In this document: in pieces, positions 1-64,000 of the stretch
Layout: each line of letters opens with the position of its first letter
How positions within the stretch are numbered: position 1 is the first letter of the stretch
Assembly: GCA_947034885.2 (NCBI GenBank)
Contig: OX344755.2
Span: forward strand, 11,224,501 to 11,288,500
Length of the DNA stretch: 64,000 bases
Source: Thuidium tamariscinum
Lineage: Eukaryota > Streptophyta > Bryopsida > Hypnales > Thuidiaceae
Direction of reading: 5' to 3'
The notes under the pieces: generated by a model
Told to the model about the DNA's origin: nothing
Database searches by the model: none
What the model saw: the letters and a program-made list of their open reading frames with translations, nothing else
Program-made: the position numbers and the translations under genes

Positions 1-876
1 AAGTGGAAAATCAACAAATGATGATTATAAATCCAGAACTCATGTTTTTATAAAATATTATAGTTAATGATTTTCTTAAAATCAATTGGAATAGAAATTT
101 TATATCATAAGTTTCATTTCTTCAGTTCAGTTTAAATTCAAAATATATCATCTTATGGCTAAAATTCACATTAAAAAAAGTCAAGAATAGCATAGTGAAG
201 GAATTTGCATTTACTATCCATTAAAAGTGTACTCAAGTAACTTTTTCAAATTAAATTGGATGAAAAATCATTTTCTTTTATCTTAGCGTCTCAAGCAAAG
301 TCATCCATTGGACACATAGTGTCTATAGCATTATTTATAGTTCATCCCTAAAGTTCCTTTAACTATATTTTCACCAAAAACATTTGAAAACTACCATTTC
401 TAATACAAGACCTAAATTTAAGAAGAAAATTGGGGAAAGGACAAATGTAACAATGGGCTCTTGTAGTATGCTAGTTTTAAAAAATTCTTGTCATGCAGAT
501 TGCAAGATATTAGGATTTGAATTGTTATAAATAGAAAAATTTTCTTCATTGGAGATTATAAGAAGCCAATGGACTTTTTTCATAAGAAAAACATACTTGC
601 CAAGGCTTAGGCACTTAGAGGTTAAACATCTCCACCAACAAACAATAAAATCAACTTGGTTTGATGGTCTTAGTGTGTCTTTCCTCTAGTGAAGGTTGGG
701 CCCCTTTACCAACCCCGGCCCTACCAACAATCTCCAATCTAAGAAATCCCAAATTCCAATACATTATTGAAAATGAGGAAGAAGCTTGATTGCAACAAAC
801 TCCTCGCCTGACCAATATTTTTTTCTCCAATGGAGATGCTTATAGCAAGAAAAAAGTATTAGTATGCCTCAAAGCA
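1..876. other. AT-rich intergenic DNA without a gene
   Basis: Stop codons are frequent in all frames and no ORF, RNA gene or terminal inverted repeat could be supported. A short C-rich patch near 700-725 interrupts otherwise AT-rich sequence. Confidence 0.6.
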
Positions 877-1246
877 TAAGAGGATTTCTGGCCGTTTAGA
901 AGACTGCGAGTTCCCGAATGCTGGGAACGCTGTGGGAACGCTGGGAATGCTGCCACATCAGCATGCTGATGTGGTCGAGCGACTGCCACGTCAGATAAGG
1001 TTATTTAATTAATTTAATTAGTTAATTATTAAATATTTTAAAAATATTTATCTGAAAAAAAATTTATTTTTTTAAATCAGTTTTTTGCTTTTTAAGACAT
1101 TCTGAAATTCTCGAAAAAAATAAAATTTTAATTTTTTTTTTTCGAAATTCAAAATTTCAGACCAGCAGGGGCTGGTCTGCAGCACTGGGAACAATTTCAG
1201 GGAACAATCCCGAAACAGTCTTCCAGAGGCCCAGAAAATCCTCTTA
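877..1246. mobile_element. Family G TA-flanked MITE, copy 1
   Basis: The ends read TA|AGAGGATTTCTGG and, inverted, CCAGAAAATCCTCT|TA, so a short terminal inverted repeat sits inside a TA duplication. The arms are GC-richer, with repeated GGGAACGCTG-like words, and the middle is very AT-rich. A conserved palindrome with the halves TGACGTGGCAGTC and CTCGACCACRTCA lies near 970-998. An inverted copy with the same ends is at 45877-46181, and diverged relatives are at 29273 and 31990. No coding capacity is seen, and the 61-codon ORF inside it is incidental. The TA target points to Tc1/mariner-like mobilisation, which is inference. Confidence 0.75.
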
Positions 1247-2437
1247 TGACCCCCCAAAATAAGTCACCTTAGTCACAATACAAGAGACTTATTTGCCTTT
1301 CTTTGAAGAATTATCCTCAAGATTGTACTATTTGCCTTGGATTTTGTCAAATAGACATAGTTTGCATTATAATATGTCAAACAAGTTCATCTTTTAGATA
1401 TATCAAAGTATAACTTCACCAAATGTGATTCTAATTGTCCATACTTATAATGTATTAGGAAAAGAAAATTCATATCGATCAAAGATCTTAAGGAAATTTG
1501 AATGGACTTTTTAGTTGAAAAAACAAGTTGTGGCTTACTTATCTAGATTCTTCAAAAATAAGCATTTGCAATACCAAATGATTTGATTTTAACATAACTT
1601 TTGGATATGAATTACATTTATTTGTGCACTACATTTCATATAGAACAATTTGTTTCATAAATTAAAATTTGATAAATCGTAAACTATAATGCTTGCAAAT
1701 TCCTAAATTAAGTAATTTTTACCAATAAATTTAATAGATTCAAAAATAAGAAAAAATAAGAAAAAAGTTCATCAAGAATATACATCTTGATTCTAATTAC
1801 ATGTTGTAGTTCTAAAAAAAAATTATAGTCTTTTCAGTTGATCCAAAGGAACAAATTAGACAAACTTTGGAATTTTTAAGCAAAAATCATCTAATTAGTA
1901 TATCTAAAAAGTAATGTTTATAAAGGACCAATGTCCAACTATCAATTTTATACCAAATGTGTGACCAATCAAAATGAAAATCTACAATATATGACTATTA
2001 AATGAATGTGATCATAGTAACTAAGTTTTTCTATTGTAGTGATCATCATAAGTTGACAAATTCTTAACATTTCCTTACAAAACTCAATTTACATCATTGA
2101 ATGTATACATGCAATGAAAAAAATGGTTAGAATCATTCATGAATGTTTGTTTATCCATAAACTCAACCACTACTAACTTTCACTTAAATATTAGAGAATT
2201 TGATATCTTTTTGAGAAAAACTTGACAATTTCATCAAACATTCTCTAATGTTAAAGTGGAAATATGAAATAAAATTTTAGCATTTAAATTTGCCCCAAAA
2301 TTTGACTAATTTTAACACCCATTTCTAAACTTCTTTTCTTTTCTTTTTAGACAAATTCGTGTTGTTTGCTACATGGTACTAAAGTAGAAACATTGAAAAC
2401 CATCTATATACCAATTCACGCACAATAGATTTCTATT
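1247..2437. other. AT-rich intergenic DNA without a gene
   Basis: No ORF of convincing composition, no repeat shared with the rest of the window and no RNA gene were recognised. Confidence 0.6.
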
Positions 2438-2860
2438 TAAGGGTGATTGCAAGAAGCACTTGTCCTATTTTTTGTCCCCTTCATCTCAAATAAGAGTTTT
2501 TTTGTTAATAACTTTTGCATTGTTTGTCTGTTTTCTATTAAACTTGAAGTGAAGGTACATGTAATAGCTAAAGATGTCAAGGAATTTTTTGGATTCTATT
2601 AAAACTATATTACTCTTTTTAAATAGCCTCAATTGGATGTCTACCTTGACCATTTTTTTAATGCTATGTTTAACCCAAAATGAAAATTTAAAGCTCAAAA
2701 TTGGCATATAAGGACTTCTATTGTAGTTAAACAAGATTGCAAAGAGATTGTTTAAAAATAATAAATTGTTCACCTTTCATATGTGCTCAAAGTGCACTAC
2801 CTTTGCACAAGTGTAGAAAATAAAAATTTATTTTTACAAAGATGAAAACCATTGAGAAGG
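2438..2860. mobile_element. Family J repeat, partial copy 1
   Basis: The left end GGGTGATTGCAAGAAGC matches both termini of the complete J element at 43498-44226. The following 400 bp aligns with that copy in order, including TAACTTTTGCAT, GTGAAGGT and CTCAAAGTGCAC-like segments. The right terminus is not found, so the copy is truncated. The 95-codon minus-strand ORF in this stretch is repeat-derived. A C-rich run (about 2924-2946) follows. Confidence 0.6.
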
Positions 2861-2923
2861 AGAATCTTCAAGTTAAGAAAGAAAAAAAATTTTGAGAATT
2901 TTTTTAGTTTTTTTTACTATTTA

Positions 2924-2946
2924 CCCCCTCCCCCCCCCCCCCCCCT
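2924..2946. repeat. Homopolymeric C tract
   Basis: A run of C bases with a single T interruption. Its exact length is likely unreliable in assembly. Confidence 0.8.
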
Positions 2947-3592
2947 CAAAGTATCCATTTTGGGGGGTATTTTCCATCACTATTTGATTGTGCCTAAATT
3001 TTAAAGATAAATTTTTTAGGCTTGAATATTCACACATATGCTTTTCAAATGCTTTACAAATTGTCCATATTTTATTTTATTTAAAAAATTTTAATCCAAA
3101 AGTAGTAGTATCCTAGTATTGAGGCCATTTTGAGCCAAAATCAATAAGTGTTTGTTGCAACAACTCTTAATCTAAATCTGTCAAAAGTGTCAATAAATTG
3201 TTCCTTTAATTAGTCGTGATTAGTTGATTGGTGTTTTTATGAGATTTTGGTTTCAAATTCAACTCTATGATGGTTTTAGAAGTTAAGGGATCATGCACTT
3301 TGAAAATTCATAGAAATTACATGTTGAATCAATAAATTAGAGTTAGTTGTAAAGTGATAGCAATACAGAACCAAGAGTTGGAGTTTGGAATAAAGTCAAA
3401 AACGAAATTCCTTGAAGCACCCAAACTAAGGTCTAATGGAATTTGGTACTGTGTTTGTTTTCTATTATTCTTAGTTAATCATTTTGTTGACACCAATTTC
3501 CAAACACAAGACCAACTTTATGATTATCTCTAATCCCTCTGTTTTTAAATTTATGATCTTCAAATGCTTATACTACACAAATATTATTTTCA

Positions 3593-4046
3593 ACACACTA
3601 GTAGAAAACTGTGCAGATTTCAACACAAGCAACCTTACATTCTTGTTTCCTGGAACACAAAAACATGAAGTTCAACGCAAATTTTGCGTTGAGCTTGATG
3701 TTTTTGTGTTACAGGAAACAAGAATGTTGGGTTGCTTGTATTGAAATCCACACAATTTTCTACTAAAGTAGGTACACCCAAAAAAGCCACTTATTCATAC
3801 TGAGCCTAGTTCCTGCTATTAATTAGTTCAAATTTTTATATAGTCTTGTTGGCAAGTGAGAGCATGTTCCAACACACCAAAGAATGCAGGATTTGGATAT
3901 CGTATGCAAAAGTTATTAACAGTCAAAGTCTATTTCTGAAAGCGCCATCTACAATCTGTGAACATGACTGATTTCGGAAATGTATGTGCACTGTAGATGG
4001 CGCTTTGAGGAACAGGGCACTTTTGGGTGTACCTACCTTAGTGACA
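3593..4046. mobile_element. CACTA-type foldback MITE with 3-bp target duplication
   Basis: The element starts CACTAGTAGAAAA at 3596. Its right end is TTTTCTAC + TA at 3756-3765, continued by GTG at 4041-4043 after a nested insertion. Removing the nested element restores TTTTCTACTAGTG, the exact reverse complement of the left end. Direct repeats ACA at 3593-3595 and 4044-4046 form a 3-bp target duplication, as known for CACTA (En/Spm) transposons. The 168 bp between the ends form a nearly perfect hairpin centred near 3682. There is no transposase, so it is non-autonomous. Confidence 0.88.
3764..4040. mobile_element. Family A TA-flanked MITE, copy 1
   Basis: TA at 3764-3765 and 4039-4040 flank a 273-bp element with ends AAGTAGGTACACCCAAAA and TTTTGGGTGTACCTACCT. 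An internal inverted repeat carries AGCGCCATCTACA and TGTAGATGGCGCT. Family members are at 22521-22798, 27146-27428 and 40955-41230, with fragments near 23.3 and 52.6 kb. It lies inside the right terminal repeat of the CACTA MITE, so it is the younger insertion. Confidence 0.9.
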
Positions 4047-4110
4047 TTTGGTGCCTCCAACTATGCTGAATTGCTTGTATTGACATCTTTAGGTGTTTCC
4101 ACCATATCCA

Positions 4111-4837
4111 ATCAACCTCATCATGTGGTGTGCAGTGTTTAGGAAACTTTTTGAGTTTTACAGGCTAGTTTCCTTCAATTCCCAAATTGAACCGTTTTGT
4201 CAAGCATGTTGTCTACTTATTCCCTACTCAATATAGAAATTTTGTAGATTTTTCCACCAATTTTTGCTGATATTTTCAAATTGCAACCTGGTTGTTTTTT
4301 TCCAGCTAACTTCGAACGAGCTGCTGGTTTGTTCCAATATATCATCGGTGGTGTGGTGTTGCAGCTCAGCAATTTGGCTAATAATTGAGTACATTATCTC
4401 ATCTGTGAGAGCAGTAAAAAGTAAAAGTAAGAAATTGTCAATGGCAACAGATTAGTTCATCACAATTTGAACCTTTCTTCACAAAAAAAAAAATGTTTGA
4501 ATTATGGGAGCTGGGGGAGCCAAATCCAAACACCAGTCTACATTGACTTATGGCAGTCCAACAAAGACTTTCAAACTTATTCTTGACTTTGATTGCAACA
4601 ACCATAGGACTCATGCATCATAGCCAGAGGTCCGTCCTAAAAAGCCATGGATGGGCTCTCCAATTGGTTTTTGTACTATTCTAGAGTATGTGAAGGAAAG
4701 GAACTTGTGACTCCAAGTTCCTTACAGAAAACAAGGTTTGACTTAATCCAACCAAAAGGAAATGGGAATGGCATACTATATGAAAAATAGTATGACTTGG
4801 GGACCACGGACGCAGATGAAAAAAACCACCATATTAG
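4111..4837. other. Intergenic DNA without a gene
   Basis: Somewhat less AT-biased than its surroundings. The 63-codon ORF at 4264 has no recognisable domain and I do not support it as a gene. No terminal repeats were found. Confidence 0.5.
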
Positions 4838-5750
4838 TTAACCCCTAAAGTTTTTCACTATTTTTTCACTAAAAATGCTCCAAATCTAGCAATTCAAGTA
4901 CAAGTATGGGAGAGGCACCCAATGGCGCACCTGCACCCAATGCCGTCCATTTCTAAGTCAGTCGTTCATTCAAGAACAAAAATGTAATGGTATTGTAGAC
5001 TGCTTATTGTTTTAGGTCAAAAGAAATAAGCCATGTACTGCCTACCTACATTTATAGCCTAAAATGATTGTGTGTTGTAGAAACAGAAGGCATTGGGTAC
5101 AGGTGCACCATTGGGTGCCTCTCCCTTACCAACTTTTAGGGGAAATTTTTTTTTGGACTCTTGTAACTTTATAATCTTGTTGCAAATTGGTTTGACAAGA
5201 TGTAGGGAAAAAATTCAGAAATTACTATCATGTAGATTACAAAATATTAGCATTCAAATTGATCAATATCCTTTTTCTTACCTTGCAAAAAATCAAGTAG
5301 CTATACTTCAAAGGGTCACATTTGTATGAAAAAATGTCCAAAATGGTGGTTACCCTTTAGATTTGTTCTTCAAAACAATTTGGCTACATGTTTGAAAATT
5401 TTCAAATCTTTTGAAATTTACAACATATAGGTTAAAAATAGTAAATAGAAGAAAATATAGAATGATTCAAAATACTGAACTAATAAATTTTAATTTATGA
5501 AATAAAAAATGCCAATTTCAATTATCGCAATATAAACAATCTATACCTATTGTTTGTTTTTTAAAATATTAAAAATTGAATAAAATAAAGGACTTCAACG
5601 TTTATCTTAGAGTAGAGATTTCATAATTACCTACAAACTACTCACAAACTAAAACTCCTCATAACTTTCATTCCATTATTTAAAAAAAGAATGATTCAAA
5701 CATTTCTAGGCATATAAAAATCTAATCAATCAATTTCAAATTTTGATTTC
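4838..5750. mobile_element. TTAA-type repeat half with nested MITE
   Basis: It begins TTAACCCCTAAAG. From about 5135 on it matches 57.2-57.87 kb in the same orientation and the right half of the element at 36599-37531 in the opposite orientation. Shared segments include TGACAAGATGT, GATTCAAAATACT and ATAACTACCTACAAACTA-like words. The matching right terminus is missing. A family M MITE interrupts it at 4915-5128. Confidence 0.6.
4915..5128. mobile_element. Family M TA-flanked MITE
   Basis: TA duplications at 4915-4916 and 5127-5128 flank a 210-bp element. Its inverted termini read GGGAGAGGCACCCAATGG and CCATTGGGTGCCTCTCCC. The inverted repeat continues inward through GCACCTG and ACCCAATGCC for about 40 bp. 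This is the only copy in the window. The 78-codon ORF that begins in its right arm is incidental. Confidence 0.82.
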
Positions 5751-6075
5751 TTAACCTCTAAAGGACCAAGCTGTATTTTTTTGGCAAATAGCAATTTTGG
5801 ATATCTTACTATGGATGGGTTTTTTTTTTCCTTTGAAAGTTTCACACAATGCATGTCCAAAGAGTAGCTATAAGGCCCAACAATTTTCATAACTTTTGAG
5901 TACACAGTTAAAAAGTTATTTTTTGATATATCATTTTAATTTGAGGGTAGGGAGTTCAGGCAACTCAAAAAACTTCTTTATAAAACATTTAAAAAAAATT
6001 GAAATTGATTCTTTAGGTTTATATAGACATGATAAGCTTTATATCATTCCATTTGGATTAAGCTATTTGCACCTA
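5751..6075. mobile_element. TTAA-type repeat, left half
   Basis: It starts TTAACCTCTAAAGGACCAAG and aligns with the left half of the complete element at 36599 and with one arm of the foldback at 42796. Shared words are AAGGCCCAACAATTTT, GTTAAAAAGTTAT and CATTCCATTTGGATTAAG. Its right terminus was not found. Confidence 0.6.
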
Positions 6076-9000
6076 ATTACTTCTTGAACCTAAATAGGAG
6101 TGAATGTAACTAACCATGCATTTAGTGTTGAACATGAATGTACCAGTGTCAAAAATCTCTTATAATTTCTTACAATATATAATTTTAAAGATCTAATTGG
6201 ATACACCTATCTTCTATCCTTCTATTCTCAAGAAATCATTACATATTATTCAATGCATTCAAAAATCAAACATTTTTTTAATGTGCATGTTCACAAAACA
6301 CATTATACCATGTATGGTGTGAGTTAAAAAACCCCACCAAAGTAAGACTATAATTTGGAATTGTAGTGGTTTTGAAAATGTTTTTTACACTCACAAAGAT
6401 TTTCATAACCCAAGGAGATCACTCGTACTTTTAAGCATACACTTGTGTTAAAAGGGTATTTGGCATGGGGCTATTTACCTTCATTATAGTAATTAAAATG
6501 ATCGGTTTTTACATATAAATTCAGTCATTTGGTTTTTATAGTTGGGCTATCTTATATATAAAATTTATATGTCTAATTTTTTCATACCCATTTACAATAC
6601 ACCATAAAAGTAGTGTCTTACATATATACTTTTAAAATATATATATGCACTACTTGTATTGTATTACAATTTCAAATGACAAATGAAAATGTGAAATGCA
6701 ACAATAGTTTTAAATATTTCTAAATTCTAATATGCCATGTATTCTAAACAACCTGATATGGTGGTTAATAATCATTATAGAAACATTAAATATAGTTATG
6801 ATACTAAAACTAAGAAAAACACCTATATTAGCAATATAACATGAATAACATGAGAAATTGCCTCTCTAAAAATAGTGTAGATTAATACAAGAATATGACC
6901 TCTACAGTAATACAGAGACCATATATTTTATCTATACATATGCATTTGCAAGTGTTTTGAATTTAGAATCAAAAAATAAAAGAGTGTTTATTAAATACTA
7001 ATAAAAAGAATATGATTCTAAACATTTACAAGCATATGTTCAAGTAGTTGAAGCAAATCTAGTTTATAGTATCAAAGTATAGAAAAGATTCCATGCAAAT
7101 GTTGCAAACTCTACACCAATTTCTTAATGGGTACTTCGTGTGAACAAAAATCTCTTTAGTTCAACTTCATTGTAAATTTATAGTTCAACTCTTTTGTCTT
7201 GCAACAATAGATTCTTACATGTTGTCACATAGTTGGCATATTTATGGAAAGATTTGTATATACAAGCTAGAATTATTTGATAGTAACAACAAATCTCTTG
7301 AAAAATATCCTTAGATTTACTTGATTGTATAAGTTTTATCATTCACTTAAAAAAATTTGTCTACATCTATACTCGTTGTATTACAAAAAATTTGTACGAA
7401 CCCTATTTGTAAAGGCTAATTTATTAATAAAAATTCCTACTAAATGATGTTTATACATAGCCTAATTTATATATAATAGGATATGTGACATTTCAAGGAC
7501 TTTATATAGTAGTCCTACATATTATATAAAATTTATCCTCTTTGAATTGAATAGACCCTATCTTTTAACTCACATAGTTTTCTAAAAATCGTGAGTAATC
7601 TCCCCAAGGTTCATAACTAATTGAGGAATTAGATTTTTTGATTAATGAATTTTTTTAACATAAGCACAAAATTTTCAAGATTCTTTAGTAAGAGGAATGA
7701 GAATTTTTTTGGAATTACGTAATAAAACTTCATAAATTTTTAAATTTTATTGATTGAAATATTGATGATTGGTATTTAATTCCAAATATTTACATTTTAC
7801 ATAATATATTCAAAAGATCTCTAAAAATTTGTGGTAAATTTTCAAAAATCTCAAATTTTTTATATGTTATTTTTCAAAGTTTTCGTAGAGATTTTGGGAA
7901 TGAGTTATAAAAGAAAATATATTTGGGGTCATACTCTTGCAAATAGTAATTTTTCATTCAAAAGAACTTTAAGTTTCATAAATAATTTTCATTTCATTGA
8001 CCAAGGAATCTTAAAAATGATGTACTTGTGTTAAACAAGATTCACCTCTGAATTTGATTTGAATTTTTTGAAATTATTAGTTTATTAAAAAAATTGAAAA
8101 ATCATTTTGTTCAAGTCTTTGACTTATACCTCAACATGTCTAAGTGAAATTTGTTGAAAAGAAATGCAATTTCTCAATTAGTTATGGAAATTTTTGAAGT
8201 GTATGAAAACTTGTAATAACCACTTTAAGTGAAATGTAAAGAATGACAATTTTGTTACAATGGATACAAATTTTTACAATGTTTTTCTTAAAAGTTTTTT
8301 TTGAAGAAGAATGTCAATTTTCATGTAATCCTAGAAGTACTAAAAGTAGTCTAAACTTTCAAAATTGTAATATAGGTGTATTATATAATACAACTTAGTA
8401 AAAATTGAATGAAGACCTTTCAATAGAAGTTGTAATTAAGATTCATTGTTTGCATCTATACAATTGGATATAGTATCATGCTAGTTATCAACTTTATCAA
8501 TTAGATTTTGAGTCAAAAATCAAGAAATTTATTTACAAAAATTATCAATTAGCATTTGCAATTTTCACAAGGATATATTTTTTTAATTTCAAATTTTTTA
8601 GATTCTAATTAAAATGATTTTTTAACTATTGTTTTACTTAACTCTTTGAGGCTGTTTTGAAGAAATATTTTTAGAATGGCAATAGTTATTTTTGAAGTTA
8701 AATATACATAACATTATTAGCCAGTTGACCATGTATTCCCTAGATGGGGGGATAATTCCCCCCTAGATACATTGGGGGGGGGGATTTAGTTGTAATTTGT
8801 AGGCAAGGATTGGATGCTTTTTCCATTCTACAATACATACGCATGCTTGGGCCTATCCCTTCTCCTTCCTTGAATTTTCTTAGTAGGGGGGGGTCTACTT
8901 TCTGTGCAAACAAAAGGGTCTCCCCAAGAAAGGTGAATAATGTTATGTACTTGTAGTCTTTGAAGTACACAATATTTACAATTAATGTTCTTAAAGATCT

Positions 9001-9420
9001 TTACACTTCATATATTAACCTTTGCTAACCTACAAGGATGGAATTTCAAAAAGAATTAGAAAAATTTGTTTGATCATTTTTCTTAATCCTTGAAAAGCCA
9101 TTGGGAATCCTCTATACAACTTCTATTTAGCCTTATAGCTCTTCAATTGTAGTTTAATATATGACTTGTGATACATTGTAATACATACTATCATACTATC
9201 ATGATCATTAAATTATTTTGTATTGAAAAATATTTGGTTAGTAAATTTATAATATAGTATATAGTCACAAAGGGCTTTCTTGTCCTTCAAAGATTGAGAC
9301 TGTATAGAGTGCAATCACATAGGATCTTCTGCTTTGCATTGAGAGTGAGCACCTCAAAATGTTTTTCATTATTCAACCATGCAATTTAGTAATGTTTAAG
9401 TCTTAATTTTATTTGGGCAA
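6076..9420. other. Long AT-rich intergenic stretch with a G-run patch
   Basis: No gene, RNA gene or repeated element is supported across most of this 3.3 kb. Around 8738-8790 and 8885-8893 there are several runs of seven to ten G, and one can pair with a nearby C run (GGGGGG, ATAATT, CCCCCC). The 76-codon ORF at 8740 and the 67-codon ORF at 7831 have no recognisable features. Confidence 0.55.
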
Positions 9421-9668
9421 CACCCTCTTGAGGGCCAGGGTGAATTGACCCCCTTATTCGGCCACTTGGGAAAACACTAGAATTTTTTATTTTTTGCAAA
9501 TAATTAAAAAAAAAATCCAAATTCATATTTGCAATTATAGGCCCCAAATTAGTTTGAAGGAGTGAGCTAGATAAATTAGTGAAGCACAGAATAGTGTTTT
9601 TTTTTTTACTTGTACCTCTAGAATTACTTGGAGTGGCCAAGGGAAGGGGCTTGTTCACCTTGACCCTC
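9421..9668. mobile_element. Family O repeat, copy 1
   Basis: Aligned segments are shared with 41908-42090: AATTCATATTTGCAATTA, CCCCAAATTAG, GGCACAAAATA-like and CTTTTATCTC-like words. Imperfect inverted ends are seen (GGCCAGGGTGAATTGACCCC near 9433 against GGGGCTTGTTCACCTTGACC near 9645). The 120-codon minus-strand ORF spanning it is repeat-derived. Confidence 0.5.
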
Positions 9669-9771
9669 AGGAGGAATATATCAAGGTAAGAATATTTAGA
9701 AATGTTGATCTTTTTGTATTCAATGAAAGATAAGAGAGTTGAAAACATTCATCTCAAATTTCACAACATTG

Positions 9772-9940
9772 TAAGGTAAACAACCTCATTGTGGTCAAAA
9801 TTGGAGCAAGCCCATTGTGGGTAAAATTGTCATGGTGGTGTTCATTGTGAACATGAATGGACACCACCATTACAATTTCACCCACAATGGGCTTGCTCTA
9901 ATTTTGACCACAATTGGGAGAATGGGGGTAGTTTACCTTA
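9772..9940. repeat. TA-flanked foldback (near-perfect 169-bp hairpin)
   Basis: The outer ends read TA|AGGTAAAC and GTTTACCT|TA. The inner arms, from about 9801 and 9904, pair over roughly 50 bp around GAGCAAGCCCATTGTGGGT, CATGGTGGTGT and ACACCACCAT, with a loop near 9848-9862. It has the form of a very short TA-target MITE that would transcribe into a long hairpin. Confidence 0.8.
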
Positions 9941-11099
9941 GTCATTTTGCAATTTTAGTTGGAGGTTGCAAAGTACATTGGTCACTAAAATAAGAGTATT
10001 GGTAATGCTTGTAAGAAAAACATGAACGGGTACACTTGTCTTCTCCTTGAGTTCCTTTTCTTTTTGAGTTGGGTGACAATTGTATTAATTGGTTGACTTT
10101 TTGATCCATACCCACAATGAACTAAAAAACATGAGACACAAATAATACAACACTCATCTTTAAAATAATTCACAAGGCAAAATTTAACTCAAAATTTGAT
10201 GAACTACCACCATTAGGTTCAAAACACAATCTATATATTTCCTAAAAATATTAAAATATTTACTAAACAAAAAATTTGAAATTTGAAAACATACAACTCC
10301 AAAAAGAAGGGCAACAACTAGAAAGTGATCACTTCCATGGATTTTTGTTTGGCGATTGGTCATCATTTTGAACCAAAATAACGAGCTTTGACCAAGCCTA
10401 TAGGAAATCAACAATATAATATTAAATAAAATTGCCAAAGAACTCCAAATGAAAAAGAAATCTTTCACAAAATTGCAAAATTGTGGATGAAAATAGAATT
10501 ATAGATGTACGATATGTGTTAATGTATTATTTTCTATCCAATATGTGGATGAATGTTGAAGCTAGGATCAATTAGGTCATTAGGGGTTAACCTTGGAAGG
10601 ACATGGCCCTATCACCCATGCATTCAACCAAAAGTTATCAAATTCCCTGATGAGTAGGTTCATTCTTTGTTTCTAAAATTTCCATAAAAGTCATTCATTG
10701 GATAATTTTAGTTCAGTGGAGCATTTCAACCAACACAAGAATCCATAATCATTTAAATGGATATAAAAAACAAAAAGCACTGGAATCAAAGCTCTCATCT
10801 TCAAGTTCAATCTCACCCAAAAAAAGCATGTAGAGCTTGCAATTACAATATCACTCAAATTTCGAACAGGAGAATGCATATTTGCCAAGCAGTTGCAAGA
10901 TCTAATGGCTGCTGACCAACAAGCCGGAGATTTCGAGGTAACACTTAACACCAGAAAATCTGAACGCAAAAATCTCTAAGAAGGCTGTACAAAAATTGTA
11001 GAAGAATATAAGTTAGACATTAGACAAGCTTTCATCAATGAATGTAAGTCGCTATTATTTTTTTTATTGTTTCCCTCTCACGCTACATCAAAAAGGACA
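9941..11099. other. AT-rich intergenic DNA
   Basis: A TTAA with CCCC-type flank (AGGGGTTAACCTTGG at 10583-10597) resembles a terminus of the TTAA family, but no partner end is near. The ORFs of 62-94 codons here have no recognisable domains. Confidence 0.45.
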
Positions 11100-12944
11100 A
11101 TCGAAGTCCTAGCACTTATTAATCAGACAACTTATTCTAATGACCTCTCCGAAGAAATACTGAGAGAGATAGTAAGAGAGATAAGCACAGGTGAACATCA
11201 CTAGAATGGCAAGTTCGAGAGGCGAAACTCACACCTCGAGTGAACCTTTCGAAGATCGAACTTAAAACAAGAATCTGAAACATGGAGATGACTGGTCGGG
11301 GGCTTAGGAAGAGGAAGAGGAAGAGTCCAACACAATGAAACCCAAAGGATTTCAAATCATTCACTCACTCTCGTCTCAAAGAGATCAAGGTGCGAAGAAA
11401 TGGAAAGAAATCGAAAAACACAAAAGGACGAAGAGAGCTGTCCGTGCAAGACAGAACTCAGTTTTGAATTTCTTCCAAGTTATCAGAAATTGTAAGACAT
11501 CCATAACTGTGCCCAAATCTGCTTCAAATGCAGTTGATTGGGATTGACTTCTGAAGAAGTTGGAAAACTCCTAACTGAGCAAGTTGGGGCACCGCAAAGT
11601 GTAAAGTAAGAAATAAAAACCAATCTACCCCAATTGGAATTGGCACGAACCTAGAGATAAAAAATGAGCAATCTATCCTTCCTACCTTGACAGAGCAAGT
11701 TCAGACTACTTGAACAAGGAAAATCAAGGAGGATAGAGATATATGGAACCTCCAAGGTGAGTCGACCGCGTCCCCTTTAACTCCAGTACGTAGCTCTCTT
11801 GCGATGGCGACGTGGCTCTGGCTACCAAAAGCCTGCTTTTCTAAGTTGTTATATTACATTCTAATAAAACTCCAAATCAAGAGATGAGTCGGGACATTTA
11901 GAGGATAATACAAAATGCATGGTTTTGAATTGCATCGAAAACCACACCCCACAAAATCAACAACACTTCTGTTTTTCTCTCAAGGAGCATGACATTCTAC
12001 ATATAAATACAATTACATACGTAGTATGTTCGAAGTGATAGCATTGGACAAGTCTTAATGCTACAGGAAGTACGAGCTCTCACTATAGCATAGCTAAGGT
12101 GACTACACTCAAATCCAAAGTCACTATACATATGATGCAGATTCTCCACCAATGAACTGTTTCCTTGCTATCTAAAAATGACATTCAAATTCTTGTGATA
12201 GAAATTCGCACAAGAAACTCCTTTAGGAGGCGGAATCTGTTTAATAGTCAAATTGAGATTTGTTTTTCTTTTCACCAGTTTTTAAGTGTAGAAGAAAAGG
12301 AATGCAGAGTGTTGTGTTCGTCCCCCCGGTAGTCTCGTCTTCCCAAAGACGCCAACACATTTGATGCAAGTCATTCAATACAATAGGATCTCACATTTGG
12401 AGACCCTCCTTTGCTTGTGCCATGACCTAAACAAACATGACCCCAAGTTCAGAATTCATGAGGACATATGATCTCAATAGTCAAGTACAAAAGCAATTCA
12501 GCCCTTACACAAGCAATTCTATAGACTGTTGCCTAAGACGTGCATGATCTGAACACAAGAACTTGGTTTCAAAGTGAGTACACCTATACTGAACACTTTG
12601 AAAGTTCATAGATAACTCATTCAACGTCCAAAAAGTACATGATAACTTGCTTTGAAAACCTTACAATGACCAACAAGTCTACATAAAAATCGTGTCACAC
12701 TATTAATTAGAGCAAGCTCAAATGCTTATCTAGACACCTTTTGGTGTACATACCTCATCAATCCAACCAAAGCCAATATCCACTTACCCACACAATCCTT
12801 TCTTTAGTTTACATGACAAAATCCAATGGAATATCTTCCCTTAAGCGACATATAAAGAAACAAATTATGTACTGAAATAGAACAAAAGGAAACACACACA
12901 ATGCATTTGATGTAAAAAAGAATCATACCTCGAGTTGTGGCTTT
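11100..12944. other. Downstream flank of the 12.9-16.6 kb gene
   Basis: Base composition is less AT-rich than in the repeat country and resembles gene-associated DNA. On the minus strand this lies 3' of the stop codon at 12945, so part may be the 3' untranslated region. No coding exon could be supported. The overlapping 75- and 70-codon ORFs at 11137-11547 are antisense to each other and unrecognised. Confidence 0.4.
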
Positions 12945-15900
12945 TCAGGGTTCCTCAGTTTCCATTTCGTCAAACCCCTCAGTTTCGATTCCATCGTTGC
13001 ACGCAAGGAGTCCGTAACCGCCAACTTCAGTGTTAATACAACACCCAGCGACAAAAGGCCGTGAAGATGAAAGACGATCCTCCTGCGTGTCCATTGGGCT
13101 GATTGCCGAGTTATTCAACAGGGCAGTCATCTCGTCTGAGGAGACGCGCACACACCCTCGCATAAATGGATTCCCAGACTCCAAATCCCGAAACAGTTTC
13201 TGTGGCTTCTGCAAACCATCAAAGCACAATGAAGGTCAAGGTTAAACCTGCAGAATGAAAAATTGCAATCGCTAGTAGGTTTTCAAGATCATTGCTCTTC
13301 TGACCAGAGCGCACAACAACAGACAACTGGGGACCCCTACTAAGCGTTTCGTTTCGACATTCACTTGAGTAAACCTGATTTTGTACAGCTACTGGCGAAC
13401 AAAAGAGACGTACGATACACTGAGCAATTCGCATTACAGTGCACAACAATTTTAAGCAACATTACAAGGCCCCTTAAAACCCCAAGAATATAAGTTCAGA
13501 ATATCCTCTTAACTCGTCACCAAGCAAAGATGTACTTGAGCCATTTGCTTCTAATCATTATATTTGTTAGTGACTTGAAATTAAATCATTCCTAGAATAA
13601 ACGAAGAATCTAGAGGAACATAGGAAGGGACTTCGCTCTTCAAAAATGTTACTCTGTTCCTGAATAATACTGGTGTTTTACAAAGGAAACACCGGTATTG
13701 ATTAGAAACGAAGGGTGTACTTGTTAACTAATCCTTTGGGGTCCCCCCAAAACAGGGGACCCCCACGACCCCATCAACGAGGCGTCAAGCATCCATTGAA
13801 GAATTCTTCTCAACGTGAGAGGCCAAATCAATCAAAATTTCTATTTACGAATCCTGGAAATGCAAATTCCATCCTTTTGTAAAAACATCTCTAGATTGCA
13901 GAATGTTATGTAGCTATTCATCCACATCGAATCACTCGACCGTATATAACGTACAGGGACAAGGAGAATCCCAGGTGGAGAGCAAGGATTGGGGTGGGGT
14001 GGGGTTGGGGGTTGGGGTGGGGGGGTCTTACCAACTTCAGATATTCCTGACCGCTGAGTTGGTCAAACTCATTCTTTTTGAACTTGCGTTTGATCCCATG
14101 GGGAATGGGAGGGGTTCCGGAAAGTTCTGCCCGGACATCGGGAATGTCTGGATCGGACTCGGATCGACCAAAGGTTCCGTCAGTTCCGTCAGAGTCTACC
14201 AACGACAGACGAGCGAACCCGTCCGGGAGCACCGTGTCAGCTTCATCGTGCTGCTTGCTGGAGCTCGCCAATGACCTGCAAGGCCCCATTAGATTCCGTA
14301 TCCTGCACGTGGATTTTCTAAATACTGCGTACTAAGATCTGAACTATGATAAATATCAAATGCATGCATAAAGATTCAGAAGAATTGCTGGTTGAAGTTA
14401 TGGACTAGGTAATATGAAAGGAGCCTTGGTTTGAGAAATAACAAGTCATGGGAGTGACAAAGAGACTGCACACACTGTCAAGAGAGTGATATTACAAAAC
14501 TGAGGCTGCACTTTCAATTTATCGAACATAACTTCAATGGTATGATCCATCTTACTACTACATACCAAGCTCTGAACCCATGGTTTGCATACATGAAGAT
14601 TAGGAGGAAATATTGGCCCAAGCAAGAGACTAGGTAATATGAAAGAAGAGCCTTGTTATAAGCATCAAGTTCAGGTGAAATTCAATTATATCCACGATGC
14701 AGTCTAAATATCATTCACTACTGACGAATCATTTAGGGTTGATCATACAAGACTCAGGATCACGCATGAATCGCTGACCATGATCTGCTGGACTTAGCCG
14801 AGGCACTAGGAATCATCTCACAAGAGGCCTCAAAAAAACGAGCAAGAAGATGAGAATGTTGGCTAAAGACCAGTGTGAATAAAAGAGTCTGTTGGAGAAA
14901 TTTCATTAACCACGTCACATGGACAAAGGTACCAGTGGTAACCACGATGCCTCCTATAACTTGGACCAGTTACCCGTAACAAAAGATCAAATTTGAAAAG
15001 AAAGCAAAGAGAATGTTTAACTCAAATACGGAAAAGGAATTGTGCTACATCTTCATTGCTTCATTCTCTTTGACACATGCATCTCGCAAGAAAGCTAACC
15101 AGTACCTCAAATGCACACCGTATACATAGGGGACTCCAGAAATCAAAATCCCAGTGTAGTATTAATCCAGAGGTTAAAGCCCCTTATTCTACTAACTTTA
15201 CCCGTAAGTATGTGGTGAGTAATAGATATTGGGTTCTCTTGTACTACGGTAATCCATCTATCTACTACTATACATATTGCCAACTGGACAGGTGGCTTAG
15301 GGCAGAAACCACCTAACAGATATAGTAGTACAAAGATGTTATACTAAACTTCATTTTGCGTGGCATACACAAAATGTTGAACTACTCATAAAAACAACTC
15401 TTTTCTTATCAACATCATATGCCACACCTGTTGCTACAGAGTAGACAACCTTAAAAAAAAATAGGAGTCTCGAAAAGGATATTGGACATCTAGTAACGTT
15501 AAGTTGCACTTTCGAATCAAGAAATTTCAATTTGTTGGTTCAACATAAGGCTGACATTAAACACTGAACACTATTATGTAATAACGTTGCGACCCTCTCC
15601 CTCACAACTACAGGAAACTTCATACCGCTGGAACGGCTGGATTGACTAGTCAAGTTATGTCCTGTTGTACTGTACAATACAATTAAAATCATTACATAAT
15701 ATGATGTGCCTAGCTCTACAAAAAATTTTGCCGGTGGGCACGTTGAAACAAGAATCCACGAGTCAAACAAAAAGAATCACCCATTCATTAGTACGAAGAG
15801 CCAAAGACACCTGGCATGCCCTTTGACAACAACCGAGTTACAAAAGACCTACTAATTTACTAAAACATTCTGCTATCACAATCAGCCTTACATCCACGTC

Positions 15901-16615
15901 AACTGCCTTTCAACTGGAAATGATACACGATTAAGAAGCTAAATTCTCTGGCCAGCCACATCAAAAGAAGCAACGCTGTTTCCTGCGCGTCGGCGTAAAA
16001 GTACAAAAATTCCTAGGTACCTGACGTGGCAAACATCTGCGATATTCTAGAAACCAGTTCCGACGGGGTCCTTTACAATAGAGATCCCGCAAATGCTAGC
16101 AAGGTATCAGTGTGTACTTTAGTGAATCCAGGGGAGGTGTACTCCATCCGTGTCGCCAGACGGCCTAAGGCAAAAAATCTCTGGGTTACAGAGAGTCTCA
16201 GCCAACACTAATAGAATCTGCCCAGTAAAATTAACTCAACTTCGCTTGCTAAGCATTTCTCACAGAAACTGTCAAGTTCAGGACCAGCAAGAAACCAACA
16301 GCAACATGAGAACGACACTTTTGCAGAAAACAAGGAAGCGCTCCTCTTAAACAACAATTACGTTTGTTTCCTCAAAGTGAAGGATTAGAGAAACGATGCT
16401 TACTTAAGTGCAGCACTAATCTTACTGTCCGGGCCTTCCGGACGGAAGACGTTCGGCTGCAAGTGCTCCCTCGGACAACGCCGGTGCTGGATCGCGGCCC
16501 TAGCTGCACCCGGGCAGTTTGAGCATCTGTTGAGAACAGTGATGCCCGCAACGTCGAACAGACACAAGGACAGTTGTCTGTTCTCGGTCTCCTCATCTAT
16601 GTACCGATCTGGCAT
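12945..16615 (-). CDS. Unrecognised three-exon protein, 239 aa
   Basis: I assembled this gene from three minus-strand exons: 16615-16404, 14275-14032 and 13208-12945. The ATG has a favourable CACC context. Donors read AA|GTAAGC and TTG|GTAAGA; acceptors read TTGCAG|G and TTTGCAG|A. Phases match at both joins (2, then 0), giving 720 nt with the stop. The protein has four cysteines near its N terminus (C18, C31, C34, C47, spacing C-x12-C-x2-C-x12-C). A Ser/Asp-rich, probably disordered stretch covers about residues 72-130. A basic KRKFKK patch at 133-138 could be a nuclear localisation signal, and the tail is acidic (ETEGFDEMETEEP). I do not recognise the family and assign no function. Exons 2 and 3 are better supported than exon 1. 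Further exons could lie in the 2.1-kb first intron, and the true start could be elsewhere. Confidence 0.55.
13667..13775. repeat. Two hairpins in intron 2
   Basis: AATACTGGTGTTT pairs with AAACACCGGTATT a few bases later. At about 13738-13765, GGGGTCCCCCC and GGGGACCCCC can also form a stem. Both lie inside the second intron of the spliced gene. Their role is unknown and they may be repeat remnants. Confidence 0.5.
13991..14025 (+). other. G-tract cluster next to a splice donor
   Basis: Six runs of four to seven G are separated by one or two T, so the plus strand has quadruplex potential. For the minus-strand gene this is the template strand. The intron-2 RNA therefore starts GTAAGA and continues into a C-rich tract. 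Confidence 0.75.
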
Positions 16616-17820
16616 GGTGACTCGAGAAGAAGGCGCACAAGGTTACAGCCACGACCTGCTCAAAAACAAAAACAAAAACAAAAAGGTCCATGAAACGAAG
16701 GTTACAAACTCATTCTCTAAGAAACTGAATTCGTTCACCACACATAAAGATGAAACCTACAAAAATTACCAATGCTGCTCAGGTGACGCCACGCCCTGAA
16801 ATCTACCCCTCCAGTACACATTCTCCCCCGAAAAAGCACACTCCAGCCTTTCCACTACTGTGCTACTTCCTCAAATTTATAAAGAGTAAGCCAAGTTCTT
16901 AGAGTACTTTTGCTGTAAAGGAGTGGCGGTCTCCTCGGACAAAGGTAATGACTTCCGACAACTACATTTACTTGACGGCAGTGGCTCAGCTCCCAAGAAC
17001 AGGCCTAATTCCGCTCAACCGGCGTCGGCATTCGGAGGGCTGCATTCCGGAGGACAGGGACACTAATACTCACACGAAAGAGAGGGAAGAAGATCTCAAA
17101 CTCTAATAACTTCAACGGCGCCAACAATCCAAGAACTAGACTGTCTCCAAATACTTTGGAAACACTCCAACTTTGCAGCACAACTAACGAGACATTTTAA
17201 CAATTTCGACAAGGAAAAAAAACTCCAATCCACGTTACCCTACAGGGAGAACCTGACCACAAGAAGGTTACATTCCTAAATAGGGCTAACGGCGAACGTT
17301 ACGAGCTCAAAAACTGGCCGCAACTTGTAGAATTACTTACCAAGATTCCCTCAAATTTCTTGGAAACGCAGGATATACTCGCCACAGAATGCAGAGAATC
17401 GACTCGACAAGGAGGGCGGAGACTCGATTTCAACCTGAGTTTCAACTCCAGCAGAAAAATCGCTGCAAATTTGGAATACACAGGATCCAACGAGTTGACT
17501 GCTGTGCCCGAAATCCTCGAACTCTACACATGATTTTTTCACAATCCTGGAAACGTTCCATCACAAACTAACATACAACGGTGACAAGAACTCGTCGGCG
17601 GAGATCGGCATCATCAGCTATGGGGCTGCAGGAAAGCTCGCACCTTAAAGCGTGTGGCGATGGCTAAGGAAGAAGAAAAGGCTGCAAAAGCTAGGCGAAG
17701 AGCGCAAGTCGCAGGAAAGACGGAAGGAAGGTGCCGGGAACTGCAGAACCTTACCAGCGGATTTACCTCGGGGGATAACGCAAAAAAAATTATTTTTTGC
17801 AAATAATCTTTTTGCAAATT
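16616..17820. promoter_or_regulatory. Upstream region of the 12.9-16.6 kb gene
   Basis: Higher G+C continues upstream of the assigned ATG to about 17.8 kb and then falls sharply, as expected for a promoter plus leader. A short CAAAAA repeat (about 16661-16686) would read as a T-rich leader on the gene strand. I found no convincing TATA box. Short overlapping ORFs at 17299-17571 and 17614-17817 are unrecognised, and a 5' exon here cannot be excluded. Confidence 0.35.
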
Positions 17821-20322
17821 CTGAATTCTAGACTGACGAACTTCTGCAACTCAATGTGTCAAACTGGTCCCGGATTGAGCTAAATTACAAAGGATGTGAG
17901 TAAATCTGACCTTCTTCAAGTGAATAAATCTCTGTAACTCAATATGTGAGACTGGGCCAGGACTGATTGAATGAGAGAGGTTCTACTATATTTGCAATCA
18001 GAGATCCCCAAATGTTCTGCGAGAGGTTTGGAACATAAGGTAAACCAGCCTATGCCAGGCAAATTGACTAGTTTGCCATCTTGACACTTTTTTAAATTAA
18101 AATTTTTTTTTCCACAAAAAGACAAACATGAGAAATGGAGAGAGCAACTGAAATTTTGTTTTTTTGACAAAGTACAAACTGTTAAGTATTTTTGAAGTCT
18201 GCAGCCCGAATGATTCAAAACAATCTCTAGACTACCCCAAAATCATCAAAAAAGAGTGCTCATAATGGTCGTCAGATCACCTAATACAGTTCCAATATTT
18301 CCTAACACGGTTGCAAAGTTTTCTAACATGGATATGACATAATGAAAGCAAAAAATTAGTTTTTATAATGACTTTACATTGGAAATGTGGAAGTTCCTAA
18401 ATCCATTTCTAATAACTCCATGACCATCACACAAAGCATTTAACTCCGCAATTAATCTTTCTAATGAAGTCCTAACCTCATTAACTAGAAAAAATCTACC
18501 ATCAATTGATAGAAAACTATAATGAGTTGTTTTGTAAATGTCTGCATTAGATGGCTGGCCCATCAAGGATTGGTTTACCTTATCCTAGTCACACCAAATA
18601 GAGGGCATTTTTTTCACTGTCACCCTTGAGAACCCCAAATCCACCATGTTGGATCCACCTTCATTGATAGGATTTAATACCTTGCCTAGGAACTTGTCCT
18701 AGGATAGAATGTAGTATCAACACATCCCTTGTAGTATACTCATCCCCCTAGATGTCTTCTATTTAAGATGTGCTTCAAAGAAACATCTTACAGTGGAGGT
18801 CATCGATACTACATCTATTCCCTTATCCTATTCTGGGGTTTCAATTGATGCTTTTATAAGTTAGATGAATAGAAGATTGTATTTTGAGGGGTCTTCTTGA
18901 CCATCTTGTTCCCCATACATTGATCAATCCTCTAGGCTAGGTATTTCATCGCACACGTTCTTTAGAGAAAACGGCTTCATTAGGGAGCAAATCATCAATC
19001 TCATCTACACATTTTATCAGATAACGCAACAACACTTGTTAACCCTAAACTCATATTCTTCATGTGCTTGGTACAAACTTTTCACATAGGAACATGATTT
19101 GGGGTATCACATCTCGCAACTTCTAGTATGAGATTTTGTTAGTTCATTTCACATTGAACTCTATGCAATTCTAAGCCCCAAAATCTTGTCTTAGAAATAC
19201 TACTTTGGGGTGGCAATTCACACTTGAGAATTGCCTCTTTTTGTGGGATGGAAAGCTCCCCTTTCAACACTCACTCTTAGAAAGCACTTTCAATCGCAAA
19301 ATCCTCTTCATTTCCATCTTGGATTTCACATAGAATTTCATAATCTTGTCTAAAATCACCTCGTAAAAGCATCTCCACCCGTTCATGCCAAATCATATGA
19401 TATACACGGAAATACATGAAAGTAAGCTTGCCCTCTTCCAAACATCCTTCAACCAGCTACCCTTGAAACTCATGTCCTTTCCAACAAAGTTTAGTTTGGA
19501 TTACATAACAGATTGCAATTGTGCTAAAAAAAATCTTATCCTTATAATTGGTCCATCAAATGTTTATTGATCACATTTGGTAGGTGTGGACCTTGGATCT
19601 AACAGCTATTTGATCCAACTTTTTTTTCTTTTTTTTCTCACCTTTCATAGTGTTGAAGGCTTAGATTTGGTTGATCACATTTGAATTTAGGGTTTAAGAA
19701 AAGCAATCCATCTTCTCAATGTATTTGGTCCATTAAACATTTATTGATTTCATTCCACTTTTCTTCAATTGGAGATTAGAATTTACATCTTGTCGAAGAA
19801 CAACTTCTTGTATTGAACACATTTGGGGTCTCTAGTTGCCTTCCCTTCAAAGTACATAGATTCTAGATGTACCCTCAAATTTCGTAGTAGAGGAATTTTA
19901 CAATACGGGTAGTCACAGCTTCTTTCAACAACCACATTTCACAAAAGAACGAGGAAAAACAAGGCCCTTTTGAGAGACAATTAGCATGAAGGAGCTATGA
20001 TATTCCTCTCTAATGTAGTGAGGCATGCAAAATCGAAATCTTGCAAATGCATTCACTAGCTTTTACTTCATCGGTGAGATCAGCAACTTTGATGGTGGGA
20101 TCAACAACTTCAGGAGCAAAAGATCGAAGTTGGGGTAACAACTTCACTCACGAACAGTTCTCCACACCCGTTATTCACCTTTGGAGCATAATAACGGAAG
20201 CTTCGAAGCCTTCGTAGAACAAGAATATTCCTTGGCATAGGGCTGCACGAGGCCCAACCATCCATCACCACGACGTGATTTTCCTGCAAAGTTCAACTTG
20301 GCAAAGAAGCCGTGACTAGCCT
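17821..20322. other. Intergenic DNA with one protein-like fragment
   Basis: No complete gene is supported. The minus strand at 18363-18566 reads a 67-codon ORF with ordinary amino-acid composition (for example LSIDGRFFLVNE and SLERLIAELNAL). It has no recognisable family and no flanking exon that I could join. The stretch 19.9-20.3 kb is less AT-rich but broken by stops in every frame. Confidence 0.35.
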
Positions 20323-20619
20323 TAAGGTAGGGGGCTGTAATTGCAACCCTGTCTCTAAAGCAATCTGGTAGATTTTGACTCTAACATGTACCAGACGTGT
20401 ACATTTCAGGAGAGGGTCGCTTTTAGAAACCACTATATTTTCAACTTCAAAAATTCATAACTAATTCCATGAAGGTCCAACAAATATGAAACGACTTGGG
20501 TTAGATGCCAATTCCATTTTTCTTACCATGAAAATTTACTAAAAATTGTTTTAAGGAGTTTAGCTTCCCCAAAATGCAAATCAGCTGGTAAAGGGTCGCT
20601 TTTACAGCCCCCTACCTTA
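20323..20619. mobile_element. Family C TA-flanked MITE, copy 1
   Basis: TA at 20323-20324 and 20618-20619 flank inverted ends AGGTAGGGGGCTGTAA and TTACAGCCCCCTACCT. The inverted copy at 53236-53531 aligns throughout. The interior carries the module around TTCATAACTAATTCCATGAA and GACTTGGGTTAGATGCC that recurs in families D and E. Confidence 0.87.
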
Positions 20620-20954
20620 TTGAGATTCTTTTCCTTCGGAACGCATGCCTTTGCACTCTCCTCTTGAACTGTGGTTTCACAACAGGCCCCCCTGCCCCCA
20701 GCCGAAGTGGAAGCAGCCAGCCCTGCACACAGACTCCAAGCACGCCGATCGCCTGCGGGCTGTGTAACTTACTCTTCCCCCGACCTGGATTGGGAGATGA
20801 CTGCTCCAGTTCGCTCTGAACGAATTGGAGTACAGGTACTCCTTTATTTGTGGAAAATAAAAATAAAAATTTAAAATAAAGATGTTGGTGTGGGCCTGTG
20901 GGGCTGCCTGGGGGGCAAGGTGAGTTTATCACGGCAGCCGAATTGTTGTCAGAG
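20620..20954. other. GC-rich patch between two MITEs
   Basis: A locally GC-rich segment with an AT-rich insert near 20850-20885 lies exactly between the C element and an E element. Two ORFs on opposite strands cross it but neither is recognisable. The GC-rich arms around an AT-rich centre recall family G, but I found no matching terminal repeats. Confidence 0.35.
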
Positions 20955-20956
20955 TA

Positions 20957-22114
20957 TAGGAGAGGGCTATAGGTTTTTGCACTTGTCCACTAAGAGGCTC
21001 TGAAATGGATAGTTGATTGTGAGAAAATGACTTGTGGATCAAGGGAGGAGGTCCATAAACCGACCATCTAAGGGCCGGAACAGAATTTTGGGCAGGTGAA
21101 ACATCTTAAAATGTTTTTCAGTGAACTTTTCTAGAAAGACAGTTTGAATAGGCATCTAACCCAAGTCGTTTCATATTTTTTGGAGCTCTGTAGAATTAGT
21201 TATGAATTTCTAAAGTCAGTATGGCATAGGGCTTCAAAACCGTCCACCCCTTCAAATGTTCACTGTTTGTACATTACTGTAAAGATCAAAAAACATCATG
21301 TACCAAAAATATACATTTCAGAAGGTGAGCGGTTTTCGAGCCTGAGTGTTTTTGAGCCTCCTCCCTTACATTGAAGCATACTAAGATGTGGTTTATACTA
21401 ATTGAATGGATGGTTTCAGAGTCCCAATGGGTTCATTCCACAATCTAGGAAGAAATTTTAGCTTAATCAATTAAAATCCAACATTTTCTTGCACCAACCG
21501 GTTGCTTGCAGAATACTCTCATGTAAGCCTTAAGAAAATAAAGAATATTCTTATTTTTTCCTCTAAAGTAATTAGATTTTTTCCTGAAATTTTGAACTTC
21601 ATTTGGAAATTTTGGATTTCAACCGTCTAACTTGTAACTAAATGCCGGTACTCCCCGTTCATTGGTTCACTCCTAACTAAGTGGATAGTTGTTTATTGAT
21701 TATATTCAAAATAAAAATTGGTTGTTGAACTACCTTCTTCCAAGTATTAAAAAATCTGAAGTAATGATTTATTCAAGCATTCATTTCAATTTAGAAAGGG
21801 ATGCATTTAGAAACAAATTCTATTACTTTTAATATGTTGCAATGCTAGTTTTTGAACCAAGCAAGATTTTTTTTCAAACTGCATATGTATGAGTTTGCAA
21901 GGCCTACCGATCACAAATAGGCCCCTATGCTAAACTGTGTTTGAAAATTCATAACTAATTCAATAATGCTTCAAAAAATATGAAATGACTTGTGTTAGAT
22001 TCCTTGTCTATTTCTCCTTGACTGAAAAATATGTTAGAAATATTTCCATCTCAGGGAATACATGGAAAAGGCAAATCAATTCTTAAGTGAGCGGTTTCTA
22101 AGCCTCTTCTCTTA
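20957..22114. mobile_element. Family E element, copy 1, with nested D
   Basis: It starts TATAGGAGAGGGCT and ends AAGCCTCTTCTCTTA. Copies at 30312-31143 and 32322-32926 share the same order: TGAAATGGATAGTTGATTGT, TTCATTCC, AGCATTCATTTCA, GCAATGCTAGTTTTTGAAC and TTCATAACTAATTCAATAAT. Without the nested D insertion it is about 830 bp. It has no coding capacity. Confidence 0.75.
21040..21368. mobile_element. Family D MITE nested in E
   Basis: The ends AGGGAGGAGG and CCTCCTCCCT are flanked by CA (a mutated TA) at 21040-21041 and TA at 21367-21368. The same E site is uninterrupted (GGATTACATTG) at 30401-30411. Other D copies are at 31632-31972 and 34542-34871. The interior contains the module shared with C and E, here in reverse orientation. 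Confidence 0.88.
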
Positions 22115-22520
22115 TTTGGGGTCGTTAGACAGTGGTAATTACTGCCACTTTTTCTTCTTCTTTTTTTATAACAAATTGCATTAACCCCTAAACGACACTG
22201 GAAACATTTTATGGTCAATGAACAAGAGAGCTTTTTGTAGTACAAGATAAAACTCCAAACATTCATCTTCATAATTAGGGGTGGAAAAGAAAGATTTTCT
22301 ACAATTCTTTGGCTTCAAATGCACACTTTTGGATTTTTTAATACCATTGATTCCCATGGTTTCAGAAAAGATGGTTTCCTAGGTGATCCTCTGCATTGTT
22401 TAAGGATTAAAAAGAAATGAGAAATACAGCCAAGCAACAAAGCTAGACATAAGAAGCGAATAGAGGGGAAAAAAAACACGAGCCCGCAATCCACTAACTT
22501 ATGGCCTTTCGGATGCCAAC
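22115..22520. other. Intergenic DNA with a TTAA-type terminus-like motif
   Basis: TTAACCCCTAAACGAC near 22181 resembles a TTAA-family end, but no partner was found. No gene is supported. Confidence 0.4.
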
Positions 22521-22798
22521 TAAGGTAAAAAGTGCCAAAAATTAGAACTGGGCTTTGTTACTACTATTAAGATATTCAAATTTTCAAAATCTTATTGGCA
22601 AGTGAAAGCTCATTCCAATACATCAAAGAATGCAACATTTGGATATAGAATGCAAAAATTATTATTAAAATCACAAAAGGTCTAAGTTTGTTTCTAAAAG
22701 TGCCATCTACATTTTATATACATTACTGAATTTGGAAATGTACGTAGATTGTAGATGGAACTTTAAAGTCAATTGTGATGTTGGATGTACCCACCTTA
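22521..22798. mobile_element. Family A MITE, copy 2
   Basis: TA|AGGTAAAAAGTGCC at the left and GGATGTACCCACCT|TA at the right, with the internal inverted repeat CCATCTACATTTT and TTGTAGATGG-like halves. It aligns throughout with the copy at 3764-4040. Confidence 0.8.
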
Positions 22799-22825
22799 GC
22801 TACAACCCCCTCTCTAGTCACAATT

Positions 22826-23310
22826 ACTACTACTTTTGGGTGCACTATATGACTCTTTGTCACAATGCATCCCAAAAAAAATTTAAATTTAAAAAAATTA
22901 ATAATCCCTCCTCTCCAAGGTTTCAAAAAAAGTAATTAATTAAGAATGATTTCATACCTTCCTTCCCTTCCCTTCCACCACCCTACTTGTAATTTTGAAA
23001 ACCCAATTAACTTGACAATTAATATGGGACAATTCAAAATCCTATATATCGTATATGTATCCACTCCCATATCTATATTTGTGCCCATATTCACTACCCA
23101 TATCCATATCAATATTAAATATTCGTATTTGTATTTGATATTGTATCCATATTTTGTATTCATACAATATTTGTATATATATTCAAAACTTGTATTTGGA
23201 CGGCTCAGATTAAATCTCACAAAGATCAACGGCTTGTGATTTGTAAAAAGGGGGGGGGGGACTAATGGCAAACTAAGAGGTGACTACCTTTTTGGGATGC
23301 ATTTTGATGG
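22826..23310. mobile_element. Family P repeat, copy 1, with degenerate ATATCC array
   Basis: Ends near TACTTTTGGGTGCA and CTACCTTTTTGGGATGCA are roughly inverted. Internal blocks (AAGGTTTCAAA-like, a CCTTCC-rich block, CACAAAGATCAACGG, AAATCTCACAAAGATC) recur inverted at 50750-51250. Between 23040 and 23200 a degenerate repeat of CATATCCATAT and TTTGTATT words creates long overlapping ORFs on both strands, which are not genes. Confidence 0.55.
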
Positions 23311-23319
23311 ACAACTCTT

Positions 23320-23525
23320 AGATTTTCATATTTTTCTTATTGGCAAGTGAAAGGAGGTCCCTACACACCAAAGAATGTAACATTTGGATACATATGCAAA
23401 AGTTAGGAAGGAACAAAAGTTAGGTTTTAAAGCAATTTCTTCTGTATAGATACAAAATTGATTTTGGAGATGTATTAAGTGAAAATTGCAGTTTAGGGTC
23501 AAAGGCACATTAGAAGGGCCAACAT
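23320..23525. mobile_element. Family A fragment
   Basis: The left-half A sequence (TTGGCAAGTGAAAGGA, CACCAAAGAATGTAACATTT, TGCAAAAGTTA) is present, but the terminal inverted repeats are lost. Confidence 0.55.
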
Positions 23526-24937
23526 TATTAGATGCTTAGTTTGTTGTTGTCTTTTTAAATGTATCTTTCATGTCATGATTTGTTGCCTTCTCTTTGGTCC
23601 CTATTTTGCTTATAATTTTAGATTGCATTTGAATTGTTCTTCAACTTGTATTGTATTTGGAATGACAACAAAGCATAATTTCATGCAATCTAATCACATT
23701 ATAATATTGTTTTTTTTCCAAAATTGTCAATGAAGTCCTACCCTTGCAAAAGAAGGAATCAAATCTAGACTTGCACCACTTAATTCGTAAAGGTTTTTTG
23801 ACAATATTTTCACCAAAGCCGCTTCAAAAGTATTATTTTTAGGACAACTACCAAATTTTAGAAAAAAATGTTTTTGGACAAATGTAAATTTCTTGGAAAT
23901 GATTTCAACTAAAGTACCTAAACTTCAAGAATTTTTCAAAAAAGTGTATCATATTGTAGTACAGGAAAGCATCAGGATATGAAAATCCATTGTACGTTTA
24001 CAAAATACTAAAGTACATGTATATACAATGACACCACTAAAAGCAATATTGTATCATGGAACATTGCAAATGGCATAGACATAAACATATGGCCAAGGGG
24101 TAATGTCATGCAAGAAGTTACAAATATACAAAATAGTGCAATTGCAAACTCTATTGACAACAATGGAATTCACACAGTATTTGAGCTAGCAATGTCCAAA
24201 AGAAGAGATGAGATTCTTAAAGGCAATGGATTTGCTCATTGAAGCAATTATGTCTTGTTTTTTTCAATATATAGACACTTTACCTTTTACCCCATGTGTT
24301 CAAAAAGTGCATTGCCAAAACTTAACACATAAATAGACATCAAATTATTTACCATTGACAACAATACTTAGGAGACCAAAGTACACATTTGTGATAGTTG
24401 TACCAAGATAATTGGTTCTTGTCTTGCTCCAAAATAGACACAATGTTTCACAAATAATATCCAAACATATCGAGGTCATCAAAGACACACTTAGAGATAA
24501 AAGGAAGTTATATGAGACTAGTTTTTGCATGAATGAGATGTGCAAAATTTAGCAACTAAGGTTACAAAAGAGACCTACATAGTAAACACCAAAGATACCA
24601 AAAATATATAGTTGTGGGTCCAAGGAAATAAAGATATATTTTTTTAAATAAAGATTGCATTGGCCTAGTTGAACAAGGAGGACTAACAAGAACCAACATT
24701 CCCTTAACAAAAGGTATCCAAACGACTTGGTAGTATGATATGATGCTACAATTTGACCATGAGGGAGCTATTTCCAATGATGCCACATTTGGCACTTATA
24801 GAAAAAAAAACTGCATTTATTCTTTTCAATGTTTTGTAAGCTAAGAAATCTTATGGATTGTCTTCTTTTCTAATTACCGCCTCATTCTCAATATTATTGT
24901 CCGTGTAATATTCTTTTACCAATTTGGCTATCAACAA
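23526..24937. other. AT-rich intergenic DNA without a gene
   Basis: ORFs of 66 and 77 codons near 24.3-24.8 kb are unrecognised. No shared repeat or RNA gene was found. Confidence 0.5.
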
Positions 24938-25150
24938 TGCTAGTGTGTGAGCATGAACATGCGAGCATGTGAGCTTCTAATATGTATATAAGTAGATATA
25001 CTACCACCTTTGAAGGTGTTTATAGTAAAAATACCTATAATATAGGTACATATCTAGTATAAATATACTTTAATCATAAAGCGTTTCTATAGTATAAGTA
25101 CCTATACTGTAGGTGCATTATCTTTGAGGCTCATAAGCTCACACTTCTAT
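24938..25150. mobile_element. Family L repeat, copy 1
   Basis: About 210 bp beginning TGCTAGTGTGTGAGCATGAA and ending GAGGCTCATAAGCTCACACT. It matches 63505-63734 almost continuously, and by eye this is among the most similar repeat pairs in the window. The interior contains imperfect palindromes of TATAGTA and TACCTATA words. Confidence 0.75.
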
Positions 25151-25829
25151 TAAACATTTGTGAGGACTTAATGGTGATGAGATTTGAGGTCAAAACTATT
25201 TCTATTATTTAAAAGCACATGCGCAAGGGAGGCCTAGTTGCATGAACATGGAAGACATAGAATAATGAATTTTTAGATGCCCTTTGATAGGAACGTGTAC
25301 ACCTAATGTACAAATATATCACATAAGAATTCAGCTAAAAATAATTAATCTAGACCTTTTATCATAGTCAAAAATCCTTAATCCAAGAATGTGACAAATT
25401 AACAAAATTGACTTTGAAATATTAAATTATTTTAAAAGAATTTTGAAAAATAAAAGATACAATAACAATCAAAATAGCTAGAAATAAATTATTATTTTTT
25501 CATTAGCTTTATTATTCAAAAGTTGCGGAAGATGATAAGAGAGCCACTGTCATTGTGATGGAAAAATAGCGAGTGTTTCTTGCAATGACCCTATGTAGCT
25601 CTTTTTGTCTATAGTTTATGGTTTTCAATAATGGAATATGTGTTGCCTTGATTTTTACTTCTAGATGTGCTCAAGAAGACCTTACTCTGTATATGAGGGT
25701 TCTACTCATGATCATGAAAAAGGAAAACTTACTAATTGGAAGCCCAATGCTTTCATTACTGACTATGCATGAGGAGAAATCAATAGCTTGCAGTATGGAC
25801 CAGGGTTTTTTTTTCATTTCTTGTGAAGT
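25151..25829. other. Intergenic DNA with a family J terminus
   Basis: The J right end GTGTTTCTTGCAATGACCCT occurs at 25572-25592, but the rest of the element was not identified. The ORF at 25618-25911 (97 codons) and its antisense partner have no recognisable domain and run into repeat DNA. Confidence 0.4.
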
Positions 25830-26537
25830 GTCAAAGTGGCGATATTTCATTTTATCGTGGAGCTCCAAATCTCAACATTCATTCATATATTGGATAGAAA
25901 ATATCATATGAGCACATAATACATATCTATCATTCTATTTTTATCCATTATTAGGCAATTTCATCCACTATTTAAAAAAAATTGGAGTTTATTGGCGATT
26001 TCATCCAAAATTTTACTATTTTTTTCCTATAGGCTTGGTGCTAGGTCAAAAAATTTGGTGCAATTTTGCACCAAATCGCCAGAAAAAAAACCCCTGGTAT
26101 GGACTTCCCACTCATTCCATCACCACAAATGTTTGCATTAGTTCTTGCATAAGAGCAAAACACCCATTTCCGCACATATTCCTTGTAGTAAATTGTAGAT
26201 TCACCCAAATGCGTCAGTAGACTTCCCATAATGTGTTCGCCACATGTATAATTGTAATTTGTTGACACAACTGAAGGACATATAGGGAAATTAGGTTGGC
26301 TGAGTGCTAATTTTCGCAGGGTTCAATTTTGGGGGCACCTATAGGACGGTTCCATAGGTTTAGGGAGCCAATACTTTGAAAATTTGTAGAAATTACATAT
26401 TGTATCCGAAAAATCTAATTTTTTTTTAATATTCATGATTTTCACTCGCTAATACTACAAAAATATCAGTTTTAGAAAACATTGCCTCCAACTATGCTGA
26501 ATTCCTTATTTGGATGGTTTTGGGTGTTTCCACTGTA
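25830..26537. mobile_element. Family B element, long copy 2
   Basis: Left segments (TTCATTCATATATTGGATAG, GGCAATTTCATCCA) match 48.87-49.05 kb. From 26115 on it matches the shorter B copies (CACCCATTTCCGCAC, CAACTGAAGGACA, AAATTTGTAGAAATTACATA), ending TTGGGTGTTTCCACTG|TA. It is therefore either a longer B form or a B element joined to another repeat, and the same junction occurs in both copies. Confidence 0.65.
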
Positions 26538-27145
26538 TACCATTGTCAACAAAGAAAACATAGTTTTCTTGCCAATCTTGTTTGAAGACAAGCATATCTG
26601 ATAGGACCATATGTGATAAAAGTAATTTACCATTCATGCTCATAAAATTTGGTCTTATTAAAACATTGAGTCATTCAAGATGACAAATTGCAGGATTGTA
26701 TGGCCTGTTACAACCAAAAAAAGTTGGAGAGGGTAGTCAAATCATTCCTTCCTTCTTAACAAGTAGAACAAAGGAGAATTTAAGTATATCAATTCCAAGG
26801 AAATAGAAATGCATGGGGATGGTATTGGGGTCATCTTTCTATCCTTAACCAATAGAATAAAGAGGGCTAATATTCTTCAAGACAATAGAAGAAATTCAAC
26901 AATGAAGGTCAAGATTGACAATTGTCGTTAAGGGGGAGATTTTCATAATTATAATCTATCTTGGAGTATTTATCAAAAAATATGGTATGGTGGAGGGAGG
27001 GAGGGACCCTAAGACGGTTCCCTAAGAAAATGAATTAATTTAATCCATAATTTCAAATGCATTAGAAGACAATCTACCATTATGAATGGCTCATGATATG
27101 TGCTTGAAGTTGTGTGGAGAGATCTATAAAGATCTATTGTAGAGG
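26538..27145. other. Intergenic DNA without a gene
   Basis: No ORF or repeat is supported. Confidence 0.5.
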
Positions 27146-27428
27146 TAAGGTGGATATACTCCAAATTGCACCATGCCCACAACCACGATTATCACTATGT
27201 GTACATCTCCAAAAGCAATGTCCATGTATGTTAAAGAAATGATTTTGAAACATCTACCCAATAAACATTTATCTCATCAAAAACTTTTGCATACAATATC
27301 CAAATATTATGTTTTTTGGTAAGTTGAAATTCCCTTTACTTGCCAACAAGAAAAATGAAACTTTGATCAGTCTAATAATAGAAAATAGGTACATAAGCTA
27401 AAGTGATGGTTTGGGGGTACCCACCTTA
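27146..27428. mobile_element. Family A MITE, copy 3
   Basis: TA|AGGTGGATATACTCC at the left and GGGTACCCACCT|TA at the right. The interior aligns in reverse with copy 1 (CAATATCCAAATATTATG, TACTTGCCAACAAGA). It is more diverged than copies 1 and 4. Confidence 0.7.
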
Positions 27429-28849
27429 GTGTAAATGGTCAAGTAATTCAAGAACAACGAGTTTATTGTTTAAATGTCCCATTTAGGATGTAACTTATCA
27501 TTGATCAACTTGTGGGCTCAGAAAGAAAGATTGCTCGAAATCAAAGACCAGTTTTCATTTCAACTTTGCTTCAACCTCTGAACTGATAAAAATACCAAAA
27601 AACTATGGCATAAGAAAGAAAATGTCAGGCTGAAAAGTCATTATTTTATTTAGTTGGGGGGCTCAAATCAAAGAAATCATTTGCACAAGGTACATTGCCA
27701 AAATGGTTTGATTTATAGACTAATAGGTATATTTCTAATTTCTATAGTAATCTTGAAAGTCATCCATTGGACACTTTTTGGCCTCATCACTCATACTCAT
27801 GGTATAACATACAAACACTCTCAAGAATTTTTTTTAAATTTTAATACATGGAAACACTTCTAACTACACCATGCTAGTGTCCAACACAAGTTCAAACAAG
27901 TTATTGTTATATAACTTGCTTGAATGGACTTTGCACAATTGGAAGTCAAATTTCAGATTTCAACTTCAATTCTAACACCTCTTTCTTGTCCAACGTGGAA
28001 TATAAATTTCCACAAACCTAGTTCTTCAATTATTTTATAAATGAACATTGACAAAACTAGTGAATGAAGGCATCAACTTTAGCAATATCAATACAAGACT
28101 ATAAAGATATCTCATGTCTAAAAGATTGCCATGAATGAAGCATTTGATGGGGAATGGCTCAACTATCTAAGCATCATGGATTAAGATGGCAAATTCCATC
28201 CGTAATGCCTCAATCAAGAAGTAAACCTTACAATAAAGAACCAACTATGGTGGCAAATACCATGCCAATGTCTAAATTTGAATTCATGACCACCTCACCA
28301 GTTTGCCAAAGGCATGGCTATTGGAGCCAAGGTCACCAGGGCTATACAAGAACACATACTATGATACATTGCAAATAACATCTTTTTGAAGTTTCTTTTG
28401 CAAGAAGGTATCTCTTTTTGTGGGGATATATAACTTTGTTCTTACATCCATTTAATTTCCAAAGCTTGAATTGCTATTTGTATAATTTGACTAGATTGGA
28501 GGTAGAAATCAAGGCACCAAGCTTTGAAGTTAAATAAATGCGCCATCATACTTCCAAATGTACATTGGCTTTGCAAGTAATTGATCAATTTTTCTACTAA
28601 TGTTTGAAATTGAGTGGCATGTGGCAACCAATGAATGAGGTGAAACAAGGCAAGAAGTGGAGGATAATTTTAGATAATTATAGTAAGTCATATTGATGGG
28701 AAAGAAAGTGGGCTTTGCTAATTCTAAGATCAAGGAAAGTAGAGAAAAGGAAGGACTATTAATTTCTATAATATAGTCTAATACTTTGAAAGCAAACATG
28801 ACATGAAGTGACCATTCTTCAATGTATCAAAAGTATACACTTCAAGAAG
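27429..28849. other. Intergenic DNA without a supported gene
   Basis: ORFs of 68-89 codons occur on both strands but show no domains and overlap each other. No shared repeats were recognised. Confidence 0.45.
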
Positions 28850-29045
28850 TAGTCACTTTTAGTGACCATTGTATTTGACCTTCAAAAATGTGTAACTAAT
28901 TCCACAAAGTTCCAAAAAATACAGAACAATTTGGTTTGGATGCCAATTTTATTTTTCTTCCTATTTAAATTTACTTAAAATTAATTTCAAGGAATTTTTC
29001 TTCCTCTAAAAGTCAATCAGCTTATAAATTGTTGCTTTAACCCTT
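28850..29045. mobile_element. Family C remnant
   Basis: The C interior is recognisable (GTGTAACTAATTCCACAAAG, GGTTTGGATGCCAATTTTAT, AATCAGCTTATAAATTG), but the terminal repeats are decayed. Confidence 0.55.
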
Positions 29046-29272
29046 AAACAATGTGGGGGTTCATCTAAGAAACCATCCTTTCTAAAACCGTTGGAATCAT
29101 TGGTATTCAAAAATTCAAAAATGCGCATTTGAAGTCAAAGAACTGTAGAAAATCTTCCTTTTCTACCCCTAATTCTAAAGATGAATGCCTATAGTTCTAT
29201 CATGTATAGCAAAACACTTTCTTATACATTGACCATGAAATGGCTTCAGGGTCTTTTTGGCATAAGTGATTT

Positions 29273-29550
29273 TTTCGGGGCTCTAAGAGACTGTTTTGAG
29301 TGTCATTCACCAATATGTAAACAAGTCATTGCTAGTCAAATTAAAAAATAAAAAATAAAAATAGAAATAGAAATAATGAAATTAAAAAATTTAAAATTAA
29401 AAAATAAAATTAAACTATTAAATAAATATTATTATCTAATGTGACAGTCTTTTGGCCACATCAGATCGCTTGTGTGGCAGATTTCAGCACGTTGTGGCAC
29501 ATTTCAATCCAGGAACTCGTGGTCTTCCAATGCAGCCAAAAAACCTCTTA
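29273..29550. mobile_element. Family G element, copy 3
   Basis: TA|AGTGATTTTTTCGGGGC and GCCAAAAAACCTCT|TA are imperfect inverted ends. The centre is an A-rich low-complexity tract (29340-29410). The palindrome AATGTGACAGTC, TTTTGGCCACATCA follows at 29439-29465, a diverged form of the module in copies 1 and 2. Confidence 0.65.
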
Positions 29551-30250
29551 TGGGTTAAGAGCAGACTATCTTGACCAAAACCATGTTGGCTCTTTCTCCA
29601 CCCAAACCCGCCACCTACACCAATTAGATATCGAATCTGGGTCCAAGCATACAAACAAAGCCTCAGTGGTTGAATCCTTCCATTCTACAGTGCACAGCAT
29701 GGATAGTCATCCAATGAAAATATTGAGACAATCCTTAGATTCAGGAGAACAAAAGGACCCCAGCATTGGTTAACAATGTTATGTCCTGTATAAAGTATTA
29801 ATTGTTAGAAGACATAGCAAATTAATAATAACTCTTTGAGTGAACCATGTTTTTTTCTGGCGATTTATTGCCAGATTCCAAATCTGATGTGCCACTCTAT
29901 GTGACCCCCTCCAAATATTGCCCTCTGATAGGAGACTTTTTCCTGTTCATCTACAGTGCAAAACCCCCCAAGGCCCTTCATCTCCTACACTAGTCTGGTA
30001 GGAGAATGTAAGAAAAGGTAATTGACTCCATTACCTTATGGACACAACTTTTGGATAAGCCCATTGCAGGCACAGTTCTTTGCCATGTCCGATTTCACAA
30101 TATCATACTAACATGTGTACATAACAGGAATTTTTGCCATTTGGGGTCTCCAATTGGCTTGTCCAAACTTCTGCCTGATGGTGGTTGTATTTTACCCTGG
30201 CAATGAAATCCTGTTTCATTCCATGTGTTTCAAAAAAAAAAAAAAAAAAT
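29551..30250. other. Possible poly(A)-tailed retroposed sequence
   Basis: About 680 bp of less AT-rich, apparently single-copy sequence ends in a run of about 18 A at 30232-30249. The strand and the poly(A) end would fit a retroposed transcript or the 3' end of a LINE. I found no reverse transcriptase and could not identify a target duplication. The 110-codon ORF at 29441 runs from the G element into this segment and is unrecognised. Confidence 0.3.
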
Positions 30251-30311
30251 CATGTTTCAATTGATTAAAAAAACAAACAAACTTGTGCTTAGAATGGATT
30301 GGGTTAACCTA

Positions 30312-31143
30312 TAGGAGAGGGCTCATCAATCGTGCAAGCTTTTGCACTTGTCCACTAGGAGGTTTTGAAATGGATAGTTGATTGTGAGAAAATGAATTGT
30401 GGATTACATTGAAGCATCATCAAAAAAGTTGGGCCAGACTATTTTGGTCCTATTTTGACATCAAAGGCTACATTTTGATAATATAGGTACCATTTTCTCC
30501 ATATTGAGTTGGTATGGGGGTTGGCACCAAATTTACTTGATTGCATTTCAATGCACCATCATGGCACTATATTCACATGCCTTGAAGTTCTTGATGATGC
30601 AAAGATGTGGTTTATACTAATTGAATGGATGTTTTCAGAGTCCCAATGGATTCATTCCTAACTAAGTGGATAGGTGTCTATTGATTATATTCAAAATAAG
30701 AATCGGTTGTTGAACTACCTTCTTTCAAGTGTTAAAAAATCTGAAATTATGATTTATTCAAGCATTCATTTCAGTTTTAGAAAGGGACACATTTAGAAAC
30801 AAATTCTATTACTTTTAACATGTTGCAGTGCTAGTTTTTGAACTAAGCCAGATTTTTTTTCCAAACTGCGCATGTATGGGTTTGCAAGGCCTACTGATCA
30901 CAAATCGGGCCCTATACTAAAGTGTGTTTGAAAATTCATAACTAATTCAATAATGCTTTAAAAAATATGAAATGACTTGTGTTAGACTACTCATCTATTT
31001 CTCATTGACTGAAAAATATGTTAAAAGTTTCATTTGTTTAAAAAATTAATTAAAAAACAAGACTAAAAATATTCCCATCTCAGGAAATACATGGAAAAGG
31101 CAGACCAGCTCTTACATGAGCGGTTCGTGAGCCTCCTCCCTTA
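30312..31143. mobile_element. Family E element, copy 2, with nested F
   Basis: It begins TAGGAGAGGGCTCATCAATC and ends GTGAGCCTCCTCCCT|TA. It aligns with copies 1 and 3 except for about 187 bp at 30414-30600. The uninterrupted D target (GGATTACATTG) is at 30401-30411. Confidence 0.78.
30414..30600. mobile_element. Family F insertion in E
   Basis: The inverted ends GCATCATCAA and TTGATGATGC enclose a segment absent from the other E copies. It is repeated at 38245-38440 (CCATTTTGACACCAAAGG-like, GCACCAAAT, TTTCAATGCACCATCAT, TTCACATGCCTTGAAGTTCT). Confidence 0.7.
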
Positions 31144-31631
31144 CCTTAATTGGGCAGAACAAGTTACTGTGTTTTAACAAATTAAAAAGAAGAGAAAAAT
31201 CCTTACAGTTACACTAACTGAGTGTTCAGTTGCTGTGTTGCAATTCCATAGAATTTCTACTAAGCTTATGATAAGTTATTGCCTGTTGCATTCCCCGATG
31301 GAATTTCTCAATGCTCTACAGTATCTACTGTAGAAGTTCACTGATTATTCTAGGAATGTCATAGTTTGCAGAAATAAACAGTACACTAGTTCTGTACGAG
31401 AGGGTTTGAATATCGCTTAGGCTTTTGAAACCACCCGTACTGAAGTTTCCAAAATCATGCAGAAGGTTGACTAGAAGAAGAGAAGATTTTTGTTGTGGTT
31501 GACAATTGAAAAGTGTGAGCAATTCATAAGTTCTCTGCACATGGATCTACTAACTGTAAGGAGTGGTCTTTGCTACAAAAAGAAATGAAATTAGCTGTAA
31601 GAAGAGGCAAAGTGCACTTAATGAAGTGCAA
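31144..31631. other. Intergenic DNA without a gene
   Basis: ORFs of 65-71 codons on the minus strand are unrecognised. No repeat was found. Confidence 0.45.
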
Positions 31632-31972
31632 TAAGGGAGGAGGTTCATAAAGCGCCCACATAAGAGCTGAAACTGAATCTTGGAGCAGTGAAACTTCTTG
31701 AAATATTTTTCAGTAAATTTTTCTTGAAAGACAAGAAGAAATGGCATCTAATGCAAGTCATTTCATATTAATTTGGAGGTTTTTGAAATTAGTTATGATT
31801 TTTTGAAGTCCAAATGGGGTAGCGCTATAAAACTGTCCACATCTTGAAATGTAAACTGTTTGCACATTCTTGTCAAAATAAAAAAGAAACATGTACAAAT
31901 GGTGTACATTTCAGGAGGTAGGTGGTTTTAGAGCCTGAGCAGATTTTGAACCTCTTCCCTTAATATCTTTAT
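31632..31972. mobile_element. Family D MITE, copy 2
   Basis: TA|AGGGAGGAGGTTCATAAAG and TTGAACCTCTTCCCT|TA are inverted ends with TA on both sides. It contains the shared C/D/E module and GTGTACATTTCAGGAG. Confidence 0.82.
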
Positions 31973-31989
31973 GAAAGTGGGAAGTGCAT

Positions 31990-32274
31990 TAGATGTTTTT
32001 TGACCCCTGCAGAAGACTGTTCCAGTGCTGTTCCCCCGCAGCTGTTCCCCGCAGCGAGGGGAGCGGCCTGCTGTCAGATTTTTTTATTTTTTTATTTTTT
32101 TATTAAAAAAAAAAAATTAGTCTTCAAATACAAAAAAAAAAATTTTTTTTTTTTTTTTTTTTGGTCGATGACGTGGCAGTCTCTCGGCCACGTCAGACCG
32201 CCTTGCCGAACCTCGCCGAACCTGTTCCCTGCTGTGATAACTCGCAGTCTTCTTGACCCCTCAAAAAACTTCTA
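31990..32274. mobile_element. Family G-like MITE, copy 4
   Basis: The ends TTAGATGTTTTTTGACCCC and GACCCCTCAAAAAACTTCTA are inverted, followed inward by AGAAGACTG and CAGTCTTCTT. The arms are GC-rich, and the centre is nearly pure A and T (32078-32162). TGACGTGGCAGTC, CTCGGCCACGTCA at 32169-32195 is the best-preserved copy of the G/H palindrome. It lies between a D and an E element. Confidence 0.78.
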
Positions 32275-32321
32275 ATGAATTGAATAAACACATGCAATGC
32301 ATGCTTGTAGAAAAACCATTA

Positions 32322-32926
32322 TAGGAGAGGGTTCTAAAACCGAGCAGGCTTTTGCAACCATCCAGTAGGGGCTTTGAAATGGACATGTGAACTTTGGAAA
32401 AATGAACTCTGGATTACAATGGAGCTTGATGAGATTTGTTTTCACTTCTTCAATGGATGGTTTAAGAACCAGACTTGGTTCATTCCTAACTAAGTAGCTA
32501 GGTGCCTACTAATTTAATTCAAAATTAGAATTCATTGTTCAACTTCCATCTTACAAGTATTGAAAAATCTAAAATGATGATTAAATCAAGCATTCATTTC
32601 AGATTTTGAAAGGGACACTTTTAGAAACCATTTCAATTACTTTACACATGTAGCAATGCTAGTTTTTGAACAAGCCCTGATTTTTTTTCAAAATATGCAT
32701 AGATGGGTTTCCAAGGGTCTATGATCACAAATAGGGACCTACACCAGATTGTGTTTGAAAATTCACAACTAAATTAATAATGCTTCAAAAAATGAAACAA
32801 GTTGTGTTAGATTCCTCATCTATTTATCTTTGACTAAAAAATAAACTAAAAATATTTTCATCTCATGAGATATATGAAAAAGGCGGATCAACCCTTAGAT
32901 GAGCGGTTTATGAGCCTCCTCCCTTA
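32322..32926. mobile_element. Family E element, copy 3 (no inserts)
   Basis: It begins TAGGAGAGGGTTCTAAAACC and ends ATGAGCCTCCTCCCT|TA. It carries neither the D nor the F insertion and so defines the uninterrupted structure of about 605 bp. Confidence 0.8.
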
Positions 32927-33427
32927 ATATACAAGTAAGTCATTTTAGAGGTAAGCAACTTTTAATGAAGTCACCATTGTAGAGTAATTTAAAATAATTT
33001 GGTGTACACTTTTAAGACTCTATGAGGAGCATCCTTGGTATGGTCTTCATGCATTTTTGAACTGACATGCACTGTTTCCATTGCTATGGGGCTTCATTCA
33101 TGCTCCTACCTAAAAGCACTATTAGTGACCTATGATACTCCAGCTTTGATTAAGCATAAATAAATCACTATAACTCAGAAAATTATGTTGAAAATTGCAC
33201 CTAAAACCTCTTGAATTTTTTCCTCTCTTGAATTTGATTAAAAATCCACCACTCTTTTCCCTACATAGGACATTCTCTCCTTAGATGGTTCATTCATGAG
33301 CCTCCTCCCTTAATAATGTACTCCCTGTGTCTTTCTTACAGCTTCCAAAAATGTTCTCCTTTAGGAAGTAACTATATTTTCAATCAAAGTGCTACTAATA
33401 TATATATGCATTTGAGAATAAGTAACC
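32927..33427. other. Intergenic DNA ending in a D/E-type terminus
   Basis: TTCATGAGCCTCCTCCCTTA at about 33293-33312 is a D/E-type right end, but the corresponding left end was not found. No gene is supported. Confidence 0.45.
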
Positions 33428-33816
33428 TACGGTGGAAGCACCCAAAACCGTCCAAATAAGGAATTCAGCATAGTTGGAGGGAGATTTTTGTAAAACTGAT
33501 ATTTTTCTAGTATTAGCGAGTGAAAATCATGAATATTGAAAAAAAGAAATAGAATTTTCGGACATTGTATGTAATTTCTATGTTTTTTTGAAGTGATGGC
33601 TCCCTAGACCATTGAAAGTGTGCAATAGGTGCACCCAAAACTAAACCCTGCGAAAATCAGCACTCGGCCAACCAGATTTTCTATGTGTCCTTCAATTGTG
33701 TCAGCAAATTACAATCACACATGTGGCAAATACATTAACTGCACTCTAGGGACATATTTGAGTGACTCTACAATCCACTGCAAGGTACATGGATGGGAAT
33801 GGGTGTTTCTCCCTTA
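33428..33816. mobile_element. Family B MITE, copy 3 (inverted)
   Basis: It begins TACGGTGGAAGCACCCAAAA and ends AATGGGTGTTTCTCCCTTA. The interior is the reverse of 26115-26537 (ATAAGGAATTCAGCATAGTT, TGAAAATCATGAATATTG). TA lies at both outer edges. Confidence 0.78.
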
Positions 33817-34541
33817 TTCCTTAGATTTATTCTAAATCTTGAGCTTAGGCACGACCATTTAGACACTCAAAATCCATGTGGAATGTATGATTTTTTAACA
33901 ATTTGTGGATGCTACTAGTTTTGTCATTTTAGATGATTTAGAAGGTAGTGGCAACAATGGGATGCTAGAAACATGTTGCACAACCTAATTATTCAGAATA
34001 AGGTCTAGATTCACTCTCCAATCTTGGCTACAAAAGAGGAAGAGTCATATAAGAGGGCTCCTCCTTTGTACCCATTTTTGTAAGCCAATCTCAGTTGCTC
34101 AGTCTACTATTCATTTTTCGTCATTTTTCTCTTCTTTGCCTAGCTTTGGGGTTGGCCTATTTGTGTGTGTTCTTCTTTCTTTCTAATGCAGTGACATCTC
34201 CCCATTTGATTAGAAAAAAAAAATGAAAACCTAGCCCACTTTATAATCAAAGTTTGATAGTGTTGAAGTAGTCACTAAACGCATTGCCAATACCATTGTC
34301 TAAGGAAGCAATTAGTAGAAGGTGCCTCACATAGGCAAGGCCAAGCTTGCAAGGCTAAAGGAATGCTCCTAAATTGTTTCAATAACCCTCATAAGGTTGT
34401 TCAATGCAACAAATGCATTCTCAATGTTCAAAATCAAGAAACAAAGCTTTATTATGGGACAAATTTTTTTTTTGATTTGGAGGTTTTTGGTGGGACAAAG
34501 GAAGTACTAAACAATGTACAAAAAATTTAGTATTATTGTAG
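33817..34541. other. Intergenic DNA without a gene
   Basis: A CT-rich stretch with a short A run (about 34210-34220) is present. No ORF or shared repeat is supported. Confidence 0.45.
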
Positions 34542-34871
34542 TAAGGAAGGAGGTCTATAAATTAACCATTCAAAGGCTAAACTCAATTTTGAGGAGGCAA
34601 AACATCTTGAAATATTTTTGAGTAAATTTTCTTAGATAAACAAGTGGAATTGGAATCTAATCCAAGTTGTTTCATGTTCTTAGATCTTTGTGGAATTAGT
34701 TATGAAGTTTTGAAATTGAAGTCGTGGAGGGCTCTAAAATCGCCCACACCCTCAAATATACACTATTTGTACATTGTTGAAGGCTACAAAAAAGAAACAT
34801 GTACAAAATAGTGTACATTTGTGGAGTTGTGCAATTTTAGAGTCCAAGCACTTTTTAAACCTCCTACCTCA
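34542..34871. mobile_element. Family D MITE, copy 3
   Basis: TA|AGGAAGGAGGTCTATAAATT at the left and AAACCTCCTACCT|CA at the right, where the second target TA is mutated. The interior aligns with D copies 1 and 2. Confidence 0.75.
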
Positions 34872-35325
34872 CTTGATTTGAAATGTTATTAAGTTCTTAT
34901 TCGTAAACCCTTATAACCTACAAACAATTTTTTAAGTGGCTACCTATCTTTTCTGAGCTATATGTCCTTGAATTTTGAATTTTATATATATAAATTGTGT
35001 CTTAAAAATAGATTGCATTATGAATCCAATGGTTGTAGTTTCATCAAAGTCTAAGTTGAACTTTGCCTTGTAGAATTTTTTAAGTTGAATGGTGTAGTGT
35101 AGTTAATGGCTAATGTTTTTTGGTTAAAATAAGGCATGGACTAAAAAGTCACCCAACCAATGCAATTGTTGGCCACCTCAAAAAAATGAGATTTGAAGAG
35201 CTTAAGGAGAAGCAAAGTGTGCCCTTTTTGTTTCTTTTACATACATTGACCTTTCATTTCAATAGCCATCATGCATTGTAAGCTCCTCCAAAAATTGCAA
35301 AATGACTAAAATGTTGTGCAATCAT
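34872..35325. other. AT-rich intergenic DNA
   Basis: Nothing recognisable. Confidence 0.5.
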
Positions 35326-35594
35326 TAGGGGAGATTGAGGCCAATACAAGATTGCGAGTTCCCAGATTATGGAGAATGAGGGAACTACACAGTGGTTTGA
35401 ATATGACGTAGCTAAGACCTAGCCATGTCATTTTTTTAAAAAATTTGAATTTTTTTTGAATTTTTTTCATATTTCAAGATCCAAAGTTTTTATTTTTGAA
35501 TTTTTTGTAATAACTAGCATGATAGCAACGAGACATTTTTATGTGTTTTGGAAATAGCAAGGGGAACAAGTCTAAAATGGCCCTCCCTCGCCTA
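35326..35594. mobile_element. Family H element, copy 1
   Basis: TA|GGGGAGATTGAGGCC and GGCCCTCCCTCGCC|TA are imperfect inverted ends. The palindrome ATGACGTAGCTAAG, CCTAGCCATGTCAT near 35403-35431 is a decayed G/H module, next to an AT-rich centre. Confidence 0.55.
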
Positions 35595-36228
35595 AAAAAA
35601 CCCTCATGTTTATATGAGCATTCTCAACCCTTTTGCACAAAATTCGGTGAAGGAGATTGGTGTTTTGGATCTTGAATATACATTTGATATTTGCACAACC
35701 AGGGCACATATATACATGTAGGTTCACATGGACTAATTAGAATATAATTAGTATGAGAAATTCAAAATTTGTGTGAGGCACGTAAAATGTACATTTGAAA
35801 GTCAACATAATGAATCACCCAACTTTGCCTTGAGAAGGAAACCAAATTCACAAGCAAGAATGAAATCACAACAATTGAGGAGTAATGACTCAACTAACAC
35901 AATTTGGTGTGTGATGGTAATAAGGAGACATTTGAAAAAAGAAGGGAAAGCTTTGTTGCATTGTAACATGATTTGGTTTCTATAAAGCTTTGTAGCAATG
36001 GAGTCGGAGAAAGTGGAAGTTAGTATTAGTTTTGAAGTAACAAATTTTCCTTAGTGAAAAAATCACATATATAAAAGGTGTCTGGATATATATTTTTATC
36101 ATTTGGATTTCAAAAAGAATATTCTCAATATACAAGAAATTATCAAAAAAATTGTTAGAGAATGTATTGCTTGATTATAGGACACATTTGTATTAAACTA
36201 ATGATTTAAAGCATTTTGTTTAGTTTAT
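35595..36228. other. Intergenic DNA without a gene
   Basis: The 70-codon ORF at 35773 is unrecognised. No shared repeat was found. Confidence 0.45.
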
Positions 36229-36459
36229 TAGAGGAGATTTGAAGGCAAAGGAGCTTGGGGCCTATTCTAGGGTCATTTCCCTATTTGTTCCTTATGTTGT
36301 CCTAAAACAATATATCAACCAATAATGACTAAATTTTTTTAAATACTATTTTTTGACATGGTAGTCTCCTAACCATATCAAGTTGCTGATGTGGTGCATT
36401 CCCATAGTCCAAGAACTTAAGATAACTTGCAATCTTCTAATGGCTTCAAATCTCCCCTA
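36229..36459. mobile_element. Family H element, copy 2
   Basis: TA|GAGGAGATTTGAAGGC and GGCTTCAAATCTCCCC|TA are inverted ends with TA on both sides. The module reads TGACATGGTAGTC, CTAACCATATCA at about 36354-36380. Confidence 0.72.
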
Positions 36460-36598
36460 ATACCATCATTTACTTTTGAAAATTTGCATGAATGCATCTA
36501 ACAAGATGTATCGGTACTGTACTACTTAATGGACTATTTTCTCAACTTCATGCAAAGCACAAATTTCACTTCATATAGTTTAAAGTTTGTTGACCCAA

Positions 36599-37531
36599 TT
36601 AACCCCTAAAGGACCAACATGCCTTTTTTAGCAACATAACTATTTCGGGTAGGTACGTGTGACTAGAGATTTCCATATTTTGAGACCAAATTTTAATAGA
36701 AGGTGTGGACAAGGAATGTCTTTAAAGTCCAACAATTTTCGTGACTTTTAACTGCATGGCTAAAAAGTTATCGCATGATATGTTGTTTATTTCTCAACTC
36801 GGGCAGTTTGGGCAGATAAAAAAAACACCTTTTTAGAAAATAAAAATTTCAAATTGGTTTAATAGATTTATATATATATGGAAAGCTTTTAATCATTCCA
36901 TTTGGACTAATGAGTCAAAAGTTATGAAGAGTTTTAGTTTGCGGGTAGTTATAGATCCCCTACTCTAAAATAAACTTTGAAGTCCTTTATTTTACTCAAT
37001 TTTCAATATTTTTGGAAAAAAAATAAAAACATTGGATGTAGGTTGTTTATTACAACATTTGAACCATTGGGATTGGCAAGTTTCAATTTCACAAATAAAT
37101 TTTTAACAATTTAGTATTTTGAATCATTCTCTACTTCTTTTTACTTACTATTTTTTTTCTATATGTTGGCCAATTCCAAATGATTTGAAATTTTTTGAGC
37201 ATGTAGCCAACTTGCCTTCAAGAATGAATCCAAAGAAGCACTGCCATTTTGGACTCTTTTTCATGCAAATGTGAGCTTGTAAAGTGCAGCTGCCTAGATT
37301 TTCACAGTGATAAAAAAAAGATTTTTGTAACTTCAAACACTAATATCTTGTAATTCACACAATAAAAAAATTTTGAAATTTTTTCCTTGCCTTTTCAAAC
37401 CTGAATACTACAAGATCCTACAGTTATATGTGTCCAAAAACAATATTTTTTGAATATTTGGTACTTGTGTTAGAAATGGCAGTTTTGGAGGGTTTTTGGT
37501 AAAAATACAATTAAAGAACTTCAGGGGTTAA
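36599..37531. mobile_element. TTAA-bounded piggyBac-like non-autonomous element
   Basis: TTAA at both edges (36599-36602 and 37528-37531) is followed inward by CCCCTAAAGG and CCCCTGAAG on the opposite strand. The left half matches 5751-6075 and the arms of the foldbacks at 42796 and 56656. The right half matches 4838-5690 and 57089-57870 inverted. At about 930 bp it has no transposase. TTAA targets and CCCT-type ends are known for piggyBac. The resemblance is short, so the assignment is inference. Confidence 0.6.
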
Positions 37532-38244
37532 ATAGAGATGGAAGGTTTTTTTCAAGCTTCAAATATGATAATTTGTAATCCACATTCAAATGAGCTAAAA
37601 TATTTTCTTCACACTTTTATTTTGGTCTAAAACACTTACATATTATTGAAGTGCAAAAATAAATATCTATGTTTTGAATTTTGCACAAAACTTGCACCAA
37701 AAAATAATAGTACTAGACTTTTTTTCCAGAAAAGTACCCTTGTCCACTAGGGTTTGTGTTAAAACTTTCATTTGATAATGAATATTGTCCATGGGTTCCT
37801 AAAGAAAAGAAAAATAAAATAAAATTCTATTCGTACTAAAAAAACAAATTTCAACATTATTACCACAAGCTAGTTTTTCTCCCTTTATTTAGTTGAGTTC
37901 CATTCAGTAAATTAGTGACCCTTAAAACTACATTCAAGTGAGATAACTTAACCTCTAAATGCCCAAGGCATCAATTTATGGTGTTCGCATTAGTTTGAAG
38001 CTAAATAAAGCCTTAAGTATCAAATTTTTATTTTTAGCCATTTACATTTTTCAATTCTGCATTTGGAAGATCACTCATATCAAATAGTGAATTCAACTAA
38101 ATATTTTTTTTGTAAAGTAGGTTGAGATTGCTTGGAGACTCATTTTTGGGTTGTATGAACATACTCAAGGGAATATTTGTCACTTGGTATCTTTTATTCA
38201 AGAGCCAATATTTATTAATGAGCTATAGTTCTACATAGAGACTT
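37532..38244. other. AT-rich intergenic DNA without a gene
   Basis: TTAACCTCTAAATGCC near 37949 resembles a TTAA-family end without a partner. No gene is supported. Confidence 0.45.
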
Positions 38245-38440
38245 GCATTAAAAAAGTAGGGTCACATTGTTTTGGTTCCATTTTGACACCAAAGGTCACA
38301 TTCATGACAATGTAGGTTATTTTAGTGTCATTTTATTCATACTAAGTTGGTATGGAGGTTAGCACCAAATTATGTTTATTGAATTTCAATGCACCATCAT
38401 CACATCATATTCACATGCCTTGAAGTTCTTGATGTGCCAA
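38245..38440. mobile_element. Family F repeat, copy 2
   Basis: It aligns over about 190 bp with the insertion in E copy 2, ending in CTTGAAGTTCTTGATG. The terminal inverted repeat is degraded here. Confidence 0.65.
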
Positions 38441-39164
38441 GTCATGAAAAGTTTACACATACCTACTATTTTAATATTTAAACAAAAATCTTTGGCACCA
38501 CATCACAAAGTTTAGAATCTATGAATTGTCAATGAGTATTGCGTCGTTACTATTATTTCACAAGTGCACATGTTAATTTATAATTTGTCACATTGCTATG
38601 ATGCATACAATTAATGCAAAGAATTGGCACTACTTTGTAATCAATATTAACTATCTAACTTCTAAATGTTAATCACAAGTGTGAAAAAAAGTGACACAAA
38701 TTATGCATGAAAATTCATCTATGTCATGCATTTTATGTGCACTGAAGTGCACAAAAAATCCATGACGATAATGCCACTACTATTTTGTACTACAATAATG
38801 ATTAATAAATGGTATGAATGCTTCAAAAAGTATTTGCCACTATTAAATTATTCATTAGCATTCTAATTAATAGTAACTTTTTTTTAACTAAATTTTGTGC
38901 TTTTTTTTCTCCAACACCTAATTAATAATTGTACCAAATGATTGAATTGAATCCATCAATGGGCCATCAAATTTTAGGTTGAATTAAATCCATCAATAGG
39001 CCACCAATAAACTTGATGGCATAGTGAAGGAATCACTTCATTGGCACTTGGTGAGAATGGAAGGTGGAGAAGTCCATCTTATACTAAAATTCTATTGTCC
39101 GTTATAAACACTCAGGATATGGGATAACTAAACTTAATGAGAGCTTGACTGCTCATTTAGTTGT
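38441..39164. other. AT-rich intergenic DNA without a gene
   Basis: Two short neighbouring phrases (AATCCATCAATGGGCCA and AATCCATCAATAGGCCA, about 38950-39003) form a local direct repeat. Nothing else was recognised. Confidence 0.45.
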
Positions 39165-39580
39165 TGACTCAAAACTTAGGAATTGTGTTCAAAGCAAAAA
39201 TTCAAACCTCATTTTGCTATAGTAGAATAGTTTGTTTTTTAAAACTTTGAATTGAGAAAGTTGTAGAATCAAGTCAAGTTTTATCTTCAAAATCTACTTG
39301 AGATTTCATCACTTAGACTAAAAGTTATGGACAAATTTCAAAGAGGGGGTTTGAAAATGTCCCTAAAAATGTCCCTTGCAACCCCTCTCTCAATTTTGTC
39401 TATAACTTTTAGTCAAAGTCATAAAAACTCAAACGAATTTTTGAAGATAAGACTTAGCTTGATTCCACAACTTTTCCTAGTTTAGAGTTTTTTGAAAAGT
39501 TATAATACTATACCAAAATGAGGTCTAAATTTTTGCTTTGAGTACAATTCCTCCTTTTCAAACGACTGCATACTAAATTT
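39165..39580. repeat. Foldback repeat, about 400 bp
   Basis: The left arm carries GAATTGTGTTCAAAGCAAAA, AACCTCATTTTG, ATCAAGTCAAG and CTAAAAGTTATGGACAAA. The right arm carries the complements in mirrored order (TTTGTCTATAACTTTTAGTC, CTTAGCTTGATTC, CCAAAATGAGG, TTTGCTTTGAGTACAATT). The centre near 39360-39385 contains AATGTCCCTAAAAATGTCCC. No TA or TTAA boundary is obvious. Confidence 0.72.
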
Positions 39581-39854
39581 GTGAAAATTAAAAAAATGTG
39601 GAGTTAGTGCAATAACCATGCATAGACATGACATTGTGTGATTATTGCAATAATTTTATATGTCTAAAAGAAGTACTAATGTTGCACAAAGTCACTTACC
39701 TATTACTAAACCACTAAAATCATACATATTTTGTCACACATAGTTACTGTACAATTTTAGCATTTCAAACTCAATTATCAATAACATGCCTAAACTGCAT
39801 AGTATTCATGGATGTCAATATCATATTATAACAATATTTTCAAATGAATGAATG

Positions 39855-40245
39855 TAAGGGAGAAACACCCATTTCCGTCCCTGTACCTATTCCTGGTCCC
39901 TAGAGTGTCACTAAATCTGTCCATGAGCGTTCATTAAAGTGTCTGACAAGTGTTTAACTCTAATTTGTTGACGCAGCTGTAAGACACATGTATAATTTTC
40001 ATTCACTGACAACTGATTTCAGCAGAGTTCAGTTTAGGGTACACCTATACGACGGTTCCAGTGGTCTAGGGAGCCAACTCTTTGAAAATTTGTAGAAATT
40101 ACATACTGATTCCAAAAAATTTAATTTCTTTTTTGAATATTCATGATTTTCTCTCGCTAATACTAGAAAAATATCAGTTTTAGAAAAAGATGCCTCCAAC
40201 CATGCTGAATTCCTTATTCGGATGGTTTTGGGTGTTTCCACTGTA
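39855..40245. mobile_element. Family B MITE, copy 4
   Basis: TA|AGGGAGAAACACCCAT and TTGGGTGTTTCCACTG|TA are imperfect inverted ends. The interior aligns with copies 2 and 3. The 156-codon minus-strand ORF at 40029-40499 starts outside and ends in this element. It is not a supported gene. Confidence 0.8.
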
Positions 40246-40954
40246 ACATGAAATGAAAGTAGTGTTTGACAATAATCATGCAATTGTTGTTGACTTATCA
40301 TCACAAAGGAACTTTGTCCTGCAAGCAAGAGGACAAATTCACCCCAACCCATAATTGAGGGTAAGTTATTCATATATGATAGGATAGGGTATGTGCAATT
40401 AGTTGCAAAACACGTGATATTGACTATTGTGAGTCTGTGACCCACCCACTGATGTGGCGCAGCCTCTGCCAAAGTGCACTTGCCTGCCAAAAAGATCAAT
40501 TCAGTACAAGTACAAAACTTGGATGCAAAAGCAATATTGAGCCATGTGACTGGCCTTGATGCACATGATGACTTGATTGCCTGGATCAGTTAATTCTCAC
40601 TGCAGAAGCTATAGCTAATTTCTTCTTCTTTTTTAACTTGAAACAAATGAAAGCTTAAGTTAGTGCTAATTGAGCCTCCTTTCTAGAACTCACTCGTACA
40701 AATTGTTGTCTGAAATGTACTCTCACTAAGGCTAAGGTACGTTAGTGTACCATTGAAAAGCTGTGTGTCTTCCCTTCATGCACTCTGCTCATCACATTGA
40801 GCCTCCACCTGTTCACTTGGCTATTGGTAAAGTGTTGAGTGTGAAATACTCCACATCATTTGAGGTGACTCAGCATGTGACATGCACAACTCGGGACATT
40901 CAAACTTAAAGTATTCCGACTTCTTCCTGTGAGGTACATTATACAAGGCACATG
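40246..40954. other. Intergenic DNA without a supported gene
   Basis: The sequence is less AT-rich than usual. Apart from the part-repeat ORF noted for B copy 4, no ORF or repeat could be supported. Confidence 0.4.
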
Positions 40955-41230
40955 TAAGGTAGGTACACCCAAAATGGCACCTGACCTTAAAGCGCTCTGT
41001 ACAACATGCATAGATTTTCAAAATCAGTCATGTACCCAGATTGTAGATGGCGCTTTCAGAAACACACTTTGACTGTAAATAACTTTTGCATATGGTATCC
41101 AAATCCATTGTTCTTTGGTGCGTTGGAACATGCTTTCACTCACCAACAAGATTGTAAAAAAATTTGAACAACATAATAACAGGAACTAGGCACAGTAGAG
41201 AAACTGGCGCTTTTGGATGTACCTACCTTA
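40955..41230. mobile_element. Family A MITE, copy 4 (inverted)
   Basis: TA|AGGTAGGTACACCCAAAA and TTTTGGATGTACCTACCT|TA, 272 bp between the TA repeats. The interior is the reverse of copy 1, including the internal repeat TTGTAGATGGCGCT. By eye it is the best-preserved A copy with both ends. Confidence 0.88.
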
Positions 41231-41907
41231 CACGACAAGAAGTTTTGGAACTGCAATAGGCATGTCCAGAGTTGTGCATGTCATAGGTTGAATTACTTTA
41301 TTGTAAGATAGAGCCAAGGTAATAGCAATGCATGGTATTGAATGTTACAAAGGTAAATAAGCCTATTATCACCTTCATTTGTGATTTGAAAATCTTGGGG
41401 CTAACTCCAAGAGCTTAATATACTTTTTAGGGGTAAGCACTTGTTTTACAAATGAAACCCAAGTGGAATTAAATTTTTTTTTGATAATAATTGTAAATTT
41501 TGTAAATTTATGAAGTAGTTTGCACTCATATTACGAAATTGTTTATAGAGTGAAGTCATAAACATCCTACAAACAACCCATATGGATTGCCTTTTCACGT
41601 ATCTATTAGCACTTAAATATTCACCAATGGAAAATTGACAAATTATCCCTTCTTGGTATTAATGCACTAATTTTGTCATAAATTGAATAGGATTGGATGA
41701 GTTTTGTGGTGGAATTGGGGCCAAAATTAAAATGATGGAAATAAGCAATTGTAATTGCATACGGAGCGATTAGTGCAATTAACCTTGATCTGAAATTGCA
41801 GTGTGTGACATCTTTGGATATAAACAAATTGTCAGTAACCAATTCTAAATGCAAGCCTGTGTATCATGTTAGCATGATGCTAATTTCATCCCATGAAGTG
41901 GGACCAA
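41231..41907. other. Intergenic DNA without a gene
   Basis: The 77-codon minus-strand ORF at 41621 is unrecognised. Confidence 0.45.
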
Positions 41908-42090
41908 TGGGCTGGATTTACCCCATAGGTAAATGCTAATTTTTTTAATTTTTTGTAAATTTTGAATTCATATTCGCAATTAGGGATCCCAAATTAGCTA
42001 GGAGAGGTCTAGAACATATACAAAAACAAGGCACAAAATAAGAGACTTTTTCACTTTTATCTCTGGGTAACTCAAGTTTTACCCTGTTAG
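41908..42090. mobile_element. Family O repeat, copy 2
   Basis: It shares AATTCATATTCGCAATTA, CCCAAATTAGC, GGCACAAAATAAG and CTTTTATCTC with 9421-9668 in the same order. Imperfect ends are GGCTGGATTTACCCC and AAGTTTTACCCTG. Confidence 0.5.
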
Positions 42091-42795
42091 ACTCACTTCA
42101 TAGGACGAAGTTAACATCCTGCATCATGTTATAGAGTTCTAAACTAAACTAATTGAGAAGGGATTCAAGTAATCAAGTAGATAATTGAATGTTCAAGATT
42201 TTGGTTTAAACCTGTATTGGATAGGGCTTATGGTCTTGGGTCCTTTGAGCCGCTATAGCCATGGTTGTTTGATACTAGGACTAGTAGGTGAAATTCAACG
42301 ATAATTGGCATAGCTAGGAGTTGGGTTGATTGACAAATTGTCTTCTAACTATTGCTTGAATTGAAGTTATGTTTAATTGTTCTTAGGATTTTGAGTTAAA
42401 AGTATGTTAACCAATTGGCTTAAAATTTTACAATATTGTTGGATGTTGGAGAATGCATTATACATTTGTGCCTTGCATTAGTTAGGGACAAATTGCTCCA
42501 GAATTGAGACAAATTTGTCACTCATCGAACATGGTAATTAGGCTAAATAAGTAGTGATTGGACAAGTTGCCAAAGTAAAAGGATTTAATTAGTAATTAAA
42601 AAATTTGTGTCCAATGTTATTATTATTATTATAATATATTCTTACTTGTTGCAATGATTAGGTTAGATAGTGCATGTGCACATAAGACGATTTGCTACAT
42701 TTCCTTGACAAATTGTCAATACTTCCCTTAGCACATTAGGCAAGAGTTGGACAACACTCATGGGTCCATAGCATTATCAAGGACTAGCTGCTAAG
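42091..42795. other. AT-rich intergenic DNA
   Basis: No gene. A short TTATTATTATTATAATA run occurs near 42618. Confidence 0.45.
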
Positions 42796-43326
42796 TTAAC
42801 TCCTAAAGCCTTGAGGTGCATTTTTTGGCATTATAAATTTTTTGGGCAGCTCAATATGAATGGAGTTTTTATTTTTTTCACTGAAATTTCTACACAAGAT
42901 GTGCCCGAGGAGTAGCTTTAAGGCCCAACAATTTTCGCAACTTTTGACTTTGTGGTTAAAAAGTTATGGCATGATATGTCGTTTTCTTTACTCGGAGGGC
43001 AGCCCGGGCACCTGAAAAAACTTCTTTAAAAAAGATTTTTTTTCAAAAGTGGAATTTCAAATTGATTCTTTAGGTTTTTACAGACATGGGAAGCTTTGTT
43101 TCATCCCATTTGGATTAAGGAGTCAAAAATTATGAGCAATTTTAGTTTGCGGGTAGGTATTAAATAACTTTTTAACCACAAAGTCAAAAGTTATGAAAAT
43201 TATTGGGCCTTAAAGGTACTCCTTAGACACATCTTGTGTAAAAATTTCAGAAAAAATTCCATTCGTAGTGAGCTGCCCAAAAAATTTACAATGCCAAAAA
43301 ACACACCTCAGGGCTTTAGGGGTTAA
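42796..43326. mobile_element. TTAA-bounded foldback element
   Basis: TTAA lies at both edges (42796-42799, 43323-43326), with long inverted arms that begin CTCCTAAAGCCTTGAGGTGC and, on the other strand, CCCCTAAAGCCCTGAGGTG. Arm segments GGGCAGCTCA and TTTGGGCAGCTCACTACGAA pair, as do the AAGGCCCAACAATTTT and AATTATTGGGCCTT regions. The unpaired middle matches the left half of the element at 36599. Confidence 0.72.
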
Positions 43327-43497
43327 AACCATTGGGAATAAGAATCTTTTCAAATTGCCTTCTAATTGACAAATTGTATGAAATTAACTAGTGTCTCCTT
43401 CAATTTTGAAATATAAGTGACTTCATTTACATAACATCAAACTATTTGATCATTTCCTAGATTTTGAAACCCCTATTTTATAGTCTCGAGTTTTGGG

Positions 43498-44226
43498 GAG
43501 AGGGTAATTGCAAGAAATACTTGTCCTTTTGCTCATAACTTTTGCATCTTTTGGCTTATCAACTTCAAATATGGAGTGAAGGTGCACACAAAAGTTTTAT
43601 ATATTGTGTAATTTTTTCAATTTTCTTAAAATTAGTTTACTATTTTTAAACTGCCCCTAATTGACTGTCTACTTTGGCCATTTTGGAGGTTTCTAGTCCT
43701 ATTTTTGACTCAAAAATCCGAATTTGAAGCCACAAATTGGACAAGTTGGAGGTCTACTAACATTTCAACGATTGACGGTGAGATTTTATGAAAATAGTAA
43801 AATGTCTATTGTCCACATGAGGTCAAAGTGACCTTCCTTTGCACAAACGCTACGAAGAGGGAAAAAAAATTTAGAGAATTTTTTTGTTGCAATGTGAGCA
43901 CAATTTTGTTTAGAAAAATGTTTTTTTTTAAAATAATTTTTCGATATTTTTTTAATTATTAAAAATAAAAGGTCTTGAGACCCTTTTTTTGTTATTTTTT
44001 GTTCCTTGTGGCCTATGAAGGACTTTGTAGTAGTCTATAATACTACATAGTCTTGCATAGTACTGAACTAATGACCCAAATCTGCAGGCGCTTGAAATTG
44101 ACGGTTGAGATTTGTAAGCATGCGTTAGATGCGTTGTACTGTCAAGATTGTATAGAACTGCTAGTATTGTGTCCAAAACCAATGTTTTTGAAGCCAAAAC
44201 ATGAAGTGTTTCTTGCAATCACCCCA
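43498..44226. mobile_element. Family J element, complete copy
   Basis: Inverted termini AGGGTAATTGCAAGAAATAC and GTGTTTCTTGCAATCACCCC bound about 725 bp. The left 370 bp aligns with 2438-2860. The 88-codon minus-strand ORF in the right part is not recognisable. The target duplication is unclear. Confidence 0.65.
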
Positions 44227-44433
44227 AAATAGGCAAAACCTAAACTACAAAACTATACAGTGATAGAAAACCAATAAACAAATATATTCGTGAAAGAAAA
44301 TATCATCCAATTGACTAATTGTATTTGAAAAATGGCTTTCAAATGTCAATAAATAATAAGAAAAGTTGCAAAAGAACACATTTAAGGTTGCACCTCCTTC
44401 TACTATAATGTTTTTTAGTCACTTTTAATTTCT

Positions 44434-44961
44434 TGCTTGGATTGATATAAAATTTTAGCTACACAAACTAGACTAATATGTGCAACTTTTTAGTTTTTAA
44501 TTCATTGGAAATAGACACTATATGAAGAAGAAACAAGTTGCCAAAGTAATTGAAACCCCAAAATGTTGAAACTTTGAACCTTTGAGTTGCTCCCAAACTT
44601 TCAAAACAACTTGGATTGACATGAGAATTTTACCACAATAACTTTAATTCAAAGGGATTATAACCCAACAAATTTTTTCATTGAGAACAAACATTAGATG
44701 AAAGAGATACAAGCCTCCCAAGTTGTAGTCAACAAATGTAGTTTGGTGGAAGCAAATTTATCCTATAAACTTTGATTGACTTTCAAAAAAATAGTAAATC
44801 TTGGATTGATGTGAAAATTTTATCACACAAACTAAAAGCATAGCAAATTTTCCAACAAGTCTTATTGAATTTGGACATTGGATGCAAAAGTTAAAATACT
44901 TTGAATTGAAAATTAAAATAATTAGTGGAATTTTTTAGTCTCTTGGGTATTTAGGGGTTAA
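44434..44961. repeat. Degenerate tandem repeat, about three units
   Basis: CTTGGATTGAT phrases followed by AAAATTTTA and CACAAACTA-like words recur at about 44437, 44611 and 44801, giving units of about 175-190 bp. The array stops at TTTAGGGGTTAA (44950-44961), a TTAA-family terminus, so it may lie inside a degraded TTAA-type element. Confidence 0.45.
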
Positions 44962-45103
44962 GAACCAAAGTGGGACCAAAAGAACCAACTTGGGTTCCTT
45001 TTGCATTCTAAAAATTTCAAGGTTCATGATAATTTCTACTCAAACCTAAAGTCTCTCTCTAATCATGCAATTTTGGGAAGAACTTATTCAACAAATGGTT
45101 CAC

Positions 45104-45425
45104 TACAAGGGATTTGAGATTTTGAGGGCAAGAGAAGCCCATTTCAAGATTGTTCCCCTACGTGTTCCTTATGTTGTAAAAAAACTACAAACCAACCCTA
45201 TTGGCTAAAATTTTTGAATTTTTGAATTAAAAAATTCTAAAATTCTAAAAGGTGTAAAAAATCTAAAATTGATTTAATTTTTTAAAAATAATTATTGTTT
45301 TTAAATATTTAAATATTTTATGACATGGCAATGTCTCAACCAAGTCAAATTGTTGATGTGGCACATTCCCATAGTCTGGGTGTTCAAAAAACTTGTGGGC
45401 GTTTAATGCCTTCAAATCTCCCCTA
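45104..45425. mobile_element. Family H element, copy 3
   Basis: The left end AAGGGATTTGAGATTTTGAG is decayed. The right end GCCTTCAAATCTCCCC|TA matches copy 2. The module reads TGACATGGCAATG, CTCAACCAAGTCA near 45320-45347. Confidence 0.62.
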
Positions 45426-45876
45426 ATTTCTACATTTAGTCCTATCTAATTTTGATGATTTTTTCTAACACTTTTTGTTAATTTTTCCAACAATTTCTTT
45501 GAAATTCCCCAAAATATGTATACACAAGAAAAATTGGAAGAAAGACAATTGTTCATAAGCCTAAACCATGTTTATCATTTTGTCTAATTTTTTTTTGTTC
45601 ATTTTTTAACCACAAATCTCAAAAGCTTTCAAAAACACATTGGGTTTCATTTCCTTAAGAGCTTGGAATTCATCACCCAATGATTCCATAACATTGACCA
45701 ATATGGAAATTGAGGTTATGGATTTGGATATATCAAATTTTCTAAGTGGCTGATTTCCATAACAAAATTCATCCTACCTTAATTTACTATCAATCCACTA
45801 GTTTAGTGTAAAATATGCCAAATTAGTATTAGCCGTGTTCATTTGGTATAAATACCTATGTTATTGTAAAATCCCA

Positions 45877-46181
45877 TAAGAGGATTTCTGGGCCTCTGAG
45901 AGACTGTTTCAAGGTTGTTCCCTGAAACTATTCTTGGGCCCCTGTTTGTCTGAATTTAAGAACTGTTTCAAAGAAAAAAATTAATTTTTTTTTCCAAAAT
46001 TTTCAGATTATATCAGAAAGAAAGAAAATTATTTAATAATTAATTAATAATTTCATTAATTAATTAATAATATATGACGTGGCAGTCACTCGACCACATC
46101 AACATGGGGTTCCCAGAGTTCCCACTGCGTTCCTAGCGTTTGGGAACTCGTAGTCTTGTAGAAGGGCTAGAAATCCTCTTA
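45877..46181. mobile_element. Family G MITE, copy 2 (inverted)
   Basis: TA|AGAGGATTTCTGGGCC and CTAGAAATCCTCT|TA, with TGACGTGGCAGTC, CTCGACCACATCA at 46075-46101. GGTTCCCAGAGTTCCC and GCGTTCCTAGCGTTTGGGAA mirror the GGGAACGCTG words of copy 1. The AT-rich centre contains alternating TTAATTAATTAA. Confidence 0.82.
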
Positions 46182-48431
46182 TGCTGCTTTAGTGTGTCTA
46201 TCACTATTTTAGTGTTTTCATCACTATTTTGATATTTTGTTTCAAGTAGTTTTAAATTACTAACTTCTTTTGTGTCTTATTTTTTTCAATTTTTAATATC
46301 TTTATCAATTTACTTTTAGTTTCATTTATTACTTGTAGTTTTTTGTTTATGATTAATTTTCTAATTTTTTGAGTTTTTGATTTTGTTGGTTTTCAAATTA
46401 ATTCTAATCCAATTTCCTACCTAGAGTGTTCTAATTTTTAATACAGGTTGTCGGTCTTTTGGGGTTTGTTATTGTTTTGGCTCCCTATTTGATTCTAATA
46501 TCATTTTTTTATTTAGTAGTACATTGGTTTTCATTTTAGCACCATTTTTCTATCTTGCTCAAAATCTTTTTAGTTTAAAATGCCTTTTTTTAATATATAA
46601 TTTTTTGCTTTCTTTTCACCTAATTGCATTTTATAGATTTTTGCTTGAAAAGTGAACTAGTTTGGTGGTTTCCAACTACTCACTAAATACTCATATATCA
46701 ATTTTTATTTCAATTTGAGATACTATTCAACTTTGGTGGACATTCTTCTACTATTGACTCTCCAATTCATTCCACAATACCCTATAAATTGTTGTACATA
46801 GCTTTGATATTGCATAAATAATGGAAAATAGCTTCAAATGCCTTGAAAATTTGTCACAATATAGATCAACTATTAAACTACCTATATATTAATTTTCATT
46901 TCAATCTAAGTTACTATTCAGCTTTGGTGAATATTTTCTCACTACTACTTTTCTTATCCTTCATAGCCTCTACACTCCCCGTTTGAAGTTTATGCATAAC
47001 TCATAGATCCTAGGTCCATTATATTGTAGTTTTTGAAAGAAAATAGTAGATAAATTAATGAAAATATCTTCTAAGTTTCATTGCCATAAAATAAAAACTC
47101 AATCATATTGAAAGTCTTTAACATGCCCTTTTTAGGTGTTATAGATTTCAATTGACACCTCCATTTTGAAGCCTCATTATACCTTTTCCATATAAGATTT
47201 GGATTTGAAATTTGGCATTATAATAAATCAACTATTCATATCCAAAAGTTTAACTTGATCCTTCATGTCAATGTTTTTTTCAATAATAAATCATAAAAGA
47301 AAATACTTCCCCAAGTACATGCATCCTTCACTTCAAATACACAAGAAAACAAGAGAGAGAGAAGGAATCAAACTTTGCTTCCAAGTATCCAACCCCAATC
47401 CTAGGTGACTAGAATCTTGCTGGTCCTAACTCTAATCCCCATTTAACCCTAACATCAACTATAAGTCAACCAATTGTCAATGAGCAATTACCTACTAAAA
47501 TCTAGCTAGAACTTGCAACACTACGCACCTCTTTCTAGCCTACAAAGATGCCTACTTCACTTTGTAGACAACCCACATCATGACAATGTGAAAAAACTAA
47601 GATGTGTTACAAAATATTTTTTTGGAACCCTTTTAATAGATACTAGCACAAACTTGTTGTAGTGTAACATCAATTGAACTTAGAAGAATTTGGAATGGGT
47701 GAAAAACATTAAAGATGATATATTTGTAATGAAAGTATAACTATGTTTATGATAATGGGCAATCAGTCATGATAGATTGCATGAGAGTTTGTATTTAATT
47801 CAATAGATATCAATAAATGAGGTGTTAACGAACAAAACTAAAAATTATCTCTATAGTCAAAGTTTTCAAAGTTTTTATGAAGCTCTTTTAAATCTATATT
47901 GAACCAATTTCATTTGGAAATTCATCAAAATATATATTCCATATTCTATTTGTAGAATTCAAGTTTTGTGTAATTGGATAATATTTGAGTTTCAATTGAT
48001 TGATGCAAAATGTCAAAAGACTTAATGATGAGAACATCAATACTTCCTTGAAACATTAAATTTCTTCATATGGAGCAATATCAAACACTTTGTGCTATAT
48101 ATTTTTCTTGTAAAAAACTTTTGCTTGTACCAATCAATTTGGCACAAAAAAGACAATGTAATCTAGTATTCATTAAGAAATATAAAAACTCATTTATTAG
48201 AAAAAAAAAGTTTTATATTTTTGTATAGGTTGCTTTGCTGGCCTCATATTTTTGAAAACTAATTTTAAAAATAGGATTTATGTTTCTTATAACATTATTT
48301 CTACCGTTGGGATTAATATTTTTCAAATCTACATTAGAGTTATTAAAAATTTAATTAGTGTTTCTATTATCTTATATCTGCTTTTGTTAAAAGTTTCTTA
48401 CAAGAATGAATATCCAGTATATTATGCTGAC

Positions 48432-48433
<2 letters not shown>
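46182..48433. other. AT-rich intergenic DNA with a local duplication
   Basis: No gene is supported. A degenerate direct repeat of about 80 bp (ATTTTTATTTCAATTTGAGA and ATTTTCATTTCAATCTAAGT, followed by TACTATTCARCTTTGGTG) recurs about 195 bp apart near 46690 and 46885. Confidence 0.45.

Positions 48434-48495
<62 letters not shown>
48434..48495. repeat. (TA)n microsatellite, about 31 units
   Basis: Uninterrupted alternating TA. It produces the YI-repeat in the overlapping 91-codon ORF, which is not a gene. Confidence 0.95.
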
Positions 48496-48502
<7 letters not shown>

Positions 48503-48854
48503 TCCTCATTATAATATCTTTCACTAATAATTGTAAAATACATTCATTTTTTGATAGAAATTTTGAAAGATGAGACCTCACCATTAGAATATTCAGAAAA
48601 AATTTGTTCCTTGACTTTATAGCAAAGATCATGCAACCTATATGGTCTAATTTTTCAAAAATAGAGTTAAGCACTCCCATAGTGTTCTAGTACAATTTTC
48701 GTAAGGTTAAATTTGGTTAAATCTTTTTTTCTTTCATCTACTAGAATACCTTAGTTTTGAAGAATTTATAGTGAAATACACTTCCTTTTGTCTCAAAAAT
48801 AAATTCATGGTTTCTCATAGACATTTTTTTTTCTTCATTTTTTATAAAGTCTTA

Positions 48855-49725
48855 TAGTGGCAATATTGAATGTTATAGAGGTGCTCCTAATTTTCAACAT
48901 TCATTCACATATTGATAGAAAATATCACATTAGTATAGTACATATCACATATCCATCATTTTGCTTTCATCCATCAATTGGCAATTTCATCTAAGATTTT
49001 TTTAATTTGAAGTTTTTTGGTAATTTCATCTAAGATTTTATTATAGTTTATGTTCTAAGGTCTTGGTGTAGAGATCATTACTCTGGTGCAAATTGCTAGC
49101 AAATTGGCAAAGGAAAAACACTATTGATGGAAACTGTAGGGATATCACAAATTTATTTTAAGACAGAGGGAGCAATTACAATTCTTTACCTTTAGATGGT
49201 CTACACTACATTTTCACTTCTTGATGTATATGGTGTAATTTTCTATAAGGAAATTTTTGTAATAGGTTTGGAGGCTCCAATTGACTTGAGATTTCTTTTA
49301 GAGTAAGATTCTATCCAAACAATTGCAACATACAATTTTTATTTTTAAAATCATTTTTTAAATTGCTTAAGAAAACTCTTATTAAATTAAAAACACCCAA
49401 ATTGTCCCCATACCCATTCTTTGCAAATAGACTTCTATTAAAAGTGAACCCCCAAGTGTCATTAAATTGTACCAAAATTTGATTGCTAATGATTGATTTC
49501 TGATTTCTCTACATGTCAATTTAAAGACCAAACTATGTAAGAGTTTCATCGGCCTAGGGATTTTCATTATAAAAATTCATAAAAATTACATGCCTTATTC
49601 CAAAATTCTAGTTTTTTCAAACTCATAATTTTTAATTGCTCATACTAAATTTTTATCTTAGAAAAAGGTGCCTACAACCATGTTGCTTTTTTTGATAGTT
49701 TTGGGTGTTTCAACTTTATGCACTC
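48855..49725. mobile_element. Family B element, long diverged copy 5
   Basis: It matches 25830-26537 in order, from ACATTCATTCACATATTGAT and GGCAATTTCATCTAAGAT to GTGCCTACAACCATGTTGC and TTTTGGGTGTTTCAAC. The divergence is higher than in the other copies. Confidence 0.55.
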
Positions 49726-50745
49726 AAATTAGTGCAAATTTCCCTTGATACCCATAAATGCAATGTCCACATAAATTACCCAAATGTTGTTTTAGTTTTT
49801 TCTATGTTTTGAATCCAAAGTGACTAAAGTTGAGGCACCAATAACTAGTGTCATCTAACATCCAATCTATGGGGGTATAGGATTTCCAATAAAGTCCAAA
49901 ATAGATTTCCAACCATAGCTTGAATTGCATTTTTTTGTCCTTTTCAAAGTTGAGACTAATAAAATTGTGATGCATGTCCCAAATTAGTGAGCATAGGAAG
50001 TAGCAAGAAGAGGACAAGAAAGTAATTCTTGAATGATTAGAATTGGAAAACTCTGAACATTGGATACAGATGAAATGCTTTCTTACTTCCCAAAATTCAC
50101 AAAAATTCTAATTTTGTTAATAAAATTCTGAAATTTTTTCTATCTCTACATTTCTTATCTTTCTACATGGGAGAAACTTCCACCACCTCATACTTGCATA
50201 ATTTGCTCTGAAATTGCTTAAATGATTGGTTACTGGTGCCTCAACCTTAAAGCTTAAGGTGTTGGCTCTTTCGCCTTTTCCATACCAAGTCTGTGTGAAC
50301 TTATAAAAATATTTGGAACCACATGTCTCCAAAAATACTTAGCTTATGGTAGAGGGCAAGGCTGCCACAGATTGAAACATTCCTTGAAATTGACTAGTTA
50401 AGTTATTTTTTCCAGGACCGACCAAGCTGCCAAAGGACACTTCCTTAATTTAGTAACTTCCCACGCAGGGGTGCTCTGGATTGGATACTCTATACACTGC
50501 CTTATCCACTAACTTATTTGTCAAGCTACACTATTTGTCAAGCTCTACTATTTGTTTACAATGTTATTATCAGATGTCAACACATTGCAAGCACTTCGAG
50601 AGGTCGCTTGCTTTTCTCACCTCTGACATTAGCATGTGAGCCTATAAATGCAAGTCTATACATGTAGATGCCTAAGCTCATGGGCTCAAGATCCTAGGTT
50701 TATATTTTAGTAATCTTTCTATCTTTTGGGTCTATTTTGGAGGGC
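49726..50745. other. Intergenic DNA without a supported gene
   Basis: Two 71-codon minus-strand ORFs (49802-50017, 50117-50332) are unrecognised, and no splice joins between them were convincing. Confidence 0.4.
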
Positions 50746-50749
50746 AAGC

Positions 50750-51250
50750 TCATCACAATGTACCCAAAAGTGGCGTACCACCCTTGGCCAATTAGTTAGC
50801 CCCCCCTTCTCTCAAATTTTTTTTAGGCCATTGATTGTTTAAAAAAAAATTGCTTACCTTTGAAATTACGGCTGATTTCTCAAAAAATCAAGATCCGTTG
50901 ATCTTGTGAGATTTAATCTAAGCTGTTCAAATACAAATGCAGATATAGTACAATATACGAAATAAGTAGTGAATACTAAATCTATGTACATTTACCAATA
51001 CGGTATAGAATACAAATACAATACATAATACATATATGGATATGAGATACATGATGCATTATCCCATATCGTTTGTCAATGAAGTTGCTTACTGAAAATT
51101 ACAAGAAGGAAGGGGGGGAGGGGATTAAAAAACTTAAAATTTTAAAATTTAAATTGGTAGTTATTGCTACTTTTGGGTACATTGTTCACACAATGTACCC
51201 AAAACAATGTACCCAAAAATGGCAGTAACTACCAACTCCAACATGTTAAG
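50750..51250. mobile_element. Family P repeat, copy 2 (inverted)
   Basis: ACAATGTACCCAAAAGTGGC at the left and GCTACTTTTGGGTACATTGT at the right are inverted ends. The interior reverses copy 1: GATCTTGTGAGATTTAATCT, a degenerate ATACAATAC/ATATGG array (50945-51075), and GAAGGAAGGGGGGGAGG. A second small palindrome (TTGTTCACACAATGTACCC) lies at the right edge. Confidence 0.6.
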
Positions 51251-52560
51251 TAGTTGCATACAAAAATCCCTAACTTTTGCATTATTTTTCCTTGCAATGC
51301 ACTTTACCTCCACTTTGGCATGCTACAAATTCTTGAGAGGGAATTAGAAAACTAAAATGTAACCACTAGAAAATCAACCTCTTGAATGCCAATAATTTTT
51401 TAATTTGGAAATCTTTTGAAAACATTTATTGACTTGGTGCAATTTGAATTTACAATAATTATGGGGATACAATAAGTCCCTAGACCATTTAGGGTAGCAT
51501 TCTTTTAGTATGCATTGAATTTTATTTCAATGACAAAAGAAATACAAACAAAAAACATTTAGAGAGAAGTCACTAACAAAACAATTAAAGACTAACTATC
51601 CAAAGGCATGGCCAGACAAGTTTTGAACCATGAAACCTTGTCACCTTCATTGTAGATAATGCTTTACACTAGCAACTTCAATGTGCAATGAATCATCACG
51701 TTGATGTCAAAGAAGAACACTCACTTGTTGTGTTCTAGGATTTCATAGGGAATGTTGGATGAAATAATTAGATGATATTTTTCTATAATGAAAATTTGAC
51801 AAATTTTGTAACATAAGTTGTGATAAGAATTGTCATTGCGCATACTTAATATATTAGATTGACCCCAATCATTGTCAAAATAGACTCTAGAACAACATTT
51901 AGGAATAAGGTTCCTTCTTGATTTTACTAGTATTTTTTCTTCAAGCAATACATCCATTTCTTGGAAAACTCATCAAAATGCAATGCTTTGTCTTCCATAA
52001 GCTTTAGCACTTCTTCTGCGATACAAAATCTAAAGATCATTGCAAGAAATCTATTGAGTAATTGGCTTACTTTTTGTTGGATCTTCTTGAATTTTTGGGA
52101 TTATTTTCTGTATTCATTTTTTAACAAATTGTTTAGAATAGGTGTATCAAAAATTGATCCTAGACTTGCATGTTCAAGGGGCTTACAACTTATGACATAA
52201 AGAATTTTAGATGGGACGGTTTTGCAAATAAGTTGCAATTGGGTGTGCTCACCTAACAAATGCAAGATCTAGTGAACACTCACCCCAGTCTACATTACCA
52301 ATCAACATTTTCTACTTGTTTTATACTTAGGGCTGAATTAAAGGCCAGTCAAAACTCTCTAAGTTTATACCTACATGATTGCTCAATTCCTCCAAATCTG
52401 GTCCAAGGGCTTTATACTAGGGCTAGGCCAAAACTACAACTCATCCTATGTGTAACTTCATGTGGCATAGTTTTGGTGCCAAACCTTCTTGCTCCAAAGA
52501 AGAAATTGGGATAAGGATTTGAATGGCCAAAATTCCCATCTATAGATGGATTGGGATCCT
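51251..52560. other. Intergenic DNA without a supported gene
   Basis: Small ORFs on both strands (61-84 codons) have no recognisable features. Confidence 0.4.
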
Positions 52561-52614
52561 TTGTGGGATCATGAACATCTTTAGCATCAAGCAACAAAAG
52601 TTATTATTTGAAAC

Positions 52615-52775
52615 TTTGAGCCTTCATAACTTTAACATATGGTATGCAAATGTTGTCTTTTTTGATGTGTAGGAACCCCCTTTCACTTACCAAGAAGAAA
52701 ATGAAAAAATTTGATAAGTTTAAAAATAGTAAGTAGAGATGGTAGCTAAAATCAGCAGTCGGTATTCACCTAAAT
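52615..52775. mobile_element. Family A fragment (inverted)
   Basis: TATGGTATGCAAATGTTGTC, TTGATGTGTAGGAACCCCCT and TTCACTTACCAAGAAGAAAA match the A interior in reverse. The terminal repeats are lost. Confidence 0.5.
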
Positions 52776-52808
52776 TCTAGAACATCTAGATTCAATAAAG
52801 CAAATTTC

Positions 52809-53070
52809 AGCTCCTCAATTGATCATTTTTTACACAAAATTTTGCTTTTCAGTCAATTTTTAAATATTGAATTATCTCCTCAGTTAATTTTTATTGTTCA
52901 TCAAGCTCCTTGGTTAATTTTTTCAGATTATTAGCTTCTCAATTAATTTTTTTAATTAATTTAGCTCCTCAATTACTTTTCACAATTAATTTAGCTCCTC
53001 TATTATATATCAATAAACTAGATTTTACTTCCTCAATTGATCAATTTTTATAGTGCCTCAATTTGGTCAT
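52809..53070. repeat. Degenerate minisatellite, about 30-bp unit, 8-9 copies
   Basis: The phrase GCTCCTCAATTAATTTTT recurs at intervals of about 26-35 bp with substitutions (CTCCTCAATTGATC, CTCCTCAGTTAATT, CTCCTTGGTTAATT, CTTCTCAATTAATT, CTCCTCAATTACTT). The spacers are AT-rich. No reading frame stays open through the array. Confidence 0.75.
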
Positions 53071-53143
53071 TTGAATTTATTTTTCTTATATGTGGTTCCA
53101 AAAATTGACACAAGAAATAGAAAGTTTCTTTGTTTACCTTGAG

Positions 53144-54516
53144 TTAACCCGTAAAGGAGCCTTGTTGCCTTTTCACAACTACTTTTGCAACTACTACAAG
53201 GGGTTCACTACAATTTCAATTTTCAAATTGTCACCTAAGGTAGGGGGCTGTAAAAGCAACCCTTTACCAGCTGATTTGCATTGTGGGGAAGCTAAACTCC
53301 TTAAAACAATTTTTAGTAAATTTTCATGGTAAGCAAATTGGAATTGGCATCTAACCCAAGTCATTTCATATTTTTTGGACCTTCATGGAATTAGTTATGA
53401 ATTTTTGAAGTTGAAAACATGGTGGAGGAAAAGCGACCCCCTCCTGAAATGTACACTTCTGATACATGTTAGAGGCAAAATCTACTAGATCACTTTTAGA
53501 GATAGGGTTGCAATTACAGCCCCATACTTTAATTGTAAATGTACAATACAACTACAAATTAAATCACTTGCCAAATGCAAATGCAAAACCCCTTGTTCTC
53601 TTCTAAAGCAAGGTCATCTTTCCATAAAATAACACTCAAAGTTGTCATTCCTATAGTAAAGAGTAAATTTTTTTGTAATTTAATATTTGCACATCTAAAT
53701 ATAGGACCTTCACTAAATTAGTACAAGAATATGTGGAAGAAATTTCAAAAACTTTGACCATGTAGATTGCAAAATATTTGCATTTAAAGTGAAGAAAGTA
53801 AAATTTTTTGTACCTTACTCAACTACATTTTTCGGCTTTGAACCTTTTAAACTTAAAACTATTGTTGCATTGATTTAGAATTTTTAAATTTTAGATGATG
53901 AAGAATTGAGTTGAGAATCTAGGTTAAAAATTTTTAAGAAATACTTAATTTTCACTCATAAAAATATTATGAAATAGAAGTAGGTTCAAGATTGAAGGGA
54001 AAACAAAACCATTAGTAGCTCTAAAAGGGAATTGAAACACACTAATCTCAAAAACAAGATTGTTATAAAAGGAATTTTCAACCTTGTGCTAGTTTTTTCT
54101 TAAAAGAATTGTGAAAATTGAGTTCAAAATTGAATCCTACAAATTATTTATTAAGAAGATACTTTTATTGCCCCCTAAATAAGATTTTCCATAGTTTTTT
54201 GTATAACAAATCCAAATGGAATTAATCAAAGCTTCCCATATAGATAAAAATACAATCTATACAAAAAAAATCAATTTTTCTATTTTAAATTTTTGTGAGA
54301 TTTTTTGTCCTACCTACAGAACTAAAATTGGTCTTTTTATTCCATAACTTTTGCTCCTATGCACCAATTGAAATAAAAATTATATTTTCCAAAAACTAAT
54401 GTGTTTTTCTATTTTCACAAAAAGAATTCAAATAACTATGACAAATGTTGAGACCATGGGAACTTGCTTAAAATCCATTTTGTCCCTAAAGGCAACAACG
54501 GGAATTTAGGGATTAA
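53144..54516. mobile_element. TTAA-bounded element with nested C MITE
   Basis: TTAACCCGTAAAGGAGCC at the left and GGAATTTAGGGATTAA at the right. Deleting the nested C element leaves about 1.08 kb. Internal words (ATGTAGATTGCAAAATATT, TTTTGTACCTTACTC) are related to the 4838-5690 repeat. It has no coding capacity. Confidence 0.55.
53236..53531. mobile_element. Family C MITE, copy 2 (inverted), nested
   Basis: TA|AGGTAGGGGGCTGTAA at the left and TTACAGCCCCATACTT at the right, aligning in reverse with 20323-20619 over the whole length (ACCAGCTGATTTGCATT, GCTAAACTCCTTAAAAC, CATCTAACCCAAGTCATTTC). Confidence 0.82.
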
Positions 54517-56655
54517 ATTGTGTTAAGTATCAATCTTACATTTTTAATACATGACACTATGAACTATTAATCATAATGAAAATTTTCACTTTGTTTCATT
54601 AAAAATTGTTATAGTTATTGTTATAATTTTTTTGAGTACAAGTGAATATATGTTTGTAAACTTTCAATGAGATGTTTCATTTTTTACATCTAAAACACCC
54701 TTTGCAATGACCTTCAAATCAAATTCACTATCAAGATAATTTTATCCTATGGTATAATTGAAATATACAATCTTGATATTTTTCATATATGAAAATGCAT
54801 ATTTTCAATTGAGAGCAATGTTATTGTAAATTTAAATGGAAAAATAAAATAATTATAATTTTTTAAAGTAAAAGGTGGAAAGAATATTATATTGATTAGA
54901 ATATGTATGTAATTTAAATCTGAAAAATAGTTTAATAAAAAAATTGAATGAAAAACACACAATATAGTGTTATATGGATTTTGACATTTGAAGCTTGCAA
55001 TTGCAAATATTCTTTCAATTTCAAAATTTCAAAATGGGATAGAACTAAAACTTCTCAAGCTTCATTTTCATAGTTAAAACACATATAGTTAATGAAAAAA
55101 TGTTCTTTTTTAAAATAAGAGTGAAAGGAACAAAAAAGAAAAGATGAATATTTTTATTTTTATTGAATTGAACATTCAAAAAGTCCTAGAATACATAAAT
55201 TTGGCTTCAATACTATACAATAACTAGGGTCACATTGACATTGATGTTTGAGGGCAAATTAGTTGTGCCTTCCATTTGCCCTAAGAGCTAGTATAAATTG
55301 GGCCTAAACCATTTGTCATTTTTCATTTATCCACTTTTATCATATTATGTTGACTTAGAAGGAAGGATTCATATAAGAATTCATTCTTTTATACTTCTAA
55401 GTTAAATTTTTGTTGCCATTCCTATTATTGAGTATTCTAAGTTTTTATTGGGTCTTCTTAGAAGACAATGAGATTTTAGAACTTTTTGGCATAAATTTTT
55501 TGGACCCCGTATGAAAAAACTGTGAGTTTTTGAAGTCTTGCAAATACATGTATTACAAATCAACACAAGTCTTTTATGAGTTGATGATGTTCATTTTAGG
55601 CATGATATCTAAAGGTCAGTTTAAAGACAATCACAATTAGAAACAATTGCTTGAAGTTACCTATAAGATTTTGAGTATTTGCTTGAGAGAAGTCAAAGGT
55701 AACATCATTTCTATACCTTGAATGTAGTTTCTACTTTCAGAATAAAGAAGGGATGAAAACCTAGAATTGTCCCCTTTCAATTGCATTCCTTTAGAAGGTA
55801 AAAATGTTCCCCATTGCTTTGAATGTGTATGGTACCATTGGCTACATGCATATATAAATCCATAAGCTTTCAATTTAGTATTTAGATAAGTTTATTATAA
55901 TATGATTTTTATATAATTTGAGTTACATGAATAGAAGTGTCGTGAACAATTGGTACATATGGTTTGCATTTTTCACTTTAGACATAGATTTCGCTAGCTT
56001 GCCTTTGTATATCATTGTGTGGAAGTCAATGAAGAGCTTCTTCTGCATAGAATATGAGGGTTAAAGTAAAAATAGAATATAAATAATTTTAATTTTTTAA
56101 TTCATACGTATAATATAAGAATTAAAAGAATAAAAGCTTTAAAATATTGAATTCAAAAAAATAAAAATAGAAAACAATTTCAAGTGGAACATATGTGTGA
56201 TCCTTTGCAAATATACAAATATGCCCTAGCAAGACTTTAAAAGAAACTTGTTATTAATATATGATCAATTTAAGCATTTTCATCAATTTTAATAGAATTC
56301 ACAATCTGAGGGTGGAATTAGACAACATTGTTATAATTTCTTCTCCATTTAAGGTACTTCACAACTTCAACAATGACATGTTCTTTGGTAACCATAATTT
56401 GCTAAAATCACTGTAATTTTGGTCTTTCACTAGCTTTGAAGTAGATTATTTTCATTGTCCAATGTCTAAATTTGAGTTTTCTTGTACCTATTGAAAATAA
56501 TTTGACATACCCACCAATGATAAAAGAAATTTCAAACTCTAATCATAAACCAATGAGAAGTGAGCAATTTGTTGAAGAGTGCATTAGAAGTAAATAGAGG
56601 TTGTGCTTTGAGGATGTCCTAATTAATACTAAATGTACCATAACACTAAGTGCCT
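54517..56655. other. AT-rich intergenic DNA without a gene
   Basis: No gene or shared repeat is supported, except for a 54-bp segment at 56468-56521 that is duplicated in inverted orientation inside the neighbouring foldback element. Confidence 0.45.
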
Positions 56656-57092
56656 TTAACCCCTAAAGCCCTGAACTGCATTTTTTGGCAATATAGAAAT
56701 TTCAGGCAGCTCACTACGAGTAGAGTTTTTATTTTTTTTCTTTGAAAGTTTTATAGAACATGTGTCCCAAGAGCAGCTTCAAGGCCCAACAATTTTATCT
56801 TTGGTGGGTATGTCAAATTATTTTCAACAGGTACAAGAAAACTCAAATTCACTTTTGAAAAAGAAGTTCTTTCAGTGGCCTAGGCCGCCCACACTTCAAA
56901 CAAAACGACATATCATGCCATAGCTTTTCAACCGTGTAGTCAAAAGTTACAAAAATTGTTGGGCCTTGAATCTACTCCTTGGACACATGTTCTATAAAAA
57001 TTTCAAAGAAAAAAAGTAAAAACTCTACTCGTAGTGAGCTGCCCGAAATTGCTATGTTGCCAAAAAATGCAGCTCAGGGCTTTAGGGGTTAA
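56656..57092. mobile_element. TTAA-bounded foldback with captured spacer
   Basis: TTAACCCCTAAAGCCCTGA and TCAGGGCTTTAGGGGTTAA form near-perfect inverted arms that continue through GGCAGCTCACTACGAGTAGA and TCTACTCGTAGTGAGCTGCC. The left arm is interrupted after AAGGCCCAACAATTTT by about 53 bp. Those bases are an inverted copy of unique sequence at 56468-56521, and the inner arm beyond them no longer pairs. Confidence 0.82.
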
Positions 57093-57870
57093 CCTCCAAA
57101 GTTTCTTAACTACATTTGCACCAAAAATGCTCCAAAACTATGATTTTTACTATAAAAACTAAATTTTAGAAAAACTCAAACATTTTTCAACACATATAAC
57201 CCTAGGATCTTGTATTATCTTGATTTTGACAAGATGTACATAAAATTTTTGAAATTTCAATTATTTGGATTGTAAGATTTTAAGGTTTGAATAAACAAAA
57301 ATCCTTTTTTGGGCCCTCTAAAAAAAAGCAACTCCATTTCACAAGGTCATATTTGTGTGAAAAAAGTCCATGTTGGCAAGGTTTTTTTTGGCAAAATTTT
57401 GGCACATCTTTGAAAATCTAACGAACTAGCATTGGTCCCTCCAAAAATTGGCTAGTATAGCAAAGATAGCATCGGGGACACTCATAAAAAAAAGCCCTAG
57501 TTTTTGGTGCTTTTTTGGATTCATTCTTCAAGGCATGTTGGCTACATGCTTGAAACACTTCAAATCATTTGGACTTGTACAACAAATATTAAAAGTAGTA
57601 AGTAGAGAATAGGGAATGATTCAAAATACTATATTATCAAGAATTTAGTTATGAAGTTGAAAATTTCCAATTCCAATGGTTGTAATATTGTAATGTTGTA
57701 ATAAATAATCTACATCCTCTAATTCTTTTTCCAAAAAATATTGAAAATTTAATTAAGTAAAGAACTTCAAAGTTTATTTTAAAGCAAAGAATCCATAACT
57801 ACCTACAAACTAAATATTCTCATAATTTTCATCTCGTTTTTCAAAATGGAGTAGTTTAAAGTTTTCATTC
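57089..57870. mobile_element. TTAA-type repeat half abutting the foldback
   Basis: It starts TTAACCTCCAAAG, using the same TTAA that closes the foldback at 56656-57092. It aligns with 4838-5690 (GTTGGCTACATGCTTGAAA-like, GATTCAAAATACT, AACTACCTACAAACTAAA). The right terminus is absent. Confidence 0.6.
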
Positions 57871-59259
57871 ATGCACACATATATATGTTGTAGAATGAAT
57901 AAATATAATTGACCAAAGAATAAGGGTGGAGTATGAAGGTACGCTTGAGCTAATAATGACAACTTTAGATCGTAATGGTAGAAGCCTACCTACCAATGAG
58001 ACTTACTAGTCAAATAGAGCCAAAAGTTGTCCATAATGATCTAGGATTCGAAAATCAATTTCAAATTTTCATTCTTGAAAAATGTGATTTTTTTAATATA
58101 TCTAGATTGACCAATCTACAAAAAAAACTACATATCATACAATAAAATTTTACCCATGTAGTTGAAAGTTATAAATTTTTTCGGCCTTAACCTCTTAAAC
58201 ATATGGAGTTTTCATTAGAATTGGCAATTTGGAATAAATAATTATAAAGTATTCTTTGTAAAAACATTTTGGAATTGATAAATAAATGAAAGTTGTAGAG
58301 TTTGAGTTTTAGATTCCATTTCTACAGTTAGAATCACCAATACCTTCACCAACATTTTTCTATTAATTTTTTTAAAGAAAATTTTAGAATTCCTTCTAAA
58401 TTCAATTACAACTAGAATATTTTCATTTTTGGAATATAATCTATCTGAAATGGGGTTCTCTTCATGTGGTGATTTTTTGAAAACTTTTTTTTTTTTTCAA
58501 TCTTTAACCTCATTTTTGCAAATTTAGTCTTGAACTAGAGTCACAATGCAATTTTGGTGTGGTCAACTACTTGACATTCATTTAGATTTGTAATTTTAGA
58601 ATAATAATGTACTCTAATAACACCAAATCCAACTCTTAGATAGGACAACAACTTCATAAAGTATTTCCACAAATTAAGATGACTTTCATTCAAATAGTAA
58701 TGAGAAAGAAAACTTATTTTCAATCTATACATTTAGTTGTCCAAAAATTGGATGTTGGAGCACTTTTGGGTTAAAGCTACTCCCTAAGCACCAGTGTTCT
58801 CAAAACTGGCTAAATTTCGCTTGGTTTCTATCCAAAAAAACCTTGCACTACTATTACATTGTAAAAAAGGGCCTTTAATGGAGCCATTTTAGTCAAAATT
58901 ACAACAAACAATAAAATTTGATAGTTAATTTGTAACTTTTTCTATAGTAGAATTAGCATATATTTAGTTAGTTTTGTCTTACAGTACTTGCAATAATCCT
59001 TCACAACTTGGAAAATCCTTTCTTTTCTATTTTGTTCTGCTACTATTCACTCTCAAGATAGCCAAAGTTGATGCCTATTTCTCTTGAAAGGTAGCATATT
59101 GCACTAAATTCCAAAAACAATTCTAAGATCACTGCTAAGCACACGTTACGTGCAAATTTCATAAATAAAAAATAATAATTTCATTTGTAGTGAGCTACCC
59201 AAAATCATCATGTTGCCAAAAAACACAATTTGGTCCTTTAGTTTATAATTATGTTTGCA
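57871..59259. other. AT-rich intergenic DNA without a gene
   Basis: A fragment of a TTAA-foldback arm (TTTGTAGTGAGCTACCCAAA, TGTTGCCAAAAAACAC) is visible near 59180-59225. ORFs of 62-63 codons are unrecognised. Confidence 0.45.
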
Positions 59260-60378
59260 GTTGGTATTAGGGGTCATGTTTGCAATGTGAATCTGGCCCA
59301 CAAGTAGGTCTACATTCATTCCTAAGGCCCCCATTCCTTACACCCCCAGTAACAACAATTCTTCACATCAAGTGCGTACAGTGCACTGTACTGTACAGTA
59401 TCTTGCGGAGTATGCCGCAAGAAAATCTTCTTTTTCCTTACGATTCAGATAATTGCAGGCTGGGTCCTTTTGCAGTCATTGCGGACTGCAGGCCAAGCGT
59501 CTCTGCGAGCAAGCAGTGCATTCACTTCTCCAAATCATTGTCTTCTACCTTACTTTGCGTATCAACCCAATTGAAAGTCTCCCGCCATTCCAGGAAACGT
59601 GTTTCATGGCAACTAAGTTATGATACAGGGCACACAGTGATGGGGCAGGAAAAATTCAAGACAGCAATGCCAAGTCTGGTTCCCGACAACCAAGATTGCA
59701 CTTAAGAAAACATGCCTTGAAACCCGGCCTGCAAAAAGAACTGAAATCCCAGTGATCTGTAAACCTGCATTAACTTACAGTCTTTTGTTTGAGTACATCT
59801 GGTGTCAATCCTTCCCATCCAATGAGCCAAACTGTCACCTAAATTGACCTAACGTTCTCAGCGAGCCAGGCCAAGCTCGTGAAAAATACGACCTCATTCC
59901 AACCTAGAATGAGAGTCACATTCCGACCAGCCTATAAAATTCCCCCGTCAAGATTAGAGTTCTGAAGCAAATTTCTTTGGGTAACAATGGAGGACGCAAC
60001 AATTGAAGAGCCACGGCAGTGGGTCAGTCTGGTCAGTACTGTATAAAATAAAGTGACGACATGTCTTGAGATCTCTTTTCTGGGCAATGCTATCACCACA
60101 AGAAGAGAGAATGCAAGACAATCCTAATTAGCAAAGTCAATAAGATGAGACCTAACTACACCTCGCCAAATTTTTGAACAGTTCTATTAAACCTATGATC
60201 AACCAAAGCAAAGGGAGGGTGGTTCAATTCCTAAATCCTATGTCTAAAACAGAGGTGATTTCCTCTTCGATAAATGATCTGTAACTCTCTACAAAAGAAG
60301 GCTAGCATAGCAGCAGCCCCTGTCAAGAATACAGTCGTAATTTGGCTTCGAATCTGTACAAGCTTTCTGGCCAAGGAG
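59260..60378. other. Downstream flank of the VMP1-like gene
   Basis: G+C rises here, marking the edge of gene island 2. Part is presumably the 3' untranslated region of the minus-strand gene ending at 60379. A 141-codon plus-strand ORF (59280-59705) is open but has no recognisable domain. The palindromic segment GTGCACTGTACTGTACAG occurs near 59384. Confidence 0.4.
59933..60046 (+). promoter_or_regulatory. Possible TATA box plus short ATG-started frame
   Basis: TATAAAA at 59933-59939 is followed 47 bp later by an ATG in the favourable context AACAATGG (59987). The frame is 19 codons (MEDATIEEPRQW...) before a stop at 60044-60046, and GTCAGT could serve as a weak donor. It would be convergent with the VMP1-like gene and overlap its 3' region. 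It could be chance. Confidence 0.2.
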
Positions 60379-61779
60379 TCATCTGTCTTTTTTCCCTTCT
60401 TGCTGTCGTTTCTCCTTCATCCTGTTCAATCTTTCTTCGAGAGCTGCAATCTCATGCTTCTGCTGCTCCATCAAGTAACCCTGTGCGGACGCTGTGATAA
60501 TGGAAGCAACGAACCCTGCCATCATCAGCTGTACAAGCGTATTCCATAGAAATCCAAAGGAGTATCCCCCTTTGACAGCCTCCGCAACGCCCACGTTACC
60601 AGAAAGCTTATCCTTGGCCGTGCCCACAGCAGCCATAATACGCGGCGAAAGCCGGTTCAAAAATGGAAGGTGACTAATCACCCACGCCATCCCCGCCTCG
60701 AGCGCCTCCAGTACATGCGGATTACAGGCGAAAATCACGGACAGTGTCTGAATGTGCGTCTTGATTACAGCTTTCCCGATCAGCGTGGCCAAAAAGAACT
60801 TCCAGAACGGAACCAAGAAATGACCACACATCAGCCCTGCAAGATCGAAGAGCGGATTCGGAACCGAGGCAAAAATCAAAATGGCAAAGAACCCAAGCTG
60901 TGAGAATCGTCTCAATCCCCAGACTTTGAGACGGTCATACAAGCTCGGATGGTCCTGCTCCTCTGGTAAATTCACCAAATCTTCAAGCTCCTTCACTTTT
61001 TCCCCAGACAACCTCGCAGCTCGGGAGACGAAGTAAGGCGGTAGCTCCCCAATCGCCGTGCCAACTCCCCACAAGACAGCCTCCAGTTGCACTTGCAGCA
61101 AAACCTTAAAGACTGGTACCACATAACCATCGGTAGACAGCTTTGGAAACAAGGGCTCCCCCAGTTCGAAGCATTCCTTGTGCTGCCATGAAGAAGGGAA
61201 ACCCCACTGAGGAGTATCATAAGGCACCATTTTGAAATCAACACGACCACATTGTGAAGCTCGCACTGCAAACATGGCGATATGCGGCCCTAAATACAAG
61301 ACAAATGTGTGCAGACCCGAGCCAAGTCCAATCGAGGATGCCACACCCAAGCCTATCCACCATAGAGCAAAACGAAAGTAAGTCATGGCCATCCTCACGT
61401 AATAGCCATGAGGTCCGTCCACCAAAGCGAGAGCAATCATAATCACAATCGAGAGAATGCCGGCAGTTACAAAGCGAACGTGGTGGCTGAGAACGTGGAT
61501 CCACAGATTCCGGCATTGGTTCTGAAGAGAGAGAACTGCGAGCTTCAGAGTCACAATTGGTTGCCTTAACAGGCTCACTCTCTCCCGTTGCAATGTGTGT
61601 GATCTCTTGAGATCTGAAACTTCAGGAAGGTTGTCCACAGAGTCCGCTTCTTCATGTACAATTTCATCTGGCTTCAACAATGGATCGGTTTCGGACTCCA
61701 CCACCTCCTTGACCTCCTCACAAACCTCCTCATTGCTGCCTTTGCCATCCATGCTGTCCACTTGGGGTTCAAATTCCAT
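60379..61779 (-). CDS. VMP1/KMS-type ER membrane protein, 466 aa
   Basis: This is a vacuole membrane protein 1 homologue of the plant KMS1/KMS2 type, in the VTT/SNARE-associated Golgi (DedA-related) superfamily. Family members are ER multi-spanning proteins. Animal VMP1 acts in autophagosome formation and has phospholipid scramblase activity; plant KMS proteins act in ER export and Golgi integrity. The sequence shows an acidic N-terminal tail (about 1-60) and hydrophobic segments at about 104-120, 137-170 and 297-335. It contains WWIGLGVASSIGLGSGLHTF (140-159), the VTT signature GTAIGELPPYFVSRAARLSG (240-259) and FASVPNPLFDLAGLMCGHF (303-321). A C-terminal hydrophobic segment (about 407-430) precedes a charged helix (436-466). 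The last residues, KKDR, fit the KKXX dilysine ER-retrieval motif. The frame is continuous from ATG to stop with no intron, and all blocks appear intact. It is somewhat longer than the roughly 400-residue family norm, mostly through the N terminus. Family identity is near certain; the exact orthologue is not. Confidence 0.95.
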   Translation of the reverse strand: MEFEPQVDSMDGKGSNEEVCEEVKEVVESETDPLLKPDEIVHEEADSVDNLPEVSDLKRSHTLQRERVSLLRQPIVTLKLAVLSLQNQCRNLWIHVLSHHVRFVTAGILSIVIMIALALVDGPHGYYVRMAMTYFRFALWWIGLGVASSIGLGSGLHTFVLYLGPHIAMFAVRASQCGRVDFKMVPYDTPQWGFPSSWQHKECFELGEPLFPKLSTDGYVVPVFKVLLQVQLEAVLWGVGTAIGELPPYFVSRAARLSGEKVKELEDLVNLPEEQDHPSLYDRLKVWGLRRFSQLGFFAILIFASVPNPLFDLAGLMCGHFLVPFWKFFLATLIGKAVIKTHIQTLSVIFACNPHVLEALEAGMAWVISHLPFLNRLSPRIMAAVGTAKDKLSGNVGVAEAVKGGYSFGFLWNTLVQLMMAGFVASIITASAQGYLMEQQKHEIAALEERLNRMKEKRQQEGKKDR

Positions 61780-62032
61780 GGATGTGCGACCACGGATGAA
61801 ACGTTGGCTCCTCTCTTACTCCTGTGAAAATGCAACACTTAGAAAACCAAAATGCTCTTGCTTTTCACGATGCAGATTCGCCCCTCCGTGGCCCAAGTCT
61901 GTGGCCTCTACTGCAAGCATAGATCTAATGAGAACGTAATTCAACAATGTAACGTCAATTCTTGCGAAGTATTAGCCTATGATATCAATCACCGCTTCAA
62001 CCTCGATACTCGCGACCGGATTGCAATCCACG

Positions 62033-62041
62033 AAACCCTAA
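62033..62041 (+). promoter_or_regulatory. Telo-box AAACCCTAA
   Basis: Exact match to the plant telo-box. It is the first of two in the same orientation upstream of the ORF at 62312. Confidence 0.6.
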
Positions 62042-62210
62042 TGACCTCTCAACTTTGATAACGCGACTGCGACCTCTCTATCTCAACTCCACGCAAATTC
62101 AATCACTTACTCCACGCGGTCGCGTACTCCGTAAGCAATCGCGTCAGGAAAGCTTACCACGGCGACAATCCGTCGTCTCCAAAGCAATACTTCCTCACGC
62201 CACAATCACG

Positions 62211-62219
62211 AAACCCTAA
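62211..62219 (+). promoter_or_regulatory. Telo-box AAACCCTAA
   Basis: Second exact telo-box, about 90 bp before the ATG at 62312, which fits a 5' leader or proximal promoter position. Confidence 0.6.
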
Positions 62220-62311
62220 TTCATGCCCCCACCACACTCAACCCCCGACTCACAGAAAAAACCCAAAGTCCTCCAACACAGCAAGAAGACTTCCCCACCC
62301 CCACTCCGACA

Positions 62312-62776
62312 ATGCAGCGATTGATTGCCACAAGCTCCCCCTCGGCGTCAGCTACCGATTCAATCTCAATCTCATTCTTTTCTCCGCCAAATCAATCACC
62401 GCCGATAAACAGAGTACGTCACTCCCTCGATAAAATCCACAAGAAGGGTTCTGCCTTAAAAAAGCAATCAAAACCTCCTCCAACTCAAAAAGAACCAAAA
62501 AAAGACATCAACATCAATTCTCCGCTCCGTCTCCCGTCAACCTTACGACCTAAATCAAAGCACGTAACTCGAAACGCCGACTCCGTCCTACTGCAATCCT
62601 ACCCATTTACCCAATCAAAGGCCCTTGCCTCCCTGCCAGCAGAGGAATTTCGTCCCAATCGTACTATCCTACACAAGCACGCAAACTCTACGACTGTAAC
62701 CCATCACGCAAGTGCGGCCCTCCGAGTCGAGAGTGCAGGCCGAAAGGTGGGGCAAAGGAAGCTTGAAGTCAAGTGA
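62312..62776 (+). CDS. Hypothetical 154-aa protein, possibly organelle-targeted
   Basis: The frame opens with ATG and runs 154 codons in gene-like composition, divergent from the VMP1-like gene. The product is rich in Ser, Pro, Lys and Arg and poor in acidic residues, especially in the first 60 positions (MQRLIATSSPSASATDSISI). That would suit a plastid or mitochondrial transit peptide or simply a disordered protein. No domain is recognised. It has no intron and no neighbour that explains it. It could also be an exon of a longer gene, or a chance ORF in the promoter and leader of the minus-strand gene. Confidence 0.35.
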   Translation: MQRLIATSSPSASATDSISISFFSPPNQSPPINRVRHSLDKIHKKGSALKKQSKPPPTQKEPKKDININSPLRLPSTLRPKSKHVTRNADSVLLQSYPFTQSKALASLPAEEFRPNRTILHKHANSTTVTHHASAALRVESAGRKVGQRKLEVK

Positions 62777-63504
62777 AGTCAAGTTCTTATGTCAAGGACG
62801 GAATCAAAGCATATAAGGGTATGATGAGGGAGGGGCTTTTACATTCATACGAAGTTCAGTTGCGTTGATGTTGCGAGGAGCGGATCTCGGTGGTGGGCGT
62901 CCAATGAACATGTTCGTGAACTGAAGCTGTGGGACCTCAAGATTCTTTATGTGCCCAGACTGATGTGAAGGTGGTGGTGTGAGTGCTTGATAAACGAACG
63001 AGAGGCAGCCCGTGGGGGCGACGTCACCGACGTAGGAATGGAAGAAGAGAAAGCGTAGCGGTCGCGATGCCGCGCCGGGACGGACGGACTGGTGGGCAAG
63101 GTCCCGGTGCACGCCGATGACGCGGCCGCAACGTCAACGCGGCTGAAGGGGCGCTTCCGCACGTACTAGTCAGAATCGACGGTTTGCCGTCACAAAATAG
63201 AAGAAAGAGGGAGTATTTGTTCCCGAAGCTAAGGCATGCACACCTAAAAGTATCATTTTTTCTTTTTTTCTTTTTTGGCCCTGGACCACGTGCTAGTGAA
63301 AACCATATAATTTTGATAATTTTGATATGAACTTGATAGCCTCCTAAAAAAACAAAACGAAGTTGGGTTTTTTTTAAACAATCACACAATATCCTCTTAA
63401 TTCTCAAAATTAAAAAGCATAGAATATCTATTCTACGACTAGATTCTTCTTCACCTTGGAAGGACAATATACACACATGACAAAGGTAGTCACCAAAACA
63501 ACGA
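62777..63504. other. GC-rich edge of gene island 2
   Basis: The interval 62840-63180 is strongly GC-rich and contains a GACGTCAC site near 63019, of the ACGT type bound by bZIP factors. Three overlapping minus-strand ORFs (62804-63112, 62947-63162, 63024-63476) compete for it and none is recognisable. It could be an exon or promoter of a gene lying to the right, but composition returns to AT-rich by 63.25 kb. Confidence 0.35.
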
Positions 63505-63734
63505 TGCTAGCATGTGAACATGAACATGCGAGCATGTGAACTTCTAATATGTATATAAGTAGATATATTATCACCTTTAAAGGTGTTTATAGTAAAAATA
63601 CCTGTAACATAGGTACCTATAGTATAAATATACTCTTATCATAAAAGGTTTCTATAGTATAAGCACCTATATTATAGGTGCATAACCTTTGAGGCTCATA
63701 GGCTCACACTTAGAACTATGCTCACATACTAGCA
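63505..63734. mobile_element. Family L repeat, copy 2
   Basis: It begins TGCTAGCATGTGAACATGAA and ends ATGCTCACATACTAGCA, giving imperfect inverted termini. It aligns with 24938-25150 almost without gaps. The copy includes the right terminus that copy 1 lacks. Confidence 0.78.
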
Positions 63735-64000
63735 ACCCTTGTCACCAAAACATTCCCATTATTGAACCAATAGGTGCATTTTTATTTCTACAAGGGATAG
63801 TGAAGTCATCCATTTGACCTTTTGAAATTTACAACATCTTTATAAGGTTAAATGACTACTTTTGAATCAAAGATGCTTTGACTCTCATTGGTTGTTCTAA
63901 AAAGCTTAAGATAATAAATGGTCTAGTAGGTTTAATGGTCGAATTGTATGCCCCTACCTATGTACTTCAAACTTTTAGCTAACTTTGAAGTATTGGTAGA
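63735..64000. other. AT-rich sequence at the window edge
   Basis: Nothing recognisable; the stretch is cut by the window boundary. Confidence 0.5.

Follow-up and report, generated by a model that had tools for sequence, protein, structure and literature searches.

Which elements make up the block at positions 3593-4046 of a 64,000-nucleotide stretch of DNA (the window), and in what order did they arrive? An earlier note had read the block as a three-layer transposon nest, in which a TA-flanked element (A) lies in the right terminal repeat of a CACTA element that itself splits a copy of a B family. The letters and coordinates reported for 3593-4046 were all confirmed, to the base, and the A, CACTA and B layers stand; what had been missed is a probable fourth element, D, 191 bp long and lodged in the same B copy. 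The block is very probably a nest of non-autonomous DNA transposons, with B hit by a CACTA-type element and probably by D, and with A inserted into the CACTA end. With D included, the nest probably contains four miniature elements.

Results

A foldback element with CACTA-type ends

The CACTA-type element and its target duplications occupy the following positions.

3593-3595: ACA, target duplication to the left of the CACTA element
3596-3765 (+): main part of the CACTA-type foldback element, which with 4041-4043 has a native length of 173 bp; terminus CACTAGTAGAAAA
4041-4043 (+): GTG, the last 3 bp of the CACTA element, cut off by the A copy (A1)
4044-4046: ACA, target duplication to the right of the CACTA element

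The left end of the element (3596-3608) reads CACTAGTAGAAAA and directly follows the ACA of 3593-3595. The main part closes with TTTTCTACTA, that is TTTTCTAC followed by TA, at 3756-3765, and its last two letters (3764-3765) are the TA target of A; on the far side of A1 stand TA at 4039-4040, GTG at 4041-4043 and ACA at 4044-4046. Without A and one of the two TAs the right end becomes TTTTCTACTAGTG, which complements the left end exactly, as had been claimed; reverse-complemented, the restored right end reads CACTAGTAGAAAA and aligns with the left end at 13 of 13 positions. The exact 13-mer CACTAGTAGAAAA occurs once in the window; base composition predicts about 0.005 occurrences over the two strands, and none arose in 50 first-order Markov simulations. 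Two features of CACTA elements are present: inverted ends of about 13 bp that start with CACTA, and a 3-bp target duplication (ACA/ACA), a match that by itself has a chance probability of about 2%.

As a palindrome the element is nearly perfect (9 mismatches over 86 positions), and its inverted arms of 83 nt are 89% complementary. For the first 170 nt of the element the folding energy is -108.3 kcal/mol; the mean of the shuffled sequences was -33.6 (z -18.6) and none of 200 shuffles folded as well. At gathering thresholds Rfam gave no RNA family in the window, so that a reading of the hairpin as a known microRNA family is unsupported. Four direct-repeat pairs were detected in 3000-4600, none with both copies inside the element, which at 173 bp is short. 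No second copy of the element was found by BLAST within the window; the 13-mer recurs with one mismatch at 28590, where BLAST shows no similarity to the element. Viral contigs, scanned for exact occurrences of two ends (18 bases of A and 23 bases of CACTA, ambiguity codes allowed), contained neither, as expected for plant-type DNA.

Family A targets TA

The A copies with two recognised ends are these.

3766-4038 (+): A1, 273 bp, TA-flanked, with AGGTAGGTACACCC-type ends, the left end with one change
4039-4040: TA, second copy of the target of A1
40957-41228 (-): A2, full-length A relative, TA/TA, in unrelated DNA
22523-22796 (+): A3, A relative whose left end is degraded, TA/TA
27148-27426 (-): A5, diverged A relative, TA/TA

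A1 lies within the right CACTA terminus, 3 bp from the right end and with TA on each side, exactly where the earlier note had put it. By BLAST it matches 41230-40955 at 83% identity over 278 columns, TAs included. Together with A1, five other loci found by BLAST bring the A loci of the window to six, apart from further matches within A copies; both ends were recognised at four of the six (A1, A2, A3, A5), and each of these four has TA on both sides, and their outer flanks are unrelated. Fragments of the A core, whose ends were not recognised, lie at 23322-23405 (85 columns, 82%) and 52613-52714 (102 columns, 75%).

The ends of A read TAAGGT...ACCTTA, and the TA could therefore be part of the inverted repeat of A itself. 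This possibility was ruled out, since dropping exactly one TA restores the CACTA 13-mer. A1 is decisive for TA duplication because its target is a known 13-mer, and it supplies an unambiguous 2-bp TA target for a family whose own ends otherwise leave doubt. The proposal that family A targets TA is thus upheld, both by the restoration at A1 and by TA/TA at every locus (4/4) with two ends.

A BLAST match at 27439-27279, which runs 12 bp into the CACTA side of A1, was considered as a second copy of CACTA plus A and rejected; its flank reads ACACTA, without the 13-mer. A1 also carries a second, internal inverted repeat near its right end (3930-3953 with 3992-4015; 24 nt, 88%).

The B family and its related empty sites

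The interrupted copy, B1, and its main relatives in the window are as follows.

3103-3339 (+): B1, left portion; aligned from 3103 with B4, from 3142 with B3 and from 3244 with B2
3533-3595 (+): B1, middle portion; 3542-3590 aligns with 26423-26472 at 80% identity
4047-4104 (+): B1, right portion, including the right end (GGTGTTTCCACCA), with TA next to it at 4105-4106; 4052-4102 aligns with 26483-26533 at 82%
26150-26537 (+): B2, TA flanks included; related empty site for D and the CACTA element
33428-33816 (-): B3, TA flanks included; related empty site
39855-40245 (+): B4, TA flanks included; related empty site

In the left portion of B1 the BLAST match pairs 3260-3330 with 26336-26406; the left terminus of B1 was not found, since comparison of 2500-3241 with the left end of B gave 13/22 at best. 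B4 has the ends AGGGAGAAACACCC and CAGTGGAAACACCC, variants of which occur in B2 and B3, and all three copies have TA on both sides (3/3). A fifth, degraded copy (B5) lies near 49572-49719.

When the flanks of B1 are joined without the insert and with a single ACA, they align through the CACTA site with B2, B3 and B4; this supports the earlier reading that the CACTA element, with its ACA on either side, splits a B-family copy. The junctions and duplications are directly observed, as are these related empty sites, which are imperfect: B2 retains ACA but is gapped next to it, by 3 and by 4 bases; B3 lacks ACA and has two gaps of 2; and B4 lacks ACA and is gap-free at the junction. The alignment proposed between the B flanks and 26115-26537 therefore passes through the site but does not hold letter for letter, and the B2 copy itself spans 26150-26537 including its TAs. 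The imperfection of the empty sites slightly lowers our confidence in the reading as a nest.

The end of A matches the left end of B at 12 of 15 bases and its right end at 10 of 15; random pairs of 15-mers from the window reach 12 matches at a rate of 9e-5, the A/B comparison itself being post hoc. The two families may depend on related transposases.

The right arm of the CACTA element at 3724-3748 resembles the adjoining B1 flank at 4063-4087, over 25 nt with 84% identity and 13 consecutive bases. B2-B5 do not match this stretch (scores of 15-18 vs 30), and the left flank scores 16. A score at least as high was reached in 4 of 5,000 random 60-base draws from the window (a few near the nest were skipped) and in 2 of 5,000 Markov 60-mers. 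The likeness could be due to chance, or it could hint at a short local exchange after insertion.

A probable fourth element

The left and middle portions of B1 are separated by a further insert.

3338-3339: TA, left target duplication of D
3340-3530 (+): D, 191-bp insert in B1 with an imperfect terminal inverted repeat
3531-3532: TA, right target duplication of D

The ends of D, GAGTTAGTTGTAAAGT and GAGATAATCATAAAGT, match at 12 of 16 positions. D is missing from B2, B3 and B4, all three of which align across the joined TA site. TA/TA together with a repeat of at least 12/16 was seen in 58 of 20,000 random intervals of the length of D, allowing 12 bp of slack at the ends, a fraction that is optimistic because the ends of D were picked after looking. 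BLAST gave no convincing second copy of D in the window, the best hit apart from D itself having E 0.033; since neither D nor the CACTA element has a second copy there, both families are recognised only from their structure. As far as can be judged from sequence, D is probably a fourth TA-targeting miniature element. That the TA is a duplication is proved only for A1, by the restored 13-mer, and supported for D by the B relatives.

Effect of A on the CACTA terminus

After insertion of A the outer end of the CACTA element reads CACTAAGGTAGGTACACCC and the inner end CTTTAGTAGAAAA. The outermost pentamer is still CACTA (CACTAAGGTAGGT), since the target TA is formed by positions 4-5 of CACTA and was duplicated, and 6 of the 13 letters equal those of the intact end. 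Positions 6-13 and the subterminal context, on the other hand, were displaced, and the 13-bp match was lost. The claim that a MITE can destroy the terminus that another element needs is an inference: the pentamer was kept, and the CACTA copy has likely lost its mobility.

A TA-targeting element that lands in CACTA in this way necessarily rebuilds the outer pentamer, CAC and a TA staying outside, and it is conceivable, though a very long shot, that it could give the host element a new subterminal region with the terminal pentamer left in place. If this were true, and if such composites were still recognised, it would offer CACTA elements a route by which to swap subterminal motifs.

Order of insertion

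By nesting, B is older than both D and the CACTA element, and the CACTA element existed before A. D and the CACTA element lie side by side in B1, so nesting gives no order between those two. The sequence of events read earlier (B, then CACTA, then A) is therefore strict for B before CACTA and for the CACTA element before A; it is not strict in placing A after the landing of the CACTA element in B. This later arrival of A is nevertheless much likelier than an earlier one, because the 13-bp end is broken by A.

Terminal branch lengths were compared in three triples for each element and amounted to 0.32-0.36 substitutions per site for B1 vs 0.08-0.11 for A1. The triples left out B5 and the two A core fragments; A5 entered as 27134-27426, its 14 extra bases falling in gap columns. 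These lengths fit B as the oldest element. The A1 branch bounds the age of the insertion only from above, and the divergence of the CACTA arms (9/86) is no larger, so that divergence leaves the order of A and CACTA undecided.

It is possible to imagine instead that A entered the CACTA element elsewhere and that the pair then moved as a unit into B with duplication of ACA. The outer right end, CACTAAGGTAGGT, would still provide a CACTA pentamer at both ends of such a composite, and the divergence values are compatible with it; furthermore, a soybean CACTA element is described with three mismatches between its 13-bp ends (PMC2613891), so some change is tolerated. However, the outer end here agrees with the intact end at only 6/13 letters, the same paper terms the 13-bp ends and subterminal motifs cis-determinants (PMC2613891), and the other three A copies with two ends have no CACTA 13-mer next to them (at up to two mismatches). 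Movement as a unit is therefore improbable, and we prefer the reading in which A reached a CACTA element already resident in B.

The nest reading could also fail at either of its single-copy parts. The CACTA-like block might be a palindrome produced by some other rearrangement within B, its ACA match and 13-mer having arisen by chance; the block is indeed single-copy in the window, the empty sites do not fit perfectly where the flanks join, and the 84% likeness of 25 nt in its right arm to the B1 flank hints at local exchange. Against this, a 13-mer expected about 0.005 times in the window stands exactly at both ends, and the 3-bp repeat bounds the block at a point where B2-B4 run on uninterrupted, which leaves such an origin barely credible. 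D, likewise, might not be mobile at all: it could be unrelated filler, or a piece of B that B2-B4 have lost, as its single copy in the window and its imperfect inverted repeat (12/16) would allow. This is rather unlikely, given that B2, B3 and B4 lack D and align across the joined TA, and that TA/TA with such a repeat is uncommon by chance (58/20,000). The reading of the block as inserted elements, with the CACTA-type element and probably D lying in B, is thus the one retained below.

Other features of the window

The window contains 79 dispersed or inverted self-matches, which together with the CACTA end suggest that it comes from a plant nuclear genome. Further long palindromes lie at 9788-9914, 39178-39552, 4904-5129 and 51154-51235, with 72-89% self-match, and are possibly other foldback elements. 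Other dispersed repeats, in several copies and both orientations, were seen at 20322-22411, 28822-32926, 34542-34876 and 53236-53532; the longest close matches among them have 91-92% identity over 299 and 376 bp.

No tRNA was found in the window by ARAGORN. An uninterrupted open frame of 478 aa at 60379-61815 (-) gave a weak match to the Pfam VTT domain (E 3e-5), its 24.9 bits falling short of the curated cut-off, 33.9; four other scanned frames matched nothing in Pfam, and none of three frames matched NCBIfam. The product of the 478-aa frame presumably resembles plant VMP1/KMS1-type proteins and, from its lack of introns, the frame could be a retrocopy.

Discussion

Proposed formation of the nest

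The history that we propose would start from an old, TA-targeting B element as the first layer. A 173-bp CACTA-type foldback element would have inserted into this B copy, duplicating ACA, and D, probably TA-targeting too, would have inserted at another site of B. A, also targeting TA, would then have inserted at the TA that forms positions 4-5 of the right terminus of the CACTA element. For each element the transposase would have acted in trans, from a gene at another place. The insertion of A shifted positions 6-13 of the right CACTA terminus by 275 bp and very probably froze the copy.

The nest is a clean yet ordinary instance of transposon nesting, whose insertion order is mostly readable from target duplications. 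It is a compact record of relative insertion order that leaves the current understanding of transposons unchanged; nested MITEs and related empty sites are already well known.

Comparison with known systems

Published features of CACTA elements include 13-bp ends and a 3-bp duplication (PMC2613891, PMC8978399), and CACTAGTAGAAAA itself is printed as the end of the Jozin elements of Chenopodium (PMC8978399). Binding of TNPD to the 13-bp ends is presented in PMC2613891 as proposed and unproven. The element described here is like small non-autonomous members of the CACTA (En/Spm) group in its end CACTAGTAGAAAA, its 13-bp inverted ends and its 3-bp target duplication. It is unlike CACTA (En/Spm) elements in being only 173 bp long and nearly all palindrome, with no subterminal direct-repeat array seen in it and no transposase. 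Among the matches listed for GGTACACCCA in print, no title was about transposons.

Nested insertions with TA or TTA duplications, some of the elements being near-perfect hairpins, are described for the DcSto Stowaway elements of carrot (PMC3695323). A, B and D resemble Stowaway MITEs, which are of the Tc1/mariner type, in being short and TA-flanked. However, the conserved terminus CTCCCT, as the DcSto motif is given (PMC3695323), is missing from A (AGGTAG), from B (AGGGAG/CAGTGG) and from D (GAGTTA/GAGATA); without this end the three were not filed under Stowaway.

A parallel in approach comes from PIF/Harbinger elements of Medicago, for which RESites (paralogous copies without the insert) and nested insertions are reported (PMC2213677). 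As with those RESites, paralogues without the insert mark the insertion at the present locus. The two cases differ in that other superfamilies are concerned here, and in that the empty sites are themselves copies of a miniature element within the same window.
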